Source: Halodesulfurarchaeum formicicum (lineage in GTDB: Archaea; Halobacteriota; Halobacteria; Halobacteriales; Halobacteriaceae). Taken from it: a stretch of DNA of 64,000 bases. The DNA lies in the NCBI RefSeq assembly GCF_001886955.1, contig NZ_CP016804.1, forward strand, positions 1,550,001 to 1,614,000. Reading direction: 5' to 3'. Positions 1 through 64,000 of this stretch are shown here, in pieces; the first letter of the stretch is position 1, and each line of letters opens with the position of its first letter. The translations under genes were made by a program, and so were the position numbers. The notes under the pieces were generated by a model, which was not told the origin of the DNA, did no database searches, and saw nothing but the letters and a program-made list of their open reading frames with translations.

Positions 1-53
1 GCAACCAGCTTTGCTGTGTTGCGAAACGCGTGATTGCGGTTGTGAACCCCGTC

Positions 54-109
54 GGGATTTGAACGAGAGAAACGCGAGCGCAGCGAGCGTTTCGCGTTGT
101 TCAAGTCCC
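54..109. repeat. Inverted pair of tRNA T-arm-like fragments
   Basis: The segment gggatttgaac at 54-64 and gttcaagtccc at 99-109 are inverted copies with one mismatch. Each matches the T-arm consensus of a tRNA, and the right copy runs on into cgctcca, like a tRNA acceptor 3' end. Between them is a short self-complementary stretch (aaacg...cgttt). No intact tRNA can be folded here, so this looks like tRNA 3'-end debris of the same class as the tail near 27.05 kb. Confidence 0.45.
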
Positions 110-160
110 GCTCCATTTCTGCAGATGAGCACGGCGAGTGCCTTGGGGATGGTTCACGCG

Positions 161-784
161 CTAATCCTCCGTGTGGTCCTGGTCAGTCAGGCCGTGGACT
201 AACGAGTCGATCAACACGTTGCGGGCCGATTCGTACTCCTCGATGGAACTCAACGTCTCGAACTGCTCGCGGAGACGAACCGTCTGGGAGAGCAACCGCA
301 AGAGGTCGACGACGGCCACCGGATCGTCGAGCTGGAATCGCGGGTTGCGCGTCCAGCGTTCGGCCAGGGTGACAAGCGTATCCCGCCCCTCCTTGAAGTT
401 GCCCAGCTGTTGCTCCGGCGGGAGGTTCCGGAGTAGCTGTTGGCGCTCGTTCTCGACGACTGCCCGATAGAACAATGGATTGGTCTCCAGTTCCTCGAAC
501 AGGGCTTCGAGACCCAGCCGGACCTCGGATCGAATATCCGGTGCAGAGTCGAGTTTTCCCTCGTAGGACTGGGCGATCCGCTCGACTTCGTGGTCCAGAA
601 CGGTGAGATACAGGGTCCCCTTCGAATCGAAGAACTGATAGAACGTACTGGTCCCGATACCGACTTCGTCGGTCAAGTCCCGGACGCGGGTTCGCTCGAG
701 GCCAATCGCCGTGAACAACTCTTTCCCCGCCTCGATGAGTTCAGCACGAATCCGCTCCCGCTCATCTTCGGAGAATCCCTTCAT
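161..784 (-). CDS. TetR/AcrR-family transcriptional regulator
   Basis: This 207-residue protein has the TetR layout. An N-terminal helix-turn-helix (about residues 10-55) carries the motif VGIGTSTFYQFFDSKGTLY, typical of the recognition helix and following helix 4. A helical ligand-binding domain follows, with no recognisable ligand signature. It is divergent from the CARDB/RND pair at 984-5051 and probably controls it and itself, as TetR proteins next to RND pumps commonly do. The ATG at 784 is the only start that leaves the full DNA-binding domain. Confidence 0.9.
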   Translation of the reverse strand: MKGFSEDERERIRAELIEAGKELFTAIGLERTRVRDLTDEVGIGTSTFYQFFDSKGTLYLTVLDHEVERIAQSYEGKLDSAPDIRSEVRLGLEALFEELETNPLFYRAVVENERQQLLRNLPPEQQLGNFKEGRDTLVTLAERWTRNPRFQLDDPVAVVDLLRLLSQTVRLREQFETLSSIEEYESARNVLIDSLVHGLTDQDHTED

Positions 785-849
785 CGTCGTTCACCCGGAG
801 TGATTGCCACGTGTGTTTCGGTCATACTGGACTTGCTACGAACTTGTGA

Positions 850-864
850 ACAAAAACATTTTGT
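850..864. promoter_or_regulatory. Candidate TetR operator (15-bp palindrome)
   Basis: ACAAAA at 850-855 and TTTTGT at 859-864 are perfect inverted arms around a 3-base spacer. They lie in the AT-rich gap between the divergent TetR gene (start 784) and the CARDB/RND operon (start 984). Position and symmetry suit a shared operator, but binding is inferred. Confidence 0.35.
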
Positions 865-983
865 ATTTTTGAATTCCTATTTCGAGCCATGAACCGGCAA
901 ACGACTGGTCGCACCCGCCTCGCAGTGCAGCGACGGTTGGATCGAGATAGATCAGGCGCCCCAATCGAGGTGACACCAGGCCG

Positions 984-2603
984 ATGAGTTCCCGCCAGTC
1001 GGGGCTCGCGTTGCTACTGTCGGTCCTGCTGATCGCCTCGGGAACGGTCGCGATGGCCGGGGTCGGCGCCGCTCAGACGGCAACGGCTGCCGGGACCGCC
1101 CAGGGGGAACCGGATCTCGACGTCCACCTGCCCCAGGACACCGTCATGCCCGGCGAGCGGTCCCAGATCGACCTCCAGATATCCAACGACGGAGAGATGG
1201 AATGGGGAACCGCGGAGTACCAGGAGATAGTAACCTCGGCCCGAAACGTTCGGGTCGACATGGAGGCCGAGGGCCCGCTCGAGGTGCAGGGCGGTGAAAT
1301 GGCCGTTGGAACGATTACGACGAACAAACCACGTGACGTGCCACTAACCCTCAAGGTGCCCGAAGGGACGGAGCCAGGAACCTACGAGATCGATGTCGAT
1401 CTCGAATACTCCTACACTGATATTGTCTGGATCGGCAGTACACGGGTCGATGAAGACACCGAACAGGTCACCCGAACCGTCGAAGTCGAGGTCGACGACG
1501 CGCCACGCTTCTCGATCGAGAACGCCACCACCGACGTTCGGATCGGCGACCGGGGGTCGATGGCCGTAACGCTTGCTAATACGGGATCACAGACGGCCGA
1601 GGACGTTCGGCTGGCACTGGAATCCGCAAGTGGGAAGTTCCTGTTCGGACAGGCCCAGGCCGACACGAGCCGTGTCGATACACTCAAGCCAGGCGAGAAC
1701 GCGACCCTCGAGTACGACGTGACCGTCCCGCCGGAGACGAGCCTTCGAGAGTTCTCGCTCGCTGGGACGGTCCAGTACACGGATCCGGACGGATTGCCCG
1801 GGGTCCACGAAGGATTATCCGTGGGTGTGAAACCGCTCCCCGAACAGACCTTCGATGTCGAAACCACCGAGTCGACACTTCGGATCGGTGAGGAGGGCGA
1901 ACTTCGAGGAACCGTGACCAACACGGGTCCGGAACCGGTCCAGGATGTCGTCGTCCAGTACGCCGAGGAGTCGACCACCTCGATCATCCCCGTCGAGACC
2001 AAGATTGCAGTTGGTGATCTCGAACCTGGAGCGTCTACTGACTTCGTCCTGCCCCTCGAGGTCACCACGAGCGGGAAGGCAATCACCCACTCCCTGAACC
2101 TCGCGGTCACGTACCGCAACGCGGACAACGAAAAACGGGCCTACAAGGACGTGAACGCAGCAGCTGCTGTCGACGAGCGCCGCGACCAGTTCGATGTCGT
2201 GGTCGAAGACGAAACCATCCAGGCCGGGGAAGAGCGCACCATCGAGGCGACGGTCACCAACCAACTCGACGAGGAGGTCACCAACGTCGACGTGAAACTC
2301 TTCGTGGACGATCCACTCGATAGCGCAGACGACGAGGGATACATCGGCTCGCTCTCGCCCGGAGCGTCACGCACTGTCACCCTCGAATTGAGCGCCACGG
2401 GCGAGGCGGTTCCGAAGGTCCATCCGGCTGACTTCCACGTCAAGTACGAGGATGCGGACGGCACTTCGAAGATCTCAAATACCGTGACCGTCCCGATCAC
2501 TGTCACGACGGCCGAGGACACGGGGATCGGGTGGATGCAGATCGCTCTCGTCGGCCTGCTCCTCGTGCTCGTGATCGGGGGCCTCTGGTACTGGAGGGGG
2601 TGA
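984..2603 (+). CDS. Exported CARDB/COG1361-type surface protein with C-terminal anchor
   Basis: The 539-residue protein starts with a hydrophobic Sec-type signal peptide (LALLLSVLLIASGTVAMAG) and ends with one membrane helix (about 515-535) followed by a short WYWRG tail. Between these are three to four repeated beta-sandwich units beginning with phrases such as FDVETTESTLRIGEEGELRG and FDVVVEDETIQAGEERTIEA, as in CARDB/NEW3-type domains. It should be a membrane-anchored extracellular protein. A GAGGTG-like site precedes the ATG at 984. Its stop is 3 bases before the RND transporter start, so the two are almost certainly cotranscribed. It probably acts as an extracellular partner of the pump (inference). 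Confidence 0.85.
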   Translation: MSSRQSGLALLLSVLLIASGTVAMAGVGAAQTATAAGTAQGEPDLDVHLPQDTVMPGERSQIDLQISNDGEMEWGTAEYQEIVTSARNVRVDMEAEGPLEVQGGEMAVGTITTNKPRDVPLTLKVPEGTEPGTYEIDVDLEYSYTDIVWIGSTRVDEDTEQVTRTVEVEVDDAPRFSIENATTDVRIGDRGSMAVTLANTGSQTAEDVRLALESASGKFLFGQAQADTSRVDTLKPGENATLEYDVTVPPETSLREFSLAGTVQYTDPDGLPGVHEGLSVGVKPLPEQTFDVETTESTLRIGEEGELRGTVTNTGPEPVQDVVVQYAEESTTSIIPVETKIAVGDLEPGASTDFVLPLEVTTSGKAITHSLNLAVTYRNADNEKRAYKDVNAAAAVDERRDQFDVVVEDETIQAGEERTIEATVTNQLDEEVTNVDVKLFVDDPLDSADDEGYIGSLSPGASRTVTLELSATGEAVPKVHPADFHVKYEDADGTSKISNTVTVPITVTTAEDTGIGWMQIALVGLLLVLVIGGLWYWRG

Positions 2604-2606
2604 CCG

Positions 2607-5051
2607 ATGGCGGCCAGCGAGCGGATCGACTCGGCGGTGCAAACGGTCGTCGACACCGTCGTCGACCGACCGGGAGCCGTTATTGCCGGGTTTCTGCTGG
2701 TGACCGCCGTCTTCAGTCTCGGGATGGGACAGGTGACGATGGGCGGCTCCGATCAACTCGACTCGTTCACCGAAGGGGTGCCCGAACAGGAGGCCCTCGA
2801 TAGCATCGAGGCCGAGTTCCAGGGGCCATTCGAGACCGACTCGGAGTCCACCCAGTTGGTACAGAAAGGGGACAACGTCCTTTCACGGTCTTCCACCCAG
2901 GAAATGTTGCTCCTGCTGGAAACGATCGACCAGCGGGAGGACCTGTACATGGACGCTGCACAGGGCCCCGCTACCGCCATCGCCCAGGCGATCGATCCGA
3001 GCGCGGAGACACCCGCCGAGCAGCGACGAGCCATCGAGCGAGCCAGCGAGACACAGTACGAACAGGCCGTCAAGGCGGTCGTCGAACAGCCCACCATCGA
3101 GCGAACACTGAGCACGGATCTCAACCCCCGTGAGGGGACCGCTTCCGCGGCGATAACCGTCATCACCCACACGCCACCCGAACGGGCCGACGAGATCCAG
3201 TCCATTCAGACGTCGATCCAGTCGATGGCCCAGGACAGCAGCGCGACGATCTTCGTCATCGGTGACGGGCTCATCGAGTCCGAGATGAACAACGTCATCA
3301 ACGACTCGCTTGCGATCGTGATGCCGATCGTCGTGTTGCTCATCCTCGGCTTTCTCGCGGTCGCCTACCGCGACCCGATCGACATGGTACTCGGGTTGAT
3401 CGCCCTCGGGATGACCATCGTCTGGACGTTTGGCTTCCTCGGGTTCGCAGACGTGCCATTCGACCTGACGATGATCACGGTCCCGGTGCTGCTACTCGCC
3501 GTGGGAGTGGATTTCGGCATCCACATCATCAACCGCTATCGCGAGGAAACCGCGATCGGGCGGGACCATCTTCCATCGATGCGGGTCGCACTGGGACAGC
3601 TCCTCGTCGCCTTTGTCATCGTCGCCGTGACGACCCTCTTCGGATTCGGGGCCAACATGTCCTCGGACCTGGTCCCGATCCAGCGGATGGGATTTGCGGC
3701 CGGCGTCGGGATCCTGTTCACCTTCTTCATCTTCGGGGTGTTCCTCCCGGCCGCCAAGATCGAGTCGGATCGGCTCCGGGAGCGATTCGATTTCCCGGAG
3801 TTCGACAACACCCCCATCAGCAGTGACGAGTCGGCGCTGGGGCGTATTCTCGCCGTCCCGGCACGGATCAGCAACCGGGCCCCGGTGGCGGTGGTCCTCG
3901 TGATCCTGCTTTTGACCGCCGGGGCCACCGCCTACGGGGCTGGCGTCGACAACACCTTCGAGACCGAGGACTTCCTCCCGCCGGAAGACCAGCCGGACTA
4001 CGTCGAGAACCTCCCCGCCGGACTCGCCCCCAGCGAGTACACGATGACCGAGACCACGAACCTCATCGAGGATCGCTTTGCGACCGCGGAGAGCGAATCG
4101 GTGATGGTGTACGTCGAAGGGCCACTCGACGCGGACTACGCCCTCGAAGCGCTGGTCGAACCCAACGCGGACCCACCGGACGCCTTCGCGGTCGGCCCCA
4201 ACGGGGAGGCAGACAGCCGGAGCATCGTGACCGTCATCCAATCCTACGCCCAGGCCAATCCGGCGTTTGCCAAACTCGTGGCCCGCAACGACATCGACGG
4301 GAACGGCGTGCCGGATCGAAACCTCGAACGGATCTACGACGAACTCGAGGACTCGCCATACAGCGATCGCGCGTCGGAGTACCTGACCGAGGACCGGCGC
4401 GGTGCCACCATCTCGTATGCGGTCGATGCCGACGCGACCCAGAACGAGATCGAAACGGACGGGACGCAACTCGCCGATGACTTCCGGTTCTCGGCGACGG
4501 CCACGGGCGACACCATCGTCTTCGGGGCGATCGCGGACATCGTCTTCGAGTCCTCCATCCAGAGTCTCATCCTGGCGATCGTCCTCTCCGGGGCCTTCCT
4601 GATCGTCGTGTACTGGCTGCTCGAAGGGCGGCCGATGCTCGGGGTCATCAACGTCTTCCCGATCGTCGTGGCCGTCGTGGTGTTGCTGGCCACGATGCGG
4701 GCCCTGGACATGGCGCTGAACGCCGTCACCGCGACGATCCTCTCGATCGCGATGGGGGTCGGAATCGCCTATTCGGTGCACGTGATCCATCGCTACGTGG
4801 ACGAGGTCGGCGACGGAACCGACACGCAGGAGGCACTGCTGACCACGCTCACCGGGACCGGCGGCGCACTCGCGGGGAGCATGGCGACGACCTCGCTCGG
4901 GACGGGCGCACTCGCGTTCGCGATCTCGCCCGTGCTGGGTGACTTCGGCTTCCTGATGGCCCTGAGCGTGTTCTACTCCTTTGCGGCCTCGGTGATCGTC
5001 CTGCCGCCGGCCGTGCAGGCCTACGCTCGCTGGGACGGCTACGCGGTCTAG
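2607..5051 (+). CDS. RND-superfamily transporter (MmpL/HpnN-like)
   Basis: This 814-residue membrane protein has the duplicated RND fold. Each half is one membrane helix, a large extracellular loop (about residues 45-205 and 450-640) and a five-helix bundle. The signature segments GVDFGIHIINRY and GVGIAYSVHVIHRY occupy equivalent places in the two halves and carry the usual Asp/His positions, although the second half lacks the acidic residue of the first. The length and single-chain layout fit archaeal/actinobacterial MmpL-like exporters rather than AcrB (over 1000 residues). Substrate is unknown; lipid or hydrophobic compound export is the usual role of the family. Confidence 0.88.
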   Translation: MAASERIDSAVQTVVDTVVDRPGAVIAGFLLVTAVFSLGMGQVTMGGSDQLDSFTEGVPEQEALDSIEAEFQGPFETDSESTQLVQKGDNVLSRSSTQEMLLLLETIDQREDLYMDAAQGPATAIAQAIDPSAETPAEQRRAIERASETQYEQAVKAVVEQPTIERTLSTDLNPREGTASAAITVITHTPPERADEIQSIQTSIQSMAQDSSATIFVIGDGLIESEMNNVINDSLAIVMPIVVLLILGFLAVAYRDPIDMVLGLIALGMTIVWTFGFLGFADVPFDLTMITVPVLLLAVGVDFGIHIINRYREETAIGRDHLPSMRVALGQLLVAFVIVAVTTLFGFGANMSSDLVPIQRMGFAAGVGILFTFFIFGVFLPAAKIESDRLRERFDFPEFDNTPISSDESALGRILAVPARISNRAPVAVVLVILLLTAGATAYGAGVDNTFETEDFLPPEDQPDYVENLPAGLAPSEYTMTETTNLIEDRFATAESESVMVYVEGPLDADYALEALVEPNADPPDAFAVGPNGEADSRSIVTVIQSYAQANPAFAKLVARNDIDGNGVPDRNLERIYDELEDSPYSDRASEYLTEDRRGATISYAVDADATQNEIETDGTQLADDFRFSATATGDTIVFGAIADIVFESSIQSLILAIVLSGAFLIVVYWLLEGRPMLGVINVFPIVVAVVVLLATMRALDMALNAVTATILSIAMGVGIAYSVHVIHRYVDEVGDGTDTQEALLTTLTGTGGALAGSMATTSLGTGALAFAISPVLGDFGFLMALSVFYSFAASVIVLPPAVQAYARWDGYAV

Positions 5052-5644
5052 CTCCCTGGGGCGTTCGCGGCTGGTGGGCTTTTCTGTCGGACGTGAATTG
5101 GTACGAGATCCTGGCTCGCATGGCCGAGCCCGTCCCATTACGAGTTGGGTTCGTGTCTACAAGCCGCGGCCTCGTTGCTGTGGGTTCGATCAAACGCGTT
5201 GCAGTGTGGTCGGTCACGGTCGTACTCTTGGGAGGGGTGGTCGCGAGTAGCCCGTCTTTGTTGGGGGCTTCGGAGTTCGATTGGCTTCACGAGAGAGAGC
5301 TCCCACCAAACTCACGACGACGGTGCACGTCTCGTGATTCGATCGCTTGGTTTCGAGGCCTCCGGACGGCGAGAAGAAATGTGCTGGGGGGTAGCCGGTT
5401 GTTCATGGGGGTTCGCGATCAATGGAGACGGCAGGCAAAGCCCACCACCGATTCGTCACGGAGCGATCCGGTTGTGTTTCATCGCGCTACCCATTCGGAA
5501 TTGACCGACTGCTTCGTATTCGTGATCAGTACCGCAGACGCTCGCGGGGTAGCGCTGGCCCAGCAGCCCGAGTTGATAGCGAGGAACGCAGTCAAATCAT
5601 CGGGTGCCACAGCTGTCGCTGATCGGGCGTGAAAAATGAAAAGT
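5052..5644. other. Gene-free gap between the RND and S-layer genes
   Basis: No convincing gene was found here. The open frames on the plus strand lack recognisable motifs and acidic composition, and they read like random translation of high-GC DNA. The gap lies between the 3' ends of two convergent transcription units, so it needs no promoter. Confidence 0.6.
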
Positions 5645-5658
5645 TGGGTAGGGGTAAT
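5645..5658. repeat. 14-bp direct repeat, copy downstream of S-layer gene
   Basis: The sequence tgggtaggggtaat occurs here and again at 8476-8489, in the same orientation. The two copies bracket the S-layer gene. This copy is about 60 bases past its stop codon, just beyond the 3' hairpins. A related TCGA follows each copy. Confidence 0.6.
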
Positions 5659-5703
5659 TCGACCCCCAGGGTTGGAGGTCGAAGTGACCGGTAACGCCGG
5701 TCA
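5658..5703 (-). terminator. Tandem hairpins after S-layer gene
   Basis: Reading on the minus strand after the stop at 5719, there is first a 7-bp hairpin (5685-5691 with 5697-5703, five-base loop). A second stem follows (5658-5664 with 5677-5683). They may terminate or stabilise the abundant S-layer mRNA. A short T-rich run (5708-5712, gtttttac on the plus strand) lies between the stop and the first stem. Confidence 0.5.
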
Positions 5704-5718
5704 GTCGTTTTTACTTAC

Positions 5719-8403
5719 TTAGTTGCGGCGGAGCGCGAGGAGCGCAGCGCCGAGCAGTGCGACGAGAGCCAGGCCCATGGTGAAGCCGGGCGTCTCAGTC
5801 GGGGTTTCCGTGGGGGCTTCGGTCGTCGTGTCGGCCGGAGCCTCCGTGGTCGTGTCGGCGGGTTCCTCAGTCGTGGTCGTCGTGTCGGCCGGCTCCTCAG
5901 TCGTGGTGTCGGCCGGTTCCTCAGTCGTGGTGTCGGCCGGCTGCGCCTCCTGGACGAGACCATCAGCGGCGAAGTTGTCGCCGTCGTCATCGTTCAGCAG
6001 GTCACCGCGGAGCGAAGCTTCGAATTCGTCGCCATCAGACTGCTCGCTGAAGTCGAACGTGCCAGCGAAGCTGCCGTCCTCCGCGACGACGAGTTCGGTC
6101 TTCTCTTCGACGAAGCGAGCGTCACCCGTGCCGGAGGCACGGATTGTCACTTCACTACCCGGCGCGATGTTGGTAGTTCCGGTGATCTCCTGCTCCTCTG
6201 CAGCTTCCACGACAATGTAATCCGTACCCTCGACATCCGTCAGGTCAAAGGACGCCGTGATGTCCTCGAACGTGACCGAGGCCGTAACCGTCTCGTACTC
6301 GTCTTCGAGGGAGTCCTCGTCACCGTCGTACGTGTCAGGACCACTGTAGTCTGCAGCGTACTGCAGGAGCCAGTCATCCTGAACGTCGAAGCTGACTTCG
6401 TACTCTTCCTCGTCCTCGAGAGTGCTCAGATGATCTGCGTTATCGCTGTCCGCAAGGTCCACCTGATTGACCAGGACGTAGTAGTTGTCACCGCTCTCGT
6501 CATAGAAGACCGTAAGGTCCTCTTTGTCGAGGTCTGCGAGGTTCAGAGTCTCAGCATCCCGGTTCGCACCCGGTGCTGCCTGCTCAAACGTAATGTTGAA
6601 CGTTTCGTTCTCTGCTCCCTGCAGCGCAGTGTAGAACTCATCCGTAACAACTCCATCCTCGAAGGACGAGTCAAGCATGAAGCCGTTCAGACCGCTTGCG
6701 CTGATTTCGAGGACGACTTCGTCATCCATCGCGACCGTCTCGGTCTGAGTCAGCTGACCGTCTTCGACCGCAGTGGTAACGTCATCGATCGTCTCAATGT
6801 CACCAGCGTTGCTGCTGGACGCAGTCCACACATTCATCGAATCCGTCGAGCGCTCTTCGATCCAGAGCGTCCCCACGTTATCGGACTGGTCAATTGTGTT
6901 CGCACCGTTCGTGCCAGATTCACCAGACTTGACGCTCAGCTGGTAGTCACCGGTGTCCAGCACATCAGCGAACTTGTCGTCATCGCCGGCGACAATTTCG
7001 CTTTCGTCCGTAATTTCAGCGTCCGTGTCGTCGTCCGCAATCCAGACAGCGTCACCGATCGTGTCGTTGCCTGCCTCCATCGTGTTGAAGGCCACGGTCA
7101 CGAGGTCTTCGCCACCGCTGTCGATCGAGATGTTTGCCTGGTAGTTATTGTCTGAGACATCACCGATGACCAGTTGACCCGTCTCCGTGTCCTGGAATGT
7201 GACCGGGATGTATGCAACGTCACCCTGCTGCTGAGTGACCGAAGTCTCGTCGAGGCCAAGTTCGCCAGTTGCCTCCTCCTCAACATCAATCGATGCGGAA
7301 GCAGAGGCGGTGCTGTCGACAACCTCGAAGTTGAACGAGTAGCTACCGGTGCTGATACCGTCGAAGTCTGCGCTAATTTCACCGTCTGCGTCCTCGATCA
7401 CGATCTCATCGTCATCCTCGGACGCATAGGGGGAGCTAGTGTCTTCAGTGAAGATGTCAGTCAGATCCTCGTGGTCGAGGTTATCTGCCGACACAATCAC
7501 ATTGTAGTCGTTCCGGAGCGAAGATGAGAGTTCAACGAAGGTCTCCGTATCGTCGCCCTCGTTTTCGATGCTCTCCTCGTCCCACTCGGCATCAAGGTCC
7601 TGTTGGACCAGCTCGAACCGCACGTCATCAGAGCCGATTTCGGTACCGCTCGCGTTGTCCGTGATGACGTACTGGCCAGCTGCCAGGTCAGAAGTATCAA
7701 CGGAAGTCTGATCGCTAAAGACTGTGAGAACCTGTTCAAGATTGCCGACCTCTCCGTCATCAACACTACGAAGTTCAGTGTCCGCAGCGACAAGGTTGTT
7801 AGTGGCGGCACTCAGGTACTGACCAAGGTACTGGGTTCCCTGGGCACTGTCGTCTGCGACGGTGAAGTCAAGCTCCAGGTCGCTCACATCGTACGCATCG
7901 TTCGTGAGCGTATACGTCGCGTCACCGTGCTCGGCGTCCGAGACACCAAGGCCGGTTAGAGTGACGTCAACCTGAAGTTCATCGCCATCTTCGTAGTTCG
8001 AGGCGTTGAGGCTATTTTCAGTAATCGTAATGTTGACAGCGTTCACGTCGTCTGCCCCGTAATCATTGACAACTTCCGCGTTGATTGCGGAAACTTCGTT
8101 TCCAGATGCGTTTGTCAATGTTGCAGAAGCAGTAGCGCCGTCGAAGCTGATGCCATTGGTTTCAGTGAATGAAATGTTGACAACGTTACCGCCATCAGCT
8201 ACTATATCTGTGCCATTCGTCACATTAAATGTGACATTTTGGCTTGCTGTGCCATCCGTGACGGTGACAACTTCTGCGCCGCCATTGTCACCTTGAACTG
8301 CCGCAGCCGCTCCACCTGCAAACGCGATACTGCCCACCGTAATGGAGAGCACCATCAGCGCCGCAAGGAAGAGGGCGCGGAGTTTTCCGTTATTGCTTGT
8401 CAT
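5719..8403 (-). CDS. S-layer-type surface glycoprotein, PGF-CTERM
   Basis: The 894-residue protein begins MTSNNGKLRALFLAALMV, the typical haloarchaeal S-layer glycoprotein signal peptide. It continues with a long, very acidic, Ser/Thr/Asn-rich ectodomain with many N-X-S/T sequons. Near the C-terminus is a Thr-rich spacer with repeated PADTTTEE-type units, then a PGF motif, one membrane helix and a short basic tail (LRRN). This is the PGF-CTERM signal that archaeosortase A processes for lipid attachment. The longer frame from 8502 was rejected because it puts 33 non-signal residues before the leader. A 5' untranslated region of about 80 bases is predicted. It is the likely main cell-wall protein or a paralogue of it. 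Confidence 0.92.
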   Translation of the reverse strand: MTSNNGKLRALFLAALMVLSITVGSIAFAGGAAAAVQGDNGGAEVVTVTDGTASQNVTFNVTNGTDIVADGGNVVNISFTETNGISFDGATASATLTNASGNEVSAINAEVVNDYGADDVNAVNITITENSLNASNYEDGDELQVDVTLTGLGVSDAEHGDATYTLTNDAYDVSDLELDFTVADDSAQGTQYLGQYLSAATNNLVAADTELRSVDDGEVGNLEQVLTVFSDQTSVDTSDLAAGQYVITDNASGTEIGSDDVRFELVQQDLDAEWDEESIENEGDDTETFVELSSSLRNDYNVIVSADNLDHEDLTDIFTEDTSSPYASEDDDEIVIEDADGEISADFDGISTGSYSFNFEVVDSTASASASIDVEEEATGELGLDETSVTQQQGDVAYIPVTFQDTETGQLVIGDVSDNNYQANISIDSGGEDLVTVAFNTMEAGNDTIGDAVWIADDDTDAEITDESEIVAGDDDKFADVLDTGDYQLSVKSGESGTNGANTIDQSDNVGTLWIEERSTDSMNVWTASSSNAGDIETIDDVTTAVEDGQLTQTETVAMDDEVVLEISASGLNGFMLDSSFEDGVVTDEFYTALQGAENETFNITFEQAAPGANRDAETLNLADLDKEDLTVFYDESGDNYYVLVNQVDLADSDNADHLSTLEDEEEYEVSFDVQDDWLLQYAADYSGPDTYDGDEDSLEDEYETVTASVTFEDITASFDLTDVEGTDYIVVEAAEEQEITGTTNIAPGSEVTIRASGTGDARFVEEKTELVVAEDGSFAGTFDFSEQSDGDEFEASLRGDLLNDDDGDNFAADGLVQEAQPADTTTEEPADTTTEEPADTTTTTEEPADTTTEAPADTTTEAPTETPTETPGFTMGLALVALLGAALLALRRN

Positions 8404-8475
8404 GATTATCGTTCGTGCTGACTGATTTCCCGTCTGCATGTTTCCATGCGAACGGCTCCCGGTCAGCTGTGGGAG

Positions 8476-8514
8476 TGGGTAGGGGTAATCGAACAAAGGC
8501 AAGACTGCTATAAA
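8476..8514 (-). promoter_or_regulatory. S-layer gene promoter and leader repeat
   Basis: A TATA element lies at 8509-8514 (tataaa on the plus strand, tttata in the gene's direction). Transcription should begin about 25 bases downstream, near 8485. That is exactly where the second copy of tgggtaggggtaat (8476-8489) lies. The leader to the ATG at 8403 would be about 80 bases. The rest of the gap 8404-8716 holds only this leader and the upstream region of the divergent gene at 8717. Confidence 0.55.
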
Positions 8515-8716
8515 TGCTTTGTGTGGCCGTCTCGGTCTGGCAACGGTTCACACGGACCGCTGCGGGCCTGTCGCGGGCGTCTGGAGCCAGGCGGGTGAGA
8601 GTGATGGAAAACGAGTTCGTTACCCCAACTCGAAACCCCGACTCGTGGAACTCAACTATTTCATTCCCATCCAAAGATAATTAGTCTCGGGCGACCAATA
8701 TCAAATCGGATCCGAC

Positions 8717-9274
8717 ATGGTGAGCATGAAAGAAGTCACGGGCGCGCGCGAGACATCTGGTTCCCCGCCAGGCAGCGAGGAGTGGACGGCCCAGACCAAG
8801 GCGATCGATCGTGTGATCGAAATCGCACTCACGCTCGATCAGCCCCGAACTGCGGCGTGGGTGGCCGAGGAAGCGGCCGTCGCGGAACAGACCGCTCGTG
8901 ACCACCTCGCCAGCCTGACCACCCTGGGAGTTGTCGCGACGACTGAAGCCCGCGGCGTCACGAAGTACCAACTCGATCGCGCATACCGACGGTTCACGGC
9001 GGTCGCCCAGTACGTCGAACAGTTCGATCGGGACACGCTCATGGATCGGATCGCGACGACCCAGGACCAGATCGCGACGACCAAAACCCGCTATGGGGTC
9101 GAAACGCCGGCCGAACTGCGGCTGCGGGCAACCGAGGCAGACACCAGCGGTGAGACGGTCCGCGAGTACAAGCAAGCGGCCGCCGAGTGGGAGACCCTGG
9201 TCCACCGACTCGACGTCCTCGAAGAGGCCCTGGAGCGCTACGACGAGTTCAGCCGAGAACGGGCGATAGCGTAA
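8717..9274 (+). CDS. Winged-helix protein, DUF7342-like, putative antitoxin/regulator
   Basis: The 185-residue protein has an ArsR/MarR-like winged helix at about residues 25-90 (helix turn around AAVAEQTARDHLASLTTLGV). A long helical, charged C-terminal half follows and may be coiled coil. By recall it matches the haloarchaeal family DUF7342. The stop overlaps the next start as TAATG, so the two genes are translationally coupled. Pairing with a TumE-like protein suggests a toxin-antitoxin or regulatory pair. An alternative ATG lies nine bases in, at 8726. Confidence 0.7.
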   Translation: MVSMKEVTGARETSGSPPGSEEWTAQTKAIDRVIEIALTLDQPRTAAWVAEEAAVAEQTARDHLASLTTLGVVATTEARGVTKYQLDRAYRRFTAVAQYVEQFDRDTLMDRIATTQDQIATTKTRYGVETPAELRLRATEADTSGETVREYKQAAAEWETLVHRLDVLEEALERYDEFSRERAIA

Positions 9275-9762
9275 TGCCGGCCCCACCGACACCCGGCCGG
9301 AATCCCTTCGACCATCCAATCGGGGGGACCCGCGAGCGGGCACTGACCGCGATGGCGACCAACCTGCGAAAGATCCCAGGGACCACGAACGTTCGATTCG
9401 AGTCAAGCACAACCGGTGTCGACGAAGAACTCGTGGGTGAACTGGATCCGAACATCTACGGGGACGGAATCCTCGATGTCGCTGCTGCCACCGTGACGCT
9501 GAACTGGTGGCCCCAGCCCGACAGTGATGCATACTGGTATCGAATTCACTACCACGATAGCTCGGGATTCGATTGTGGGTGGCATCGTCACGAAAACGAC
9601 CACGTCGACGGCCTGGACCACTACCAGGAGCGGGACTCACCTGACGAGGACTACGTTTACTACCCCTTCGAACCCGAATACACGAACCCGATCGGCCTCG
9701 TCTGGGAGATCGTTGACGGCCGATTGAGCACGCGACTCGAAATGCGCTACGGTGAGGGCTGA
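9274..9762 (+). CDS. TumE-like (DUF6516-type) protein, putative toxin
   Basis: The 162-residue protein has a core around residues 70-150. It contains YRIHYHDSSGFDCGWHRHEN and the partner motif DHYQERDSP, the pattern I associate with haloarchaeal TumE/DUF6516 toxins. The N-terminal 50 residues are extra compared with short bacterial TumE. It shares the TAATG junction with the upstream winged-helix gene. Toxin activity is inferred from family resemblance and arrangement only. It could also be a non-toxic accessory protein. Confidence 0.6.
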   Translation: MPAPPTPGRNPFDHPIGGTRERALTAMATNLRKIPGTTNVRFESSTTGVDEELVGELDPNIYGDGILDVAAATVTLNWWPQPDSDAYWYRIHYHDSSGFDCGWHRHENDHVDGLDHYQERDSPDEDYVYYPFEPEYTNPIGLVWEIVDGRLSTRLEMRYGEG

Positions 9763-9886
9763 GTGCGGTGTCGGTGCGCACAATCGCGGTGTCATCCCAG
9801 GTCCCACCACACCGCGCTCTTGCAGTCGTTCCAGGTTTGTGGGAAAACCCATCGAACATTAAGGAAACGGAAATGAAGATTGGGTG

Positions 9887-10558
9887 ATGGCAAACGACGT
9901 CGCGGGAGCGACCCGGGCCCAGGGTGATCGCAGCACCCAGCGGCTCTTCGTCGAACTCGACGTCGAACTCGCCGACACACACCCCTGTCCGCTCTGCCGG
10001 TTCGAGGAGTCCATCGTCGACGTGCGCCACCAGGTCGGCCAGAAGCGCTGTCACCTGGACGCGAAGATGACCGACTCCTACTGTTCCTGTCCCCACGAGT
10101 GCACCACGGTCGAACACATCGAAACACAGATCCAACCCGACTGTGCCTGCCCGGTCTTCGTGAAGTACGGCTGTGTCCCCCAGGTCACCGAGAGCGACGG
10201 CTCGACGGTCCTCATGAAGACCTACCTCACCGATCGCGAGCGACTCAGCGACCTGATCGGGGACCTCCGGGCGGCCGTCGAGAGCGTCTCGGTCCGACGA
10301 CTCAAGCGCGTTGACACCCAGGACGAGCGGGACCGCCAGAAGTTCGTCACCCTCGATCTCTACGAACTCACCCAGAAACAGCGCCAGGCGATCACCGCGG
10401 CAGTCGCGGCGGGTTACTACGAGACCCCCCGGGAGGTCTCGCTGGGCGAGTTGGCCGACCGCCTGGACATCTCGAAGTCGGCACTCAGCCAGCGGCTGAA
10501 AGCCGCCGAATCCAAGCTTGTGACCGGGGCCTTTTCCAGGGCCTCCGCGGGTCAGTAG
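9887..10558 (+). CDS. HTH_10 regulator with Cys-rich sensor domain (1 of 3)
   Basis: This 223-residue protein ends in an HTH_10 (bacterio-opsin-activator) domain at about 165-218, with LGELADRLDISKSALSQRLK as the helix-turn-helix. The N-terminal half has nine cysteines: C34, C37, C55, C66, C68, C72, C86, C88 and C96. The last three form the pattern C-x-C-x7-C-V-P, which recurs in the next gene. A metal- or redox-sensing role like DmsR-type regulators is likely but inferred. ATG 9887 was chosen; a GTG three bases upstream is also possible. It probably regulates the anaerobic cluster downstream. Confidence 0.85.
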   Translation: MANDVAGATRAQGDRSTQRLFVELDVELADTHPCPLCRFEESIVDVRHQVGQKRCHLDAKMTDSYCSCPHECTTVEHIETQIQPDCACPVFVKYGCVPQVTESDGSTVLMKTYLTDRERLSDLIGDLRAAVESVSVRRLKRVDTQDERDRQKFVTLDLYELTQKQRQAITAAVAAGYYETPREVSLGELADRLDISKSALSQRLKAAESKLVTGAFSRASAGQ

Positions 10559-10658
10559 CCCCCAATTCCATGGTTGTAGAAATCGGAAACCCACTTAAAT
10601 AACTGGATAGTGTAGACATATTTGACAGGTCCCACGGTATTCACAACCCTCTGCAAAT

Positions 10659-11339
10659 ATGTCCTCCCAACACACCCACACCGCGGTTTCCGGCGAATCG
10701 TCGACCGGTCCGCCACTCGTCGCCACCCTGGCCATCGAACCCGAACAGGAGATGGAGTGCCCGCTATTCGAGGGGACCGAGGAGGTCGACTCCCTCGAAC
10801 AGAACCTCACCTTCGAATCGGACTGCTCGGAGAACTCGTGTCAGGGGACCCACGACCACGGGACCTGCAACACCGCCATGGCCGCGGACGGGAACGAGGG
10901 TGAGAGCCAGTTCATGCGCGCGGCGATCACCCCCGGCTGTTTCTGTCTCCAGTTCCACCAGGTCGACTGCATCCCGACCTTCGAGCGGACCAACCGGCAG
11001 AAGGTCATCGTCACCGTCCAGATTCCGGACCGGGAGACGCTTCGAGATCTCATCAGTCGGCTCCGGGCCACCGGCTCCACGGTGAGTGTCAACAGCATCA
11101 CCCAGTCCGCCCCCGACTCGGGCGGCTCGATCCGGATCGACACCTCCGAGATCACCGAGAAGCAACTCGAAGCCCTGGAGGTCGCCGTGGAGACTGGGTA
11201 CTACGACTCCCCGCGCCAGGCCGACCTGGAGGTGCTGGCCGACCGACTGGACGTCTCGAAGTCGGCGATCTCTCAGCGGCTCAAGGCCGTCGAATCCCGG
11301 CTGGCCCGCAAACTCGTCGGCCAGCTTTCGGGCCAGTGA
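10659..11339 (+). CDS. HTH_10 regulator with Cys-rich sensor domain (2 of 3)
   Basis: The 226-residue paralogue has the same layout, with an HTH_10 domain at about 168-222 (LEVLADRLDVSKSAISQRLK). Its N-terminal domain has C34, C56, C61, C70, C94, C96 and C104. C94/C96/C104 reproduce the C-x-C-x7-C-I-P pattern of the first copy, while the other cysteines differ in spacing. A His/Cys segment (CQGTHDHGTC) at 61-70 could bind metal. It has its own upstream gap with a TATA-like acttaaataa near 10591-10600, so it is probably separately transcribed. Confidence 0.85.
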   Translation: MSSQHTHTAVSGESSTGPPLVATLAIEPEQEMECPLFEGTEEVDSLEQNLTFESDCSENSCQGTHDHGTCNTAMAADGNEGESQFMRAAITPGCFCLQFHQVDCIPTFERTNRQKVIVTVQIPDRETLRDLISRLRATGSTVSVNSITQSAPDSGGSIRIDTSEITEKQLEALEVAVETGYYDSPRQADLEVLADRLDVSKSAISQRLKAVESRLARKLVGQLSGQ

Positions 11340-11501
11340 CGGTTTGAAGCGGAGGAAAGTACAGGTTAAACTACAGGGGCCAGAGACCCGTCGGTCCCAG
11401 TATGTGCCCGAAGTGGTGGACGGCCAGGACGCGTCGGGCGGGTGGGGGACCGAACAGAGCCCGGCGAACCCACCCGGCGATCCTTCGCACCGGTGGTCCA
11501 C

Positions 11502-11873
11502 ATGTCGGATAGTGACCCACCGCTCTACGTGACCTTTCGAATCGCGGATCGGGCAGCCCTGCGGAAGGTGATCCAGGCCTACGGGTCGATGGAATCAGAC
11601 ATCGAGACGATCACGATCGTCGACCCCGAAAACGAGCACTCACATCCGCTCACGATCGAGGTCGGCAATCTGACGAAAAAACAGTGGGAGGCGCTGCGGG
11701 TCGCTCACGAGAAGGGGCACTACACCTCGCCCCGCGGGGGCCACCTCGAGGAGATCGCCGCGGACCTGGGGATCTCGAAGTCCGCGGTCTCCCAGCGACT
11801 CCGGGCGGCAGAATCCAAAATCATCCCCGCAATACTGGGGACCAAAGACGTCCACACGCGAAAATCGAAGTAG
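11502..11873 (+). CDS. Short HTH_10 regulator without Cys domain (3 of 3)
   Basis: The 123-residue protein keeps the short alpha/beta segment and the HTH_10 domain (about 60-115, LEEIAADLGISKSAVSQRLR) of its two upstream paralogues. It lacks the whole cysteine-rich part. The ATG at 11502 (MSDSDPPLY) was chosen over a frame opening at 11442, because the extra 20 residues are unlike the family. It may be a partner or competitor of the two sensors at the same DNA sites (inference). Confidence 0.8.
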   Translation: MSDSDPPLYVTFRIADRAALRKVIQAYGSMESDIETITIVDPENEHSHPLTIEVGNLTKKQWEALRVAHEKGHYTSPRGGHLEEIAADLGISKSAVSQRLRAAESKIIPAILGTKDVHTRKSK

Positions 11874-11899
11874 CGAGTCGCGGCTCGCCTAAAACCCTG

Positions 11900-11906
11900 C
11901 ATATTT
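11900..11906 (+). promoter_or_regulatory. Candidate TATA element before Ig-like/ABC operon
   Basis: The sequence catattt lies 41-47 bases before the ATG at 11947. It is followed at the expected distance by a short leader, after the stop of the third HTH_10 gene. It is the only AT-rich patch in the gap. Confidence 0.35.
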
Positions 11907-11946
11907 CAGACGAATCCCTTTCGCCGACGGTCGCGGCATTCGAGTC

Positions 11947-13380
11947 ATGGGAGACGACGGCCTATCCAGTGACGTCAAAAACCGGCTTTCGGAGCGCCGC
12001 GAGGCCAATCAGGGCGCGAGTGGCACCCTCATCCTCAGCGACGAGGAGGCCTACGTACACGACACGATCACGATTCGGGGGCTCAACCTCCCCCCAGACG
12101 CGGAACTCGACGTGTTCTGGCGGACCGTCGAGGGAAAGTGGGGGGTCCTGCAGGGCAACGAGGTCAACGGGGCCCAGTATCGCCCCCGGACCATCCACGC
12201 GCTCACGGCCCAGACCGACGACCAGGGGAAGTTCTCCGAGGAGTGGACGGTCCCCAAAGACTACGGCGGAGAGCACACGATCGAGGTCCGGAACGGCGAC
12301 GACGAGGCGATCGCGACGGCCGCCGTTCGCATCCGTCCGCACTTCGAAATCGAGGAGACCGAAGCCCCGCTCGGCGGCTTTTTCACCGTCACGGGATACG
12401 GCATCGGCCCGAACGTCGTCGAGAACAACTACCAGCTCACCTGGGACAACGGCATGGTCGGGTTCATCACCGGCGTGAAAAATCACGGCACGGCCACGGC
12501 TCGCATCCGTGCGGCCGGCCCCGTGGGGAGCCACCAGATCCAGGTCTGGCGCAACTATCGCGGCGTGCCGTTCATGCAGAACAACACCCAGTCCCCGTTC
12601 GGCGAGGTCGCCGCCGGCCGCCAGTACCAGTTCGACGTCGAGGTCACGGAACCGGACTCCGAACTCGGCGGCTACTGGGTCGAGGAACTGTTCGACGAGT
12701 CCCCACTCCAGGTACACGTCCCCGACCCCGAGGTCGAACACGACGCCACGATCGACATCACGCCCCAGTCCGGCCAGCCGGGCACCGACGCGGTCATCAC
12801 GGGCACGGACTTCCCCGCGAACACCGACGTCGAACTGGTCTGGCACTCACATTCCGGGCACCGGGTCAAGGACATCCCGATCCGACCCGAGCCACTGCCC
12901 GAAGTGTTGCCCACCGTCACCACCGATGAAGACGGCCGCTTCCAGGAGGAGATCACCATCCCACAGGACAAGGGCTCGACCAGGCCGATCGCCGCGAAGA
13001 TCGACGACCGGTCCGTCGCCACGACCGGCTTCATGATGCAGGCGGACATCCTGGAGGTGAGCCCACAGACCGCCGAACAGGGCGAGACGATCGAGATCGA
13101 ACTCGGCGGCATCGGGTGGCCGACCTACGAGAACGCCTACTACTTCGTCTATGACAACAAGCCCATCGGCTATGTCTGTGGGCTCGAGGCCCGGACCGCA
13201 AAGACCGAGATCACCGCCAGCGGCCAGCCGGGCTATCACTTCATCGACGTCTACCCCAGCTTCTTCGACGTGAAAGACGACGAGCCCAACTTCGAGTTGA
13301 CACCACACCTCTCCTATCTCGACAACCACCCGATCCGGCCGCTCCCGGGGCTACACATGACAATCGAGATCACCGAATAA
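11947..13380 (+). CDS. Unexported protein with ABAB Ig/IPT-like beta-sandwich domains
   Basis: I do not recognise this 477-residue protein as a named family. It shows four beta-rich modules arranged A-B-A-B. The A units (about 24-112 and 255-352) share a pattern ending F-x-E-E-W/I-T-V/I-P-x-D (KFSEEWTVPKDYGG, RFQEEITIPQDKGS). The B units (about 113-215 and 353-475) share YDN/WDNG-x-x-G-F/Y-I/V-x-G and a G-x-H-x-I/F-x-V strand. There are no signal peptide, Tat motif or membrane helices. An in-frame stop at 11890 excludes an upstream leader. It is 3 bases ahead of the ABC permease, so it is the first gene of that operon. A scaffold or ligand-binding role in the cytoplasm is conceivable; function is unknown. 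Confidence 0.7.
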   Translation: MGDDGLSSDVKNRLSERREANQGASGTLILSDEEAYVHDTITIRGLNLPPDAELDVFWRTVEGKWGVLQGNEVNGAQYRPRTIHALTAQTDDQGKFSEEWTVPKDYGGEHTIEVRNGDDEAIATAAVRIRPHFEIEETEAPLGGFFTVTGYGIGPNVVENNYQLTWDNGMVGFITGVKNHGTATARIRAAGPVGSHQIQVWRNYRGVPFMQNNTQSPFGEVAAGRQYQFDVEVTEPDSELGGYWVEELFDESPLQVHVPDPEVEHDATIDITPQSGQPGTDAVITGTDFPANTDVELVWHSHSGHRVKDIPIRPEPLPEVLPTVTTDEDGRFQEEITIPQDKGSTRPIAAKIDDRSVATTGFMMQADILEVSPQTAEQGETIEIELGGIGWPTYENAYYFVYDNKPIGYVCGLEARTAKTEITASGQPGYHFIDVYPSFFDVKDDEPNFELTPHLSYLDNHPIRPLPGLHMTIEITE

Positions 13381-13383
13381 CCG

Positions 13384-14160
13384 ATGGTCGGGCCGAAGCT
13401 GACTCGCACGCTCTCGCTTGCCCTTCCCATTGTCCTCTGGCAGGGAGCAGTCAGTGCCGGCCTCCTCGATCCGACCTTCGTCCCGCCACCGATAGAAATC
13501 GGGCAGCGAACACTCCATCTCCTCACGGAGGCGAACTTCCGCGGGCACGTCTATGCGACTCTGAGGCGGACGGGCCTGGCGGCCGGAAGTTCCGCGCTCT
13601 TTGGCATCCCGATCGGGTTCGCGATGGCCGCCAACAAGCGGATTCGGGCCGTCCTCTCGCCGGTGATCTCCGCGATCTTCGCGCTCCCGGTCATCGCGCT
13701 CTTCCCGCTTCTCATCCTCGTCATGGGGAGTACGGAGGCCGCGCTGGTGTTTACGGGCGCGGTCGGCTCCTTTATCCTGATCGTCTGGAACGCACGCAAC
13801 GGCGCGAAGGCCATCGACCCGGTCTACCTCGAAGTAGCCAGGGACAACGGCGCCAGATCCCGACTGGCCCAGCTCCGGGAAGTGTGGCTTCCGGGAGCCC
13901 TCCCGCTCGTGTTCGTCGGACTCCGACTCGGGCTGAGCATGTCCCTGTTGATCGTCACGGCCGTGGAGTTCGTCGCCGGAACCGACGGCCTGGGATACGT
14001 GCTCTGGATCTCCTGGCAGGCCTCGGTCCTGCCGGACCTCTATGCCACCCTGGTCGTTATCGGGGCCATCGGGGTCCTGGTCACGGACGGCCTGGCAACA
14101 CTGCGGACTCGGCTCATCCCCTGGGACCGGATGGGGGATCACACCATTATCAACCCCTGA
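13384..14160 (+). CDS. ABC permease, SsuC/TauC/NitT family (first of two)
   Basis: This 258-residue membrane protein has about six helices and the EAA-like cytoplasmic loop VARDNGARSRLAQLREVWLPGALP at about 145-168. That is the contact for the ATPase, as in aliphatic-sulfonate/taurine/nitrate importers. It lies 3 bases after the Ig-like gene and 2 bases before the methyltransferase. A second permease of the same family is at 17049. The pair may form a heterodimeric channel with the single ATPase at 16210. Confidence 0.9.
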   Translation: MVGPKLTRTLSLALPIVLWQGAVSAGLLDPTFVPPPIEIGQRTLHLLTEANFRGHVYATLRRTGLAAGSSALFGIPIGFAMAANKRIRAVLSPVISAIFALPVIALFPLLILVMGSTEAALVFTGAVGSFILIVWNARNGAKAIDPVYLEVARDNGARSRLAQLREVWLPGALPLVFVGLRLGLSMSLLIVTAVEFVAGTDGLGYVLWISWQASVLPDLYATLVVIGAIGVLVTDGLATLRTRLIPWDRMGDHTIINP

Positions 14161-14162
14161 CC

Positions 14163-14885
14163 ATGGCCGCACCTCGAATCCAGATCCTGCCAACCCACAG
14201 TGAACAGTTCGTGCAAACGTTTGCTCCCGAGCCGGATGCGGTCCAGGAAGAGATGACAGCCCTGGCCGAGGAACGCGGGGACCGGTTCCCCGGCGAAGCC
14301 TCGTTCCCGACCGTGGGCCACACCGTCGGCGGATGGCTCCACCAACTGGCCAGTCGCCCCGGAATCGACCGGGTCTTCGAATTCGGGTCGGGCTTTGGCT
14401 ATTCGGCTTACTGGCTGGCTCGGGCCCTCGATGGCTCGGGCGAACTCGTGTTGACCGAACGCGATCAGGACGAGTTGGACCTCGCGAGAGAGTTCGTGGA
14501 ACGGGGCGAGTTTCGGGCGTCGATCCGGTTCGAGCAGGGCGATGCCCGGTCGATTTTCGAGCGAACGACGGGGGACTTCGACCTGGTCCTGCTCGATCAC
14601 AAAAACGACGAGTATCCGGCGGCGTTCGAGACCGTGGCCGATCGCCTCTCAACGGGTGGGCTCCTCGTGGCGGACAACGTCATGACCGCAGCGATCATCG
14701 AGACGGAACCGCTTCTGGCGGGCCTGCAGAACGGAACGCTTTCAGCCGATACCAACGCGCACACGCGCGGCGTTTTCGAGTTCCTCCAGGCGGTCCGCAC
14801 GGAGCCACGGTTCCAGACCCAACTGCTCCCGATCGGTGGCGGAGTGGCCGTTAGCCGTCACGGCGGCGAAATCGGGGACGAGTAG
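14163..14885 (+). CDS. Class I SAM-dependent O-methyltransferase-like protein
   Basis: The 240-residue protein has the SAM-binding loop VFEFGSGFGYSAYWLARAL at about residues 61-79, the acidic motif II (LTERD), and LVLLDHKNDEYPAAF with VADNVM as in the catechol-O-methyltransferase-like (methyltransf_3) group. The N-terminal HTVGGWLHQLA is also typical of that family. It sits inside the importer operon, so it may modify the imported compound or detoxify an intermediate. The substrate cannot be read from the sequence. The start at 14163 is two bases after the permease stop. Confidence 0.82.
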   Translation: MAAPRIQILPTHSEQFVQTFAPEPDAVQEEMTALAEERGDRFPGEASFPTVGHTVGGWLHQLASRPGIDRVFEFGSGFGYSAYWLARALDGSGELVLTERDQDELDLAREFVERGEFRASIRFEQGDARSIFERTTGDFDLVLLDHKNDEYPAAFETVADRLSTGGLLVADNVMTAAIIETEPLLAGLQNGTLSADTNAHTRGVFEFLQAVRTEPRFQTQLLPIGGGVAVSRHGGEIGDE

Positions 14886-15013
14886 CCCATCGGGCACCCG
14901 AAGATCCACCTTAAAGCGACCCGAGCAAATGGCTGTTCTTGAAGTGGGGGCGTGGAAAAAAGGCTGGAAAATGCAGGTGGATCGTTTCGGTCACGGGGAG
15001 ACTACCCACTGGC

Positions 15014-16201
15014 ATGGACGGACCCGTATCGGAATCAGTCGATAACAAGCGGAAGAGCCAGGGACTCTCGCGACGGGCGTACCTCGCCAGTGCCGGGGTC
15101 GCCACCGCGACAGCCCTCGGCGGCTGTCTCGGCGCGGTCGATGGCGGCCCCGAGAAAGTCACCTTCGGCACGCTCACGATCCCAGCCGTGGCAGAAGTGC
15201 TGATCGCCCGCGATCGCGGCTACTTCGAGGACCGAAATATCGAACTCGAAGTCAAGCGGATCCAGAGTGCCCCGAAGGCGACCCCACAACTTGCAAGCGG
15301 CGATCTGGACGTCGCCACCGGCTCGATCGGGGCCAGTCTCTTCAACTCCGTGGCCCAGGACATCGACATCCGGGTCGTCGCGGACCAGACCCAGTACTGG
15401 CCGGGCCAGCCCTCGGCGAACCGAATCTGGGCGCGTTCGGCAGCCGTTCCGGACACCGACTCGATCTACGACCTGCCCGGGGGGTTGACGATCGGCCTGC
15501 ACGGCTCGGGCAACGTCGACTCGTATGTCTGGGGCCGGATCCTCGCGCTGAACGACATGACCTGGGCGGACGTCTCGACCACCGAGGTCCTCTATACCAA
15601 CATGCCCGTGACGATGGCCGAGGGACAGATCGACGCCTGCGCGATTCCGGACCCGTTGGGGCTGCAGGTCGCCGACCAGGCGGACGCGACCCAACTGGGC
15701 TATGCCTCCATGGTCGCCCCACGGATGCAGATCGGGGCCTACCTGTTCGGCGGCCCATTTGTCGAGGAGCGCCCCGAGGTGGCGACTCGCTGGGTCGAGG
15801 CGTACCTCGAAGGCGTCCGAGAGTACTACGAACTCGGCGGGTTCCCGAGCGAGGAGGTCGCGACGATCGTCAGCGAGGCGTTCGACCTGCCCAAGGCGGC
15901 CATCCAGGCCTCGATCCCCTCCCTCCCACACAAGAACGGCCACCTCAACGCCGACAGCGTCGAGAACCAGCAGGCGTTCTACGCCTGTCGGGGCAACGTC
16001 GAGGAGACGGTGCCCGTCGAGGACGTGATCGACGAGACGTTCCTGGAGTCGGCCCTCGATACGGTCGGCCGACTCGATGATGAGGCCGCCAGGCCCGACG
16101 TGGAGACGATCGAACAGTGGGGCGAGAACGCACTGGCCCCCTATCCACCCGTGGGCGAGCGCCGAACCCCGAGTGAGTTCCCCACCGATTCGAGCTGTTA
16201 A
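15014..16201 (+). CDS. Tat-exported lipoprotein, NitT/TauT-type ABC substrate-binding protein
   Basis: The 395-residue protein begins with a Tat signal (LSRRAYLASAG) followed by a lipobox (LGGC), so it is exported folded and lipid-anchored. The mature part resembles SsuA/NMT1 binding proteins: LTIPAVAEVLIARDRGYFEDR near the start, LASGDLDVATGSIGAS, and LPGGLTIGLHGSGNVDSYVW. The start at 15014 was chosen because it gives a normal n-region. It pairs with the ATPase 8 bases downstream. Relatives bind sulfonates, nitrate, cyanate, thiamine precursors or aromatic acids, so the ligand cannot be assigned. Confidence 0.88.
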   Translation: MDGPVSESVDNKRKSQGLSRRAYLASAGVATATALGGCLGAVDGGPEKVTFGTLTIPAVAEVLIARDRGYFEDRNIELEVKRIQSAPKATPQLASGDLDVATGSIGASLFNSVAQDIDIRVVADQTQYWPGQPSANRIWARSAAVPDTDSIYDLPGGLTIGLHGSGNVDSYVWGRILALNDMTWADVSTTEVLYTNMPVTMAEGQIDACAIPDPLGLQVADQADATQLGYASMVAPRMQIGAYLFGGPFVEERPEVATRWVEAYLEGVREYYELGGFPSEEVATIVSEAFDLPKAAIQASIPSLPHKNGHLNADSVENQQAFYACRGNVEETVPVEDVIDETFLESALDTVGRLDDEAARPDVETIEQWGENALAPYPPVGERRTPSEFPTDSSC

Positions 16202-16209
16202 CCTGCCCG

Positions 16210-17052
16210 ATGATCCCACCCGAGAGCGCCCACAGCGACGGACCGACCCCGGCTACGGCCCAGCCGAAACCGGCCGAACAGGTCCGTATTCGTGTCGAAG
16301 GTCTGACGATGGCCTACCAGTCCAACGGCACGACCGTCCAGGCCCTCGACGGGATGGAGCTCTCGGTCCGGGACCGGGAGTTCTTCTGTCTGCTCGGGCC
16401 CTCCGGCTGTGGGAAATCCACGTTTCTCAGGGGACTCAGTGGACTACTCGAACCCGACACCGGCACGATCGAGATCGAGGAGTCCGCGGCTGACCGCCCC
16501 AAGTCCCGGCTCGTCTTTCAGGAGAAGGGGATCTTCCCCTGGAAGACGGTGCTGGAGAACGTGGCATTCGGGCTCAAGATGCGGGACGTGCCGACTCAGA
16601 AGCGCCGGGAGATCGCCCGGGAGTACATTCGAAAGGTGAACCTCGACGGGTTCGAGGACGCCTACCCCCATCAGCTATCGGGCGGCATGAAACAGCGGGT
16701 GGACATCGCCCGGGCCTTCGCCAACGATCCGGAGGTCCTGCTGATGGACGAGCCCTTCGGTGATCTGGACGCCCAGACCAAACGAGGGCTCCAGGCGGAG
16801 CTGATCCGGTTGTGGCGCGAACGGCCGAAGACAGTGGTGTATGTCACCCACGACATCGAGGAGGCCGTCCGCCTGGGCGATCGGCTCGGGGTCATGACCG
16901 ACCGGCCGGGACAGATCGCCGAGGTAATTGATGTCGACCTCGATCGACCACGGACCAGGGAAACCCTCGATTTCGCCCGGTTCGAGGCGCTCCAGAACCG
17001 TGTCTGGTCGATCCTCGATACGGTCGTCAACGACACGGCAGGCCAGGAATGA
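16210..17052 (+). CDS. ABC ATPase, SsuB/TauB/NitT family
   Basis: The 280-residue ATPase has Walker A GPSGCGKST (about residues 65-73), the Q-loop in LVFQEKGIFPWKTVLENV, the signature LSGGMKQRVDIARAF, Walker B VLLMDEPFGDLD and the switch His in YVTHDIEEAV. The FPWxTVxxNV segment is typical of the nitrate/sulfonate/taurine subfamily. The N-terminal 25 residues are an extra low-complexity tail. Its stop overlaps the second permease start by 4 bases (ATGA), so translation is coupled. It is the only ATPase in the operon and should serve both permeases. Confidence 0.92.
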   Translation: MIPPESAHSDGPTPATAQPKPAEQVRIRVEGLTMAYQSNGTTVQALDGMELSVRDREFFCLLGPSGCGKSTFLRGLSGLLEPDTGTIEIEESAADRPKSRLVFQEKGIFPWKTVLENVAFGLKMRDVPTQKRREIAREYIRKVNLDGFEDAYPHQLSGGMKQRVDIARAFANDPEVLLMDEPFGDLDAQTKRGLQAELIRLWRERPKTVVYVTHDIEEAVRLGDRLGVMTDRPGQIAEVIDVDLDRPRTRETLDFARFEALQNRVWSILDTVVNDTAGQE

Positions 17053-17816
17053 CGGCCGCTCGACGCTCTAGCAGCCGGCTCCTGTTGTTGCTGGGGCCGT
17101 TTGTAGCGCTGGGGGTCGTCTGGGAGGCCGGTGCGCGTGGCGGCGTGATCGATGCGCGTTTCTTCCCGCCGCCCACGGCCGTTCTCGGGCTGGCCGTCGA
17201 ACTGTACGTTCACGGGGACTTTCTGACCCATCTCCTCGCGAGCCTCCGGCGGGTCCTCCTCGGCGGGCTGCTGGGAACGGCGAGTGGAGTGACGATGGGA
17301 CTGCTCGCCGGTCGAAACGGCGGCGTACGGGCGATTCTCGACCCGCATCTCAGTGTGCTCTACCCGCTCCCGAAGATCGCCATCCTGCCGGTGATGTTCT
17401 CGATCTTCGGCGTGAGCGAGACGGCCCGGATCCTCACGATGGCACTCGCGGTGTTTCTCCTGGTGACGATCAACACCATGGACGCCGTGACACAGATCGA
17501 AGACCAGTACATCGCCGCGGCGAGGGACAACGGGGCCGGTCGCGTGGCCATCTACCGGGAGGTCGTCCTGCCCAGCATTCTCCCACAGGTCGCGAGCGGG
17601 TTGAGTCTCGGGCTCGGCATCGCCGTGGTCCTCCTGGTCATCATCGAGATGGTCGCGGCGGACAGCGGCCTGGGCTATGTGATCTGGACGTCCTGGCAGC
17701 AGTTCAAGATCCTGGAGCTGTACGTGGCCCTGTTCTCGATCAACGTGCTCGGCCTGGTCTTCGTCCACGGACCGGAGGAGATCGGCGACTGGCTCACTCC
17801 CTGGCAGCAGCAATAA
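17049..17816 (+). CDS. ABC permease, SsuC/TauC/NitT family (second of two)
   Basis: This 255-residue membrane protein has the same architecture as the permease at 13384, with about six helices and the ATPase-contact loop AARDNGAGRVAIYREVVLPS. Its sequence is clearly distinct, so this is an old duplication rather than a recent copy. The start overlaps the ATPase stop by 4 bases. The two permeases suggest a heterodimer, or alternatively two importers sharing one ATPase. Confidence 0.9.
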   Translation: MTAARRSSSRLLLLLGPFVALGVVWEAGARGGVIDARFFPPPTAVLGLAVELYVHGDFLTHLLASLRRVLLGGLLGTASGVTMGLLAGRNGGVRAILDPHLSVLYPLPKIAILPVMFSIFGVSETARILTMALAVFLLVTINTMDAVTQIEDQYIAAARDNGAGRVAIYREVVLPSILPQVASGLSLGLGIAVVLLVIIEMVAADSGLGYVIWTSWQQFKILELYVALFSINVLGLVFVHGPEEIGDWLTPWQQQ

Positions 17817-17835
17817 AACACGACCCAACACATCC

Positions 17836-18318
17836 ATGACACCCGACACAGACGACGATCGATCGAGTCTCGAATTCACGGACACCGTGCGAGCCGATAC
17901 GGACAAACAGACCCTCTGGGAGTTCATCTCCGATGCCCAGAACCTCGCGGACGTGGTTCCGGGGGCCAAAAATGTCACCAGACACACAGAACGGCGCTAT
18001 GCCCTCGAGATCGAGCGTGGGATCGGCCACGTCTCGGTCTCGCTCGACGGGGAGTTCGAACTCGTCGAGATGGACGAACCGGACTGGATCATCGCGGAGG
18101 GGGAGGCCTTTGACGCCACGACCGGCAGTACCTTCGACGTGCTCGCGGCGATGGAGATGCAGGAGACCGAAACCGGCGAAGTCGATCTCTCCTACGCGGC
18201 CGAACTGTTCTACACCGGCGGCGTCGCTAGCCTCGGTGCTCGACTCCTGAAGAAGTTCATCGAGGGCGACGTCGATCGATACTTCGAGAACGTAAAATCG
18301 CGGGTCGAAGTGGACTGA
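17836..18318 (+). CDS. CoxG-like SRPBCC-domain protein
   Basis: The 160-residue protein fits the carbon-monoxide-dehydrogenase subunit G (CoxG, PF06240) branch of the START/SRPBCC fold. It has the segment LWEFISDAQNLADVVPGAKNV and a C-terminal helix ARLLKKFIEGDVDRYFENVK. CoxG proteins are small hydrophobic-pocket proteins, best known near molybdenum hydroxylases, where they help membrane association. No such hydroxylase is in the window, so its partner here is unknown. It is the last gene of the importer operon, 19 bases after the second permease, and ends 11 bases from the convergent lipoprotein gene. Confidence 0.78.
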   Translation: MTPDTDDDRSSLEFTDTVRADTDKQTLWEFISDAQNLADVVPGAKNVTRHTERRYALEIERGIGHVSVSLDGEFELVEMDEPDWIIAEGEAFDATTGSTFDVLAAMEMQETETGEVDLSYAAELFYTGGVASLGARLLKKFIEGDVDRYFENVKSRVEVD

Positions 18319-18329
18319 GGCCGAGTGGC

Positions 18330-19322
18330 TTACACGACCGTGAACTCGTTGGCGACGTGGGCAGTGGCCCCGACCTCGCCGGAGCTAACATCGTCGTCGG
18401 CGGGCACGAGTTCGACGGTGTACGTGTAACTGCCCGACTCGGCGTCCTCGGGGATGTAGAAGGTCGCGTTCCAGTTGAGATCCTCGGTGGGCTCGCCCTC
18501 GTCGTCAATGCCGGCCCATTCCAGGTCGAGGGTCTCGCCGAAGCCGTCGATAGTAATCGTCGCGGACTCGATGCCCGCGATGACGTCCTCCTGGTCGCCG
18601 TCGGCTGGCCCGACCGGGTTCCCGGTCCGTCCCTCGTAGACGCCGATGTCGAAGCCGACCATCATCCCGGGCGCGAACTGTCGACTCGGCTGACACGAGG
18701 AGATGAACTCGTTGTCGCCGTAGCCGTCCATCCCCGCCGAGCCAGCGTAGACGTCATCAGTGATGACGTAGTTCCGCGGATCGGTGTACTCGATAACCGT
18801 AAAGGAGCTCTCCAGAATGCCGACCCGCTGGAACTCGGCGTCGCCGTCGGTGACCTCGACGGTGTAGGTGATCGTCCCGGGGGAGACATCCTCGGGGATG
18901 GCCCAGCTCCCACTCCACTCGTCAGCGGGATGTTCCTCGTCGTCCCCACTCCAGGCCAGCTCGACCGAGCCGTGCCCATCGATGTTGACGACGACCGATT
19001 CGAGTTCGTCGTTCCCCAGGATCTCGCCCGTTTCGGGATCGTATACACCGATCTTGAAGACCGGGTGCATGCCCGGCACGAACATCCGGGAGGGCGAACA
19101 GGCCTGTGCGAAGCCGGCGTTCTCCGGAACGTACGACGAACTGACGATGATGTCGTCGGTGACGACGTAGTCTTCCGGCTCGGGTTCCGCAGTGGTGGTC
19201 GGTTCGCCGTTGCCGTCCGTACAGCCGGCGAGACTGACCGTCGCGAAACCGGCGGCCGTTCCAGCGACGAACTTCCGGCGCGAGAGGTTAGATCCGATGC
19301 GCGCGTTTCTATCAGGTTCCAT
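18330..19322 (-). CDS. Tat lipoprotein with two repeated Cys-containing beta domains
   Basis: This 330-residue protein is not a family I can name. It has a Tat signal (LSRRKFVAGTAAG) and a lipobox (SLAGC), so it is anchored outside the membrane. The mature part is two repeats of about 130 residues. Each starts with YVVTDD/YVITDD and has one conserved Cys in C-x-P-S-R-x-F-x-P-G-M (CSPSRMFVPGM, CQPSRQFAPGM). Next comes F-x-I-G-V-Y-x-x-x-T-G and then W-x-x-x-x-x-I-P-E-D-x-x-x-G (WSGSWAIPEDVSPG, WNATFYIPEDAESG). The last motif resembles one in the unexported protein at 11947. The ATG at 19322 was chosen; a start at 19340 is possible. The single Cys per repeat could bind metal or haem, or pair with the other. 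Confidence 0.72.
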   Translation of the reverse strand: MEPDRNARIGSNLSRRKFVAGTAAGFATVSLAGCTDGNGEPTTTAEPEPEDYVVTDDIIVSSSYVPENAGFAQACSPSRMFVPGMHPVFKIGVYDPETGEILGNDELESVVVNIDGHGSVELAWSGDDEEHPADEWSGSWAIPEDVSPGTITYTVEVTDGDAEFQRVGILESSFTVIEYTDPRNYVITDDVYAGSAGMDGYGDNEFISSCQPSRQFAPGMMVGFDIGVYEGRTGNPVGPADGDQEDVIAGIESATITIDGFGETLDLEWAGIDDEGEPTEDLNWNATFYIPEDAESGSYTYTVELVPADDDVSSGEVGATAHVANEFTVV

Positions 19323-19526
19323 TGCAATTTCTCCTACCAACCCTACTTCAAAAGGGGTTCATGAGCACAATTTAGGTCATTAAGTAGGGGTCAGAAATTT
19401 CGGCAATAGAAGGCGTGAAATACCGAACGAGCGATTTCGAGCGGCGAGTTGCACGTCACACTCTCGGATTGGTCCGGCCACCCCGGGACGTACCCGCATG
19501 CGTGCCAGAAAAGCGTGCAGCCGCGG

Positions 19527-20618
19527 TCAGTGCCCTGTCGGTTCGGACTCCTCCAGGCCGAGGTCCTGGTGTGTGGTCGGGCCCGGGACCGGTTCGACTT
19601 CGACCCCTTCCGGCTCGTCGCCGACGTAGATCACGTTCGGATCCGAGACCTCCGAACGGGCCTTGAACGTCTCGGACTCGTCGTAGTCTTCGAGGTACTG
19701 GTTCGGCGCGCTCTCGGGGTCGTTGAGGTCCCCGAAGTGAATCGCGTCGACCGGACAGGCCTCCTCACAGGCGGTCGTACCGCGGAGTTCGTCGTCCCAC
19801 TCGCGGTGGATGCAGAAGGTACACTTGCTGCAGGAGCCCTCCGGCGGCGTACCGGCGAGCCAGTGGCCCTCCGCGTCCCGGCGCTGGCCCTCGAACGGGC
19901 CGTCCAGGTACTCGGGGACGCCGGTCCCGACAAACGAGTTCACGTGATACGGGCAGGCGACCTCACAGTACTTGCAGCCCAGACAGGTGTCATAATCACA
20001 GACCGTCCGGCCGTTCTCGGTCTTGAACCGGGAGTTGTTCGGACAGACCTCGATACACGGGGCGTCCTCACAGTGCTGACAGGGTCGCTGCAGGGAGTCA
20101 CAGTCCGTGGGCCCATCGTACTCCTCGTCGGCCCGCTGATAGCGGTGGACCTCCATCCAGAAGTGGCCCTCCGGCGTGTGGTTCTCCTCCTTGCAGGCCT
20201 CCACACAGGAGAGACACTTGATGCAGGTTTCCGTGTCCAGCACCATCCCGCGCTGGACGGAACTGCCCGAATCGGACTGCGCAGCGGCGTTGTTCGAAGA
20301 CACGCCCGCGCCCACGGCCGCGGCTCCCACAGCGGCCACACCGGCGGCTTTCAGCACGGATCGCCGCGAGGCCTGGTCCATGACCGAGGGGGTACCCGGC
20401 ATCGAAGCGCCGGCCGTGCCGCCGGTGAGGTCCGTGCCGAACTCCTCGGCCACGTCCTCGGCGTACCGGTCCTCGAATTCGGCCCGGGAGAGTTCACCCG
20501 CCGAGACCCGGCGGGCGTCCGTGGCCATCTGTTTCCCGAGTGTCTCGTCTGCGTCGACGTCCGCGAGGATGTCCCCGACCACGTCGTCGATGTCGTCTGT
20601 GTCTATCTTGTCAGTCAT
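19527..20618 (-). CDS. Tat-exported four-cluster Fe-S protein (DmsB/TtrB/PhsB-like)
   Basis: The 363-residue protein carries four 4Fe-4S cluster motifs of the DMSO-reductase electron-transfer subunit type. Examples are C132-C135-C138-C142, C180-C183-C188-C192 and C212-C215-C218-C222, with a fourth set including C263-C266-C269, C284 and C288. It therefore should wire a membrane quinone protein to an enzyme outside the cell. The Tat motif (SRRSVLK, Arg85-Arg86) is not at the N-terminus but follows about 80 acidic residues. This may be a proofreading or regulatory pre-region, or a later Met (80) may be the true start. It is 6 bases downstream of the NrfD gene. Confidence 0.85.
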   Translation of the reverse strand: MTDKIDTDDIDDVVGDILADVDADETLGKQMATDARRVSAGELSRAEFEDRYAEDVAEEFGTDLTGGTAGASMPGTPSVMDQASRRSVLKAAGVAAVGAAAVGAGVSSNNAAAQSDSGSSVQRGMVLDTETCIKCLSCVEACKEENHTPEGHFWMEVHRYQRADEEYDGPTDCDSLQRPCQHCEDAPCIEVCPNNSRFKTENGRTVCDYDTCLGCKYCEVACPYHVNSFVGTGVPEYLDGPFEGQRRDAEGHWLAGTPPEGSCSKCTFCIHREWDDELRGTTACEEACPVDAIHFGDLNDPESAPNQYLEDYDESETFKARSEVSDPNVIYVGDEPEGVEVEPVPGPTTHQDLGLEESEPTGH

Positions 20619-20624
20619 GAGTTA

Positions 20625-21620
20625 TCACGCACCGATGATCGGCACGTTCAGCGCGCCGAAGATGATCGTGAGCCGAAGCAGGAGGCCACCGACGACCACG
20701 AGGCCGAACTTGAGGACGTAGGCCCCACGGACCCGGCGCAGGGTTTTCGCGTTCCCGTGGAGGTCGACCCGCCGCTCGACGAGGATCAGGGCCGCCGAGA
20801 GGACCAGTGGCGCCACCAGTCCGACACCGACCACGCCGCCCCAGAACAGGAGCCAGCCGTCCTGCATGATGTACTGGACGGTTTCGACGGCGGTCGAGTT
20901 GCCGTTCTGCAGTGTCACCAGCAGGACCGCGAGCACACCCATCTCGGCGAGGATGATCGCGTCGTCGGCGAGGCTGAACGTCTCCACGCCAGTTTCGATG
21001 ATGCCCTGTGTCAGGGTGGTTAACCCGAAGACGGCCGCGATGCCGATCGAGAGGCTACTGGTCAGGAACAGAAGCGGGAGCCAGGTCGGGTCCCACAGCG
21101 GAACGACCGCCCCGACCGCGCTGATCAGCAGTGCCGTGTAGACCGCCAGCAGGATGCCGATGGCGATTCCGAAGGCGGTGATTCCCCGTCGAACCGGTTC
21201 GGAGGGGCGAGTTACCCTGGCGAGGGTGTCGATCGGTCCGAGGGTCACCGCAAAGCCGTTCTCGCGACCGAAGCCCAGCCAGAGAGCCTGCACGAAGGCG
21301 AGGAGCGTGAACAGGACGATGACCCAGATCCCGATCGTCATCCAGGACTGGGAGTTCGTGAACAGCCAGAACTTCAGCACGTTCAGCGGTTCGCCGAGGT
21401 GTGAGACCAGCAAGACCCCACCGACGGCGATCGCCCCGACCGCGATCACCATGCTCCAGCGGGCCGTGGCGAAGTAGGAGTCCCGACGTTCCGGGTGTCT
21501 GGTACTGAGGAGGTCGGCGACGGCCCCGGCGACGTACGCCCCGCCGGCCAGGCCGCCCAGGAACAGATAGATCCCGATCGAAAGCCCCCAGAACTCGGCG
21601 GGCAGGAGCGGATTTACCAT
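20625..21620 (-). CDS. NrfD/PsrC-family membrane quinone-interacting subunit
   Basis: This 331-residue, largely hydrophobic protein has about eight or nine membrane helices. It shows the family start LPAEFWGLSIGIYLFLGGLAGG and the periplasmic-side segment GEPLNVLKFW. NrfD/PsrC proteins exchange electrons with menaquinone and pass them to the adjacent Fe-S subunit. The ATG at 21620 (MVNPLLP) was chosen over one at 21650. It is cotranscribed with the Fe-S gene downstream. A molybdopterin subunit would normally complete a Psr/Ttr/Phs enzyme, and none is next to it. Confidence 0.88.
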   Translation of the reverse strand: MVNPLLPAEFWGLSIGIYLFLGGLAGGAYVAGAVADLLSTRHPERRDSYFATARWSMVIAVGAIAVGGVLLVSHLGEPLNVLKFWLFTNSQSWMTIGIWVIVLFTLLAFVQALWLGFGRENGFAVTLGPIDTLARVTRPSEPVRRGITAFGIAIGILLAVYTALLISAVGAVVPLWDPTWLPLLFLTSSLSIGIAAVFGLTTLTQGIIETGVETFSLADDAIILAEMGVLAVLLVTLQNGNSTAVETVQYIMQDGWLLFWGGVVGVGLVAPLVLSAALILVERRVDLHGNAKTLRRVRGAYVLKFGLVVVGGLLLRLTIIFGALNVPIIGA

Positions 21621-21751
21621 GGATATCCCTCCGCGTACGCCCGGGGACAACCGGGATGTGCGGTACTCGTGTGTGTGAACGAGACGGTCGAATCCATATC
21701 CACTGGTAGTTTACGGTCGGGCATAGGGGTGGTCGTTAATTTTGCAGAGTT

Positions 21752-21759
21752 TTTTATAC
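21752..21759 (-). promoter_or_regulatory. Candidate TATA element for NrfD/Fe-S operon
   Basis: Read in the gene's direction, tataaaaa lies about 130 bases before the ATG at 21620. It predicts a start near 21727 and a leader of about 100 bases. The surrounding gap 21621-21809 shows no gene. Confidence 0.4.
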
Positions 21760-21809
21760 CGGAGCGACACGGTACCACGGCAGTCTGGCGGCCCCGGCCG
21801 AATTTGAAC

Positions 21810-22673
21810 CTAGACTGCGTCCGCGTCGTCTTTCACGCCAGTCGTGATCTCGAAGTCCTGCTTGGGCGAACCCACACACGTGAGGACATAGCCCGCTTCG
21901 ACCTGTTCGTCGCTGAGATACTGGTTGCCGTCGTGGTCGACGTACTCGCTACCAGCACCCGGAACCTCCGAGGTACACTCCCCACAGACGCCATGCTCAC
22001 ACTCGTATGGCACGTCCAGGTCGTTATCCAGGGCCGAGTCGAGCAGCGTCTGGGTGGCCGGCACATCGGTCGTGGCACCCTGAACGGTCCAGTCGATCGA
22101 GAAGGACTCAACGTCGGCCGCGGTGGTCGTCTCCTCGGTTTCCGCACCGTCGGGCGAGTAGGCGTCAGCCGCGTCCTGCTTGCCGGTCTCGATGGAGAAA
22201 TCCTGTTTCGGGGAGGCGACACAGGGAAGCACGAACCCGCCGGCGATCTGCTCGTCGCTCAGATAGTCGGCACCGGTGTGCTCGACGTAGTCGGTCCCGT
22301 CGCCGGGAACCGTGGAGGTACAGACCCCACAGATCCCCTGTTCGCACTGGTATGGAACGTCGAGCCCTTCGTCGATGGCCACGTCGAGCAGGACCTCGTT
22401 GCTGGCGACCGCAGTCGTCGCCCCCTGGACAGTCCACTCGATGTCGAATGTCTCGACGGGACCGGTGGTCGTCCCCTCGCCACCCTCGGTGGTTGGTACT
22501 GGAGTGGGATCGTCCGCGCGCGGGCCGGTCTCGTCGTCCCCCAGGATGCCAAGACAGCCAGCCGTCGAGAGCAGGCCCGCGCTGCCGAGCGCGGCCAAAA
22601 GATTTCTTCGATTGAGGTGTTCACCGGCCGGGGTCGGTTGTCTGTCGCCGTCGGAACGCTGTTGCTCCGCCAT
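21810..22673 (-). CDS. Tat lipoprotein with two tandem plant-type [2Fe-2S] ferredoxin domains
   Basis: The 287-residue protein has a Tat signal (NRRNLLAALG, about 21-30) and a lipobox Cys at 40 (STAGC). A Gly/Thr-rich linker is followed by two homologous ferredoxin domains. The cluster cysteines are C110-C115-C118-C151 and C225-C230-C233-C266, with identical spacing (C-x4-C-x2-C-x32-C). The first is CEQGICGVC and the second CEHGVCGEC. Haloarchaeal 2Fe-2S ferredoxins are normally cytoplasmic, so folded export and lipid anchoring put this one on the outer face. It is transcribed in the same direction as the NrfD/Fe-S pair, but a 190-base gap suggests its own promoter. It is a likely electron carrier to an unknown acceptor. 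Confidence 0.88.
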   Translation of the reverse strand: MAEQQRSDGDRQPTPAGEHLNRRNLLAALGSAGLLSTAGCLGILGDDETGPRADDPTPVPTTEGGEGTTTGPVETFDIEWTVQGATTAVASNEVLLDVAIDEGLDVPYQCEQGICGVCTSTVPGDGTDYVEHTGADYLSDEQIAGGFVLPCVASPKQDFSIETGKQDAADAYSPDGAETEETTTAADVESFSIDWTVQGATTDVPATQTLLDSALDNDLDVPYECEHGVCGECTSEVPGAGSEYVDHDGNQYLSDEQVEAGYVLTCVGSPKQDFEITTGVKDDADAV

Positions 22674-22742
22674 GTGCAACGGAACGCGAGCCCCCGGCTT
22701 TCGGGTTCGGATTAATAATGGAGGCTATTAAGCCGGCAGTGG

Positions 22743-23300
22743 TCAGTCAAGATCACGGAACGCGGACTCGAAGTCCGATTCGGTCTCGAGGGCCCCTTCC
22801 AGATCCCCTTCGAGAGTCTCGATCTCGGCTTTCAATTCGGCGTACTCCTCGCTGGCCTCCAGTTCCGAGGCCGGTTTCGAGGACTCCAGTGCGGCCTTCT
22901 TCGAGGTCAGCGCGTAGTACTCCTGCATCGCGTCGTCGTACTCCTTCCGGTCGAGCAGGGACTCGATAGCCGACTCCAGGCCCTCCCGGTCGATGGGCTT
23001 CGTGAGATAATCGTCAAAGCCCATCTCGATGACATCGAAGTCCGGGTCGACGGCCGTGACCATCGCGACCCGGCAGTCATAGCCCCGGTCCCGGATCTCC
23101 TCGAGGACCTCGTCCCCGGACAGCCCCGGCATGCGACGGTCGAGGAGGACCACGTCGACGGACTCGTCGAGTTCCGCAAGCGCCTCCTCCCCGCTGTTCG
23201 CCATCCGCACGTCGTACGCTGCCTCGAGCCAGACGCCGAAGAGTTCGGTGATGTTCACCTCGTCGTCGACGATCAGGACGGTCGGCGTAGCTTCACTCAT
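22743..23300 (-). CDS. HalX-type response regulator
   Basis: The 185-residue protein has a receiver domain at about 8-120 with Asp12/Asp13 and phospho-acceptor Asp54 (VVLLDRRMPG). Thr/Lys follow in MVTAVD and DDYLTKP. A helical C-terminal HalX domain (about 125-180, ELEASEEYAELKAEIE) is found only in haloarchaea. The start at 23300 (MSEATPTVLIVDDE) was chosen; a frame from 23453 adds unrelated residues. No histidine kinase is adjacent, so the partner must be elsewhere. It may respond to a signal relevant to the redox genes beside it (inference). Confidence 0.9.
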   Translation of the reverse strand: MSEATPTVLIVDDEVNITELFGVWLEAAYDVRMANSGEEALAELDESVDVVLLDRRMPGLSGDEVLEEIRDRGYDCRVAMVTAVDPDFDVIEMGFDDYLTKPIDREGLESAIESLLDRKEYDDAMQEYYALTSKKAALESSKPASELEASEEYAELKAEIETLEGDLEGALETESDFESAFRDLD

Positions 23301-23536
23301 GTGTGCTTGTCCCCGCGCCCACATTCCGCGTTTCTTCCTGGCCCCTTCGCAGTGCTCCCAGCCGAAACTGCGATATCCGACGTCTCCGAAACCGGCCTGC
23401 GGGTCAGTACCATCTCGATATCTGCCTTTGGTGGAGGGGTATAAAAAAGCCACCGGGTACGTATCGGCAGGTTGGGAATCCCTTCGGGGTCGACAATCGC
23501 CGAAGGCTTATACCGACCGGGCCGTCGACAGCACGT

Positions 23537-24067
23537 ATGAGCGACGAACACGGGAGTACCCGCGCCCATACGGTTCGGCTCGAACTGGTCGACGAGCCGG
23601 GCGAACTTCTGCGGGCGCTGGAACCGATCGCCGAGAACGGCGGCAACCTGCTCAGTATCTTTCACGAGCGGGGCTCGGTCACCCCGCGGGGACGGATCCC
23701 CGTCGAGATCGATCTGGAGTGTGCGCCCGAACAGCTCGAACAGATCACCGCGGCGCTCAGGGATCGCGGGATCAACGTCATCCAGGCCGGAACCGAGAAG
23801 TACGGTGAGGAGGTGCTGGTGCTCCTGATCGGCGCCCGCCTGGAGGAGGACCTCTCGGCGACCATCGAACGCATCGAGTCCGAGACCCCGGCCTCGGTCA
23901 TCGACCTCTCGCTCTCGGGAGCGACCGACTCGGAGGCCGTCTCCAGCGGTCGGTTCCGGCTGGCACTCGAAGCCGGTGCAGCGGACGCAGCACTCGACGC
24001 CGTCCGGCAGGTGGCCACGGACATGGATCTGCGGTTCGTCGCCCCGCTCGTGGAGGGATCACGATGA
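23537..24067 (+). CDS. ACT-domain protein linked to homoserine dehydrogenase
   Basis: The 176-residue protein opens with an ACT domain (VRLELVDEPGELLRALEPIAENGGN, about residues 10-85). A second ACT-like half covers about 90-170. ACT domains bind amino acids to regulate biosynthesis. The stop overlaps the hom start by 4 bases, so it is probably the regulatory subunit or sensor of the threonine/methionine branch. A TATA-like cttatac lies about 30 bases before the ATG, so the mRNA has little or no leader. Confidence 0.88.
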   Translation: MSDEHGSTRAHTVRLELVDEPGELLRALEPIAENGGNLLSIFHERGSVTPRGRIPVEIDLECAPEQLEQITAALRDRGINVIQAGTEKYGEEVLVLLIGARLEEDLSATIERIESETPASVIDLSLSGATDSEAVSSGRFRLALEAGAADAALDAVRQVATDMDLRFVAPLVEGSR

Positions 24068-25041
24068 AACTCGCTGTCATGGGGGCCGGCGATGTCGGGC
24101 AGTCCGTCGCCCGTCTGGCCGGGGAGTACGGCCACACTGTCACGGCCATCGCCGATTCGAGCAGTGCCGTCTGGGACGAGAACGGTGTCGATGTCACGGA
24201 GGCACTCACACGCAAAAGCGAGTCGGGTGCGGTCGGCCCGAACGATCCCGAGGGCGTTCTCGGAGCCGAATACGACGTGCTGATCGAAGCAACCCCGACC
24301 ACGCTGGGCGACGCCGAACCCGGATTCGGTCACGTGACCACAGCCCTCGAACGGGACCGGGATGTCGTCCTCGCGAACAAGGGCCCGGTCGCCCAGCGGT
24401 ACGACGACCTCGCCGCAGTTGCCGCCGACAGCGAGGGGGCTGTTCGGTTCGAAGCCACCGTGGGCGGAGCGATCCCCGCGATCGCGACCGCCGAGGGCCT
24501 CGGCCCCGAGCACGTCACGGCCGCACGCGGGGTGTTGAATGGAACGGCGAACTTCATTCTCTCGCGGATGCAGGCCGAGGGACTGGCCTACGAACACGTC
24601 CTGGCGGAGGCCCAGGACCTGGGCGTCGCCGAAACCGATCCCAGCTTCGACGTGGAGGGGACCGACGCCGCGCTGAAGGGAGTGATCCTGGCGAACGTCC
24701 TCGACGGTGGCGGTCACACACTCGCCGACGCTCGCATCGAGGGCATCAAAGACCTCCCGGCAAACGCGCTGGACGTCGCCGCCGACGACGGGATGACCGT
24801 CCGCCTGATCGCAGAAGCCACCGCCGACCGGATCAGGGTTGGGCCGCGGCTGGTTCCGGAGAACTCCACGCTCGCGGTGACGGGCACCATGAACATCCTG
24901 CAGTTCGACACCCAGCACGCGGGGCAGTTGAACATCAGCGGTCGCGGCGCGGGCGGCCCGGAAACCGCCTCCGCGGTCCTCGCGGACGTCGACCGATTGA
25001 GCTGTGATACGACTTCGAGCGTCCGAACCGGCTCTCGATAG
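24064..25041 (+). CDS. hom: Homoserine dehydrogenase
   Basis: The 325-residue enzyme has the NAD(P)-binding GAGDVGQSVARLAGEYG loop at the N-terminus. The family core follows: ANKGPVA, VGGAIPAI, GVLNGTANFILSRM, DPSFDVEGTDAALKG. It reduces aspartate semialdehyde to homoserine for Thr/Met synthesis. The ACT domain found at the C-terminus of longer enzymes is absent here and is supplied by the coupled upstream gene. Confidence 0.93.
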   Translation: MKLAVMGAGDVGQSVARLAGEYGHTVTAIADSSSAVWDENGVDVTEALTRKSESGAVGPNDPEGVLGAEYDVLIEATPTTLGDAEPGFGHVTTALERDRDVVLANKGPVAQRYDDLAAVAADSEGAVRFEATVGGAIPAIATAEGLGPEHVTAARGVLNGTANFILSRMQAEGLAYEHVLAEAQDLGVAETDPSFDVEGTDAALKGVILANVLDGGGHTLADARIEGIKDLPANALDVAADDGMTVRLIAEATADRIRVGPRLVPENSTLAVTGTMNILQFDTQHAGQLNISGRGAGGPETASAVLADVDRLSCDTTSSVRTGSR

Positions 25042-25184
25042 GGGGGTCATCCGGGCCGCCGCGAACGTGCCCAAAAGACAAACCACCCGACGGCGTCGGG
25101 ATGGGTGTCAGGCGCTTTCGAAATGGTTTTAATCCGAACTGTCGAAGGGATTCCACAGAGCGCGTATAAAGCGCGAATACGATC

Positions 25185-26453
25185 ATGAGCGACAAACCAC
25201 ACCAGAACTTGGCCATCATCGGCCACGTGGACCACGGGAAGAGTACGCTCGTGGGCCGACTCCTCTTCGAAACGGGGAGCGTTCCCGAGCACGTCATCGA
25301 ACAGCACCGAGAAGAAGCCGAAGAGAAGGGCAAGGGCGGATTCGAGTTCGCCTACGTCATGGACAACCTCGCCGAGGAGCGTGAGCGTGGGGTCACCATC
25401 GACATCGCCCACCAGGAGTTCGAGACGGACACATACAACTACACCATCGTCGACACGCCGGGTCACCGTGACTTCGTGAAGAACATGATCACGGGGGCCT
25501 CCCAGGCTGACAACGCCGTTCTCGTCGTCGCGGCGGACGACGGCGTCCAGCCGCAGACCCAGGAACACGTCTTCCTGGCTCGCACCCTCGGTATCGAGGA
25601 ACTCATCATCGGCGTCAACAAGATGGACCTCGTCGACTACGAGCAGAACACCTACGACGAGACCGTCGAGGAAGTCAAGGGACTGCTCAAGCAGGTCCAG
25701 TTCGACTCGGACAACGCGAGTTTCATCCCGATCTCGGCCTTCGAGGGCGACAACATCTCCGAACACTCGGAGAACACGCCGTGGTACGACGGCGAGACCA
25801 TCCTCGAGGCACTCAACGGCCTGCCCGAGCCCTCGCCGCCGACGGACGCGCCGCTCCGCCTGCCGATCCAGGACGTCTACACCATCTCCGGCATCGGGAC
25901 GGTCCCGGTCGGCCGCGTCGAGACCGGTACCATGCACCCCGGTGACATGGTCTCCTTCCAGCCCTCCGACGTCGGTGGGGAGGTCAAGACCATCGAGATG
26001 CACCACGAGGAAGTCGACATGGCCGGCCCCGGTGACAACGTCGGGTTCAACGTCCGTGGCATCGGCAAGGACGACATCCGCCGCGGTGACGTCCTCGGTC
26101 CCGCCGACGATCCGCCCACGGTCGCCGAGACCTTCACGGCCCAGATCGTCGTGATGCAGCATCCGAGTGTCATCACTGCCGGCTACACCCCGGTCTTCCA
26201 CGCGCACACGGCGCAGGTCGCCTGTACCATCGAGGAGATCAACAAGAAGATCGACCCGTCCTCGGGTCAGGTCGAGGAGGAGAACCCCGACTTCATCCAG
26301 TCCGGCGACGCCGCGGTCGTCACCGTCCGCCCGCAGAAGCCGTTCAGCATCGAACCGTCCAGCGAAATCCCCGAACTGGGCTCCTTCGCGGTTCGTGACA
26401 TGGGTCAGACCATCGCCGCCGGGAAGGTCCTCTCCGTCACCGAGTCCGAATAA
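25185..26453 (+). CDS. tuf: Translation elongation factor aEF1A
   Basis: The 422-residue GTPase has G1 GHVDHGKST (about 13-21), the [16 protein letters not shown] switch II and NKMD. The two beta-barrel domains typical of archaeal EF-1 alpha follow. It delivers aminoacyl-tRNA to the ribosome. Its stop and the uS10 start share TAATG, the usual archaeal tuf-rps10 order. A TATA-like gtataaag about 20 bases upstream implies a very short leader. Confidence 0.97.
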
Positions 26454-26761
26454 TGCAGCAAGCACGCGTGCGTCTCGCCGGCGTGAGTCCGGATGCGCTC
26501 GACGACATCTCGACCGACGTCCGGGAGATCGCCGAGAAGACCGGCGTCAGCATGAGCGGTCCGGTCCCGCTGCCCACCAAGACCCTGGAGGTTCCGGCCC
26601 GGAAGTCCCCCGACGGCGAGGGGACCGCCACCTGGGAACACTGGGAGATGCGGGTCCACAAGCGGCTGATCGACATCGACGCCGACGAACGCGCACTGCG
26701 CCAGCTCATGCGGATCCAGGTCCCCAACGACGTCTCCATCGAGATCGTCCTCGAGGACTAA
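26453..26761 (+). CDS. rps10: Ribosomal protein uS10
   Basis: The 102-residue protein matches uS10: [15 protein letters not shown] at the start, [22 protein letters not shown] in the loop, and the conserved [35 protein letters not shown] tail region. It is part of the small-subunit head. It is translationally coupled to aEF1A, and tRNA-Ala follows 90 bases downstream. Confidence 0.97.
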
Positions 26762-26851
26762 CCGGTATTCGCGCTCTCGTGCTGGCCGCGATTCTGTTTC
26801 GACGGTAAAGCAGAATCCTCAAGGCATCGCAGTGGATACGAATGATTGCGC

Positions 26852-26923
26852 GGGCTCGTAGATCAGTGGCAGATCGCTTCCTTCGCAAGGAAGAGGCCCC
26901 GGGTTCAAATCCCGGCGAGTCCA
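26852..26923 (+). tRNA. tRNA-Ala (anticodon CGC)
   Basis: This 72-base gene folds as a full cloverleaf. The acceptor gggctcg pairs with cgagtcc, including one G-T pair. The anticodon stem cttcc/ggaag encloses loop ttcgcaa with anticodon CGC, and the T arm is ccggg-ttcaaat-cccgg. CCA is not encoded. Its 3' 26 bases are repeated 144 bases downstream. Confidence 0.95.
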
Positions 26924-27042
26924 TCGGAGCGAACGAGTTTTGCGAGTGAGCGAATGGACGAGCCGAGCGTTCGCGGAGCAAACGCGTGGATTTGAAGCCC
27001 TGGAAGGCGCAGCGCCGAACGGAGTGAGGCGACCGTCTTCCT

Positions 27043-27068
27043 CCGGGTTCAAATCCCGGCGAGTCCAT
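27043..27068 (+). repeat. Duplicate of tRNA-Ala 3' end (possible att site)
   Basis: These 26 bases are an exact copy of 26899-26924, covering the tRNA T arm and 3' acceptor strand. The 118 bases between the copies include gtggatttgaagcc, a second degenerate T-arm-like piece. Such duplications are left when a tyrosine integrase uses a tRNA 3' end as its target. The interval is too short to hold an element now. The gap 26924-27241 shows no gene. Confidence 0.75.
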
Positions 27069-27241
27069 AACTGTCGCGCATCTTCTCGAAGGTCTCAAAA
27101 TCACGTAGCTTGGGCCTTCAATTTTGCATTCTCCGAAAATTTACCCCGGAATAGGGGTACCCAAAATCACCGAAGTAACGGAGCGACTGAATCCGGCTCT
27201 CCGCCGGTTGGTGGTTTTGTCGAATTATCGGGGTGGTCTGC

Positions 27242-27376
27242 GTGACCGAGTGGGAGCAATACGTGGCCTACCAGTGCCGGGTCTGCTATGATGAGTTCGC
27301 AAGCCAAACGCTTCGAGAATTACGGTCAATGGGAACAGGTTGCTATCCTGGCCGGCCCTGTTCTGATCGCCGGTGA
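27242..27376 (+). CDS. 44-residue zinc-finger microprotein candidate
   Basis: A GTG-started frame of 45 codons encodes a small protein with four cysteines (12, 15, 34, 40) in the segments YQCRVCYDEF and GCYPGRPCSD. The CxxC spacing and size are like haloarchaeal zinc-finger microproteins. It has no clear ribosome-binding site, and only a weak AT patch (gaattat) lies about 20 bases upstream. It lies in the island downstream of the tRNA. Existence is moderately likely; function unknown. Confidence 0.5.
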   Translation: MTEWEQYVAYQCRVCYDEFASQTLRELRSMGTGCYPGRPCSDRR

Positions 27377-27457
27377 TTTGAACCGTAGAATACTACTGCA
27401 TATCACTGGTAGCTGGTTTTAGCGGTTAATCGACCTGAATTAGGCATTACCAACAGA

Positions 27458-27464
27458 TTTTATA
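27458..27464 (+). promoter_or_regulatory. TATA element for a leaderless microgene
   Basis: The strong TATA-like ttttata lies 25-31 bases before the ATG at 27489. That is the spacing expected for a leaderless haloarchaeal transcript. Confidence 0.5.
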
Positions 27465-27488
27465 GGCACCACTCTCTACCTACTGGTA

Positions 27489-27599
27489 ATGAAAGAGGAA
27501 GGCCTGTCAATGGCACGTGAACATCGTGAGGCGAATAGCGAGTTCTACTTCGCCATGGGACGGGCGGAGCATACAGATTCCTTTGGCGTCGCTGAATAA
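27489..27599 (+). CDS. 36-residue microprotein candidate
   Basis: This frame encodes 36 residues starting MKEEGLSMAREHREANSEF and ending GVAE. I recognise no domain. A strong TATA box at the leaderless distance supports transcription and the ATG choice. It ends 5 bases before the 3' end of the convergent Doc/Fic-like gene. It could also be a fragment of a longer lost gene. Confidence 0.45.
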   Translation: MKEEGLSMAREHREANSEFYFAMGRAEHTDSFGVAE

Positions 27600-27604
27600 C
27601 TCCC

Positions 27605-28468
27605 CTACAGAATTTCTCTCGCATAGTTAAGAATCAACCGTAGCTTGTGCTCTGGTGGTTCATGTCTTTTGTCCCCATCTCCACAGAGAACGCGCCGAAA
27701 GTATCGGTGCCACACTTGGTAAAGAGCGTCCCGTTTCCAAAGAGTGTCAAATCGGACGTCGGTTAAGAGAACACGAGCGATTTTGGACTCCAATACTACA
27801 CGCCCGATATTGTCACCAATTGGAAGCGGCCCATCCATTAAGGTCCTATAGAGTACGGAAAGTGTGTTCATCGCAGTACGGTGATTAGCATCAGGAAAAA
27901 AATGAAGCCCTGCAATGGCCCTGACCCAATGGGCACTCTGTTGTGGAATGGGTTCATGCGTTGGAAACTCTCTCATAATACGATTTAGGTCGGTTTCGGA
28001 AACGTTTCCAATTTTGTGTCGTGTTTTTTCTGGTGAATCCTGAATCCAACCATACTCTTCTGCTGAATCATCGATGATATCAAAATTTACAGCGATGATT
28101 GTCTCCCCGTCTAAGTTGGAAAAATCATTAAGATGCCAGTTTGAGTCGGGAAAGGTCCTATCATCAATTTCGGCAACCATGAAAAGCCCGTCTTTGGATG
28201 GAAGTGATTCTTCACCCTCAGATACGCTCCTACCAAAGTCAGTCATCTCATAGGTGTCATGAGATAAAGATTGCACAAGGCCGATACGTTTTAAATCCCG
28301 AAGTTGGAGCCTAATTACATTCTCACGAAAGCGTTGTTGGGAGAGTTCACCGGGGCTCGCGTGTTCAAATTCAACAAGCTTTGCCAGTATATCCCTATCC
28401 GAGATATACATCGGTTCAGAGGGGTCGATAAATTCACGATAAGAGTGGGACCGATTCGGTAGCGTCAC
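27605..28468 (-). CDS. Winged-helix plus Doc/Fic-like protein
   Basis: The 287-residue protein has an N-terminal winged-helix domain (about 20-85). A helical domain follows with HFFPDANHR at residues 189-197. This is close to the Fic/Doc active-site motif H-x-F-x-D/E-A/G-N-x-R and closest to the Doc form (HxFxDANKR). Fic/Doc enzymes transfer AMP or phosphate to target proteins. Here His, Asp, Asn and Arg are kept and the Lys position is His196. Its base composition is AT-richer than the neighbours and it lies beside integrase debris, indicating transfer. It may be a stand-alone toxin or regulator; no antitoxin is obvious unless the N-terminal part serves. Confidence 0.7.
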   Translation of the reverse strand: MTLPNRSHSYREFIDPSEPMYISDRDILAKLVEFEHASPGELSQQRFRENVIRLQLRDLKRIGLVQSLSHDTYEMTDFGRSVSEGEESLPSKDGLFMVAEIDDRTFPDSNWHLNDFSNLDGETIIAVNFDIIDDSAEEYGWIQDSPEKTRHKIGNVSETDLNRIMREFPTHEPIPQQSAHWVRAIAGLHFFPDANHRTAMNTLSVLYRTLMDGPLPIGDNIGRVVLESKIARVLLTDVRFDTLWKRDALYQVWHRYFRRVLCGDGDKRHEPPEHKLRLILNYAREIL

Positions 28469-28524
28469 TGATGCGATAGTAGCGGGCTATATCACAAAAT
28501 AAGCTTGGGATTGTGTGCCTCGTC

Positions 28525-29120
28525 TCACATCTTGGAATGAAGGGTTCCAGATTTTATTAAGGAACTCCTGTCTTCGTTTTTGCTTTCCTTCGGGGCCGCC
28601 ATGTCGTGATGTTTGTCGAGAACCACGCCACTAACATCCATTCGGTCGGATGCAACGTCCTTTGGGATGTTCCCGTTCCAATGAGCAGTAATTGACCTTC
28701 GACGAATTGCGTGCGGGCTCACAGATGACGGACATTTCGAGGCGTGGGCATTGGTCGTAGCCTCACATTTGTCGCGTGACCGTCCATGTGGGGATTCATC
28801 TGCGTAGTATGGACGAGTGAGCCTGTAGATATCAAACGAGTGTGCCACAGCAGATAGAATAAGGCATTACGAAACATTGCGTACTCGAACCGTTCGAGAT
28901 AGTCAAGAATCCTCTGTGATTCCTCCTAAAATAGTATCGTCTCCCGGACTTCGTCTTCACGACCGAGGTCCGGCAATGTAAGCCGCTGGTTGATATCCGT
29001 CGGTGTGACTCCCAGCCGTTCACAGACTTGAAAGAATAATCGAACGGCCCCGAGTTGGTTCTTTAGCGTGATGGACTTGAGGTCTTCCGCCCTCCATTTC
29101 TTGAACTCGTTTTGGCCCAC
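28525..29120 (-). pseudogene. Broken tyrosine (XerC/D-type) integrase
   Basis: Three pieces of a haloarchaeal integrase are visible. Piece 1 (28928-29120) encodes the core-binding part (VRLFFQVCERLGVTPTDIN). It stops at TAG 28926-28928, but the same frame continues with RILDYLERFEYAMFRNALF up to about 28840. Piece 2 (28525-28848), in another frame, encodes the C-terminal catalytic part: KCPSSVSPHAIRRRSIT, with the H-x-x-R box, then VLDKHHD. The middle of the catalytic domain is missing, and the position where relatives have Tyr (LDKHYD) is His. A further frameshift near 29105 may separate an N-terminal scrap (CFDKWAK). It cannot be active. Confidence 0.8.
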
Positions 29121-29162
29121 TTATCGAAACAGGTTAACCCGTCAGTAGAAGAGTACAGGGAG

Positions 29163-29351
29163 ATGTCCGTCCTCCGAGCACGACTTGGAATTTCTCGACG
29201 GAACTTCTGGATCGGACTAGGGGGGTTCCATACCTTGCTTGGCACCGGGTTCCTGACAGGAACGGTCGTCACCGCGTCAGTGACGACGGCAATCGTGCTG
29301 TACTTCGTCGCCCTGGGGATGTTTGGGTGGGCACTGGCACGTTCACGATGA
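29163..29351 (+). CDS. Small two-helix membrane protein
   Basis: The 62-residue protein has a short basic N-terminus (MSVLRARLGISRRNFWIG) and two hydrophobic segments (about 18-36 and 38-57). The start at 29163 was chosen over 29112, because the latter lies in the integrase debris. No family is recognised. It may belong to chromosomal flanking DNA rather than the island. Confidence 0.5.
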   Translation: MSVLRARLGISRRNFWIGLGGFHTLLGTGFLTGTVVTASVTTAIVLYFVALGMFGWALARSR

Positions 29352-29422
29352 GCCAGTGCAGATAGAAATGGATTCGATGCCAACGGCGAATCTTCTTTAC
29401 AGCGAACAGCCCTAGCACAATT

Positions 29423-29731
29423 ATGACTGAACTCGAAAGCGACGAGTTCTACGAAGCCCACGCCGAGTACTGTGGCATCTGTGCGAACGCGAACCGGCTC
29501 AAGGTCCTGGATCTGCTCAAGTCCGGCGATTCCTACTCGGTCTCGACGATCGAAGAGAAGACTGGCATCCCCCAGTCGACACTCTCCCAGCATCTCAAAG
29601 TCATGCGCGATCAGGGGATGCTCACCCGCGAGCGGGATGGCGTGCGAAACTTCTACTCGATCGCTGATGACCGGATCGTCGACGGCATCGAAGTCATCCA
29701 GGGCGTGATCAGAGATCAACTGAACGAGTGA
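29423..29731 (+). CDS. ArsR-type winged-helix regulator
   Basis: The 102-residue protein is a single ArsR fold, with YCGICANANRLKVLDLLKSG, helix-turn-helix IEEKTGIPQSTLSQHLKVMRDQGML and wing TRERDGVRNFYSI. The C-x-x-C at about 17-20 sits at the N-terminal helix and could sense metal or redox state, although the classical ELCVCDL motif is absent. It has no obvious target gene; the convergent neighbour is a membrane protein. Confidence 0.88.
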   Translation: MTELESDEFYEAHAEYCGICANANRLKVLDLLKSGDSYSVSTIEEKTGIPQSTLSQHLKVMRDQGMLTRERDGVRNFYSIADDRIVDGIEVIQGVIRDQLNE

Positions 29732-29746
29732 CGTGGGGTCGGACGA

Positions 29747-30316
29747 TCACGCGGTGGCTCCCGTCCGGGGGCGCTCCCAGACGTTTGCCCCACGCCACTT
29801 CGAGATGGTCCGGGACAGGAAAACGGCAGCCAGCAACAACACACCGGCACCAGCCACGAGCACGCCGAGCGCGGCCCCGACTACCGAGAGGATCATCCCC
29901 AGCCCGGCGACGGTCAGCAGACAGCCGGCGTATGTCCCCGGGCCACAGAGACAGATCCCGTACTGGCCCAGACTCAGCCGTGTACACGAGTTCTCCAGAT
30001 CCGTCGCCTGGAGGATCGCGTTGCGGAACGCGGTCTCGTCCAGGTCCGCGGTCGGAATCCGGTACTCCGCCGTGTCCGTTTCGAGGGTGATGGCCCGACA
30101 GAGCATCCCCTCACACCGCAGCGCCGTGATATCCGCGAGCGGAACCGAGAAGTCGAGTGCCGAGTCGATCTCGACGCCCGCCAGCGGGTTCACGGAGACG
30201 GTCTCCCCGGTGACGACGACCGCCGTATCGACCGTCGAAACGTCGTCTCGGCTCCGGGTCTGCCCACGAAACTGTACCGCTCGTCCGGTCGATTGGGGTT
30301 GGCTGGGTGGTGGCAT
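29747..30316 (-). CDS. Membrane protein with two C-terminal helices, unknown
   Basis: The 189-residue protein has a soluble beta-rich N-terminal part (about 25-125) containing the repeated idea C-x4-C (CEGMLC) and IC-LC (YGICLCG). Two adjacent hydrophobic segments (about 128-148 and 150-168) and a basic tail follow. The domain order resembles a PH-like domain plus anchor, but no family is certain. Upstream is AT-rich (gttaatattag), probably its promoter. It ends 15 bases from the ArsR stop. Confidence 0.6.
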   Translation of the reverse strand: MPPPSQPQSTGRAVQFRGQTRSRDDVSTVDTAVVVTGETVSVNPLAGVEIDSALDFSVPLADITALRCEGMLCRAITLETDTAEYRIPTADLDETAFRNAILQATDLENSCTRLSLGQYGICLCGPGTYAGCLLTVAGLGMILSVVGAALGVLVAGAGVLLLAAVFLSRTISKWRGANVWERPRTGATA

Positions 30317-30604
30317 CAGGTTTTCCTCCGGTTAATATTAGGATACTCAAATATTTAGATCTATGGATATTTAGGATCACGGAGAGGTTTCGTCCGTTCA
30401 GAATGTGCCTGGTTCCGGACTCCTTCGTATGCGCCTTGTCAAAAGCACGCAAGGGCCCTCATGGCGAGGAACTATTAGTTGGACTGGTTACCAATTCCTG
30501 AGAAAGGCCACCGGGAACTTGGTTCGTCCACGCCAACTGGTGTATGTTGACAGTATCGAGCCGCCCGGGGGAACCATTAGGTTACGTGCGAACCAATACC
30601 AACC

Positions 30605-31828
30605 ATGGACATCGCAGACATCGTCTCGGAAGATTACGTCACTCGCTCACCGGACACCACCGTCTCGGAACTCGTCGGGACCTTCGAGGACCCCTCGGTC
30701 CCGGGAGTTATCGTCGCGGGCGATACCTTCGAGGGGGTCGTCACCCGACGCCAGCTCGCGAGCTCCCAGCACCAGCCAAACGAGAAGCTCAACTCGCTCG
30801 TCTGGCACGTCCCGCAGCTCACTCCCGACGAGGACATCCGGAAGGTCGCCCAGCTCATGATCGATAGCGACTCCCAGTTGCTTCCCGTCTTCGAGGGCGA
30901 GTCCCTCATTGGAGTCGTGACCGCAAACGACATCCTGCGGAAGGTCCAGCCGTATCTCGACGCGGCGACGGTTCAGGAAGCCGCGACGACGGATCTGGTG
31001 ACCCTCGATCCCGAGTCGACCTTCGGCGATGCGTTACACATCTTCCGCGAGAATCGCATTACCCACCTGCCAGTCGTGGAGGCTGGCTCCGCTGTCGGGG
31101 TGGTGAGCCTCTATGACGTCACCAACATGACGGTTCGCTCCGTGGACCGCAGCCAGGGCGGCGACGCTTCAGGCACTGATCCCCACGGCGGTGACGTCTC
31201 GGCCAGCACGGGCCGGTCTGGACGGGGCGGATTCGGCGCCCGAGAAGGCGAGCTCGCTCGAATGCTCGACCTTCCGGTGCGAAACATTATGAACAGCCCG
31301 GCCAGAACGATCGACCCGACCGAGACCCTCGACGTCGCCGTCGAAAAGCTGTTCGAGGACAGCGGATCGTCCCTGGTGGTCGTCGAGGAGGGCTCCCCAC
31401 ACGGCATCCTCACGAAAACAGACATCCTCGACTCCCTGACCTGGGAAGCCGGGGGGAACCGGGCCGTCCAGGTTTACGGGAGCGACCTGGTCGATGACAT
31501 CAGCTACGAGGATATCGTCGCCATGATCGACAAGTTCGACGATCGCGATCACGGGATGTCGGTCCTCGACGCGAAGGTGCATCTCCACAAACACGACGAG
31601 AAGTTGCGGGGGACGCCGCTGCTGCTCGCCCGGATCCGTCTGTACACCGACCAGGGCCTGTACATCGCCTCCGGCGAAGGCTACGGTGCCAGTCACGCCA
31701 TCAACGAGGCTCGTGACGTTCTCGAACGCCAGATCCGGGACAAGAAGACCTACGGGAAGTCCAAGAAGCCACGGTCAGAGGAGTTCTGGGAGAAGCGCTT
31801 CGGATGGATGCTCGAGGCCGAGGAGTAG
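30605..31828 (+). CDS. CBS-domain protein with C-terminal HPF/RaiA-like domain
   Basis: The 407-residue protein has four CBS motifs in two pairs (about 1-120 and 125-290), separated by a Gly/Ser-rich linker near 190-215. The C-terminal ~110 residues contain VHLHKHDEKLRGTPLLLARIRLY and GYGASHAINEARDVLERQI. These look like the beta-alpha-beta-beta-beta-alpha pattern of ribosome hibernation factors (HPF/RaiA). CBS pairs usually bind adenine nucleotides, so the protein could tie ribosome silencing to energy state (inference). The start MDIADIVSEDYVTRSPDTTV is typical of a CBS domain. Confidence 0.85.
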   Translation: MDIADIVSEDYVTRSPDTTVSELVGTFEDPSVPGVIVAGDTFEGVVTRRQLASSQHQPNEKLNSLVWHVPQLTPDEDIRKVAQLMIDSDSQLLPVFEGESLIGVVTANDILRKVQPYLDAATVQEAATTDLVTLDPESTFGDALHIFRENRITHLPVVEAGSAVGVVSLYDVTNMTVRSVDRSQGGDASGTDPHGGDVSASTGRSGRGGFGAREGELARMLDLPVRNIMNSPARTIDPTETLDVAVEKLFEDSGSSLVVVEEGSPHGILTKTDILDSLTWEAGGNRAVQVYGSDLVDDISYEDIVAMIDKFDDRDHGMSVLDAKVHLHKHDEKLRGTPLLLARIRLYTDQGLYIASGEGYGASHAINEARDVLERQIRDKKTYGKSKKPRSEEFWEKRFGWMLEAEE

Positions 31829-31918
31829 CCGCTCTCCCGCCCCCAACATCTTGGAATCATAACCAATAGCTATGTGAGAGGGTCCCGTAGCATGAACCAC
31901 CGAGCGAGGAGAATCACC

Positions 31919-32122
31919 ATGGACACCGCACCACGGGACAGGAACCCGCCGGGGCCACTCACGACCGAAGGTGGAGAACCATTTATGGCGAACGTCACCA
32001 GAGACGCCAACGGGGAGTGGATCTGCACGATATCGCCGGTTCCCGAAAGCGCCCAGCGGCTTCTCTCGGAGTGGGTATCGGCCACCGGGGAGGACTTCGT
32101 GTCCCTCGAAGATATGCGGTAG
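31919..32122 (+). CDS. Small protein, DUF7511-like
   Basis: The 67-residue protein ends QRLLSEWVSATGEDFVSLED. By recall this matches the tail of small haloarchaeal DUF7511 proteins (TRWLSADPDAFVDL type). The ATG at 31919 is preceded by GAGGAG at a good distance; a second ATG at 31985 is also possible. The stop abuts the convergent polyferredoxin stop (TAG/CTA). Function unknown. Confidence 0.55.
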   Translation: MDTAPRDRNPPGPLTTEGGEPFMANVTRDANGEWICTISPVPESAQRLLSEWVSATGEDFVSLEDMR

Positions 32123-34099
32123 CTACAGGAACTCCGTCTCCGCAGCCCGCTGAGAGCGACAGTCCGGACAGACCTCCAGATCGAGTGCTTCGAGTGCCGC
32201 CTCGTCCAGTTGGGCCTCCATCTCTTCGATACCCGCCCGAGAGGCAAACGGCTCGCCGCACACCCGGCACTCGACCATCTCTTTTTCGACGACGACGTCC
32301 CGTTCCGGGACGGCCCCGTTCTCCAGGGGCACCCGTGGACTGACGTCGATCACGTCCTCCGGACAGGCCGTCTCGCAATGGCCACAGCCGACACAGGCCT
32401 CGGGATCGAAGTGCAGTTGCCCCTCGGTCTGTTCGAGCGCCCCGGTCGGGCACACGTCGTGACAGGTAGTACAGAGCGTGCAACCCGACTCCTCGACCGT
32501 GACGGTCCCCGAGCCTGGCGCCGCGACCATGCTCGCATTGCTGCCGTGCCCGGCCGCGAGTGCCACACTCGCATCGAGACCGAGGGCGTGACGGGAGTCG
32601 GTCCGCACGGAACCGGTCTCGACGGCGTCGATCGAATCGGCAACGAGACCGTCCATTGCCCGGGCAAGCGCGTCGGGGTCAGCAGTGTTTGCCACCGCCA
32701 CCCGCTCCCCGAGGCCGAGATCGTCGAGGGCCAGGTTCGCCTGCCGGACCGCATCCTCGACGGGTTCGGTCGCCCGGTCGGGGTCACTCGCCAGCAACAC
32801 GCCATCGGCCCCCAGCGCCACGGCATAGATCGCCACCGCGTCCGAGACCGAGAGCACGTTCGGAAGCACGATGGGGATAACTGGCGGCACCGACCGAGAA
32901 CTGAGGGTGGCCCGCACGGCCGGTTCGATCGCCTCGCTCACGAAGACCACGCCGAACGGTGTGGCACTGCCACCCCACGGCAGACTGGACCCGGCGGTCG
33001 CGTCGGCCACCGGACCGATCGCCGCCTCGACGAAGTCCGCCGTCGTCGCCACGTCGTGAGCCCGGGTGGGTTCGATGGACGCGGTCGGACAGACCGAGAC
33101 GCAGGTCCCACACGCGACACAGCGGTCGGGTTCGATGCTGACGCCCCCGTCGTGGGCGAGTGAGATCGAGATGGCGTCGTTCGGACAGGCCTCCTCGCAG
33201 GCCGAACAGCCCTCGTTGCCCGCTGTGCCGACGGCACAGGTGCTGTGATCGACTGTCACCTCCGGTCGGGCTCGCATCCAGGCCGCCCGGTTCACGGCCC
33301 CGGCGACGCCAGTTCGAATCGTGTGCACCCAGCGGTCCGCTGCCAGGGGGCCCTGGTGATTCGGCCAGACGACCTGGCTCGCTTCTACCTGTTCGACGAG
33401 TGGCTCATCGGCCGGCCGGATCGCGTCGGCCGGACAGACCGCCGGCTCCACGGTGTCCGCTGTGACCTGGACCGGTACGTCAGTCGTCGCCTCGGGATAG
33501 CGCCGAAGACAGCGCCCACAGCCCGTGCAGTCCTCGGTCACCCACGTTTCGAGTTGCACTTCGTAGCCGCCACCCACACGCTCCAGGGCGGTTGCAGTCC
33601 CGCGCCGCACAGTCACCGAATCGGGAAGTGACGTGCCCGCCAGGTCCTGGTGATCGGCGATCAGCGTCACGTCGACGTTTCCGGCCAGGTCCCGGGCGAC
33701 CAGCGGGTCTCCGACGACGACCACGTGCTCGCCCGACGGGGCGGGATCGAGATCGATCTCCGGCCGGATCGCGAGCTGTCGGACGGCCGCGTTCGCGGCG
33801 CCAGCCACCACGGCCGTCCCGACCGCCGAGTCGACGGACGCACCGATGAAGGGGCTCACGCGGTCCGTTCGGTAGCCGGCTTCCTCGAGGGCCTCCAGGA
33901 GTTCGGTGACGACCGGCCCGTCGCCGGCGACGAAGAGGACTGCGTCCGTGTCAGCGTCCTCGATTCGCTCGGCGATGGCCTCGCGATGGTCCGCGACCGC
34001 GCTCGTGAGAATCGCCTCCTCGACGTCGATCGCCTCGGCGACGGCGTTGCGGTCGATGTCGGCCGTCCCGCGACAATCACTGATGACGGCGACAGTCAT
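32123..34099 (-). CDS. HdrA/MvhD-like cytoplasmic polyferredoxin of the fdh operon
   Basis: The 658-residue protein has no export signal. It shows ferredoxin-like cysteine groups near residue 190 (CTGCGRC), 300-345 (CSACEEACPNDA, CVACGTCVSVCPTAS) and 545-590 (CTLCTTCHDVCPTGA, CVGCGHCETACPEDV). The section around 385-500 resembles the MvhD/hydrogenase delta fold (VLPNVLSVSDAVAIYAVALG) but lacks the cysteines of true MvhD. The C-terminus has a zinc-ribbon pair (CRVCGEPF, CPDC). The start overlaps the chaperone stop by 4 bases. Such proteins move electrons between cytoplasmic partners. Here it could link formate oxidation to ferredoxin/NAD(P) pools or act in cofactor maturation. Confidence 0.78.
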   Translation of the reverse strand: MTVAVISDCRGTADIDRNAVAEAIDVEEAILTSAVADHREAIAERIEDADTDAVLFVAGDGPVVTELLEALEEAGYRTDRVSPFIGASVDSAVGTAVVAGAANAAVRQLAIRPEIDLDPAPSGEHVVVVGDPLVARDLAGNVDVTLIADHQDLAGTSLPDSVTVRRGTATALERVGGGYEVQLETWVTEDCTGCGRCLRRYPEATTDVPVQVTADTVEPAVCPADAIRPADEPLVEQVEASQVVWPNHQGPLAADRWVHTIRTGVAGAVNRAAWMRARPEVTVDHSTCAVGTAGNEGCSACEEACPNDAISISLAHDGGVSIEPDRCVACGTCVSVCPTASIEPTRAHDVATTADFVEAAIGPVADATAGSSLPWGGSATPFGVVFVSEAIEPAVRATLSSRSVPPVIPIVLPNVLSVSDAVAIYAVALGADGVLLASDPDRATEPVEDAVRQANLALDDLGLGERVAVANTADPDALARAMDGLVADSIDAVETGSVRTDSRHALGLDASVALAAGHGSNASMVAAPGSGTVTVEESGCTLCTTCHDVCPTGALEQTEGQLHFDPEACVGCGHCETACPEDVIDVSPRVPLENGAVPERDVVVEKEMVECRVCGEPFASRAGIEEMEAQLDEAALEALDLEVCPDCRSQRAAETEFL

Positions 34100-34689
34100 T
34101 GACGGACCCCCTGCCGGCTGGCGTCGAAAGCCACGACTCCTGCGACGAGGTCCGCGATCGCCTCGTAGAACGGTTCATCCGTCTGCTCGTGGATGTCCTG
34201 GGCGAGGTCATCGAACCAGTCCCCGTGCTCGCGGAGGAAGGGGGCCGTCCGGTCCCCGTCGGTCGCCGTCAGCTCCCGCAGCACCGCGAGTTCGACGGCC
34301 GCGTGGTCGGCCTCCTCCTTGCGATCCGGAGCGGAAGCGATCCCGAGGGCCTGGTAGGTCTCTTTGACGGCCGCGAGCGGTTCCCCGAGGTAGTCCCCGG
34401 CGTAGTAGGACTCGTGGATCTGGAGCTTGGGGCGTGGGCCGATGAAGAGTCGGGTGAACTCCGACGCGAGTCGGTCGGCCTCCGCGGCCGGATCCTCGAC
34501 GGTCTCGCCCCAGGCATCGAGGCCTTCGAGGCCGGCGGCCAACCGGTCGTTCGGAGCGACCCCGGGATCGGGTAGCGGCCCCGAGGCGAGGGCGGCGACA
34601 GTCTCCTCGTCCGGTGGATCCGCGAACACACCCGCGAGCAGGTCATAGAGCTGTGCCATCGTTGCGTCGTCGGTGTCCTCCGTACTCAT
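34096..34689 (-). CDS. TorD/DmsD-family redox-enzyme chaperone
   Basis: The 197-residue all-helical protein has the family features: YDLLAGVFADPPDEETVAAL near the start, FTRLFIGPRPKLQIHESYY in the middle (a version of the E-x-x-R-x-F-x-G region), and DHAAVELAVL. TorD proteins bind the Tat signal and apo-enzyme of molybdopterin oxidoreductases until cofactor insertion. Its client should be the catalytic subunit at 36502. It is in the same operon, 39 bases after the cytochrome b gene. Confidence 0.88.
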   Translation of the reverse strand: MSTEDTDDATMAQLYDLLAGVFADPPDEETVAALASGPLPDPGVAPNDRLAAGLEGLDAWGETVEDPAAEADRLASEFTRLFIGPRPKLQIHESYYAGDYLGEPLAAVKETYQALGIASAPDRKEEADHAAVELAVLRELTATDGDRTAPFLREHGDWFDDLAQDIHEQTDEPFYEAIADLVAGVVAFDASRQGVRQ

Positions 34690-34728
34690 TGTCTTGAAGT
34701 TCGCATTTGAAAGTGAAAAGTTCGCCTA

Positions 34729-35652
34729 TCAGTCCCCGAATCGGAGCGTGATGCCGTAGAGCAGGGCCACCAGTCCGACCAGAATCACGATGACCACCAG
34801 GTTGAACCCGACGGTCCAGAATATCCCGGCCGGCCCCTCGAGGATCGTCTCGGGACGCTCCAGGAGATAGAGAGTCTCCTGGGTCCCCGGAATGGGAGCC
34901 AGGATCCGGTCGATCAGGACCCCCGAGTAGACGACGGCGAACACGAACAGCACCGCGAACACACCGAGGACCTGGATGAACCGGTCGCCGCTGCCGCCGT
35001 CCGAGCGGGTTTGGCCGGCATCCACCCAGCCCGCCCACTCCTCTCGGGCCCGGTCGAGGGAGACTCGACCGGTGAAGATCGAGGTGTCGAGCGGGAACTG
35101 GAGGAGATGGGTGTCATAGAGGTGGAAGGTCACGCCCATCAGGAGCGTGAAGGCAAAGACCACGTGGAGGTCACTCGCGACCAGGAAGGCGGGGCGATAA
35201 CGGAGCAACAGCCCGGGGAACGTGAGCACGAGTCCCGTCGCCGTGAGGACGGTGAGTTCCACGGCGATGATCAGCACCTCGGATTTCTGAATCCAGGTGT
35301 ACTTCCCGGGGCGTGGCTCTGGGCCGCGACCAAGGATGTGGTAGTTTACATACGTGATCAGCTCCCGGATCGTACTCGGGCCGGGAAGCCACTTGGTCGG
35401 GAAGTCCCCAGTCGCCAGGCCGGTGAGCGCAAAGACGAGATAGTAGAGCAGGGTGACGAACAGGGCCACACCGGCGATGATGTGGATCAGGATGATGGAC
35501 TCGTTGCCCAGCAGGGACACGATCCATCCGACCTGGCCGCCGAAGGTGATCGCGACCCCGGTCAGGAAGAGGATCAGGATGGCCGCGGCCATCAGGAAGT
35601 GAACGTACACCTGGACGGCCGAGAACCGGGAGATCTCCTCGGAGCCGCTCAT
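34729..35652 (-). CDS. Cytochrome b-type formate dehydrogenase gamma subunit (FdnI-like)
   Basis: The 307-residue protein has about five to six membrane helices with histidines in helices positioned for two b haems (VQVYVHFLMA, IILIHIIAGVAL, VASDLHVVFAF, VTFHLYDTH). The loop GPSTIRELITYVNYHILGRG is typical of the FdnI/cytochrome b561 group. It should pass electrons between the exported dehydrogenase and menaquinone. The start overlaps the stop of the small membrane subunit by 4 bases. Confidence 0.85.
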   Translation of the reverse strand: MSGSEEISRFSAVQVYVHFLMAAAILILFLTGVAITFGGQVGWIVSLLGNESIILIHIIAGVALFVTLLYYLVFALTGLATGDFPTKWLPGPSTIRELITYVNYHILGRGPEPRPGKYTWIQKSEVLIIAVELTVLTATGLVLTFPGLLLRYRPAFLVASDLHVVFAFTLLMGVTFHLYDTHLLQFPLDTSIFTGRVSLDRAREEWAGWVDAGQTRSDGGSGDRFIQVLGVFAVLFVFAVVYSGVLIDRILAPIPGTQETLYLLERPETILEGPAGIFWTVGFNLVVIVILVGLVALLYGITLRFGD

Positions 35653-35936
35653 CGATCCACACCTCCCGGGTGCGTGCGCAGCGAGAGCAGCAGCAACACC
35701 GAGACGGTCGCGACCAGGCCGGTGAGGTACACGCCGAGCAGGCCACGGAGCAACACCCAGTTGCCAGACATGGACTCGTACTGGGAGACCCCTTCACCAA
35801 CGAGCGCCAGCGTGTCGCGCATCCACACGCCGGTCGTGAGCCCCGGCGACAGGCCGTTCAGCCAGGCCAGTACTCCGGCGGCGATCAGGACCGCGGCGAC
35901 TGCGGCGACAGCGTGACGGACGTAATCTGCGTTCAT
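35649..35936 (-). CDS. Small two-helix membrane subunit of the fdh operon
   Basis: The 95-residue protein has two hydrophobic segments (about 7-27 and 62-86), joined by a polar, probably extracellular stretch with no cysteines. It is coupled to the cytochrome b gene by a 4-base overlap and follows the Fe-S subunit by 14 bases. I do not recognise a family. It may be a structural subunit of the membrane complex. Confidence 0.7.
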   Translation of the reverse strand: MNADYVRHAVAAVAAVLIAAGVLAWLNGLSPGLTTGVWMRDTLALVGEGVSQYESMSGNWVLLRGLLGVYLTGLVATVSVLLLLSLRTHPGGVDR

Positions 35937-35950
35937 CGATCGATTACGGG

Positions 35951-36505
35951 TTAGTCACTTCCCGTTCCGAACACGATGGCTGCCTCGCTCTCGGTGAACA
36001 TCGTGTCGCTCCCGCGGCGACGCATCTCGTCGGAGATCTCACTCGGGGTGCCAAAGACCAGCGCGTCGGTGGGACAGGTCTCCACGCAAGCCGGGTCCTT
36101 GCCCTCCTCCAGGCGGTCGACACAGGTGGTGCACTTGTCCATGATCCCCGAGCCACCGGCCGTCTCCTCCTCGCTGGGGTACTGTGGCGCCCCGAAGGGA
36201 CACGCCCAGGAGCAGTACGAACAGCCGATGCAGAGATCCTTGTCCACCTGCACCAGGTCGTGTTCGTCCCGGTGTAACGCGTCCGTGGGACAGACGTCGA
36301 TACAGGGAGCCTCCGCGCAGTTGTAACACTGCATGGGCGTGTGGGACTCCCCGCCGGAGTACCGGGTGCCTTCCTGGCCCTCGTTGTGGGTCACGACCTC
36401 GATACGCTCCTCGGTGTGGCCGATGTCCCACTCGACCTTGCAGGCGACCTCACAGCCGCCACAATCGATACAGCGGTCAGTGTCGGGCACGACGCGTTTC
36501 GTCAT
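35951..36505 (-). CDS. Formate-dehydrogenase-type Fe-S subunit (four 4Fe-4S clusters)
   Basis: The 184-residue protein has the four cysteine groups of DMSO-reductase-family beta subunits: CIDCGGCEVACK, CYNCAEAPCIDVCPTDAL, CIGCSYCSWACPFGAP and CTTCVDRLEEGKDPACVETCP. It lacks its own signal peptide, so it is probably carried through Tat with the catalytic subunit. It also lacks the membrane helix seen in E. coli FdnH. The start overlaps the catalytic gene stop by 4 bases. Confidence 0.9.
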   Translation of the reverse strand: MTKRVVPDTDRCIDCGGCEVACKVEWDIGHTEERIEVVTHNEGQEGTRYSGGESHTPMQCYNCAEAPCIDVCPTDALHRDEHDLVQVDKDLCIGCSYCSWACPFGAPQYPSEEETAGGSGIMDKCTTCVDRLEEGKDPACVETCPTDALVFGTPSEISDEMRRRGSDTMFTESEAAIVFGTGSD

Positions 36506-39447
36506 TCCGCATCACCTCCGAGCGGGCGGCGAATGATCCCTTTCTCCTCCTGGTAGGCCAGTTGCTTCTCCGGCAGTTCCGGGATCTCCTCCGGACCTGC
36601 CTTCTCGACGAGCGCGAGGTTGGCTTTCGTCTCTTGCATCATCGTGTGTGGATCGTAGCCGTCCGACGTCCCGATGTTCGCCGAGTCCCCGATCGTGAGG
36701 GGTTCGAGCCCGTCGGGGTACCGATCGACGAGCGATTCGCCCTCGAAGATCCCGCCCCAGTGGAAGGGGAGGAATATCTCCTCCTGGTTGACCCGCTCGG
36801 TCACCCGAGCCTGCACGACCATCGTCCCGCGTTTCGTCCCGACCTTGATCCACTCACCCGTATCGACGCCGATCTCGTTGGCGACTTTCCGGTTGAGTTC
36901 GGCGTACATGAACGGCGCTCGCTCGGCCGTGTAGGGGTTGTTCCGGGTCTCGGCCCCGCCACCGGTATGTTCGACCTGCCGGCCGGTGGTCATGATCATC
37001 GGGTGGGAGTCCTTGAGGTCCGCCCGACTCTCCTGTTTCGAGCGGTCCTCCAGGTTGACCCGGAAGACATCCTCCATGTCCCCGTAAGTCGGGAACTCCT
37101 CGGCGATGTCCGGCCGCGGGGTCTCGATCGGCTCGCGGTGGACCGGTACCGCATCGTAGAGGTTCCAGGCCGAGCCGCGGGCTCGCCCACGTCCCGTCGG
37201 CGGGTCCGGCTGTGCGTGATCGAAGTCGCTGTACTCGCTCGGATCGACGTCATACCCCGCCTCCGAAAGCGCCTGGGCGGCGTCGTAGACCGACGTATCC
37301 TCCCGTTCGGCGTACTCGATCGGGATGGTCTTCGCGGCGGGGTCCTCGGGATCCGGCAGCGCAGTGTGCCACATCGGATACTGCGGGACACCCTCGAGCG
37401 TGCCGTCCCACCAGTCCGGTTCGTAGTCGTTCCGAAGCAGGGTCTCGCCGTCCGGGCCCTCCGTGCCCCAGCGGGTTCGGAAGTCGGCTCCGCCTGCAGC
37501 CGGGTGTTTGCCGGCGTCGTAGAGGATCGGGGTGCCAGGATGTTCGTCGTGCCAGGACGGCCAGGGCATCCCGTAGTAGTCCCCCGCGAGATCGTGATCG
37601 TCAGTGACCTCGGCTTTGAGATCGACCGGGCTGAACATGCCGGCGTGCTGCTGGTGGGCTTTCAGCCGCTCGGGCGTCTGCCCGATCATGCCGATGGTGC
37701 GCATGCCGAGGTTCCACTCCCGGGTCACGTCCTCCACCGTCTCGTAGTCGAAGTGTTCCCCGAAGCCGAGTCGCTCGGCCAGGTCCTGCATGATGTCGAA
37801 GTCCGGGCGGGAGTTGTGCCTGGGTTCGACGACCTGGCTGCGCCACTGGATCGAGCGGTGGGTGTTGGTGACACTGCCCTTGGTCTCGAGTTGGGTCGCG
37901 GCCGGCAGCAGGATGATGCCGTCGTCCCGGTCCGGCAGCGAGGACGTCAGGGCCGGGTAGGGGTCGATCCCGACGATGAGATCCAGTTCTTCCATGGCCG
38001 TCTGCATCCGCTTCATCTCGGAGACGGAGTTCAGCGAGTGGCCCCAGATCATCACGGCCTTGAGGGGATGGGGCTGATGGAAGTCCTCGCCGACGGTGTT
38101 CTCGGGATGAGCGGCCTCGTACCAGCGGGAGACGGTGAGGCCGTTTTTCTCCATGATCTCCTTGGAGTGGAACCGATCGAATAGCTCGTCGTAGGACGTC
38201 GAGCCGCTGGTCGAGGGGGTCTGGTCCCAGACCTGGGCCCAGTGTCGCCAGGCCCCTTCACCCAGGCCGTAATAGCCGGGCAGGGTGTTCGAGAGGACAC
38301 CCAGGTCAGTCGCCCCCTGGACGTTGTCGTGACCACGAACGACGTTCAGGCCGCCCCCCGGCTGAGCGGCGTGTCCCAGCGCGAGGTTCAGCGTCGCAAA
38401 GGAGCGGATGTTCTGGGTCCCGTTGTTGTGCTGGGTCGCACCCATCGCCCAGTCCACAGTCGAGACCTCGGCGTCGGCGAGGATCTCGGCGACCTCCTTG
38501 AGTTCCTCGACGTCGACCCAGGTGATGTCCGAGACCGTCTCCAGGTCGTAGTCCCGCAGGTTCTCCTTCACCTCGTCCCAGCCGTAGACCCGGTCCTCGA
38601 TGAACTGCTCGTCGTGGGCCTCGAGGTTGAAGACGATGTGATAGAGCAGGCCGTTGATGAAAGCCGTGTCCGTGCCCGGCCGGAACCGGACGACCTTGTC
38701 GGCCTGGGCGGCGGTCTTCGAGAATCGCGGCTCCGCGACGATGATGGTGCCCCCGTTGTCCTGCATCTTCTGGGGGTACTGCATCATCACGGGGTGGGAC
38801 TCTGAGGGGTTGTGCCCGATGATGAGGTTCGCGTCCTGGTTGCGATAGTCGTTGATGGGGTTTGTCTGGGCCCCAAAGCCCCACGTGTTCGCCAGGCCGG
38901 AGACCGTCGTCGAGTGACAGATCCGGGCCTGGTGATCGACGTTGTTGGTCCCATAGAAGGCCGCGAGCTTCCGGAACATATAGGCCTCCTCGTTGTTGAC
39001 CTTCGCCGACCCCATCCACATGACCGAGTCCGGGCTGTACTCCGTCCGGATCCGGTCGAGTTCGTCGGCGATCTCGCTCATCGCCTCGTCCCAGGAGATC
39101 GCCTGCCACTCGCCGTCGACTTTCTTCATCGGCTCCTTCAGACGGGTCTCGGAGTTGACCGTGTCAGTCAGGCTGGCACCCTTCGAACAGAGCCCACCCT
39201 GGTTGATCGGGTTCTCCTCCCACCGCTGTAAGCCCACCACGGCGTCGTTCTCGACCTCCATCTCCAGCCCACAGCCCACGGCACAGTGAGTGCAGATGGT
39301 CTTTACCGTCTCGGTGGAGCTATCACCGGCGGCCCCGTCTTCCTCGGTCGATTGTGCGAGGACTCGAGAACTCCCGGCGGCCGTGGCGAGGGCGGTCCCG
39401 CCCGCGGCCTTGAGGAAGTCCCGTCGCTCGAAACTTATGCTGGACAT
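36502..39447 (-). CDS. fdhA: Tat-exported molybdopterin oxidoreductase, formate dehydrogenase type
   Basis: The 981-residue catalytic subunit begins with a Tat signal (FERRDFLKAAGG, residues 7-18). A 4Fe-4S motif (C52, C55, C59, C87) follows, then the Mo/W ligand Cys177 followed by His178 (ARICHSTTVSGLANTWG). This R-x-C/U-H pattern is typical of formate dehydrogenases, with Cys in place of the Sec of FdnG. Other cofactor motifs include GHNPSESHPV and the C-terminal NPYTAERAPFMYAELNRKVAN region. Relatives in this branch include other formate-type oxidoreductases, so formate is the likely rather than proven substrate. The start MSSISFERR (39447) was chosen; MLMSS six bases upstream is possible. 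Confidence 0.88.
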   Translation of the reverse strand: MSSISFERRDFLKAAGGTALATAAGSSRVLAQSTEEDGAAGDSSTETVKTICTHCAVGCGLEMEVENDAVVGLQRWEENPINQGGLCSKGASLTDTVNSETRLKEPMKKVDGEWQAISWDEAMSEIADELDRIRTEYSPDSVMWMGSAKVNNEEAYMFRKLAAFYGTNNVDHQARICHSTTVSGLANTWGFGAQTNPINDYRNQDANLIIGHNPSESHPVMMQYPQKMQDNGGTIIVAEPRFSKTAAQADKVVRFRPGTDTAFINGLLYHIVFNLEAHDEQFIEDRVYGWDEVKENLRDYDLETVSDITWVDVEELKEVAEILADAEVSTVDWAMGATQHNNGTQNIRSFATLNLALGHAAQPGGGLNVVRGHDNVQGATDLGVLSNTLPGYYGLGEGAWRHWAQVWDQTPSTSGSTSYDELFDRFHSKEIMEKNGLTVSRWYEAAHPENTVGEDFHQPHPLKAVMIWGHSLNSVSEMKRMQTAMEELDLIVGIDPYPALTSSLPDRDDGIILLPAATQLETKGSVTNTHRSIQWRSQVVEPRHNSRPDFDIMQDLAERLGFGEHFDYETVEDVTREWNLGMRTIGMIGQTPERLKAHQQHAGMFSPVDLKAEVTDDHDLAGDYYGMPWPSWHDEHPGTPILYDAGKHPAAGGADFRTRWGTEGPDGETLLRNDYEPDWWDGTLEGVPQYPMWHTALPDPEDPAAKTIPIEYAEREDTSVYDAAQALSEAGYDVDPSEYSDFDHAQPDPPTGRGRARGSAWNLYDAVPVHREPIETPRPDIAEEFPTYGDMEDVFRVNLEDRSKQESRADLKDSHPMIMTTGRQVEHTGGGAETRNNPYTAERAPFMYAELNRKVANEIGVDTGEWIKVGTKRGTMVVQARVTERVNQEEIFLPFHWGGIFEGESLVDRYPDGLEPLTIGDSANIGTSDGYDPHTMMQETKANLALVEKAGPEEIPELPEKQLAYQEEKGIIRRPLGGDAE

Positions 39448-39487
39448 TAACATACAGATAGTGGGTTCCCATGGGGGTAGTACACGT

Positions 39488-39527
39488 CCCAATATACGGA
39501 GGGCTATTTACATAGTGGAGTATTGGG
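39488..39527. promoter_or_regulatory. Inverted repeat in fdh promoter region
   Basis: CCCAATA at 39488-39494 and TATTGGG at 39521-39527 are perfect inverted arms around an AT-rich centre (ctatttacatag, itself nearly symmetric). This lies 41-80 bases upstream of the fdhA start. It is a candidate operator or promoter for oxygen or substrate control. Confidence 0.4.
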
Positions 39528-39622
39528 AGGCCCGCGAAACATTCCCGACAGCCCGTTCCCAGACGCCATCCAAGACTCTGCGAACTAAGGTAGGATTCTC
39601 AAAATGAGGGGTTCAGTCGGAC

Positions 39623-41998
39623 TCAGCGGAGCCGAACCACGAGGTACGCTACCCCGGTCAGACCCACCCAGACCAGGAAGGCGGCCACGGCGACCAGGCG
39701 GAGAATCGACGGTCCCGGAATGGACGCGAGCCCCCAGGTCAGGATGCCGGCCCCGGCCAGAACGTGAAGCCGGCGCCCCCTGACCGTCAACAACGATTCG
39801 GTGAGGGTCTGATACAGCCCACGGGCCCCGAGCAGGACGGCCATACCGTACAGGCCAGCCCCGAGCAGCCCACCGATGAGCCCCAGCGGGGCACTCGAAC
39901 CCGGATCGGGGTGAGTCGTGGGTGGCTGGGTCTGACCGGTCGTGGTCGGCGTCGGTGCGGCTTCGACCGTGACCGTCGCCGTCGCCGGGGTCGCACTCTC
40001 GATGCCCATGTCGTCTTCGACCCAGAGCGTGATCGGGTAGGAGCCAGCCGCGTCAAAGGCGGTGTCGAGGCTGGCCTCGGTCGTGACCGTCACTGATTCG
40101 TTCACCGAGTATCGGTAGGTCCGGACCGCCCCGTCAGAATCACTCGAACCCGCGGCCGAGAGTTCGATCGATTCGTCCACGGCGGGGGCCGATGGCGCGA
40201 ACTCGATTTCGGCGGATGGGCGGGCGTAAGCCGGGCCGTGTCGGTCCGGGCTCACCTCGTGGAGGTCCACCCACCCGTTCCGGGTCTCCACGGCGTTCCC
40301 CTCGCCCTCGGGATTGATCGAGCGGTGGTACGGGCCGTTTGCCGCGCCCCAGTAGTTGGCTTCCGCCCGGACCGTTCCCGACACGTCAGTCAGGAGGCCG
40401 ACGCGATGGCCATAGATGTCATTCGCCCGCAGGTCGACCCCGCTGGCCCCCTCGGTCAACAGGACGCCCACACCAGGGTCGGCGTCTGTCCGGGGATCGA
40501 GGTCACCGAACGCCACCGTGTTGAAGACGATCTCGTTGGCTTCGATCGTCGCCCGCTGGGGGCCCGAAGCCGTGATTCCGTAGGCGTTGGCCGCGAGGAA
40601 GTTTTCCTCGATCGTGTAGTTGCCAGCCGTGCGAACGCCGTTTTCGATCGCGAGCCCCTCGCGGGCGTTGTCGAGCAGTTCGTTCTCGGCCACCCGGAGC
40701 CCGGTCATCGACTGTCGTGCGGCGATCGACAGGCCCGACCCGCCGTTCTCGCGGGCGAGATTGTCCCCGACCTGGGTATTCCTGACGTGTCGAGCCGTCA
40801 TCGAAAGGCCGCTTTCCCCGTTTTCGCGGAGTGCGTTCCCGGAGACTGTCGCGTCCTGGAAGGCGCCGACGAAGAGACCGATTCCGTGCCCGTCGTTGTC
40901 GCTGACGGTGTTGTTCCGGACGGCGATCGACGAGTCGGCAAAGAGTTTCGAGTGGAGGCTCAGGCCGTTCGCAGTGTGGTCGGTGACCGTGTTCCCGTCG
41001 AAGACAAAGTCAAAACCGTAGAACCGATCCATTCGCGGGTCGTGCTCGATGGCGACACCCTGGTCGCCCGACGTGATTTCGTTGGCCGAGAGGACCAGCG
41101 AGTGGACGTTCCGCTCGAGCCGGAGGTTCACGCCCGTCTCCGCGCCCGTGATCTCGTTGTTGCTGATCGAGAACCCCTGCACGTCGAGTGTCTCGACACC
41201 GACCCCAGTTCCGGTTGGTTCGATCGCGGTCGCGCGAATGGCCGTGGTTCGGATCTGGTCGGTATCAATCCCGATCCCCGTCTCGAGTCCCGTGAAGGCA
41301 CTGTCACGGACCGAGAGGCCCCTGACCGTCGTCGCGTGGAGGTCGAGGCCGGCCCCCTCGATGTCGGTGAACGTGGTGTCCGAAATTTCCCACCCCGAGA
41401 CGCTCTCGACCGGCAGGATCGCTGTTCGGGTCGCCGAAATCCCGTCGCCGCCGATCGATTCCAGGCGGGTCGAGTGGACCTGCAAATCCGTGCTCCGGTC
41501 GGCCACGGATACGGCGATCCCATCCCCCGCGGTCGACCGGGTCGTGGACTCAGTAAGCCTGACGGTCGAATCCGGGGTCTCGATTCGGATCGCGTTCGTG
41601 GCGTTTTGGAGTTCGACGTGTGCGAGCGTGAGCGTCGCCGACCCCGTTCCCGTGGTTCGGATGGCGTCCCAGGCCCCGGCCGTGGCCGCCGGTTTCGAGG
41701 CGCGGAACCTGATGGGCGCTTCGCTGGTGCCGGTGGCAGAGAGGGTCCCGGCCACGGAGAGTGAGATTCCCTCCGCGAGTTCGACGGTGGTGCCGGGCTC
41801 GATTTCGAGGGTCGCGTTCTCCGCGACCGTGACGTTCGAGACGATCCGGTACTCGCCATCCCAGGTGGTCGTCTCTGTGACGTTGTGCTCGACGACCGTC
41901 GGCCCTGCCTGGGCGGCCGCCGGTGCCGAGACCGCTAGCAGCGCGAGGGCCCCCAGTAGGAGTGAAACGGCGACGGTTCGCCGCACGGAGACGGACAT
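39623..41998 (-). CDS. Exported NosD-like beta-helix protein with PKD domain and C-terminal helices
   Basis: The 791-residue protein has a Sec signal (RRTVAVSLLLGALALLAVSA). A long right-handed beta-helix (about 45-540) with repeated N-N/G-x-I-x-x-N turns follows, including GNALRENGESGLSM. A PKD-like domain (about 590-670, SDSDGAVRTYRYSVNES), a Pro/Thr linker and three or four membrane helices at the end complete it. NosD/CASH-type beta-helices bind carbohydrates, or copper-site partners in nos operons. No nos genes are here. It is probably a cell-surface adhesin or polysaccharide-binding protein. Confidence 0.82.
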   Translation of the reverse strand: MSVSVRRTVAVSLLLGALALLAVSAPAAAQAGPTVVEHNVTETTTWDGEYRIVSNVTVAENATLEIEPGTTVELAEGISLSVAGTLSATGTSEAPIRFRASKPAATAGAWDAIRTTGTGSATLTLAHVELQNATNAIRIETPDSTVRLTESTTRSTAGDGIAVSVADRSTDLQVHSTRLESIGGDGISATRTAILPVESVSGWEISDTTFTDIEGAGLDLHATTVRGLSVRDSAFTGLETGIGIDTDQIRTTAIRATAIEPTGTGVGVETLDVQGFSISNNEITGAETGVNLRLERNVHSLVLSANEITSGDQGVAIEHDPRMDRFYGFDFVFDGNTVTDHTANGLSLHSKLFADSSIAVRNNTVSDNDGHGIGLFVGAFQDATVSGNALRENGESGLSMTARHVRNTQVGDNLARENGGSGLSIAARQSMTGLRVAENELLDNAREGLAIENGVRTAGNYTIEENFLAANAYGITASGPQRATIEANEIVFNTVAFGDLDPRTDADPGVGVLLTEGASGVDLRANDIYGHRVGLLTDVSGTVRAEANYWGAANGPYHRSINPEGEGNAVETRNGWVDLHEVSPDRHGPAYARPSAEIEFAPSAPAVDESIELSAAGSSDSDGAVRTYRYSVNESVTVTTEASLDTAFDAAGSYPITLWVEDDMGIESATPATATVTVEAAPTPTTTGQTQPPTTHPDPGSSAPLGLIGGLLGAGLYGMAVLLGARGLYQTLTESLLTVRGRRLHVLAGAGILTWGLASIPGPSILRLVAVAAFLVWVGLTGVAYLVVRLR

Positions 41999-42032
41999 GC
42001 CTACCCATTGACGCGCGTTCCCTTAAATAATC

Positions 42033-42521
42033 TCAGGCCCGGTCCAGTCGCTCCCCCTGATAGCTCCCGTCGTAGGTTCCCTCGTGGTCGGCCGCCGCCA
42101 GGACGAGTTGGGCGACCCGGGCCCCACGCTCCAGTTCGATTTCGTTGTGGACCTGGAGGAGCCCCTCGCCCCGACCCGAGTAGCCGGCGTCCCAGACAGC
42201 GGTGTTGAGCATTGCGCCGTTGCGCATGAGCGACGACCGGGGCAGGACGAACCCAACGTGTTCCTCAGGGATCGAAACTGTCTCGGCGTACTGGAGGATG
42301 TAGCCCCCGGGCGCGAGTCGATACCCCTCGCGGTCCTCGGGGCCGATCGCGACCGACTCGACCTGGTCTCGGTCGGCAATCGCCTTCCCATCGCGCGTGA
42401 TTCGCCCGGTTCCCACCGGTTCGAGGACCGCTTCGAGGCGGAGATCGACGCCGTTTGGCTGGACCTGTTCGGCGTCGATCCCATCGAGCTGGTCGGCGAC
42501 GAACGCGCCGCTTCTGAACAT
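42033..42521 (-). CDS. dUTPase/dCTP deaminase-family nucleotidohydrolase
   Basis: The 162-residue protein has MFRSGAFVADQ, NGVDLRLEAV, GFVLPRSSLMRNGAMLNTAVWDAGYSG and QLVLAA. These are the active-site motifs of the dUTP diphosphatase/dCTP deaminase family. It removes dUTP to keep uracil out of DNA. The start at 42521 was preferred because homologues begin MFRSGAF; a start at 42569 would add 16 residues. It is divergent from rimI. Confidence 0.88.
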   Translation of the reverse strand: MFRSGAFVADQLDGIDAEQVQPNGVDLRLEAVLEPVGTGRITRDGKAIADRDQVESVAIGPEDREGYRLAPGGYILQYAETVSIPEEHVGFVLPRSSLMRNGAMLNTAVWDAGYSGRGEGLLQVHNEIELERGARVAQLVLAAADHEGTYDGSYQGERLDRA

Positions 42522-42606
42522 GCTCGAATCCGGGTCGGGCCGGCGTATGGCCTTTGTGCTTTCGGTCACCGTGACCCTCTTTTGACCGCAAGGCGTTGAC
42601 TCGTTC

Positions 42607-43089
42607 GTGACGGTCCCAGACGCTGCCAGTGCCAGATTGCGCCCCGTCGAGCGGGCCGACCTCTACGCCGTGGTCCGGATCGAAGCCCGGACCTTCGAGG
42701 AGCCCTGGCGGCTGTCGACCTTCGAGCACTATCTCGATGCGCCCGGATTTCTGGTGCTCGAAGATCCCGAGAGCGATGCCGTGGGCGAGTCGATCGCGGG
42801 CTACGTCGTCGCCTCGCTCATGCGCGTTGGTGGGACCCGGGTCGGGCACATCAAGGACCTGGCCGTCAAGCCGGCCCGGCAGGGCGCGGGGTTCGGCCGA
42901 CGGCTGCTCCAGGGGGCGCTGGGAACTCTCGAAAGCCAGGGCGCGACGGCCGCTCGACTGGAGGTCAGACCGAGCAACGAGGTGGCCCGGTCGCTGTATC
43001 GCTCCACGGGGTTTGCCGTCGCCGGCCGCAAGGAGCAGTACTACCCGAACGGTGAGGACGCCCTGTTGCTGACCCGCGAACTCGGGTAG
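42607..43089 (+). CDS. rimI: RimI-type protein N-terminal acetyltransferase
   Basis: The 160-residue GNAT enzyme has IKDLAVKPARQGAGFGRRLLQGAL (acetyl-CoA-binding Q/R-x-x-G-x-G/A, here RQGAGFG) and the LEVRPSNEVARSLYRSTGF segment typical of RimI/ArdI acetyltransferases. The start codon is GTG at 42607. It likely acetylates protein N-termini. The next gene follows after 39 bases. Confidence 0.9.
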   Translation: MTVPDAASARLRPVERADLYAVVRIEARTFEEPWRLSTFEHYLDAPGFLVLEDPESDAVGESIAGYVVASLMRVGGTRVGHIKDLAVKPARQGAGFGRRLLQGALGTLESQGATAARLEVRPSNEVARSLYRSTGFAVAGRKEQYYPNGEDALLLTRELG

Positions 43090-43128
43090 CGCCACAAACG
43101 TGTTGTCGGTTCGCTCCCTGGCACCACC

Positions 43129-43551
43129 ATGGAGACACGCGGACAGTTCGCTCCCGAGACCGAGCGAGCGGCCCGGGAACAGTACGCGGCCCTCGCGGGC
43201 CCCGCGAAGACGGTGACCAAGGAGATCGCCGAGGCGGGAACGACAGACCGGGACGCCTACCGGGCACTGACGAATGAGGATGTCTACGAAACCGCCCAAC
43301 AGGCGCTTTTTGCCTCGTTGCTCGCAGTGCAGGTCGGTTCCACCGAGGAGTACGAGGACTGGCTCGCGGCCCGCGAGGACCTTGAAGTCGTCTTCGCCGG
43401 GACCGAGACCGTCCCACGGCGGGCCTGGCACCCGGTCTGGCCCCGGGCTGCGGTCGTGGCGGTCTCCTTCCAGGACAAGCCAGACGCCGCGGTCGCCTCG
43501 CTCCGCCGGCAGGCCTTCGGCCGGTTTTACCGCGACCTGGTGGTTGAATGA
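43129..43551 (+). CDS. Conserved haloarchaeal protein (DUF5809-like)
   Basis: The 140-residue soluble protein has no motif I can link to a function. It includes YRALTNEDVYETAQQALFAS and a WHPVWPRAAVVAVSF segment. By recall it fits the haloarchaeal family DUF5809, unverified. The stop overlaps the NUDIX start by 4 bases, so it is coupled to nucleotide-sanitising enzymes. Confidence 0.65.
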   Translation: METRGQFAPETERAAREQYAALAGPAKTVTKEIAEAGTTDRDAYRALTNEDVYETAQQALFASLLAVQVGSTEEYEDWLAAREDLEVVFAGTETVPRRAWHPVWPRAAVVAVSFQDKPDAAVASLRRQAFGRFYRDLVVE

Positions 43552-44087
43552 CCACCGACGAGTGGCCAGTCCGGGAGTCGGTCCGCGAGTACGAGACCGG
43601 GTGGTACGACGGGGGGTATGACCTGGTCGAACAGCCGGATGGCACGACCAAACGCTACTACTGGGCCGACCTCGCCCCGGCGGTCATCGTCGTCGCCATC
43701 GACGACGAACAGGTGGTGTTCGTCGAGCAGTATCGCCCGACGACACGGGTCGAGAGCCTGGAGCTGCCGGCCGGCATCGTCGAAGACGGCGAGGACTACC
43801 TGGACGCAGCCCGGCGCGAGCTGGCGGAGGAAACCGGACTGGTGCCCGAACGCGTCGAACTACTCCAGACCATGGACGTGGCCACCGGCGTGTTGCGCCA
43901 CGAGCGCGGGATCGTGGTCGCGACTGCCCTCACGGAGGGAACCCGGAATCTGGACGAAAACGAGTTTCTCTCGGTGTGTCGGGTTCCGAGGACGGAAGCT
44001 ATCGAAATCGCCCGGGAGCCACCCGCGAACGACGCCACGCTTGAAGGGCTGTTGCTCGCGGCCCAGGACGGATATCTGAGTGAGTGA
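43548..44087 (+). CDS. NUDIX hydrolase, ADP-ribose pyrophosphatase-like
   Basis: The 179-residue enzyme has a complete NUDIX box, with GIVEDGEDYLDAAR followed by RELAEETGL at about 80-102, and the upstream VVFVEQYRP typical of ADP-ribose pyrophosphatases. It hydrolyses nucleoside diphosphates linked to another moiety. It ends 1 base before the stop of the convergent zinc-ribbon microgene. Confidence 0.92.
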   Translation: MTTDEWPVRESVREYETGWYDGGYDLVEQPDGTTKRYYWADLAPAVIVVAIDDEQVVFVEQYRPTTRVESLELPAGIVEDGEDYLDAARRELAEETGLVPERVELLQTMDVATGVLRHERGIVVATALTEGTRNLDENEFLSVCRVPRTEAIEIAREPPANDATLEGLLLAAQDGYLSE

Positions 44088-44088
44088 G

Positions 44089-44205
44089 CTACTCGACTGG
44101 CCGGGCGCAGTTCCGAAGCCGTCCCGAACACGCCGGACAGACTCGGGCTCCGGGATCGGTGACCGTTCGCCCACACTGGTAGCACTCGTAGCGATCAGCT
44201 TCCAT
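44089..44205 (-). CDS. 38-residue zinc-ribbon microprotein
   Basis: This short minus-strand frame encodes MEADRYECYQCGRTV then GARVCPACSGRLRNCARPVE. The two C-x-x-C knuckles (C8/C11 and C23/C26) make a zinc ribbon, as in the rubrerythrin-like small proteins common in haloarchaea. It sits tail to tail with the NUDIX gene and shares its upstream gap with the divergent prenyltransferase. The zinc-binding pattern makes it more convincing than chance. Confidence 0.7.
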   Translation of the reverse strand: MEADRYECYQCGRTVTDPGARVCPACSGRLRNCARPVE

Positions 44206-44304
44206 ACCCGACTCGTCGAGTCCTTCAGTATTAATCATGTCGTTCCGGTAGTTGCCCCCTGCCGGATGGGAAACCGTTAATCGCCACAGCCCCCAAAATC
44301 GAGC

Positions 44305-45216
44305 ATGGAAACGTTATCCGCGACGGATCGCGTCCAGGGCTATCTCCAGGTGGCCCGGGCCCCGTTTCTGGCGCTCCCGGTGACGCTAATCCTCCTGGGT
44401 TCGGCAGCGGCCGTCGTCGCCGGCGGGTTCGACCCGGTGGCGGCGATCCTGGCGTTCGTGGGCCTGCTCTCCCTGCACGTCTCGATCAACGCCCGCAACG
44501 AGTACCGTGACTACCAGTCCGGAGTGGACCACGAAACCGACCCGACCCCGTTCAGCGGCGGCAGCAAGACCCTGCCCGAGGGCGAACTCGAACCAGTCGC
44601 AGCCAAACGCCTGGCGACGGTCACCGCCGGGATCGGGGCCGTCATCGGGGGCTACTTCATCGTCGAGGTCGGCCTGTTGCTCGTTCCGATCACGATCGTC
44701 GGCGCGATCAGCGTGCTCTTCTACACGAGCCACCTGACCCGCTATGGCCTGGGCGAACTCTTCGCCGGGCTCGGACTGGGTGGGCTGCCGGTGCTCGGCA
44801 CGGGACTGGTCCAGGTCGGGTCGATCACGCCCGAAATGGTCGTGGCCAGCGTCCCGGCGACGCTTTTGACCTTCAACCTGCTCCTGCTCAACGAGTTCCC
44901 GGACGTGGCGGCCGACCGACGTGGCGATCGACAAAACCTGATTCACCGGCTGGGCCGGTCGGCGGCGGGCTGGATCTACGTCATCGCCGGGCTTGGTGTG
45001 CCACTCGCGATCGTCGCCGGCTGGGCGGCTGGGATCTTTCCGGCCTGGGGACTGCTCGGGATTCTTCCGTCACTGTTACTCGCTCGACCGGCCCGCTGGG
45101 CCATCACCGAACCGGACACCGACCTCCCGGTCGGGGCCCAGCGTGACAACGTCCTCTGGATCCTGGCGACGAACACGGTCCTCGCGCTGGGACTGATCGT
45201 GCCCAGTGTCCTCTAG
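44305..45216 (+). CDS. UbiA/MenA-family prenyltransferase
   Basis: The 303-residue membrane protein has about eight or nine helices and the first Asp-rich motif in NARNEYRDYQSGVDHETDP (about 60-78). The second active-site region is NEFPDVAADRRGDRQNL. The N-x-x-x-D and D-x-x-x-D patterns match the MenA branch, so it may prenylate the menaquinone precursor 1,4-dihydroxy-2-naphthoate. Other UbiA substrates such as archaeal lipids cannot be excluded. Confidence 0.85.
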   Translation: METLSATDRVQGYLQVARAPFLALPVTLILLGSAAAVVAGGFDPVAAILAFVGLLSLHVSINARNEYRDYQSGVDHETDPTPFSGGSKTLPEGELEPVAAKRLATVTAGIGAVIGGYFIVEVGLLLVPITIVGAISVLFYTSHLTRYGLGELFAGLGLGGLPVLGTGLVQVGSITPEMVVASVPATLLTFNLLLLNEFPDVAADRRGDRQNLIHRLGRSAAGWIYVIAGLGVPLAIVAGWAAGIFPAWGLLGILPSLLLARPARWAITEPDTDLPVGAQRDNVLWILATNTVLALGLIVPSVL

Positions 45217-46493
45217 TCCTCCGCGAGGATTTCGAGCCCGCGATTCGTGACCGCATCGGGATTCAGCCCCACCTCTTCGAGGAAGTTCTCGTACTCCCGT
45301 TCGCACTGTTCGGCGGCTTTCTGTCGCTCCGAAGCTCGATCACAGAGTTCGATGAGGTTCTCCGGCACGTCGTTCTGGTAGACGATCCAGTGGTTGACCA
45401 GGTCGCTCATCCGCCGGATCGGACTGGTGAAGTGCCCGTAGATCTCGAAGTTCAACGCGTGATGGCCGCCGAAGGGGTCGTTCATGTACTTCGCCCGGGG
45501 CATGACCTTCATGACCGCCCACTGGATCTTGCCGAGCTGGCGCTCGGGGGCCTGCTCCAGGGTCGCGTTGACTGCCTTCCGCGGGTCGTCCCAGGAATCC
45601 CCGGGGATGGAGACCCCATCCAGTTCCTGAATCTCCCGCAGCGCCTCGTCCCACTCGTCGGGCGAGGGCTGGGGGTGAACGCGATAGACGGCCTCGACCC
45701 CGCGATTCCACATCAACTCGTGGGTCACGGCCTTGTTGGCCTTGAGCATCGCCTCCTCGATGATCGTGTGGGCCTTGTCCCGGCGGGGATTCAACACGAG
45801 TGAGCCATCTGCCTTCCGCTGTTCGTGTAGCTGGTCGGTGACCTCCCAGACCAGTTCGATCTCGTCGTGAAGTGCTGCATCCGGGTCCGCCAGCCGATCG
45901 ACGGCCTCCGTGTAGGTGAGCCGGGCGTCACTCTGGATGACCGACTTGTAGATCTCGATGTCCTCGAAGGAGAGGGTTTCCTTGTCGAGGTGCATCTCGA
46001 CGGTGTGGGCAAGGCGATCCTCCTCGGCGACGAGTGAGCAGACCGTCTCGGCGAGGATCGGCGGCAGCATGTGGACGGTATGCCCCGGGAGATAGACCGT
46101 GTTCCCCCGTCGCAGCGCCTCCTCCCACATGGCCGTCCCCGGGCGGACGTAGTGGGTCACGTCGGCGATGTGCACCCAGAGGACGAACTCGTCGTCCCGC
46201 TCCTCGATCGAGAGCGCGTCGTCGAAGTCCTGGGCGTCGATCGGGTCCGTCGTCCAGGTCGTCATGTCCCGCAGGTCGGTTCGCGTTTCGAGTTCGGATT
46301 CGACCTCGGGCTGGACGTCGTCGGTGATCTCGTCGGCCTCCTCCCGGACGGCCGCCGGGAACCCTTCGGGGATCTCGAACTTCTCGAAGAGGTCCTCGCG
46401 TTTCGCGGCGAGTCGATCCGCGAGATCCGGGCTGATCTCGACCGGTCCCTGCCCCTCGGCAGTGCCCGCCTCGGCCTGCTGGTCCGTCGTCAT
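45213..46493 (-). CDS. RNB-domain (RNase II/R-type) ribonuclease
   Basis: The 426-residue protein has the RNB catalytic site TDPIDAQDFDDALSIEER (metal-binding aspartates, about 82-99), VHIADVTHYVRPGTAMWEEA, NTVYLPG, and later HHALNFEIYGHFTSPIRRMSDL. It is a 3'-to-5' exoribonuclease, shorter than bacterial RNase R because cold-shock and S1 domains are missing. It overlaps the prenyltransferase 3' end by 4 bases. Confidence 0.93.
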   Translation of the reverse strand: MTTDQQAEAGTAEGQGPVEISPDLADRLAAKREDLFEKFEIPEGFPAAVREEADEITDDVQPEVESELETRTDLRDMTTWTTDPIDAQDFDDALSIEERDDEFVLWVHIADVTHYVRPGTAMWEEALRRGNTVYLPGHTVHMLPPILAETVCSLVAEEDRLAHTVEMHLDKETLSFEDIEIYKSVIQSDARLTYTEAVDRLADPDAALHDEIELVWEVTDQLHEQRKADGSLVLNPRRDKAHTIIEEAMLKANKAVTHELMWNRGVEAVYRVHPQPSPDEWDEALREIQELDGVSIPGDSWDDPRKAVNATLEQAPERQLGKIQWAVMKVMPRAKYMNDPFGGHHALNFEIYGHFTSPIRRMSDLVNHWIVYQNDVPENLIELCDRASERQKAAEQCEREYENFLEEVGLNPDAVTNRGLEILAED

Positions 46494-46580
46494 GGGTTTG
46501 GGTACACGAAGCCAGCAGTTAGTCCTATTGGCCGCCCGCCGAGCGGGTCAATTAAGTACGGACCGGGCCGAGTCCCGGAT

Positions 46581-47060
46581 ATGGAAGTTTCGTCCCGCCA
46601 TCACCTCCGGAGCGACGAAGTGGCGGCCATCGAGGACACGCTGGCGAACACCCTCGGGATCGAGGTCACCGCCGAAGCCTTCGAACTGGCAGAACTGGCA
46701 GATGCTGACTTCGACGTGGGCCTCATCGACGGCGACGCCCTCGTGTGGTATCCCGACGACGAGCCGTTTCTCACGGTCAAGGGCGCGAACGTCTACGAAC
46801 CGACAAATCACCTCGTGACCGTCGACACCGGGGCGATCTCCTTCGTGAGCGACGGCGCGGACGTGATGCGCCCGGGGATCACCGAGGCCGACCCCGACAT
46901 CGAGGCTGGGGATCTGGTCATCATCGTCGAGGAGACCCACGGCAAGGCCCTGGCGATCGGGCGTGCACTGACCGACGGCGAGGACATGGTCGGCGAGGCC
47001 GGGAAGGTCGTCGAGTCATTACACCACGTCGGCGACGAACTCTTCGAGTTCGAAGTGTGA
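46581..47060 (+). CDS. PUA-domain RNA-binding protein
   Basis: The 159-residue protein has a short N-terminal domain (about 1-75) and a PUA domain (about 76-155, NHLVTVDTGAISFVSDGADVMRPGI and GDLVIIVEETHGKALAIGRAL). PUA domains bind structured RNA. The ATG 46581 (MEVSSRHHLRSDEV) matches archaeal homologues; the long frame upstream is a shadow. It is followed closely by sepF. Confidence 0.9.
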   Translation: MEVSSRHHLRSDEVAAIEDTLANTLGIEVTAEAFELAELADADFDVGLIDGDALVWYPDDEPFLTVKGANVYEPTNHLVTVDTGAISFVSDGADVMRPGITEADPDIEAGDLVIIVEETHGKALAIGRALTDGEDMVGEAGKVVESLHHVGDELFEFEV

Positions 47061-47102
47061 CGAGGGGAAACACTATTGCCCGCCCCGGGGCATCCTGTTG
47101 AC

Positions 47103-47453
47103 ATGGGATTCATGGATCGCATCCTCGGGGGCGAAAGCCGGAGTACCGGGGACTACGTGGAACTGGACCTGGAGGACGTGGCCGCCGACGCGGAGACGAA
47201 GATGCAACTTCACATCGCCGAGATCGACGGCCAGGAGGACGTGATCGCGATCAAGGACGCCGTCTACGACGGGGACCTCGTCGTCGCGGAGATCACCCGG
47301 CTGCGCACCGAGGACCCGACCATCGATCACGCGATCGACGAACTCCGGGAGACCGCAAAGGAGGTCGGCGGCGACATCGTCAAGAAGGGCGACGACCAGA
47401 TCATCATCACGCCGACCGGCGTGGGCATCAGCCGAGAAAAGCTCAACCGCTAA
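47103..47453 (+). CDS. sepF: Cell division protein SepF (archaeal)
   Basis: The 116-residue protein starts MGFMDRILGGESRS, an amphipathic membrane-targeting helix. A SepF domain (about 25-110) follows, ending KGDDQIIITPTGVGISREKL. In haloarchaea SepF anchors FtsZ to the membrane. The ATG at 47103 keeps the amphipathic helix at the N-terminus. The stop abuts the convergent stop at 47454. Confidence 0.92.
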   Translation: MGFMDRILGGESRSTGDYVELDLEDVAADAETKMQLHIAEIDGQEDVIAIKDAVYDGDLVVAEITRLRTEDPTIDHAIDELRETAKEVGGDIVKKGDDQIIITPTGVGISREKLNR

Positions 47454-47846
47454 TCAGACTTCTTCGGGGACGTCGTCGGAGTCCTCGACGGTCCGCTTCA
47501 TCGATTCGCGGCGGGACTTGGCGTCCCGGCCGGTGACTTCGAGCAGGAACTCGTTTTTCAGGTCGACAGCCTCGGCGGCCGCGTCGGCCTGCCCGGCCGC
47601 GATGACCTCCTCGGCCGGTCGCTCATCGAAGTGGACCGCAAGCCGGTCCTTCTTGGAACCGTAATCGGATCGGCCGGCCAAAATGCGGTCGAAGACCGGG
47701 TTCGACGGGTCCTCGACGACGTACATTTCGACGCCTTCGAACTCCTCGGTGCCCGCGACCGGGCCGAAGTACTCCTCGATTTTCGCCTGCAGGTCCGGCA
47801 CTCGCTCTTCGAGGTACTCCCCCCGACGCATCTTGTACTCCTTCAT
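47454..47846 (-). CDS. Conserved haloarchaeal protein (DUF5611-like)
   Basis: The 130-residue protein starts MKEYKMRRGEYLEERVPDLQ and contains VFDRILAGRSDYGSKKDRLAVHF. By recall it matches DUF5611, a TBP-like or single-stranded-DNA-binding-like fold of unknown role. The longer frame across 48 kb is an antisense shadow and was left out. It lies 37 bases downstream of the zinc-ribbon protein gene. Confidence 0.75.
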   Translation of the reverse strand: MKEYKMRRGEYLEERVPDLQAKIEEYFGPVAGTEEFEGVEMYVVEDPSNPVFDRILAGRSDYGSKKDRLAVHFDERPAEEVIAAGQADAAAEAVDLKNEFLLEVTGRDAKSRRESMKRTVEDSDDVPEEV

Positions 47847-47883
47847 GCTGAGGAAATCGGCTTTGATGGGTAAAACGCCTTCG

Positions 47884-49029
47884 TCACCGGCGTCCGGCGA
47901 GGTAGCCGCGATGGCACTCCGGACAGATGTCCCCGGCCCGCAGCGAGGAGCCGGGCCCCTCCGTGAAGCCACATTCGGGGCATTCGAGGGACTGGGCCGG
48001 CGAATCTGGGTCTTCGTCGACCTCGAGTGGCCCTTCGCTCGTGATCCCGCTTGGGCCACGATTCCCGCTTGCGGGTTCGGCGGCCGCCGACTCGCTCTGG
48101 GTGTCGAACTGGAAGGCGGGGTCGTCGTCGGCGGGTGGCTCCTCGTCCCCGGGTGGACTGGCCGACCAACCGCCCGTCTCGGCCGCCGCGTCTGTCGCTG
48201 CTTCCTGGTCGGCCGCTGGCCAGTCTCCCGTCCCTTCGATCGGTGACTCGTCGGTCTCGGCCGTGGCCGCACTGGGTTCGGCCTCGTCGCCTGCCCCGGT
48301 CTCGCCGTCGGGTTCGGCCGGCGTGTCCGTCGCTTCGGTCGTGGATTCGGCCGCCGCGGTCGTCTCCGTCGGCGTGTCGGTCGCCGTCTCGGAGTCGGCT
48401 GGCCCGGACGCCTCGGCCGGATCCGTCGGTTCGGCCATCGATTCCTCCGTTTCCGTCCCGAACATGGAGGCCGGTTCGGCCGTATCCGCGGTTGCATCTG
48501 CGGGTTCGTCCTCGATGACGACGCCGGTGTCCTCGGACTCCACCGTGTCCACTTCCTCGACCGATTCGGGGGACGCCGGCTCGGAATCGTCCGGTTCCGT
48601 CGTCGCTTCGTCGGGGCCCGCTGAGTCGTCCAGGATGACCGCGTCCTCGCCCTCGGCGATCGATTCGTCCGTGTCTGTCTCGACGGACGGTTCGGTGTCG
48701 GTGATCGATTCGTCCGTGTCCGCCTCGACGGACGGTTCGGCCTCGGCGTCCTCGACGAGCTCGGAGACGTCGACTGCCGTGTCCGCCTCGGCTTCTGCGG
48801 ACTCGGAGACGGGGGCCGGTTCCGATTCTGGCTCCGGTTCGGGTTCCGAATCCGCCGCTCCGAGGTGTCTGACCTCCGTATTCTCCGAGATGACCTGTTC
48901 GGCACCACAGCGGTCACACGTCTTGATCTTCCGGATCGTGACCACCGCCTCGTCCCCCCGTTGCTCGCGGTCGCGCTCGGTCACCGGTTCCCCGAAGGCG
49001 TGACCCAGCAGTGAACACCTGAGACCCAT
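47884..49029 (-). CDS. Zinc-ribbon protein with long acidic linker (DUF7093-like)
   Basis: The 381-residue protein has an N-terminal zinc ribbon (MGLRCSLLGHAFG and CDRCGAEQVISE, about 1-50) and a C-terminal one (CPECGFTEG and ICPECHRGYLAGRR, about 345-380). Between them are nearly 290 residues of Glu/Asp/Ser/Thr/Ala repeats. The linker should be disordered. By recall it is like haloarchaeal DUF7093. It may bridge two nucleic-acid or protein partners. Role unknown. Confidence 0.8.
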   Translation of the reverse strand: MGLRCSLLGHAFGEPVTERDREQRGDEAVVTIRKIKTCDRCGAEQVISENTEVRHLGAADSEPEPEPESEPAPVSESAEAEADTAVDVSELVEDAEAEPSVEADTDESITDTEPSVETDTDESIAEGEDAVILDDSAGPDEATTEPDDSEPASPESVEEVDTVESEDTGVVIEDEPADATADTAEPASMFGTETEESMAEPTDPAEASGPADSETATDTPTETTAAAESTTEATDTPAEPDGETGAGDEAEPSAATAETDESPIEGTGDWPAADQEAATDAAAETGGWSASPPGDEEPPADDDPAFQFDTQSESAAAEPASGNRGPSGITSEGPLEVDEDPDSPAQSLECPECGFTEGPGSSLRAGDICPECHRGYLAGRR

Positions 49030-49119
49030 TGGCGCGTGATTTCCGGTCCACCCGCAAAAGGGTACCGCTCAGCCACCGCGGCCCGACTACCTAAGGCAAG
49101 GGCTAGCGTAGGAGCGGGC

Positions 49120-49413
49120 ATGAAGCTCCGCCGGGAGCATCGAGACCGCGAGGAGACCGAAGTGGCCGTCCTCCAGGCCCTCGCCGACCGCCACGAGGAG
49201 GGAATGACCGTCTTCGAACTGCGATCGATCGTGGGGGCCGACATCGACGACCTGGAGGCCGCCCTCTCGGGATTGCAGTCCGCGGGGCTCGTCTCGATCG
49301 ACGACGGGAAGGAGCGACCGGTCTTCGTGGTGGCCGAGTCGGCGATCGAAGCCGAAACGGGCGAACCCGAACCCGGATTTTTCGAGTGGCTCCGGGAGCT
49401 GATCGGGTTCTAG
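49120..49413 (+). CDS. Small winged-helix protein (DUF6432-like)
   Basis: The 97-residue protein begins MKLRREHRDREETEVAVLQA and has a helix-turn-helix around MTVFELRSIVGADIDDLEAA. A short beta wing and a C-terminal helix (PGFFEWLRELIGF) follow. By recall it matches haloarchaeal DUF6432. It could be a small regulator. It overlaps the convergent FAD reductase gene by 4 bases. Confidence 0.75.
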   Translation: MKLRREHRDREETEVAVLQALADRHEEGMTVFELRSIVGADIDDLEAALSGLQSAGLVSIDDGKERPVFVVAESAIEAETGEPEPGFFEWLRELIGF

Positions 49414-50486
49414 CCCCGAAACAGGGTCGTGAGTGCGTCTTTCGAGAAAAGCGAGGAGGGTTCGTCCATGTGCACGTCGATCTCGCCGGCGAGTGTCGAC
49501 AGTCCCAGTCGGGCCAGCGGGTCCGGAAGCGAGTAGGCCCGTCTGAGCCACCGCCCCAGTCGGATCTCGGTCCCGAGTTCGGCCCGCCAGGCCCGCTCGT
49601 AGGCGGTCGTGTCCAGGGCTGACGGATCGAGTTTTCGAGCGGCGATCTCGGCGGCCCGAAGCCCGTAGAGGATGCCGCCCCCAGTGAACGGTTTGGTCTG
49701 GCCCGCCGCATCGCCCAGCAGGATCGCCCGGTCCGTGTGCACCCGCTCGGGCGGCCCGATCGGGATATGCCCCCCGAAGCGCTCGCCGTCTGGTACACCA
49801 TGCCCGGCCAGTCGATTGTCGAGGTGGTCGACCACATCGTAACCGGGCGGGCCCGCGAGGCCGTACTCGACGCCGGCGTCCCCCCGGGGAATGCGCCAGG
49901 CGAAAAATCCTGGAACCGTCAGGTAGACGTCGACGTGGTCGGCGTGGTCCGGTTCGGGCACGTGACGCAGTGTGCCCACGAGGAACCGCTCCGGCTCTGG
50001 CAGCCCGAGTTCACGCCTGACCGTCGACTGTGGGCCGTCGGCCCCGACGACCATCGCGGCCTCCACGCGTTCGACACCGTCGGGGCCACGAACGGTGAGT
50101 GAGACGCTCTCGGGCCCTTCCTCGACGGCTGTCACGAGGTGATTCGTTCGAATTTCGGCCCCGGCCTCGGCGGCCAACTCCACCAGCAGTCGGTCCAGGT
50201 CGACCCGATCGATCGCATTCGAGATGGGCTCGTCCCGGTAGAACAGATAGCCGTCGTCCTCGGGAGCGACGTGAAAGCGAGCCCCGCGGATCTCGTGCTG
50301 CCGGAGTCGATCCGGGGCCGCATCGGGCAGGAACTCCCAGAGGTCGCGGCTCACGTGCCCGGAGCAGGCGAGTGGCTCGCCGACCGAGCCACGCTCGAAC
50401 GCGACGACGGACTGACCCTGCTGGGCCGCGCGGCGGGCGTAGTGGGCCCCCGCAGGCCCCAGCCCGACGACGGCGACGTCGATCAT
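49410..50486 (-). CDS. Geranylgeranyl reductase-family FAD oxidoreductase
   Basis: The 358-residue protein has a Rossmann FAD motif at the start (VVGLGPAGAHYARRAAQQG), GADGPQSTVRRELGL in the middle and LLGDAAGQTKPFTGGGI near 255. This is the layout of archaeal geranylgeranyl reductases that saturate lipid side chains. Haloarchaea carry several paralogues, so this may act on menaquinone or another polyprenyl. Confidence 0.85.
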   Translation of the reverse strand: MIDVAVVGLGPAGAHYARRAAQQGQSVVAFERGSVGEPLACSGHVSRDLWEFLPDAAPDRLRQHEIRGARFHVAPEDDGYLFYRDEPISNAIDRVDLDRLLVELAAEAGAEIRTNHLVTAVEEGPESVSLTVRGPDGVERVEAAMVVGADGPQSTVRRELGLPEPERFLVGTLRHVPEPDHADHVDVYLTVPGFFAWRIPRGDAGVEYGLAGPPGYDVVDHLDNRLAGHGVPDGERFGGHIPIGPPERVHTDRAILLGDAAGQTKPFTGGGILYGLRAAEIAARKLDPSALDTTAYERAWRAELGTEIRLGRWLRRAYSLPDPLARLGLSTLAGEIDVHMDEPSSLFSKDALTTLFRG

Positions 50487-50529
50487 ACCCGGCCTACCCG
50501 GTCACGGGCAAAATCCCTTGTGCCCACGA

Positions 50530-51849
50530 TCACTCTCGCCGTGACTGCTCGGTCCGGAGGACGGCCCGATCCGGGAGATCCGGATCCGGCTCGCGGCCCA
50601 GCGTGACAAAACGCTCGGTGCGCGTGAGTTCTTCCGGCGTGGGATTTGGCTTCTGAATGGGTTCGAACTCGACGCTCACGCCCTCGGGTTCGGCCGCGAT
50701 GCGGACGGCGCTGAGCTGGTAGGTCGGGTAGAAGACCGACGGGAGGATGCCAATGACGCCCTCGCGACGGTGGAGTCGTTTGAGCCACGTGCCGGTGTTG
50801 ACCAGCAGGCCGTCCTCGACTGGGCGAATCGACGGGCGGTGAGTGTGGCCATAGCAGAAGATCCGCGTGTCGGGTTTGGCCTCGAAGACGGCCCGGGCCG
50901 CGTCTTCGTAGGGCTCGACCGTGTTGACGGTCAGATCGGTCTCGAAGACGCCAAAGCGGTTGACGGTTTGCCTGACGTCTCGCCGGAGGAAGTAAAGCGG
51001 GATGCCGACGAGCAAGAGCAGGCCCGCGACGGCCACGTTGACCGCGAGGAGAAACCAGATCGCAGTGCCGGCAGTCCCGAGCTGGCCCAGCGCGGTCGTG
51101 GTCCACTCCACGGGCCAGGACCAGATCCCGACGAGATCCAGGCCGGCCAGCACCGCGAGAACGGCGCTGATGTTGAAAAGCAGGAGAAACGGGACCAGCG
51201 CGTAGCGGATCAGCGGGTTCATCTCACGATAGAAGTACTTCGAGATCAGCCAGGCCGGGATCCGCTCGGTGGGCGTGACCGCCTGGACGTCCTTGAGCCA
51301 GTTGAACCGCCCCCGGTCGGAGAGCCGGCCCGCGCGGCTGGTGACGAGGGTGTTGAAGTAGTAGCCAAGGGGGCTCGCGTGGGGATTGCCCCAGTCCTCG
51401 ATCCGGTTGTTCGGGTCCTGCTGGTGGCCGTGTTCGAAGTGAATGCGGGTCTCGCCCACCACGCGCTCGATGGACTGCTCGACCACCAGATCGACGTTGT
51501 AGGCCGCAAAGCGCTCGACGTACGCCTCGTGAGCCGCGAGTTCGTGGTCGTGATTGCCCGGCACCAGGGTGATCGGGATGTTGGCTCCGGTCTCGCGTAG
51601 CTGTTCGAAGAGGGTCGGGTACCGCTCTTCGAGGGCCTCGAACTTCTCGATTCCCTCGATCTCCGTGAACTCCCAGAGTCCGAAGGCGTCGCCGTTGATG
51701 ATCAGCTCGGCGTTTTCCTCTGTGTGGGCCAGTCGGTCGAGAAACGCCAGCAACTCCGGGAGGAACTCGACGGCTTCGAGTTGCTCGTCGCCGCCGATGT
51801 GGAGGTCACTGATGACATAATAGACCCGATCTTCGGCCTCGGCTCCCAT
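50530..51849 (-). CDS. Metallophosphoesterase with two membrane helices
   Basis: The 439-residue protein has calcineurin-type metal-site motifs: SDLHIGG, NGDAFG, GNHDHE, HFEHGHQQD and GHTHRPS. Between the fourth and fifth motifs, about residues 215-300, an insertion contains two hydrophobic helices (LVPFLLLFNISAVLAVLAGL and LLAVNVAVAGLLLLVGIPL). The active site should therefore sit at the membrane face. The family includes UDP-diacylglucosamine hydrolases; the substrate here may be a lipid-linked phosphate. ATG 51849 is preferred; 51876 is possible. Confidence 0.85.
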   Translation of the reverse strand: MGAEAEDRVYYVISDLHIGGDEQLEAVEFLPELLAFLDRLAHTEENAELIINGDAFGLWEFTEIEGIEKFEALEERYPTLFEQLRETGANIPITLVPGNHDHELAAHEAYVERFAAYNVDLVVEQSIERVVGETRIHFEHGHQQDPNNRIEDWGNPHASPLGYYFNTLVTSRAGRLSDRGRFNWLKDVQAVTPTERIPAWLISKYFYREMNPLIRYALVPFLLLFNISAVLAVLAGLDLVGIWSWPVEWTTTALGQLGTAGTAIWFLLAVNVAVAGLLLLVGIPLYFLRRDVRQTVNRFGVFETDLTVNTVEPYEDAARAVFEAKPDTRIFCYGHTHRPSIRPVEDGLLVNTGTWLKRLHRREGVIGILPSVFYPTYQLSAVRIAAEPEGVSVEFEPIQKPNPTPEELTRTERFVTLGREPDPDLPDRAVLRTEQSRRE

Positions 51850-51887
51850 CGTTTCGACCTGCAGTCGACTCCTCAAGTGTGTGTCGG

Positions 51888-52988
51888 CTACTGATCGATG
51901 GTCCCGCCCGCGAGGAAGTGTTCGATCTTGTCCCGGGTGGTGTTCGAGATCTTGACGAACTCGACGATTCGCTCCCCGCCCTGCCGGCGGTCGGCCTCGA
52001 TCTCGATGCTGAGCCCCTGTTCCTCCAGGTGGATGAGCAACTCCCCGACCGCACTGTCACTGCCCCGGACAGTGTGGCGCTCCCCGACGGTCTCGCCCGC
52101 CTCGACGGCCCGGATGGTCTCGACCATCGGTTCGAGGATGGCCTCACCGAGGCCGTGGGCCCGTTCCCGGATCGCCGTCTCGTCCGCGTCGAATTCGACG
52201 GCCTGGAACCCCTCACGGATCAGCCGCGAGAAGAGAAACTCCTGACCGTAGTCGAAGGGGAGGGCAAACGCCGATTCGAGGTCCTGGCGGTGGGTGGCCG
52301 CAGTCGTGTACTTGAGGAGGTCCCGGCCATCCATCGATTGCATGACGATCCCCTCCCGGCCACGGGCGTCGAGTTCCGTGATCGCCTCTCGGATGGATTC
52401 GATGTCCCCGGGGTCGACCACCCCGAACCAGTCCGGCTGGGGAAAGTCAAAGCGCTCGGCGATGGCCCGGCGCTGTTTCACCGGCATCGGCCGGCCAGTC
52501 TCCCGATGTCGCACGTCGAAAACACGCGGTTCCAGGGAGTCGACATCGTACTCGTGGGGCGTGTAGGGGTTCTCCGGGCCGACGAACTCCGCACACAGCA
52601 TGCGGTCGGGATGGGCGGCGAAGAAGGCCTGCAGGTTTAACTGCTCGCGGGCGATTCGTGTCGTGTACGGACAGATCCGCCCGCTCCGGGTGAAGGCCAG
52701 TGGCTCGCCGACGTGGGCGATCCGGACGTTGTACCCATTGAGTTTCTCCTCGATGGCGAGTGGGCCATCGAAGAACGTCGGGACGCCCGGGTCGAGCATG
52801 AGCACGCGAGGCGTGCTGGGATAGCCCCGGACCAGCGTGTCGGCGATACGGACCGTCCCGCGCTCGATGCCACGGGTCGGGCTACCCAGATACGCGTACT
52901 CCAGCCCCCGGTACGTGGCCTCGGTAAACGCCGATCGGACCGCCGAGAGTTCCTCGGGTTCGACCCCGAACAGGGAGGCCTCGTCCAT
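51888..52988 (-). CDS. ATP-dependent RNA ligase (archaeal Rnl3 type)
   Basis: The 366-residue enzyme has the nucleotidyltransferase lysine in EEKLNGYNVRI (about residue 90). Later motifs include LCAEFVGPENPYTPHEY (motif III-like) and REGIVMQSM (motif IV-like). A C-terminal dimerisation-type tail follows, as in Methanothermobacter Rnl. It joins RNA ends, circularises RNA or adenylates ends. The partner PIN gene is divergent at 53063. ATG 52988 is preferred over 52997. Confidence 0.88.
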   Translation of the reverse strand: MDEASLFGVEPEELSAVRSAFTEATYRGLEYAYLGSPTRGIERGTVRIADTLVRGYPSTPRVLMLDPGVPTFFDGPLAIEEKLNGYNVRIAHVGEPLAFTRSGRICPYTTRIAREQLNLQAFFAAHPDRMLCAEFVGPENPYTPHEYDVDSLEPRVFDVRHRETGRPMPVKQRRAIAERFDFPQPDWFGVVDPGDIESIREAITELDARGREGIVMQSMDGRDLLKYTTAATHRQDLESAFALPFDYGQEFLFSRLIREGFQAVEFDADETAIRERAHGLGEAILEPMVETIRAVEAGETVGERHTVRGSDSAVGELLIHLEEQGLSIEIEADRRQGGERIVEFVKISNTTRDKIEHFLAGGTIDQ

Positions 52989-53062
52989 ACCGGTCATACT
53001 CGGTCGGGCACAAAAAGCAGTCCGCCGGTTAAACTTTACCCCCTGGGAGAGAACCCCAACCC

Positions 53063-53734
53063 ATGGCCGAGGAACCTCTCAAACAGCGGTTCGTCGTCGA
53101 CACCTCCGCTTTCCTCACCGAGGAGATCCGCCGCGAGGACGAGGACCTGGAGGCGGCCCTCGAACGGTTCGTGGACCTGATCGCCGACGCGAAGCTGGAG
53201 CTGGGGATCTCCTGTTACATGCCGCCCTCGATCCAGGAGGAACTCATGCGGATGCTAGAGACCCGAAACGTGAGCGAGGAGCTGCGCTCACGGTTGAACA
53301 CCTGGATCATCCGGAAGAACCCGGCCCACTACGAGGTGATGATCCCCGCGGAGGTCGTCTACGAGTTCGTCCAGGAGATGTCAGACCGCGTGGACCGGGG
53401 GCTGCGAGTCTCCGAACGAGCCGTCCGGGATGCCCAGGAGGCAGAGGCCGAGGCCCTGGACGAGCACGAGTACAAGACCCCGACCGACGAGGTGATCTCC
53501 GATCTGCGGGACAAGTATCGCCGGGCCCTCAGACAGGGAATTCTGGACTCGCGGGAGGATTTTGACCTGCTCGTGCTGGCCCGCGAGATGAACGCCGGCG
53601 TGGTGACCGAGGACGCGGGGATCATCAACTGGGCCGAGGAGTTCGGCCTGCGGTACATGCGCGGCCGGGAGTTTCCGGGGCTGCTCGAGGAGTATCTGGC
53701 CGCCGCCCAGCGCTCGAACGACCGCGAGGACTGA
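53063..53734 (+). CDS. RNA ligase partner protein, PIN domain
   Basis: The 223-residue protein starts [17 protein letters not shown] and has late acids in [16 protein letters not shown], fitting a PIN-type nuclease fold. It matches the group described as RNA ligase partner, always found beside this ligase. It may cleave RNA whose ends the ligase then treats. It is divergent from the ligase and its stop abuts uvrA's stop. Confidence 0.9.
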
Positions 53735-56683
53735 TCAGTCCCCGCTGGCCCGACCCGCGGTTCGTTCCCCGGCCCGGGGGCCGTCAAGTTCGACCGTCGG
53801 GAGTTTGTCCCGAAGATACCGACCCGTGTAAGACTCGTCGTTCGTCGCGATCGTCTCCGGCGTGCCGGCCGCGACGACTTCGCCGCCACGTTCCCCACCT
53901 TCGGGCCCGAGGTCGATCACGTGGTCGGCGTTTTTCACCAGATCGAGTTCGTGCTCGATGACGACGACGCTGTTGCCCTTCTCGACCAGCCGGTGGAGCA
54001 CGTCGATGAGTTTGCGCTCGTCGGCCTTGTGCAGGCCCGTCGTGGGTTCGTCGAGGAGATAGAGGGTTTCCCCCGAGTCCTGTTTTCCCAGTTCCTCCGC
54101 GAGTTTGATCCGCTGGGCCTCCCCGCCGGAGAGCGTCGTCGAGGGCTGGCCCAGGCGCATGTAGTCCAGGCCGACGTCCGCGAGCAACTGGAGCCGCCGG
54201 CTGATCCGGGAGTCCGCCTCGAAGAACTCCAGGGCCTCCTCGACGGTCATATCCAGGATGTCGGCGATGGTCTTCTCGCGAAGTGTCACGTCAAGCGTTT
54301 CGTCGTTGTACCGGGCCCCGCCACACTCCTCGCAGGGGACCTCGACGTCCGAGAGGAAGTTCATCTCGATGGTGACCGTTCCCTGGCCACCGCAGGCCTC
54401 ACACCGGCCGCCCTTGACGTTGAAGGAGAACCGACCCTTGTCGTAGCCGCGCTGCTTGGCGAGTTTGGTCTCCGCGAATCGCTCCCGGACGTAATCGAAG
54501 ACGCCGGTGTAGGTCGCCGGGTTCGACCGCGGGGTGCGCCCGATCGGGGACTGGTCGATCAGCCGCACCGATTCGATCGCATCGAGCCCCTCGATGTCGT
54601 CGTGCTCACCCGGCACGACCGAGGTGTTGTCGTTCATCTCGCGGGCCAGGCCCTTGTAGAGCACGTCGTGCATGAGCGTGGATTTTCCCGACCCCGAGAC
54701 CCCGGTGATCGCCGTGAACACCGAGAGCGGAATCTCCACGTCCAGGTCAGCGAGGTTGTGCTGACGGGCTCCTTGCACTGTGAGATGACCGTCGGGCTCC
54801 CGACGAGTTTCCGGGACCGGAATCTGCTTTCGCCCCGCGAGATAGTCCCCCGTGAGCGAGTCTGAAGCGGCCATCAGGTCCTCCGGGTCGCCCTGTGCGA
54901 CGACCTGGCCGCCATGTCGGCCGGGGCCGGGACCCAAATCGATTATCTCGTCGGCCCGCCACATCGTCTCCTCGTCGTGTTCGACGACGACCAGCGTGTT
55001 CCCCAGGTCCCGAAGCTCCGCCAGGGTGTTCAGGAGGCGGTCGTTGTCCCGCTGGTGGAGCCCGATCGAGGGCTCGTCGAGGACATAGAGGACGCCGACC
55101 AGCCCGGACCCGATCTGGGTCGCCAGCCGAATGCGCTGGCTCTCCCCGCCCGAGAGCGTGCTGGCCTCCCGATCGAGGGTGAGATAGTCAAGGCCGACCT
55201 CCTGCATGAAGCCCAGGCGGGCCCGGATCTCCTTGAGGATCTCCTCGGCGATCGTTCGGTCCCGCTCGGAGAGGTTCGACTCCATGCCCGCGAAGTGCTC
55301 GTGGGCCTCCGCGACGCTCATTCGATTGACCTCGGTGATCGAGGTGCCGTCGACGAGGACCGCCCGGCTCTCGGCCTTTAGACGGGACCCCTCACAGACC
55401 GGGCAGGTGGTGACCGACATGTAGTCCTCGATGTGATCGCGCACCCGGTCCGAATCCGTCTCCTCGTAGCGGCGCTCCAGGTTCGGAATGACACCCTCGA
55501 AGGGCTCGTCCTTGTGCCGGACGCCGTTTTTGGTCCGGCGCTCGAAGTGGACGTCCTCCTGGGTCCCCCAGAGGAAAGCCTCCTGAACGGCCGAGGAGAG
55601 TTCTTCGAAGGGGGTCTCGACGCTCACGTCGAAGTGCTCGGCCACGTTGTCCAGCAGATTGCGGTAGTACGAGCGGTCGTAACTCCAGGGCTCGAAAACC
55701 GAACGCAGGGGCTTTTCGGGGTCGGTCACCACGAGGTCCTCGCTCACCTCCTTGGTCTCGCCCAGTCCCTCACAGGCCGGACAGGCCCCGTGTGGGCTGT
55801 TGAAGGAGAATGATCGGGTCTCGATCTCGGGAAGGTCGATGCCACAGTGGACACAGGCCAACTCCTCGGAGAACTCCACCGCGAGCGATTCATCCTCTTC
55901 CTCGGCCGCCAGATCGCCCGTGGATCGGGCCGTCGATCCCACGTCCACGTCCGCTGGCGGGTCGGGGAGAATGACCTTGAGCACGCCATCGGCCTCCTCA
56001 AGGGCGGTTTCGACCGAGTCGGTGATCCGCGAGCGGGCGTCCTCGCTCACTTTCACCCGGTCGACGATCACGTCGATCGTGTGATCGTAGTTCTCGTCGA
56101 GGTCGGGCGTCTCGGTGGCCAGGTCGGAGGGTTCACCGTCGACCTCCACGCGGGCGTAGCCCTCGCCCAGGAGGTCGTCGAACAGGTCCTCGAAGGCGCC
56201 CTTCTGGTCCCGGACGATCGGCGCGGCGATCTTCGCCCGGGTGCCTTCGGGAAATTCGAGGATGCGACGGACCATCTGCTGGGGGCTCTGCTCGCCGACC
56301 TCGCGACCACACTCCGGACAGTGCGGGACCCCGACCCGGGCATACAGCAGGCGGAGATAATCGTGGAGTTCGGTCACGGTCCCGACCGTCGATCGGGGGT
56401 TGTTCGCGGCGTTCTTCTGGTCGATCGAGATGGCCGGGGAGAGGCCATCGACCGACTCGACCTGTGGCTTGTCCATCTGCCCGAGGAAGTTTCGGGCGTA
56501 CGCGGAGAGGGACTCGATGTACCGGCGCTGGCCCTCGGCATACACCGTATCGAAGGCCAGCGAGGACTTCCCGGAACCCGACAGTCCCGTCACGACGGTC
56601 AACGTCTCGCGCGGAATGGAAACGTCGAGGTCCTTCAGGTTGTGCGCCTCGGCCCCGCGGACCTCGATTGTCTCCTCACTCAT
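53735..56683 (-). CDS. uvrA: Excinuclease ABC subunit UvrA
   Basis: The 982-residue protein has two ABC ATPase halves with GLSGSGKSS and GVSGSGKST, and signature LSGGESQRIRLATQIGSGL and LSGGEAQRIKLAEELG. Zinc motifs include CPVCEGSRL and CEACGGQG with CEECGGARY. It recognises bulky DNA damage for UvrBC. The start MSEETIEVRGAEAHNL at 56683 matches homologues; the much longer frame upstream is not coding. Archaeal uvrABC was acquired from bacteria and is common in haloarchaea. Confidence 0.97.
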   Translation of the reverse strand: MSEETIEVRGAEAHNLKDLDVSIPRETLTVVTGLSGSGKSSLAFDTVYAEGQRRYIESLSAYARNFLGQMDKPQVESVDGLSPAISIDQKNAANNPRSTVGTVTELHDYLRLLYARVGVPHCPECGREVGEQSPQQMVRRILEFPEGTRAKIAAPIVRDQKGAFEDLFDDLLGEGYARVEVDGEPSDLATETPDLDENYDHTIDVIVDRVKVSEDARSRITDSVETALEEADGVLKVILPDPPADVDVGSTARSTGDLAAEEEDESLAVEFSEELACVHCGIDLPEIETRSFSFNSPHGACPACEGLGETKEVSEDLVVTDPEKPLRSVFEPWSYDRSYYRNLLDNVAEHFDVSVETPFEELSSAVQEAFLWGTQEDVHFERRTKNGVRHKDEPFEGVIPNLERRYEETDSDRVRDHIEDYMSVTTCPVCEGSRLKAESRAVLVDGTSITEVNRMSVAEAHEHFAGMESNLSERDRTIAEEILKEIRARLGFMQEVGLDYLTLDREASTLSGGESQRIRLATQIGSGLVGVLYVLDEPSIGLHQRDNDRLLNTLAELRDLGNTLVVVEHDEETMWRADEIIDLGPGPGRHGGQVVAQGDPEDLMAASDSLTGDYLAGRKQIPVPETRREPDGHLTVQGARQHNLADLDVEIPLSVFTAITGVSGSGKSTLMHDVLYKGLAREMNDNTSVVPGEHDDIEGLDAIESVRLIDQSPIGRTPRSNPATYTGVFDYVRERFAETKLAKQRGYDKGRFSFNVKGGRCEACGGQGTVTIEMNFLSDVEVPCEECGGARYNDETLDVTLREKTIADILDMTVEEALEFFEADSRISRRLQLLADVGLDYMRLGQPSTTLSGGEAQRIKLAEELGKQDSGETLYLLDEPTTGLHKADERKLIDVLHRLVEKGNSVVVIEHELDLVKNADHVIDLGPEGGERGGEVVAAGTPETIATNDESYTGRYLRDKLPTVELDGPRAGERTAGRASGD

Positions 56684-56780
56684 CGAAACCGGATAGCGGA
56701 CGATGGGGGGTAGGTCTGTCGGTCGCGGAGATGGACCCATTCGGAAAACTGGCCCACCGTGGGTTACCCCTTCCCGCTCC

Positions 56781-56788
56781 TTTAATAC
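56781..56788 (+). promoter_or_regulatory. TATA element for the GcvT/DmdA-like gene
   Basis: The sequence tttaatac lies 22-29 bases before the GTG at 56810. That gives a leaderless transcript and supports the long N-terminus. Confidence 0.45.
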
Positions 56789-56809
56789 GGTCCCGCGAAT
56801 AGGGACAGT

Positions 56810-58204
56810 GTGTCTTCTGACGACAGCGCACGCGACGCAGGCGAAGCGGCCCACCCAAACCACCCGCAAGTAGACCAGTCCGACCGAGTCCTGCCCCGAA
56901 ACCTCCGACAGACCGGGGCCCCGGATATCGAAATGCTCGTCTCGACGCGCATCCGCAAGTCGCCGTTTTTCCACAAGTCCTTCAACGAGGAGGAGGCCTG
57001 GCGTGCGACCACGTACAACCGGATGTATCACCCGCGAGGGTTCGATGATCTCGAGGACGGCGGCCCGACGTCGGAACACGAGACCCTCGTCAATACGGTC
57101 ACGCTCTGGGACGTCGCGGTCCAGCGCCAGATTCGCGTGCAGGGCCCGGAAGCGGAGGATCTGGTGGATTACGTCGTCACGCGTGACGCCACCGAAATCG
57201 AGCCGATGAAGGGGAAATACGTCATTGCCTGCAACGAGGACGGCGGGATCCTCAACGACCCCGTGCTACTCCGACTCGGCGAGGACGAGTTCTGGTTCTC
57301 CATCCCGGACTCGGATCTGATGCAGTGGATCCAGGGCGTGAACGTCGGCATGGAGTTCGACGCCGAGGTCGACGAGATCGACGTCGCCCCGATGCAGATC
57401 CAGGGCCCGCGCTCGGAGGACGTGCTCGTGGACCTCGTGGGCGAGGAAGTCACGGAGATGCCCTATTATGGCCTGCTGGAGACCGAGATCAACGGCCAGG
57501 ACGTCCTGGTGAGCCAGACCGGCTTCTCCGGCGAGAAGGGCTTTGAGGTCTACGTGAAGGAGGCCTCGAAGAACGCCGAGCGGGTCTGGGACCCGGTCCT
57601 GGAAACTGTCGAGGCCCACGGGGGTCGACAGATCGCGGTCGGCCACCAGCGTCGGATCGCCGCGGGGATCCTCTCGTGGGGCCAGGACATGGACCACGAG
57701 ACCTCCCCGTTCCAGGTCAACCTGGGCTATCACGTCCCCGACGACAAAGAGGGCGACTACGTCGGGAAGGAGGAACTCGAACGCCAGAAGGAACTGATCG
57801 AGAACGGCGAGTATCCGTTCACCCACAAGCTGGTCGGGCTGAAGATGGCCGGCGAGCCCATTACGGATTACGCACCGGACTTCTGGTTGGTCTCGGACCC
57901 CGAGACGGGCGAGGAAGTCGGCTACGTCACCTCGCCCTGGTGGAACGAGGAGCTGGAGACGAACATCGCGCTGGCCCACGTGCCCGCAGCGAAGCTCGAG
58001 GAGCTAGACGTGCCACTCGACGACCGGGTCTACGAGGAAGATACGGACATCGAGTTCGCCGTCCACCTCCCCGACGAGTACGCCGAGGAGCCGGGTGAAC
58101 CCGTCTACGCGACAGTCTCGGAAGTGCCCTTCCAGCCCTCGGTCAACCCGAGTGCCCGAGAACAGGCCAAACTGAACGCGAAGTCGGACATGCAAAGCGA
58201 GTAA
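56810..58204 (+). CDS. GcvT-family aminomethyltransferase, DmdA-like
   Basis: The 464-residue protein has the GcvT/folate-binding fold. Its N-terminal region, including TRIRKSPFFHKSF and TTYNRMYHPRGFD, resembles bacterial DMSP demethylase DmdA (TRKTPFYH, YTVYNHMLLP type) more than glycine cleavage T-protein. Other shared parts are NEDGGILNDPVLLR, FWFSIPDSDLMQW and QIQGPRSEDVL. It may use folate to take a methyl group from a small substrate such as DMSP or glycine derivatives. The GTG start at 56810 is favoured by the leaderless TATA; the next Met (56933) would remove about 41 residues. Confidence 0.78.
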   Translation: MSSDDSARDAGEAAHPNHPQVDQSDRVLPRNLRQTGAPDIEMLVSTRIRKSPFFHKSFNEEEAWRATTYNRMYHPRGFDDLEDGGPTSEHETLVNTVTLWDVAVQRQIRVQGPEAEDLVDYVVTRDATEIEPMKGKYVIACNEDGGILNDPVLLRLGEDEFWFSIPDSDLMQWIQGVNVGMEFDAEVDEIDVAPMQIQGPRSEDVLVDLVGEEVTEMPYYGLLETEINGQDVLVSQTGFSGEKGFEVYVKEASKNAERVWDPVLETVEAHGGRQIAVGHQRRIAAGILSWGQDMDHETSPFQVNLGYHVPDDKEGDYVGKEELERQKELIENGEYPFTHKLVGLKMAGEPITDYAPDFWLVSDPETGEEVGYVTSPWWNEELETNIALAHVPAAKLEELDVPLDDRVYEEDTDIEFAVHLPDEYAEEPGEPVYATVSEVPFQPSVNPSAREQAKLNAKSDMQSE

Positions 58205-58227
58205 TTTTTTCGGCCCACTGAGGGTAG

Positions 58228-59124
58228 TCACCGGCTTGATTCGGCCGGTTCGGTCACCCGGGCCCGTTCGTACTGAACGAGGAACACCCCCGAGAGGACC
58301 GCGAGGCCACCGATAATCGAAATCGGAGAGAGGGTTTCGCCGAGCAGGAGTGCACCCAGGAAGACCGTGAACACGGGTTCGAGCGTGCTCACGATGCTGG
58401 TCCGGCTGGCACCGATGTCCGTGACCGCGGCGAAGAAGGTGAGAATCGGGATCGCCGTGGCGAACAGCGCGATGCCGAGCACCACGCCCCATTGGTCGAG
58501 CGTGGCCGGCACCTGGGCCGACCCGGTGAGCAGGCCGTGGACGATGAACGTCACGCTGGCCGCCGGGATGACGTGAGCCGTCAGGACCGTCGCCGACACC
58601 CGATCGAGGATGGTCCCGCTGAGCGTGATGTAGCCGGCATAGACCGCCGCCGCCAGGAGGACGGTCCCGATCCCGAGGAAATCGACATTGGCGGGCTGCC
58701 CGGTCACGACGAGGCCGACACCGGCGACGGCGATGGCGACCGCAGCCACGATGAGCTTCGTCACTCGTTCGTCGAGGAAGAGTGCAGCCAGGACCACCAC
58801 GAGGGCCGGGTAGATGTAGAGGACGATCGCCCCCAGTCCGGCCCCGATTATGTTCACGCCGGTGAGAAAGAGGAAACTCATCGCCGCGTAGCCACCGGCC
58901 CCGAGCAGGACGGCAATGCCCAGGTCCCGCCCCCGCAGCCGTTCGAGCCGGCCCTGATAGAGCAGTGGGAGCCACACGAGCGGGGTCGCAAGCGCGAAAC
59001 GGAAGGCAAGTAGCGAGGAAAGAGAGAGTCCGACAAGCTCCGAGAGCCGGCCGAAAATGGCGAGTGTGCCGAATCCGAGTGCGGAGATCAACGCCAGAAC
59101 CACCCCACGAGTCGCCGATTGCAT
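58228..59124 (-). CDS. EamA/DMT-family transporter
   Basis: The 298-residue protein has ten membrane helices in two EamA repeats (about 5-135 and 145-285). It includes GVNIIGAGLGAIVLYIYPALVVVLA and STLEPVFTVFLGALLLGE. Such transporters export amino acids or metabolites. The ATG at 59124 starts directly before the first helix. Its 3' end faces the DmdA-like gene, 23 bases away. Confidence 0.92.
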   Translation of the reverse strand: MQSATRGVVLALISALGFGTLAIFGRLSELVGLSLSSLLAFRFALATPLVWLPLLYQGRLERLRGRDLGIAVLLGAGGYAAMSFLFLTGVNIIGAGLGAIVLYIYPALVVVLAALFLDERVTKLIVAAVAIAVAGVGLVVTGQPANVDFLGIGTVLLAAAVYAGYITLSGTILDRVSATVLTAHVIPAASVTFIVHGLLTGSAQVPATLDQWGVVLGIALFATAIPILTFFAAVTDIGASRTSIVSTLEPVFTVFLGALLLGETLSPISIIGGLAVLSGVFLVQYERARVTEPAESSR

Positions 59125-59238
59125 CACCTGGTTCTCACGACGGGTGAGCAAAACGAGTTTCCATTGTCGCCTGGGACAGCCACCGATGGATCCGCCGTGA
59201 GCACAACCTTTCCATACCCCGCTCCCCAAAGGAGGGCA

Positions 59239-59592
59239 ATGACCGAGGAGACGGCCCTCGCGGACCGGATCGAATCCTGGCTGTCCGTAAACATGCCGAT
59301 GATCCAGTCCCACGGCGGCACCAGCGCGATCCGCTCGGTCGACGCCGAGACGGGAACGGTCGTGGTCGAACTCGGTGGGGCCTGTGACGGCTGTGGCATC
59401 AGTCACACCACCGAGGAGACCCTGCAAGAAGAGCTCACGAGTCACTTCGAGGCGATCAGTACGGTCACCGTCGAATACGGCGGCGGGGACGACTGGGCGG
59501 TCGACCAGCCGGAGAACTACATGGGCATCGACCGGACCCAGGGCGGCCGAGGCGGGCAGGGGAAGAGCCGCCCCGCGAGTGACTTCTTCTGA
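59239..59592 (+). CDS. NifU C-terminal-domain Fe-S carrier-like protein
   Basis: The 117-residue protein has a NifU-type domain (about 8-80): MPMIQSHGGTSAIRSV and GACDGCGIS with the C-x-x-C that binds a 4Fe-4S cluster for transfer. The ATG 59239 has a good ribosome-binding site (GGAGGGC). The C-terminal Gly/Arg tail is extra. It ends flush with the convergent FAU-1 stop. Confidence 0.9.
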   Translation: MTEETALADRIESWLSVNMPMIQSHGGTSAIRSVDAETGTVVVELGGACDGCGISHTTEETLQEELTSHFEAISTVTVEYGGGDDWAVDQPENYMGIDRTQGGRGGQGKSRPASDFF

Positions 59593-61011
59593 CTACCCGG
59601 AGAGAACCGTTTTCACGCGTTCGGCGACGTCCGTCGCCCGTTCGGCAACCGCTTCCGGGACGTGGCCGTTCTGGACCGCCGCTTCGAGTTCCGCGGCGTC
59701 CACGATCTCGACAGTGCCGTCCGGCTTCTTGATCACGTCGATGTACAGGTCCACGTACCGGACGGCGTCGGGGAACACCTCGACCGGCGTCGCGATGTTC
59801 ACGTAGGTGCCTTTCGGCGTCCCGTCCGTGCCTCGGTAGACGGTTGGATACCACCACCGCCCCTCGGCAAAGCGGGTGGTCGCCGTGTCTCCCGGTTCGC
59901 GAGCGGTTCCAAGCGCGTCATACGTGCCGGCACTCGTCAGCTCCCGTTCGACGGTGACCCGTTCTTTCTCGGTCGAGCGGTCGGTCACGGTCCCCCGGCC
60001 GAGCGCGAACTCCTGCCCGTCTGGCTTGCTGTGAACGATTCGAACGGACTCCTCGACCGCCGGTCCGAGCGCGTCGGTCACGGGCCCGAAGGGGAAGGTC
60101 TCGATTGCCTGGCCGAGGGACTCGACGAAGTCGACTGCCGTTCCGGCGTCCTCACCGCCGGCCTTGATGCGGTGGTGGCCCGGGATCGTCTCGGTCACCG
60201 CCGAGCGGTACTCGTCAAGTGCGAACCGCGTTTCCCGACCGAACCGCAGCCAATTCGTGGCCTGGGGCCGGGCGATCGGACCTGTGGCACCATCCAGCGC
60301 AGATTCGATCTCGCGGGCGTGCTCGACCGCTCGCTGGAGGGCGGCTTCGAGCGTCGCCATCTCGGCCTCGGCCGCTCCGGAGGCCCATTCGACGCCCCAG
60401 TTCTCGGGGATCGAGACCGGTAGCAGCTCGGTCGTCCGGGCGAGTTCGTGATCCGCGCTGCCATCGGGGGTATCGGCCACCAGCGCGTCAACGCCCCTGA
60501 CCAAGGTCGCGAGCCCACCAGGGGAGCGCAGCGTCGTTCCAAGCCGGGGCCGCGAGTCCCGCCAGGGCGGGGCCGGCTCCTGTACCTGGACGCGGACCGA
60601 CTCGCCCACGTCGAGGTCGTCGTTCGTCGCCCGATTTGGGAGATAACCCTCAGTTCCATCGAGATCGACGATCAGCCCCCGACCGGCCGTCTCCGTGACC
60701 TCGCCCTCGAAAATCGCGCTTGCTGGAGCCGGGTCTGTCCAGTCGAAGGTGTCGATCGCGACCGCAGCGAGCTGGTCGGCAACTGTTTCAGTGGCGGTCG
60801 GGGCACCCGAAATCGAGACCCCGAGCCGGTCCTCGGTCATGTCCACGGTCGCCACGGGAGCTGCCGCCGGGAACCCGCCGTCGAACCGCGCCGCGATCGC
60901 CGGGGAGGGGTCGACCACCTGGGCGGCTCCCGACTCGCGGAGCAGTTCGGTCAGGGCCGTCGCGTAGATCCCCCGCACGCGAACGGCCGGGGTGTCCTCG
61001 CCGTCTGTCAT
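59593..61011 (-). CDS. FAU-1-type RNA-binding protein with S1-like and DUF402 domains
   Basis: The 472-residue protein begins VRVRGIYATALTELL and has a short S1/RNase E-like part around AIFEGEVTETAGRGLIVDLDGTEG. It ends in a DUF402 domain (about 340-440, KGTYVNIATPVEVF and YVDLYIDVIKKPDG). This is the architecture of FAU-1, an archaeal AU-rich RNA-binding protein proposed to act as an RNase E/G-type ribonuclease in rRNA maturation. ATG 61011 was chosen; the frame to 61209 is too long. Confidence 0.9.
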   Translation of the reverse strand: MTDGEDTPAVRVRGIYATALTELLRESGAAQVVDPSPAIAARFDGGFPAAAPVATVDMTEDRLGVSISGAPTATETVADQLAAVAIDTFDWTDPAPASAIFEGEVTETAGRGLIVDLDGTEGYLPNRATNDDLDVGESVRVQVQEPAPPWRDSRPRLGTTLRSPGGLATLVRGVDALVADTPDGSADHELARTTELLPVSIPENWGVEWASGAAEAEMATLEAALQRAVEHAREIESALDGATGPIARPQATNWLRFGRETRFALDEYRSAVTETIPGHHRIKAGGEDAGTAVDFVESLGQAIETFPFGPVTDALGPAVEESVRIVHSKPDGQEFALGRGTVTDRSTEKERVTVERELTSAGTYDALGTAREPGDTATTRFAEGRWWYPTVYRGTDGTPKGTYVNIATPVEVFPDAVRYVDLYIDVIKKPDGTVEIVDAAELEAAVQNGHVPEAVAERATDVAERVKTVLSG

Positions 61012-61089
61012 AGGCTTCGTTGGGCGTCGAGGGATTTCACTCCCCGGATCCGCCGGAACCGTCATGGGGCCGCCCCGAGAAGGGCCGCT

Positions 61090-62094
61090 ATGGGCCGGAA
61101 GGACGCCGAGGACCCCATCCAGTGGGCGGCCGACGAGGACCGGGACCTCCAGGAGATCGCGACCTGGGAGCCACGGACGACACTCGACGGCCTTGCAACG
61201 GTGGTGCACCGGTTGCTCCTGTCCGGCGGGCGGGCGGCCATCATCGGGCTCGCACTCGCGATCGTCGCCGGGCAGTTCGCCATCACGGTCGCGGTGACCC
61301 TCGAAGATCCGATCCTCGCGGTCTACTTCGCGCTCTCGATCGTGCCGGCGCTGGGACTGGTCGTCCTCATCTGGCGTTCGGACGTGGTGGCCTTCGAACC
61401 GATCGAAACCCTCTCGGTGACCTTCCTCCTGGGCTTTCTGTTCGCCGGGTTCGCGGCCGTGTTCAACTCCAGTTTCCGGGGGCTGTTCGTCGGCTTTGGG
61501 GCCATCGGGATGGTGTTTTACTTCCTGCTCGTGGTCGGACCGATCGAGGAGACCGTCAAGCTACTCGCAGTTCGACTCCACGCCTACCGAAGCGAAAACT
61601 TCGATGCGGTCATCGACGGCGCGATCTACGGCGCGGTCGCTGGCCTCGGGTTTGCGGCCATCGAGAACGTCCTCTACATCACCCAGGGCTACATGCAAGT
61701 GGCTGCAACCGGGGCCGGCGGGCTATTCGCGCCGACTGCCCAGACTGCCGCGGTACGGAGTTTCGCCGGGCCAGGCCACGTGATCTACTCGGCTTTTGCG
61801 GGGTACTACCTCGGCCTGGCGAAGTTCAACCCGGCCCACCGCGGCCCGCTCGTGATCAAGGGACTGCTCGTGGCGACGGGCATCCACGCGACGTACAACA
61901 TCCTGGTGTCGAACCTGGAAGGAGTGCTAAATCTGGTCCCGATTCTCGGTGGCCTCCCGCCCACGCTCGGGTTCGTGGCCTTCGTCATCGCCTACGACGG
62001 ACTCTTCTTTGCGATCCTCTACGGGAAACTGAGCCGGTATCGCCGGACCTTCGAGTCGGTCGGCGCGGGGGCCTTTTACGACAGGTCGCCCTGA
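61090..62094 (+). CDS. PrsW-family intramembrane protease
   Basis: The 334-residue membrane protein has about eight helices and the PrsW glutamate motif GPIEETVKLLAVR, FAAIENVLYI, GPGHVIYSAFAGYY and the HATYN motif. PrsW cleaves membrane anti-sigma proteins in bacteria; archaeal substrates are unknown. It starts just upstream of its first helix at 61090, and its end overlaps the convergent riboflavin synthase by 19 bases. Confidence 0.88.
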   Translation: MGRKDAEDPIQWAADEDRDLQEIATWEPRTTLDGLATVVHRLLLSGGRAAIIGLALAIVAGQFAITVAVTLEDPILAVYFALSIVPALGLVVLIWRSDVVAFEPIETLSVTFLLGFLFAGFAAVFNSSFRGLFVGFGAIGMVFYFLLVVGPIEETVKLLAVRLHAYRSENFDAVIDGAIYGAVAGLGFAAIENVLYITQGYMQVAATGAGGLFAPTAQTAAVRSFAGPGHVIYSAFAGYYLGLAKFNPAHRGPLVIKGLLVATGIHATYNILVSNLEGVLNLVPILGGLPPTLGFVAFVIAYDGLFFAILYGKLSRYRRTFESVGAGAFYDRSP

Positions 62095-62678
62095 CTCGCG
62101 AGCCGCTTTACGTACTTCGCGATCACGTCGACCTCCAGGTTGACCCGATCTCCGACGGCGTACTCGCCAAAGCGAGTCTCCGCGTAGGTTGTCGGAATGA
62201 TCGCGATGTCGAAGGTCCCCGCCGTGTCGTCGATGTCCGCGACCGTGAGGCTCACGCCATCGATGGTGACAGAGCCCTTCGAGGCGATGTAGCCCTCGTA
62301 GCCGGCCGGCTGGGCGAAGGTAAACGTCCAGTCCTCCCCGACCTGCTCGATTTCCTCGACGGTCGTGGTGGTGTCCACGTGGCCCTGCACGACGTGGCCG
62401 TCGAACCGGCCGTCCGCGGCGAGCGGCCGTTCGAGGTTGACCGTCCAGCCCGTGCTGACCTGCTCGAAGGTCGTCTTGTCCAGGGTTTCACTCGCCGTGA
62501 AGACCGAAAACCAGTCCGAACCGTACTCCTCGACGGTGAGACAGACGCCGTTGACCGCGATGCTCTCGCCGTGCTCGAAGGGGCCAAAACCCTCGGCCTC
62601 GATGGTGAGCCGCCGGCCGTCCGCATCTGAGGTCACGTCGGTGACCGTGCCGGTCCCCGTGACGATCCCGGTAAACAT
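62076..62678 (-). CDS. ribE: Riboflavin synthase, alpha-type
   Basis: The 200-residue protein starts MFTGIVTGTGTV and shows the two lumazine-binding halves, with NGVCLTV in the first and IDGVSLTV in the second, plus GHVVQGHVDTT. It dismutates 6,7-dimethyl-8-ribityllumazine to riboflavin. Many archaea use a different, non-homologous enzyme, but haloarchaea have this bacterial-type one. ATG 62678 was chosen; 62705 would add an unrelated N-terminus. Confidence 0.95.
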   Translation of the reverse strand: MFTGIVTGTGTVTDVTSDADGRRLTIEAEGFGPFEHGESIAVNGVCLTVEEYGSDWFSVFTASETLDKTTFEQVSTGWTVNLERPLAADGRFDGHVVQGHVDTTTTVEEIEQVGEDWTFTFAQPAGYEGYIASKGSVTIDGVSLTVADIDDTAGTFDIAIIPTTYAETRFGEYAVGDRVNLEVDVIAKYVKRLASQGDLS

Positions 62679-62723
62679 GGGACTTGCTCGGGCTGTCGGG
62701 GCCAAAGCCCTGTCCCTTCCGAC

Positions 62724-64000
62724 CTACTGGATCAGCGAGACCTGGCTCTTGGCCTCGACTGAGTCCGCCAGGGTTTCGCCCGTTGGCTCGCCGTGGAGCA
62801 GGACGTCGATCGGGAGGGTCGGGGCCCCGTCGATCAGGTTCTGAAGGAGGACCAGTCGGTTTCGGGCCCGACTCATCCCGACGTAGAACACCCGGCGCTC
62901 GTTGTCCGTGAGATACGGGACGGTGCCGCCACGCTTGGGGAATTCCAGGCCCTCCGGGAGGTCATCGCCGACAGAGGCGGCCATCTGTTCGACGACTTTC
63001 TCGGTGAGGTCGGTCGCCACGAAGACGTGATCGGCCTCGCGGCCCTTGGCGCTGTGAATCGTGCCGACCCGGACCTGGTTGGGGTCGGCCCCACCGTAAT
63101 CGCCGCGGAAGTACGCGTCGATGGACTGACGCTGATAGCGGGTGACTTTCCGCAGCATGTCCGCCGCGGCGGCCGGGGCCGGAACGAAGGGCGCGTAGTC
63201 TCGCACCACGTCCGGTTCGATCTCTAATTTCCGGATGTCCTCGACATCGGCGGCCTCCTCACGCTCGTCGAGTTCGTCACGCATGTCGTTGCGGTCGCCG
63301 GTGCCAAACGCCGAGGCCTGCAGCATATCCACCAGTCGGCGAGCCTGCAGGCCATCGACAGGTTCGTCGCGGTCCAGGGCCTCGATGGCCCGGACGTAGT
63401 CGGTGAGTCGGTCGGTCCAGAGCCGCTGGTCGGTGAGCGCCCGGAAGGGGATGCCCTCGTCGATAAACTCCTCGACGAAGTCAAAGAGCTGGTAGCGGGC
63501 CCGGAAGAGGACCATCACCGTCTCGTCCTCGCCCGTCTCGACCGTGCGGCGAACGTTCCGAACCAGATCGAGCACGGAGGGACTCTCCACGGCCTCGACC
63601 GAGCCGCCCTCGGTCCGGGGGTTCAGGTCCTTCTCCTGGCGCTCGTCGATGTGTTCGATCTCCTGTTGCACGACTTCCAGCACGTTCGAGGGAAGCCGGT
63701 AGGAGTTCTCCAGAATGACGTCCTCGCCCTCCTCTTCGAGGAGGAGTTTCGGGTCCGCGCCCTGCCAGGCGTAGACGACCTGGTCGTCGTCGCCGGCGAT
63801 GAAGACGGTGTCCATGTGGGGTTTCCACTCGTCATAAACCGCATACTGGAGCTGGGTGATGTCCTGAAATTCGTCGATCACCAGGTGGTCCACGTTGGGC
63901 AAAAGCGAGCGCTCGGCGACCCGTTCGAGCATGTCGGCGAAGCCGACCAGGCCGTGCTCGCCCTTGTAGGCCCGCCAGGCACGGATCGCTTCCGGGATGT
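62724..64000 (-). CDS. UvrD/REP-type helicase (5' end outside window)
   Basis: The visible 425 or so residues are the later part of a superfamily 1 helicase. Motifs include HLVIDEFQDITQLQYAVYDEW (motif II region), FIAGDDDQVVYAWQGA (motif III region), VLFRARYQLFDFVEEF, VRVGTIHSAKGREADHVFVATDL (motif V) and RRVFYVGMSRARNRLVLL (motif VI). Reading continues open to the window edge (IPEAIRAWRAYKGEHG), so the Walker A part is missing only because of the cut. It acts in DNA repair or recombination. Confidence 0.92.
   Translation of the reverse strand, partial: IPEAIRAWRAYKGEHGLVGFADMLERVAERSLLPNVDHLVIDEFQDITQLQYAVYDEWKPHMDTVFIAGDDDQVVYAWQGADPKLLLEEEGEDVILENSYRLPSNVLEVVQQEIEHIDERQEKDLNPRTEGGSVEAVESPSVLDLVRNVRRTVETGEDETVMVLFRARYQLFDFVEEFIDEGIPFRALTDQRLWTDRLTDYVRAIEALDRDEPVDGLQARRLVDMLQASAFGTGDRNDMRDELDEREEAADVEDIRKLEIEPDVVRDYAPFVPAPAAAADMLRKVTRYQRQSIDAYFRGDYGGADPNQVRVGTIHSAKGREADHVFVATDLTEKVVEQMAASVGDDLPEGLEFPKRGGTVPYLTDNERRVFYVGMSRARNRLVLLQNLIDGAPTLPIDVLLHGEPTGETLADSVEAKSQVSLIQ

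Follow-up and report, generated by a model that had tools for sequence, protein, structure and literature searches.

A predicted exported tandem [2Fe-2S] lipoprotein linked to an NrfD/iron–sulfur module in Halodesulfurarchaeum formicicum and other haloarchaea

Halocyanin is the usual answer to the question of which carrier works at the outer face of the membrane in aerobic haloarchaea, and its potential is much higher than that expected of the kind of carrier described here. Many haloarchaea lack c-type cytochromes. Plant-type [2Fe-2S] clusters are usually of low potential. The question taken up here is how electrons move at the outer face during haloarchaeal sulfur respiration. No c-type cytochromes are reported from the genomes studied of natronoarchaeal sulfur reducers, including AArc-Sl (PMC6176080), and Halodesulfurarchaeum formicicum HSR6 is an anaerobe that grows on formate or hydrogen with sulfur compounds (PMC5437934). 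No earlier description of exported or tandem haloarchaeal ferredoxins was found in the literature searched, which left most subscription journals outside.

The window examined here is a stretch of 64,000 nt of the HSR6 genome (NZ_CP016804.1, positions 1,550,001–1,614,000), lying in a single replicon of 2,085,946 bp. One of its genes, FD2, encodes a protein with two [2Fe-2S] domains that is predicted to be a Tat lipoprotein. The features of FD2 and its neighbours are as follows.

21810..22673, minus strand: FD2, tandem [2Fe-2S] lipoprotein, 287 aa (ATG 22673, stop 21810)
22605..22610, minus strand: twin arginine R22-R23 of FD2, putative Tat signal (invariant in 13 aligned homologues)
22554..22556, minus strand: lipobox cysteine C40 (AGC) of FD2, putative lipidation site (invariant in 13 aligned homologues)
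22164..22451, minus strand: Fer2 domain 1, about residues 75–170, C110/115/118/151 (profile matches and alignment)
21828..22100, minus strand: Fer2 domain 2, about residues 192–282, C225/230/233/266 (profile matches and alignment)
20625..21620, minus strand: NrfD-type membrane subunit with a putative menaquinone site, ATG 21620 (PF03916, 2.7e-31; about 8–10 predicted TM segments)
19527..20618, minus strand: FES, Tat-exported DsrO/NrfC-like protein (Ferredoxin_N; RR at residue 85)
18330..19322, minus strand: LIPO, Tat lipoprotein with two macroglobulin/Ig-like repeats, accessory (AlphaFold2 and Foldseek)
17836..18318, plus strand: CoxG-like SRPBCC protein, convergent, pairs with LIPO (PF06240, 1.6e-19)
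11947..17816, plus strand: convergent, co-conserved operon (profile matches and neighbourhood comparison)
22743..23453, minus strand: HalX response regulator, on the upstream side of FD2 at a distance of 69 bp (shared only within the genus)

The N-terminus of FD2 (MAEQQRSDGDRQPTPAGEHLNRRNLLAALGSAGLLSTAGCLG) consists of a twin arginine (motif NRRNLL), a hydrophobic core (residues 25–43) and a lipobox (A38-G39-C40), in that order, which are the sequence motifs of a haloarchaeal Tat lipoprotein. A threonine- and acid-rich linker separates the lipobox from the first [2Fe-2S] domain. FD2 has nine cysteines and no others (40, 110, 115, 118, 151, 225, 230, 233 and 266), and those of domains 1 and 2 share the spacing C-X4-C-X2-C-X32-C. 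The preliminary description of this DNA had placed a Tat signal and lipobox ahead of two ferredoxin domains with equally spaced cysteines, and every position that it gave agrees with ours. Two stretches of FD2 match both Pfam Fer2 (PF00111, 6.4e-25, 87.3 bits against a cut-off of 21) and NCBIfam fdx_plant (TIGR02008, 114.4 bits, cut-off 81.15), and solved plant and cyanobacterial ferredoxins match both halves, down to 5e-14. With 57 D+E against 9 K+R, FD2 is very acidic, as expected for a halophile. AlphaFold2 modelling from a 13-row alignment gave a mean pLDDT of 42, which is too low for a cluster-to-cluster distance.

Sampling covered 392 genomes at the level of the order and 391 at that of the class, and recovered 20 distinct two-cluster proteins, that of the window included, in six families (f1, f4, f5, f7, f8 and f15). 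A search for exported tandem proteins had been proposed in the preliminary description, with intracellular homologues or lost ligands named as grounds for giving the reading up; all 20 proteins retain the twin arginine, the lipobox and both cluster motifs. Across 13 aligned homologues (35–95% identity), neither RR22-23 nor A38-G39-C40 nor any of the eight ligands varies, and the motifs recur in every two-cluster protein, so the set is not due to chance. Among 383 sampled genomes of the phylum there was no additional tandem homologue at E ≤ 1e-45, a plasmid collection held no match to FD2, and a contig search with the single FD2 sequence found nothing. Tandem-like matches in cyanobacteria, which made up most of the hits of an alignment-based contig search, turned out to be separate genes, and no single cyanobacterial ORF with two clusters was found. 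Within the genus, HTSR1 and HSR6 belong to one species, as their ANI is 98.6%, while G022 is a different species.

Several tandem paralogues may occur in one genome (four in G412, three in G428). In a tree of individual domains, domains 1 and 2 of the tandem proteins intermix, and the starred branches force at least 7–8 changes of label, which rules out one ancient duplication of the domain without later exchange. The tree implies either repeated doubling or gene conversion that homogenised the copies, and fits both. If the domain was doubled repeatedly, this suggests that having two clusters matters. The G428 counterpart of one tandem gene of G412 (G412b) is a long ORF with one recognisable cluster (L196:9805-12456), possibly decayed or frameshifted.

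Haloarchaeal plant-type ferredoxins had been described in the preliminary account as normally cytoplasmic and single, which is only partly right, as it overlooks two kinds of single-cluster protein. Seven exported single-cluster [2Fe-2S] lipoproteins were seen in haloarchaea, and the tandem protein of G322 groups with them in the domain tree. The other kind is a very common protein of about 193 aa with one N-terminal membrane helix and neither RR nor lipobox. These membrane-helix ferredoxins (L010, L041, L035, L187 and others) have a GGGG-rich linker, and their function is apparently undescribed in the literature searched. They form one group adjoining the exported ferredoxins in the domain tree (support 87/75, not strong), where proteins such as L041 are the nearest outgroup to the exported family. 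They differ from FD2 in having one domain and an uncleaved helix, the flanking charges of which suggest a cytoplasmic domain. Two of the exported single-cluster lipoproteins (L078, L199) have EB_dh haem-protein lipoproteins within 10 kb. Tat lipoproteins of this ethylbenzene dehydrogenase type (L073:9570-11905, L199:7678-10013, L078:1-1255, L072:7308-9332) were observed near exported single- or tandem-cluster ferredoxins of other haloarchaea, and are possible terminal partners.

Downstream of FD2, on the same strand, are genuine NrfD and FeS genes; the preliminary description had placed FD2 beside an NrfD module. FES has 19 cysteines, including four [4Fe-4S]-type sets. The 189 bp gap between FD2 and NrfD (21621–21809) contains a TATA-like stretch (GGTATAAAAAA), so that co-transcription is not assured, and NrfD-FES may be transcribed from a promoter other than that of FD2. 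The best matches of FES and NrfD are to DsrO, TtrB, NrfC and NrfD models, all below the equivalog cut-offs (DsrO, 144.9 against 200 bits; NrfC, 123.4 against 377.6 bits; NrfD, 91.6 against 347.6 bits), and the two proteins are therefore relatives, not members, of the Dsr, Ttr and Nrf systems.

The linkage between FD2 and these genes extends well beyond the window. When the tandem loci were sorted into 11 ortholog sets, nine had FES and NrfD, or a DsrP-like NrfD, near FD2. The order is FD2-FES-DsrP on one strand in L069, L189 and L193, and FES-DsrP-FD2 in L072, L192 and L195. Seven genomes were searched for FES homologues, and each of the 12 that scored at least 250 bits (one each in HSR6, G220, G047 and G199, and four each in G412 and G428) had a tandem FD2 no more than about 6 kb away and stood next to an NrfD- or DsrP-like quinone subunit. 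The homologues of 205 bits or less in these genomes were elsewhere. A second FES piece in G220, at 249285, is part of the same gene as the first. FD2 neighbourhoods make up on the order of 1% of the genomes, and so the linkage is not due to chance. The tandem ferredoxins of G322 and G412b have no FES or NrfD nearby, which counts against a role as carrier for this module.

The convergent operon (11947..17816) encodes a TIG-like protein, two ABC permeases, an O-methyltransferase-like ORF, an NMT1/SsuA-type binding lipoprotein and an ABC ATPase; four families conserve it along with the FD2 operon, in varying order. LIPO was modelled by AlphaFold2 at a pLDDT of 67, and Foldseek related the model to macroglobulin/Ig-like sandwiches; no match was found among the sequences of solved structures. 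With CoxG, it forms a separable set, which in genomes that lack FD2 accompanies other ABC importers. Such sets were observed in L212–L217 (compare 11947–18318 of the window), some with neighbours that by eye resemble UbiD or flavin reductases. The LIPO/CoxG/ABC module has the look of an importer of some organic, perhaps aromatic, compound. LIPO itself was considered as a terminal enzyme and rejected, given its predicted Ig-like fold, its occurrence without FD2 and the lack of a solved-structure match.

No molybdopterin subunit was found beside FD2, and queries from the MopB loci of HSR6 were unmatched in 18 related loci, a control that rests on seven of the nine queries, as those of L052 and L053 are probably wrong-frame ORFs. 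A catalytic molybdopterin partner of the Psr/CISM type was likewise sought in the FD2 loci searched, and none was found. HSR6 has nine PF00384 proteins, at least five of them with an RR signal at the start; the one nearest to FD2 is about 15 kb away, within the formate dehydrogenase cluster. That cluster (32123–39492) is membrane-bound, with a Tat catalytic subunit, an FeS subunit, a cytochrome b, a chaperone-like protein and a multi-FeS protein, and its content matches the formate dehydrogenase operon of PMC5437934. Halocyanin-type proteins (PF00127) are absent from the HSR6 genome, the same search being positive in the Haloferax volcanii control.

In our estimation, these observations make it fairly probable that FD2 works outside the cytoplasm as a one-electron carrier, serving an FeS/NrfD menaquinone module that stands alone. 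FD2 would leave the cell via Tat already folded, with both [2Fe-2S] clusters pre-built, be lipidated at C40 and stay anchored to the membrane's outer face. Since FD2 and FES both carry Tat signals, both would be placed outside, where FD2 would swap electrons with FES and its predicted four [4Fe-4S] clusters, and FES would pass them to or from menaquinone via NrfD (the DsrP-like NrfD in relatives). The module would be of the NrfCD/DsrOP type without a catalytic subunit of its own, with FD2 replacing the multihaem cytochrome of the Nrf and Dsr systems. Its position would be that of NrfB or DsrJ, a soluble or anchored carrier joining the quinone module to another partner, and its role that of multihaem cytochromes or blue-copper proteins elsewhere. 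The preliminary description had pictured a two-cluster wire on the cell surface; on the evidence of the genes, a carrier subunit acting together with FES/NrfD is more likely than a free-standing surface conductor.

The potential of haloarchaeal ferredoxin is about that of NAD (PMC8305020), and menaquinone lies near −74 mV (PMC5437934). If the potential of FD2 is similar to that of haloarchaeal ferredoxin, its electrons would pass to menaquinone downhill, or electrons would be helped uphill by the proton-motive force, and uphill flow of this kind has been proposed for thiosulfate reductase (PMC5437934). Either electrons from FD2 would enter menaquinone, or NrfD/DsrP would spend proton-motive force to make electrons of low potential available outside, which would suit acceptors such as sulfur or polysulfide. 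Flow from menaquinol to FD2 would be uphill at a plant-type potential, and this counts against the carrier reading. More tentatively, and with some doubt on our part, the tandem lipoproteins may form an outer-face route free of cytochromes and copper in anaerobic haloarchaea, between the NrfD/DsrP module and a partner outside the cell, sulfur or polysulfide for instance. Along this route, a proton-motive-force-coupled NrfD/DsrP would handle low-potential electrons, and the lipoproteins would have been duplicated or homogenised several times.

FD2 could instead be a general low-potential shuttle at the surface, moving among exported oxidoreductases (Psr, Ttr, Dms, formate dehydrogenase) much as halocyanin does in aerobes. 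The multiple FD2 paralogues of G412 and G428 are compatible with this, as are the lack of halocyanin in HSR6 and the PF00384 proteins encoded elsewhere in that genome, but all except two of the paralogue groups have an FES/NrfD or DsrP of their own, which suggests dedicated pairs, and we consider a general shuttle unlikely. The co-conserved ABC/CoxG/TIG operon raises another reading, in which FD2-FES-NrfD, together with LIPO, CoxG, TIG and the NMT1/SsuA-type importer, would provide or withdraw electrons at an extracytoplasmic step in the handling of an organic compound that is imported. However, five FD2-FES-DsrP loci (L069, L189, L192, L193 and L195) lack the ABC set, and LIPO-CoxG-ABC sets exist without FD2, so the modules are separable; this reading appears less probable still.

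It is very improbable that FD2 is a redox sensor or store, read out by the nearby HalX or HTH_10 regulators. HalX lies directly upstream of FD2 in Halodesulfurarchaeum, and HTH_10 regulators are near several tandem loci, but HalX is not kept outside the genus and the linkage of FD2 to FES/NrfD is far stronger.

As a carrier for the FES/NrfD module, FD2 would be a rare case of a plant-type ferredoxin functioning outside the cell, and the conserved combination of an exported two-cluster ferredoxin with an NrfD/FeS module lacking a catalytic subunit offers a concrete alternative to halocyanin.

Compared with described systems, FD2 resembles the plant-type ferredoxins and haloarchaeal Fdx in profile fold family, four-cysteine motif and acidic halophilic composition, but differs from Fdx in having two domains per chain and a Tat/lipobox signal, and the exported family is far from cytosolic Fdx in the domain tree. 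Halocyanin has a similar proposed role, that of a membrane-anchored one-electron carrier at the outer face in haloarchaea, while its fold is unrelated and its metal different. The NrfABCD, DsrMKJOP and Psr-type complexes share with the FD2 locus an NrfD membrane subunit and an exported multi-[4Fe-4S] subunit; unlike them, the FD2 locus has a [2Fe-2S] lipoprotein where a catalytic subunit or haem carrier would otherwise be found alongside. The locus is a variation on plant-type ferredoxins and NrfD/FeS quinone modules rather than a new category.
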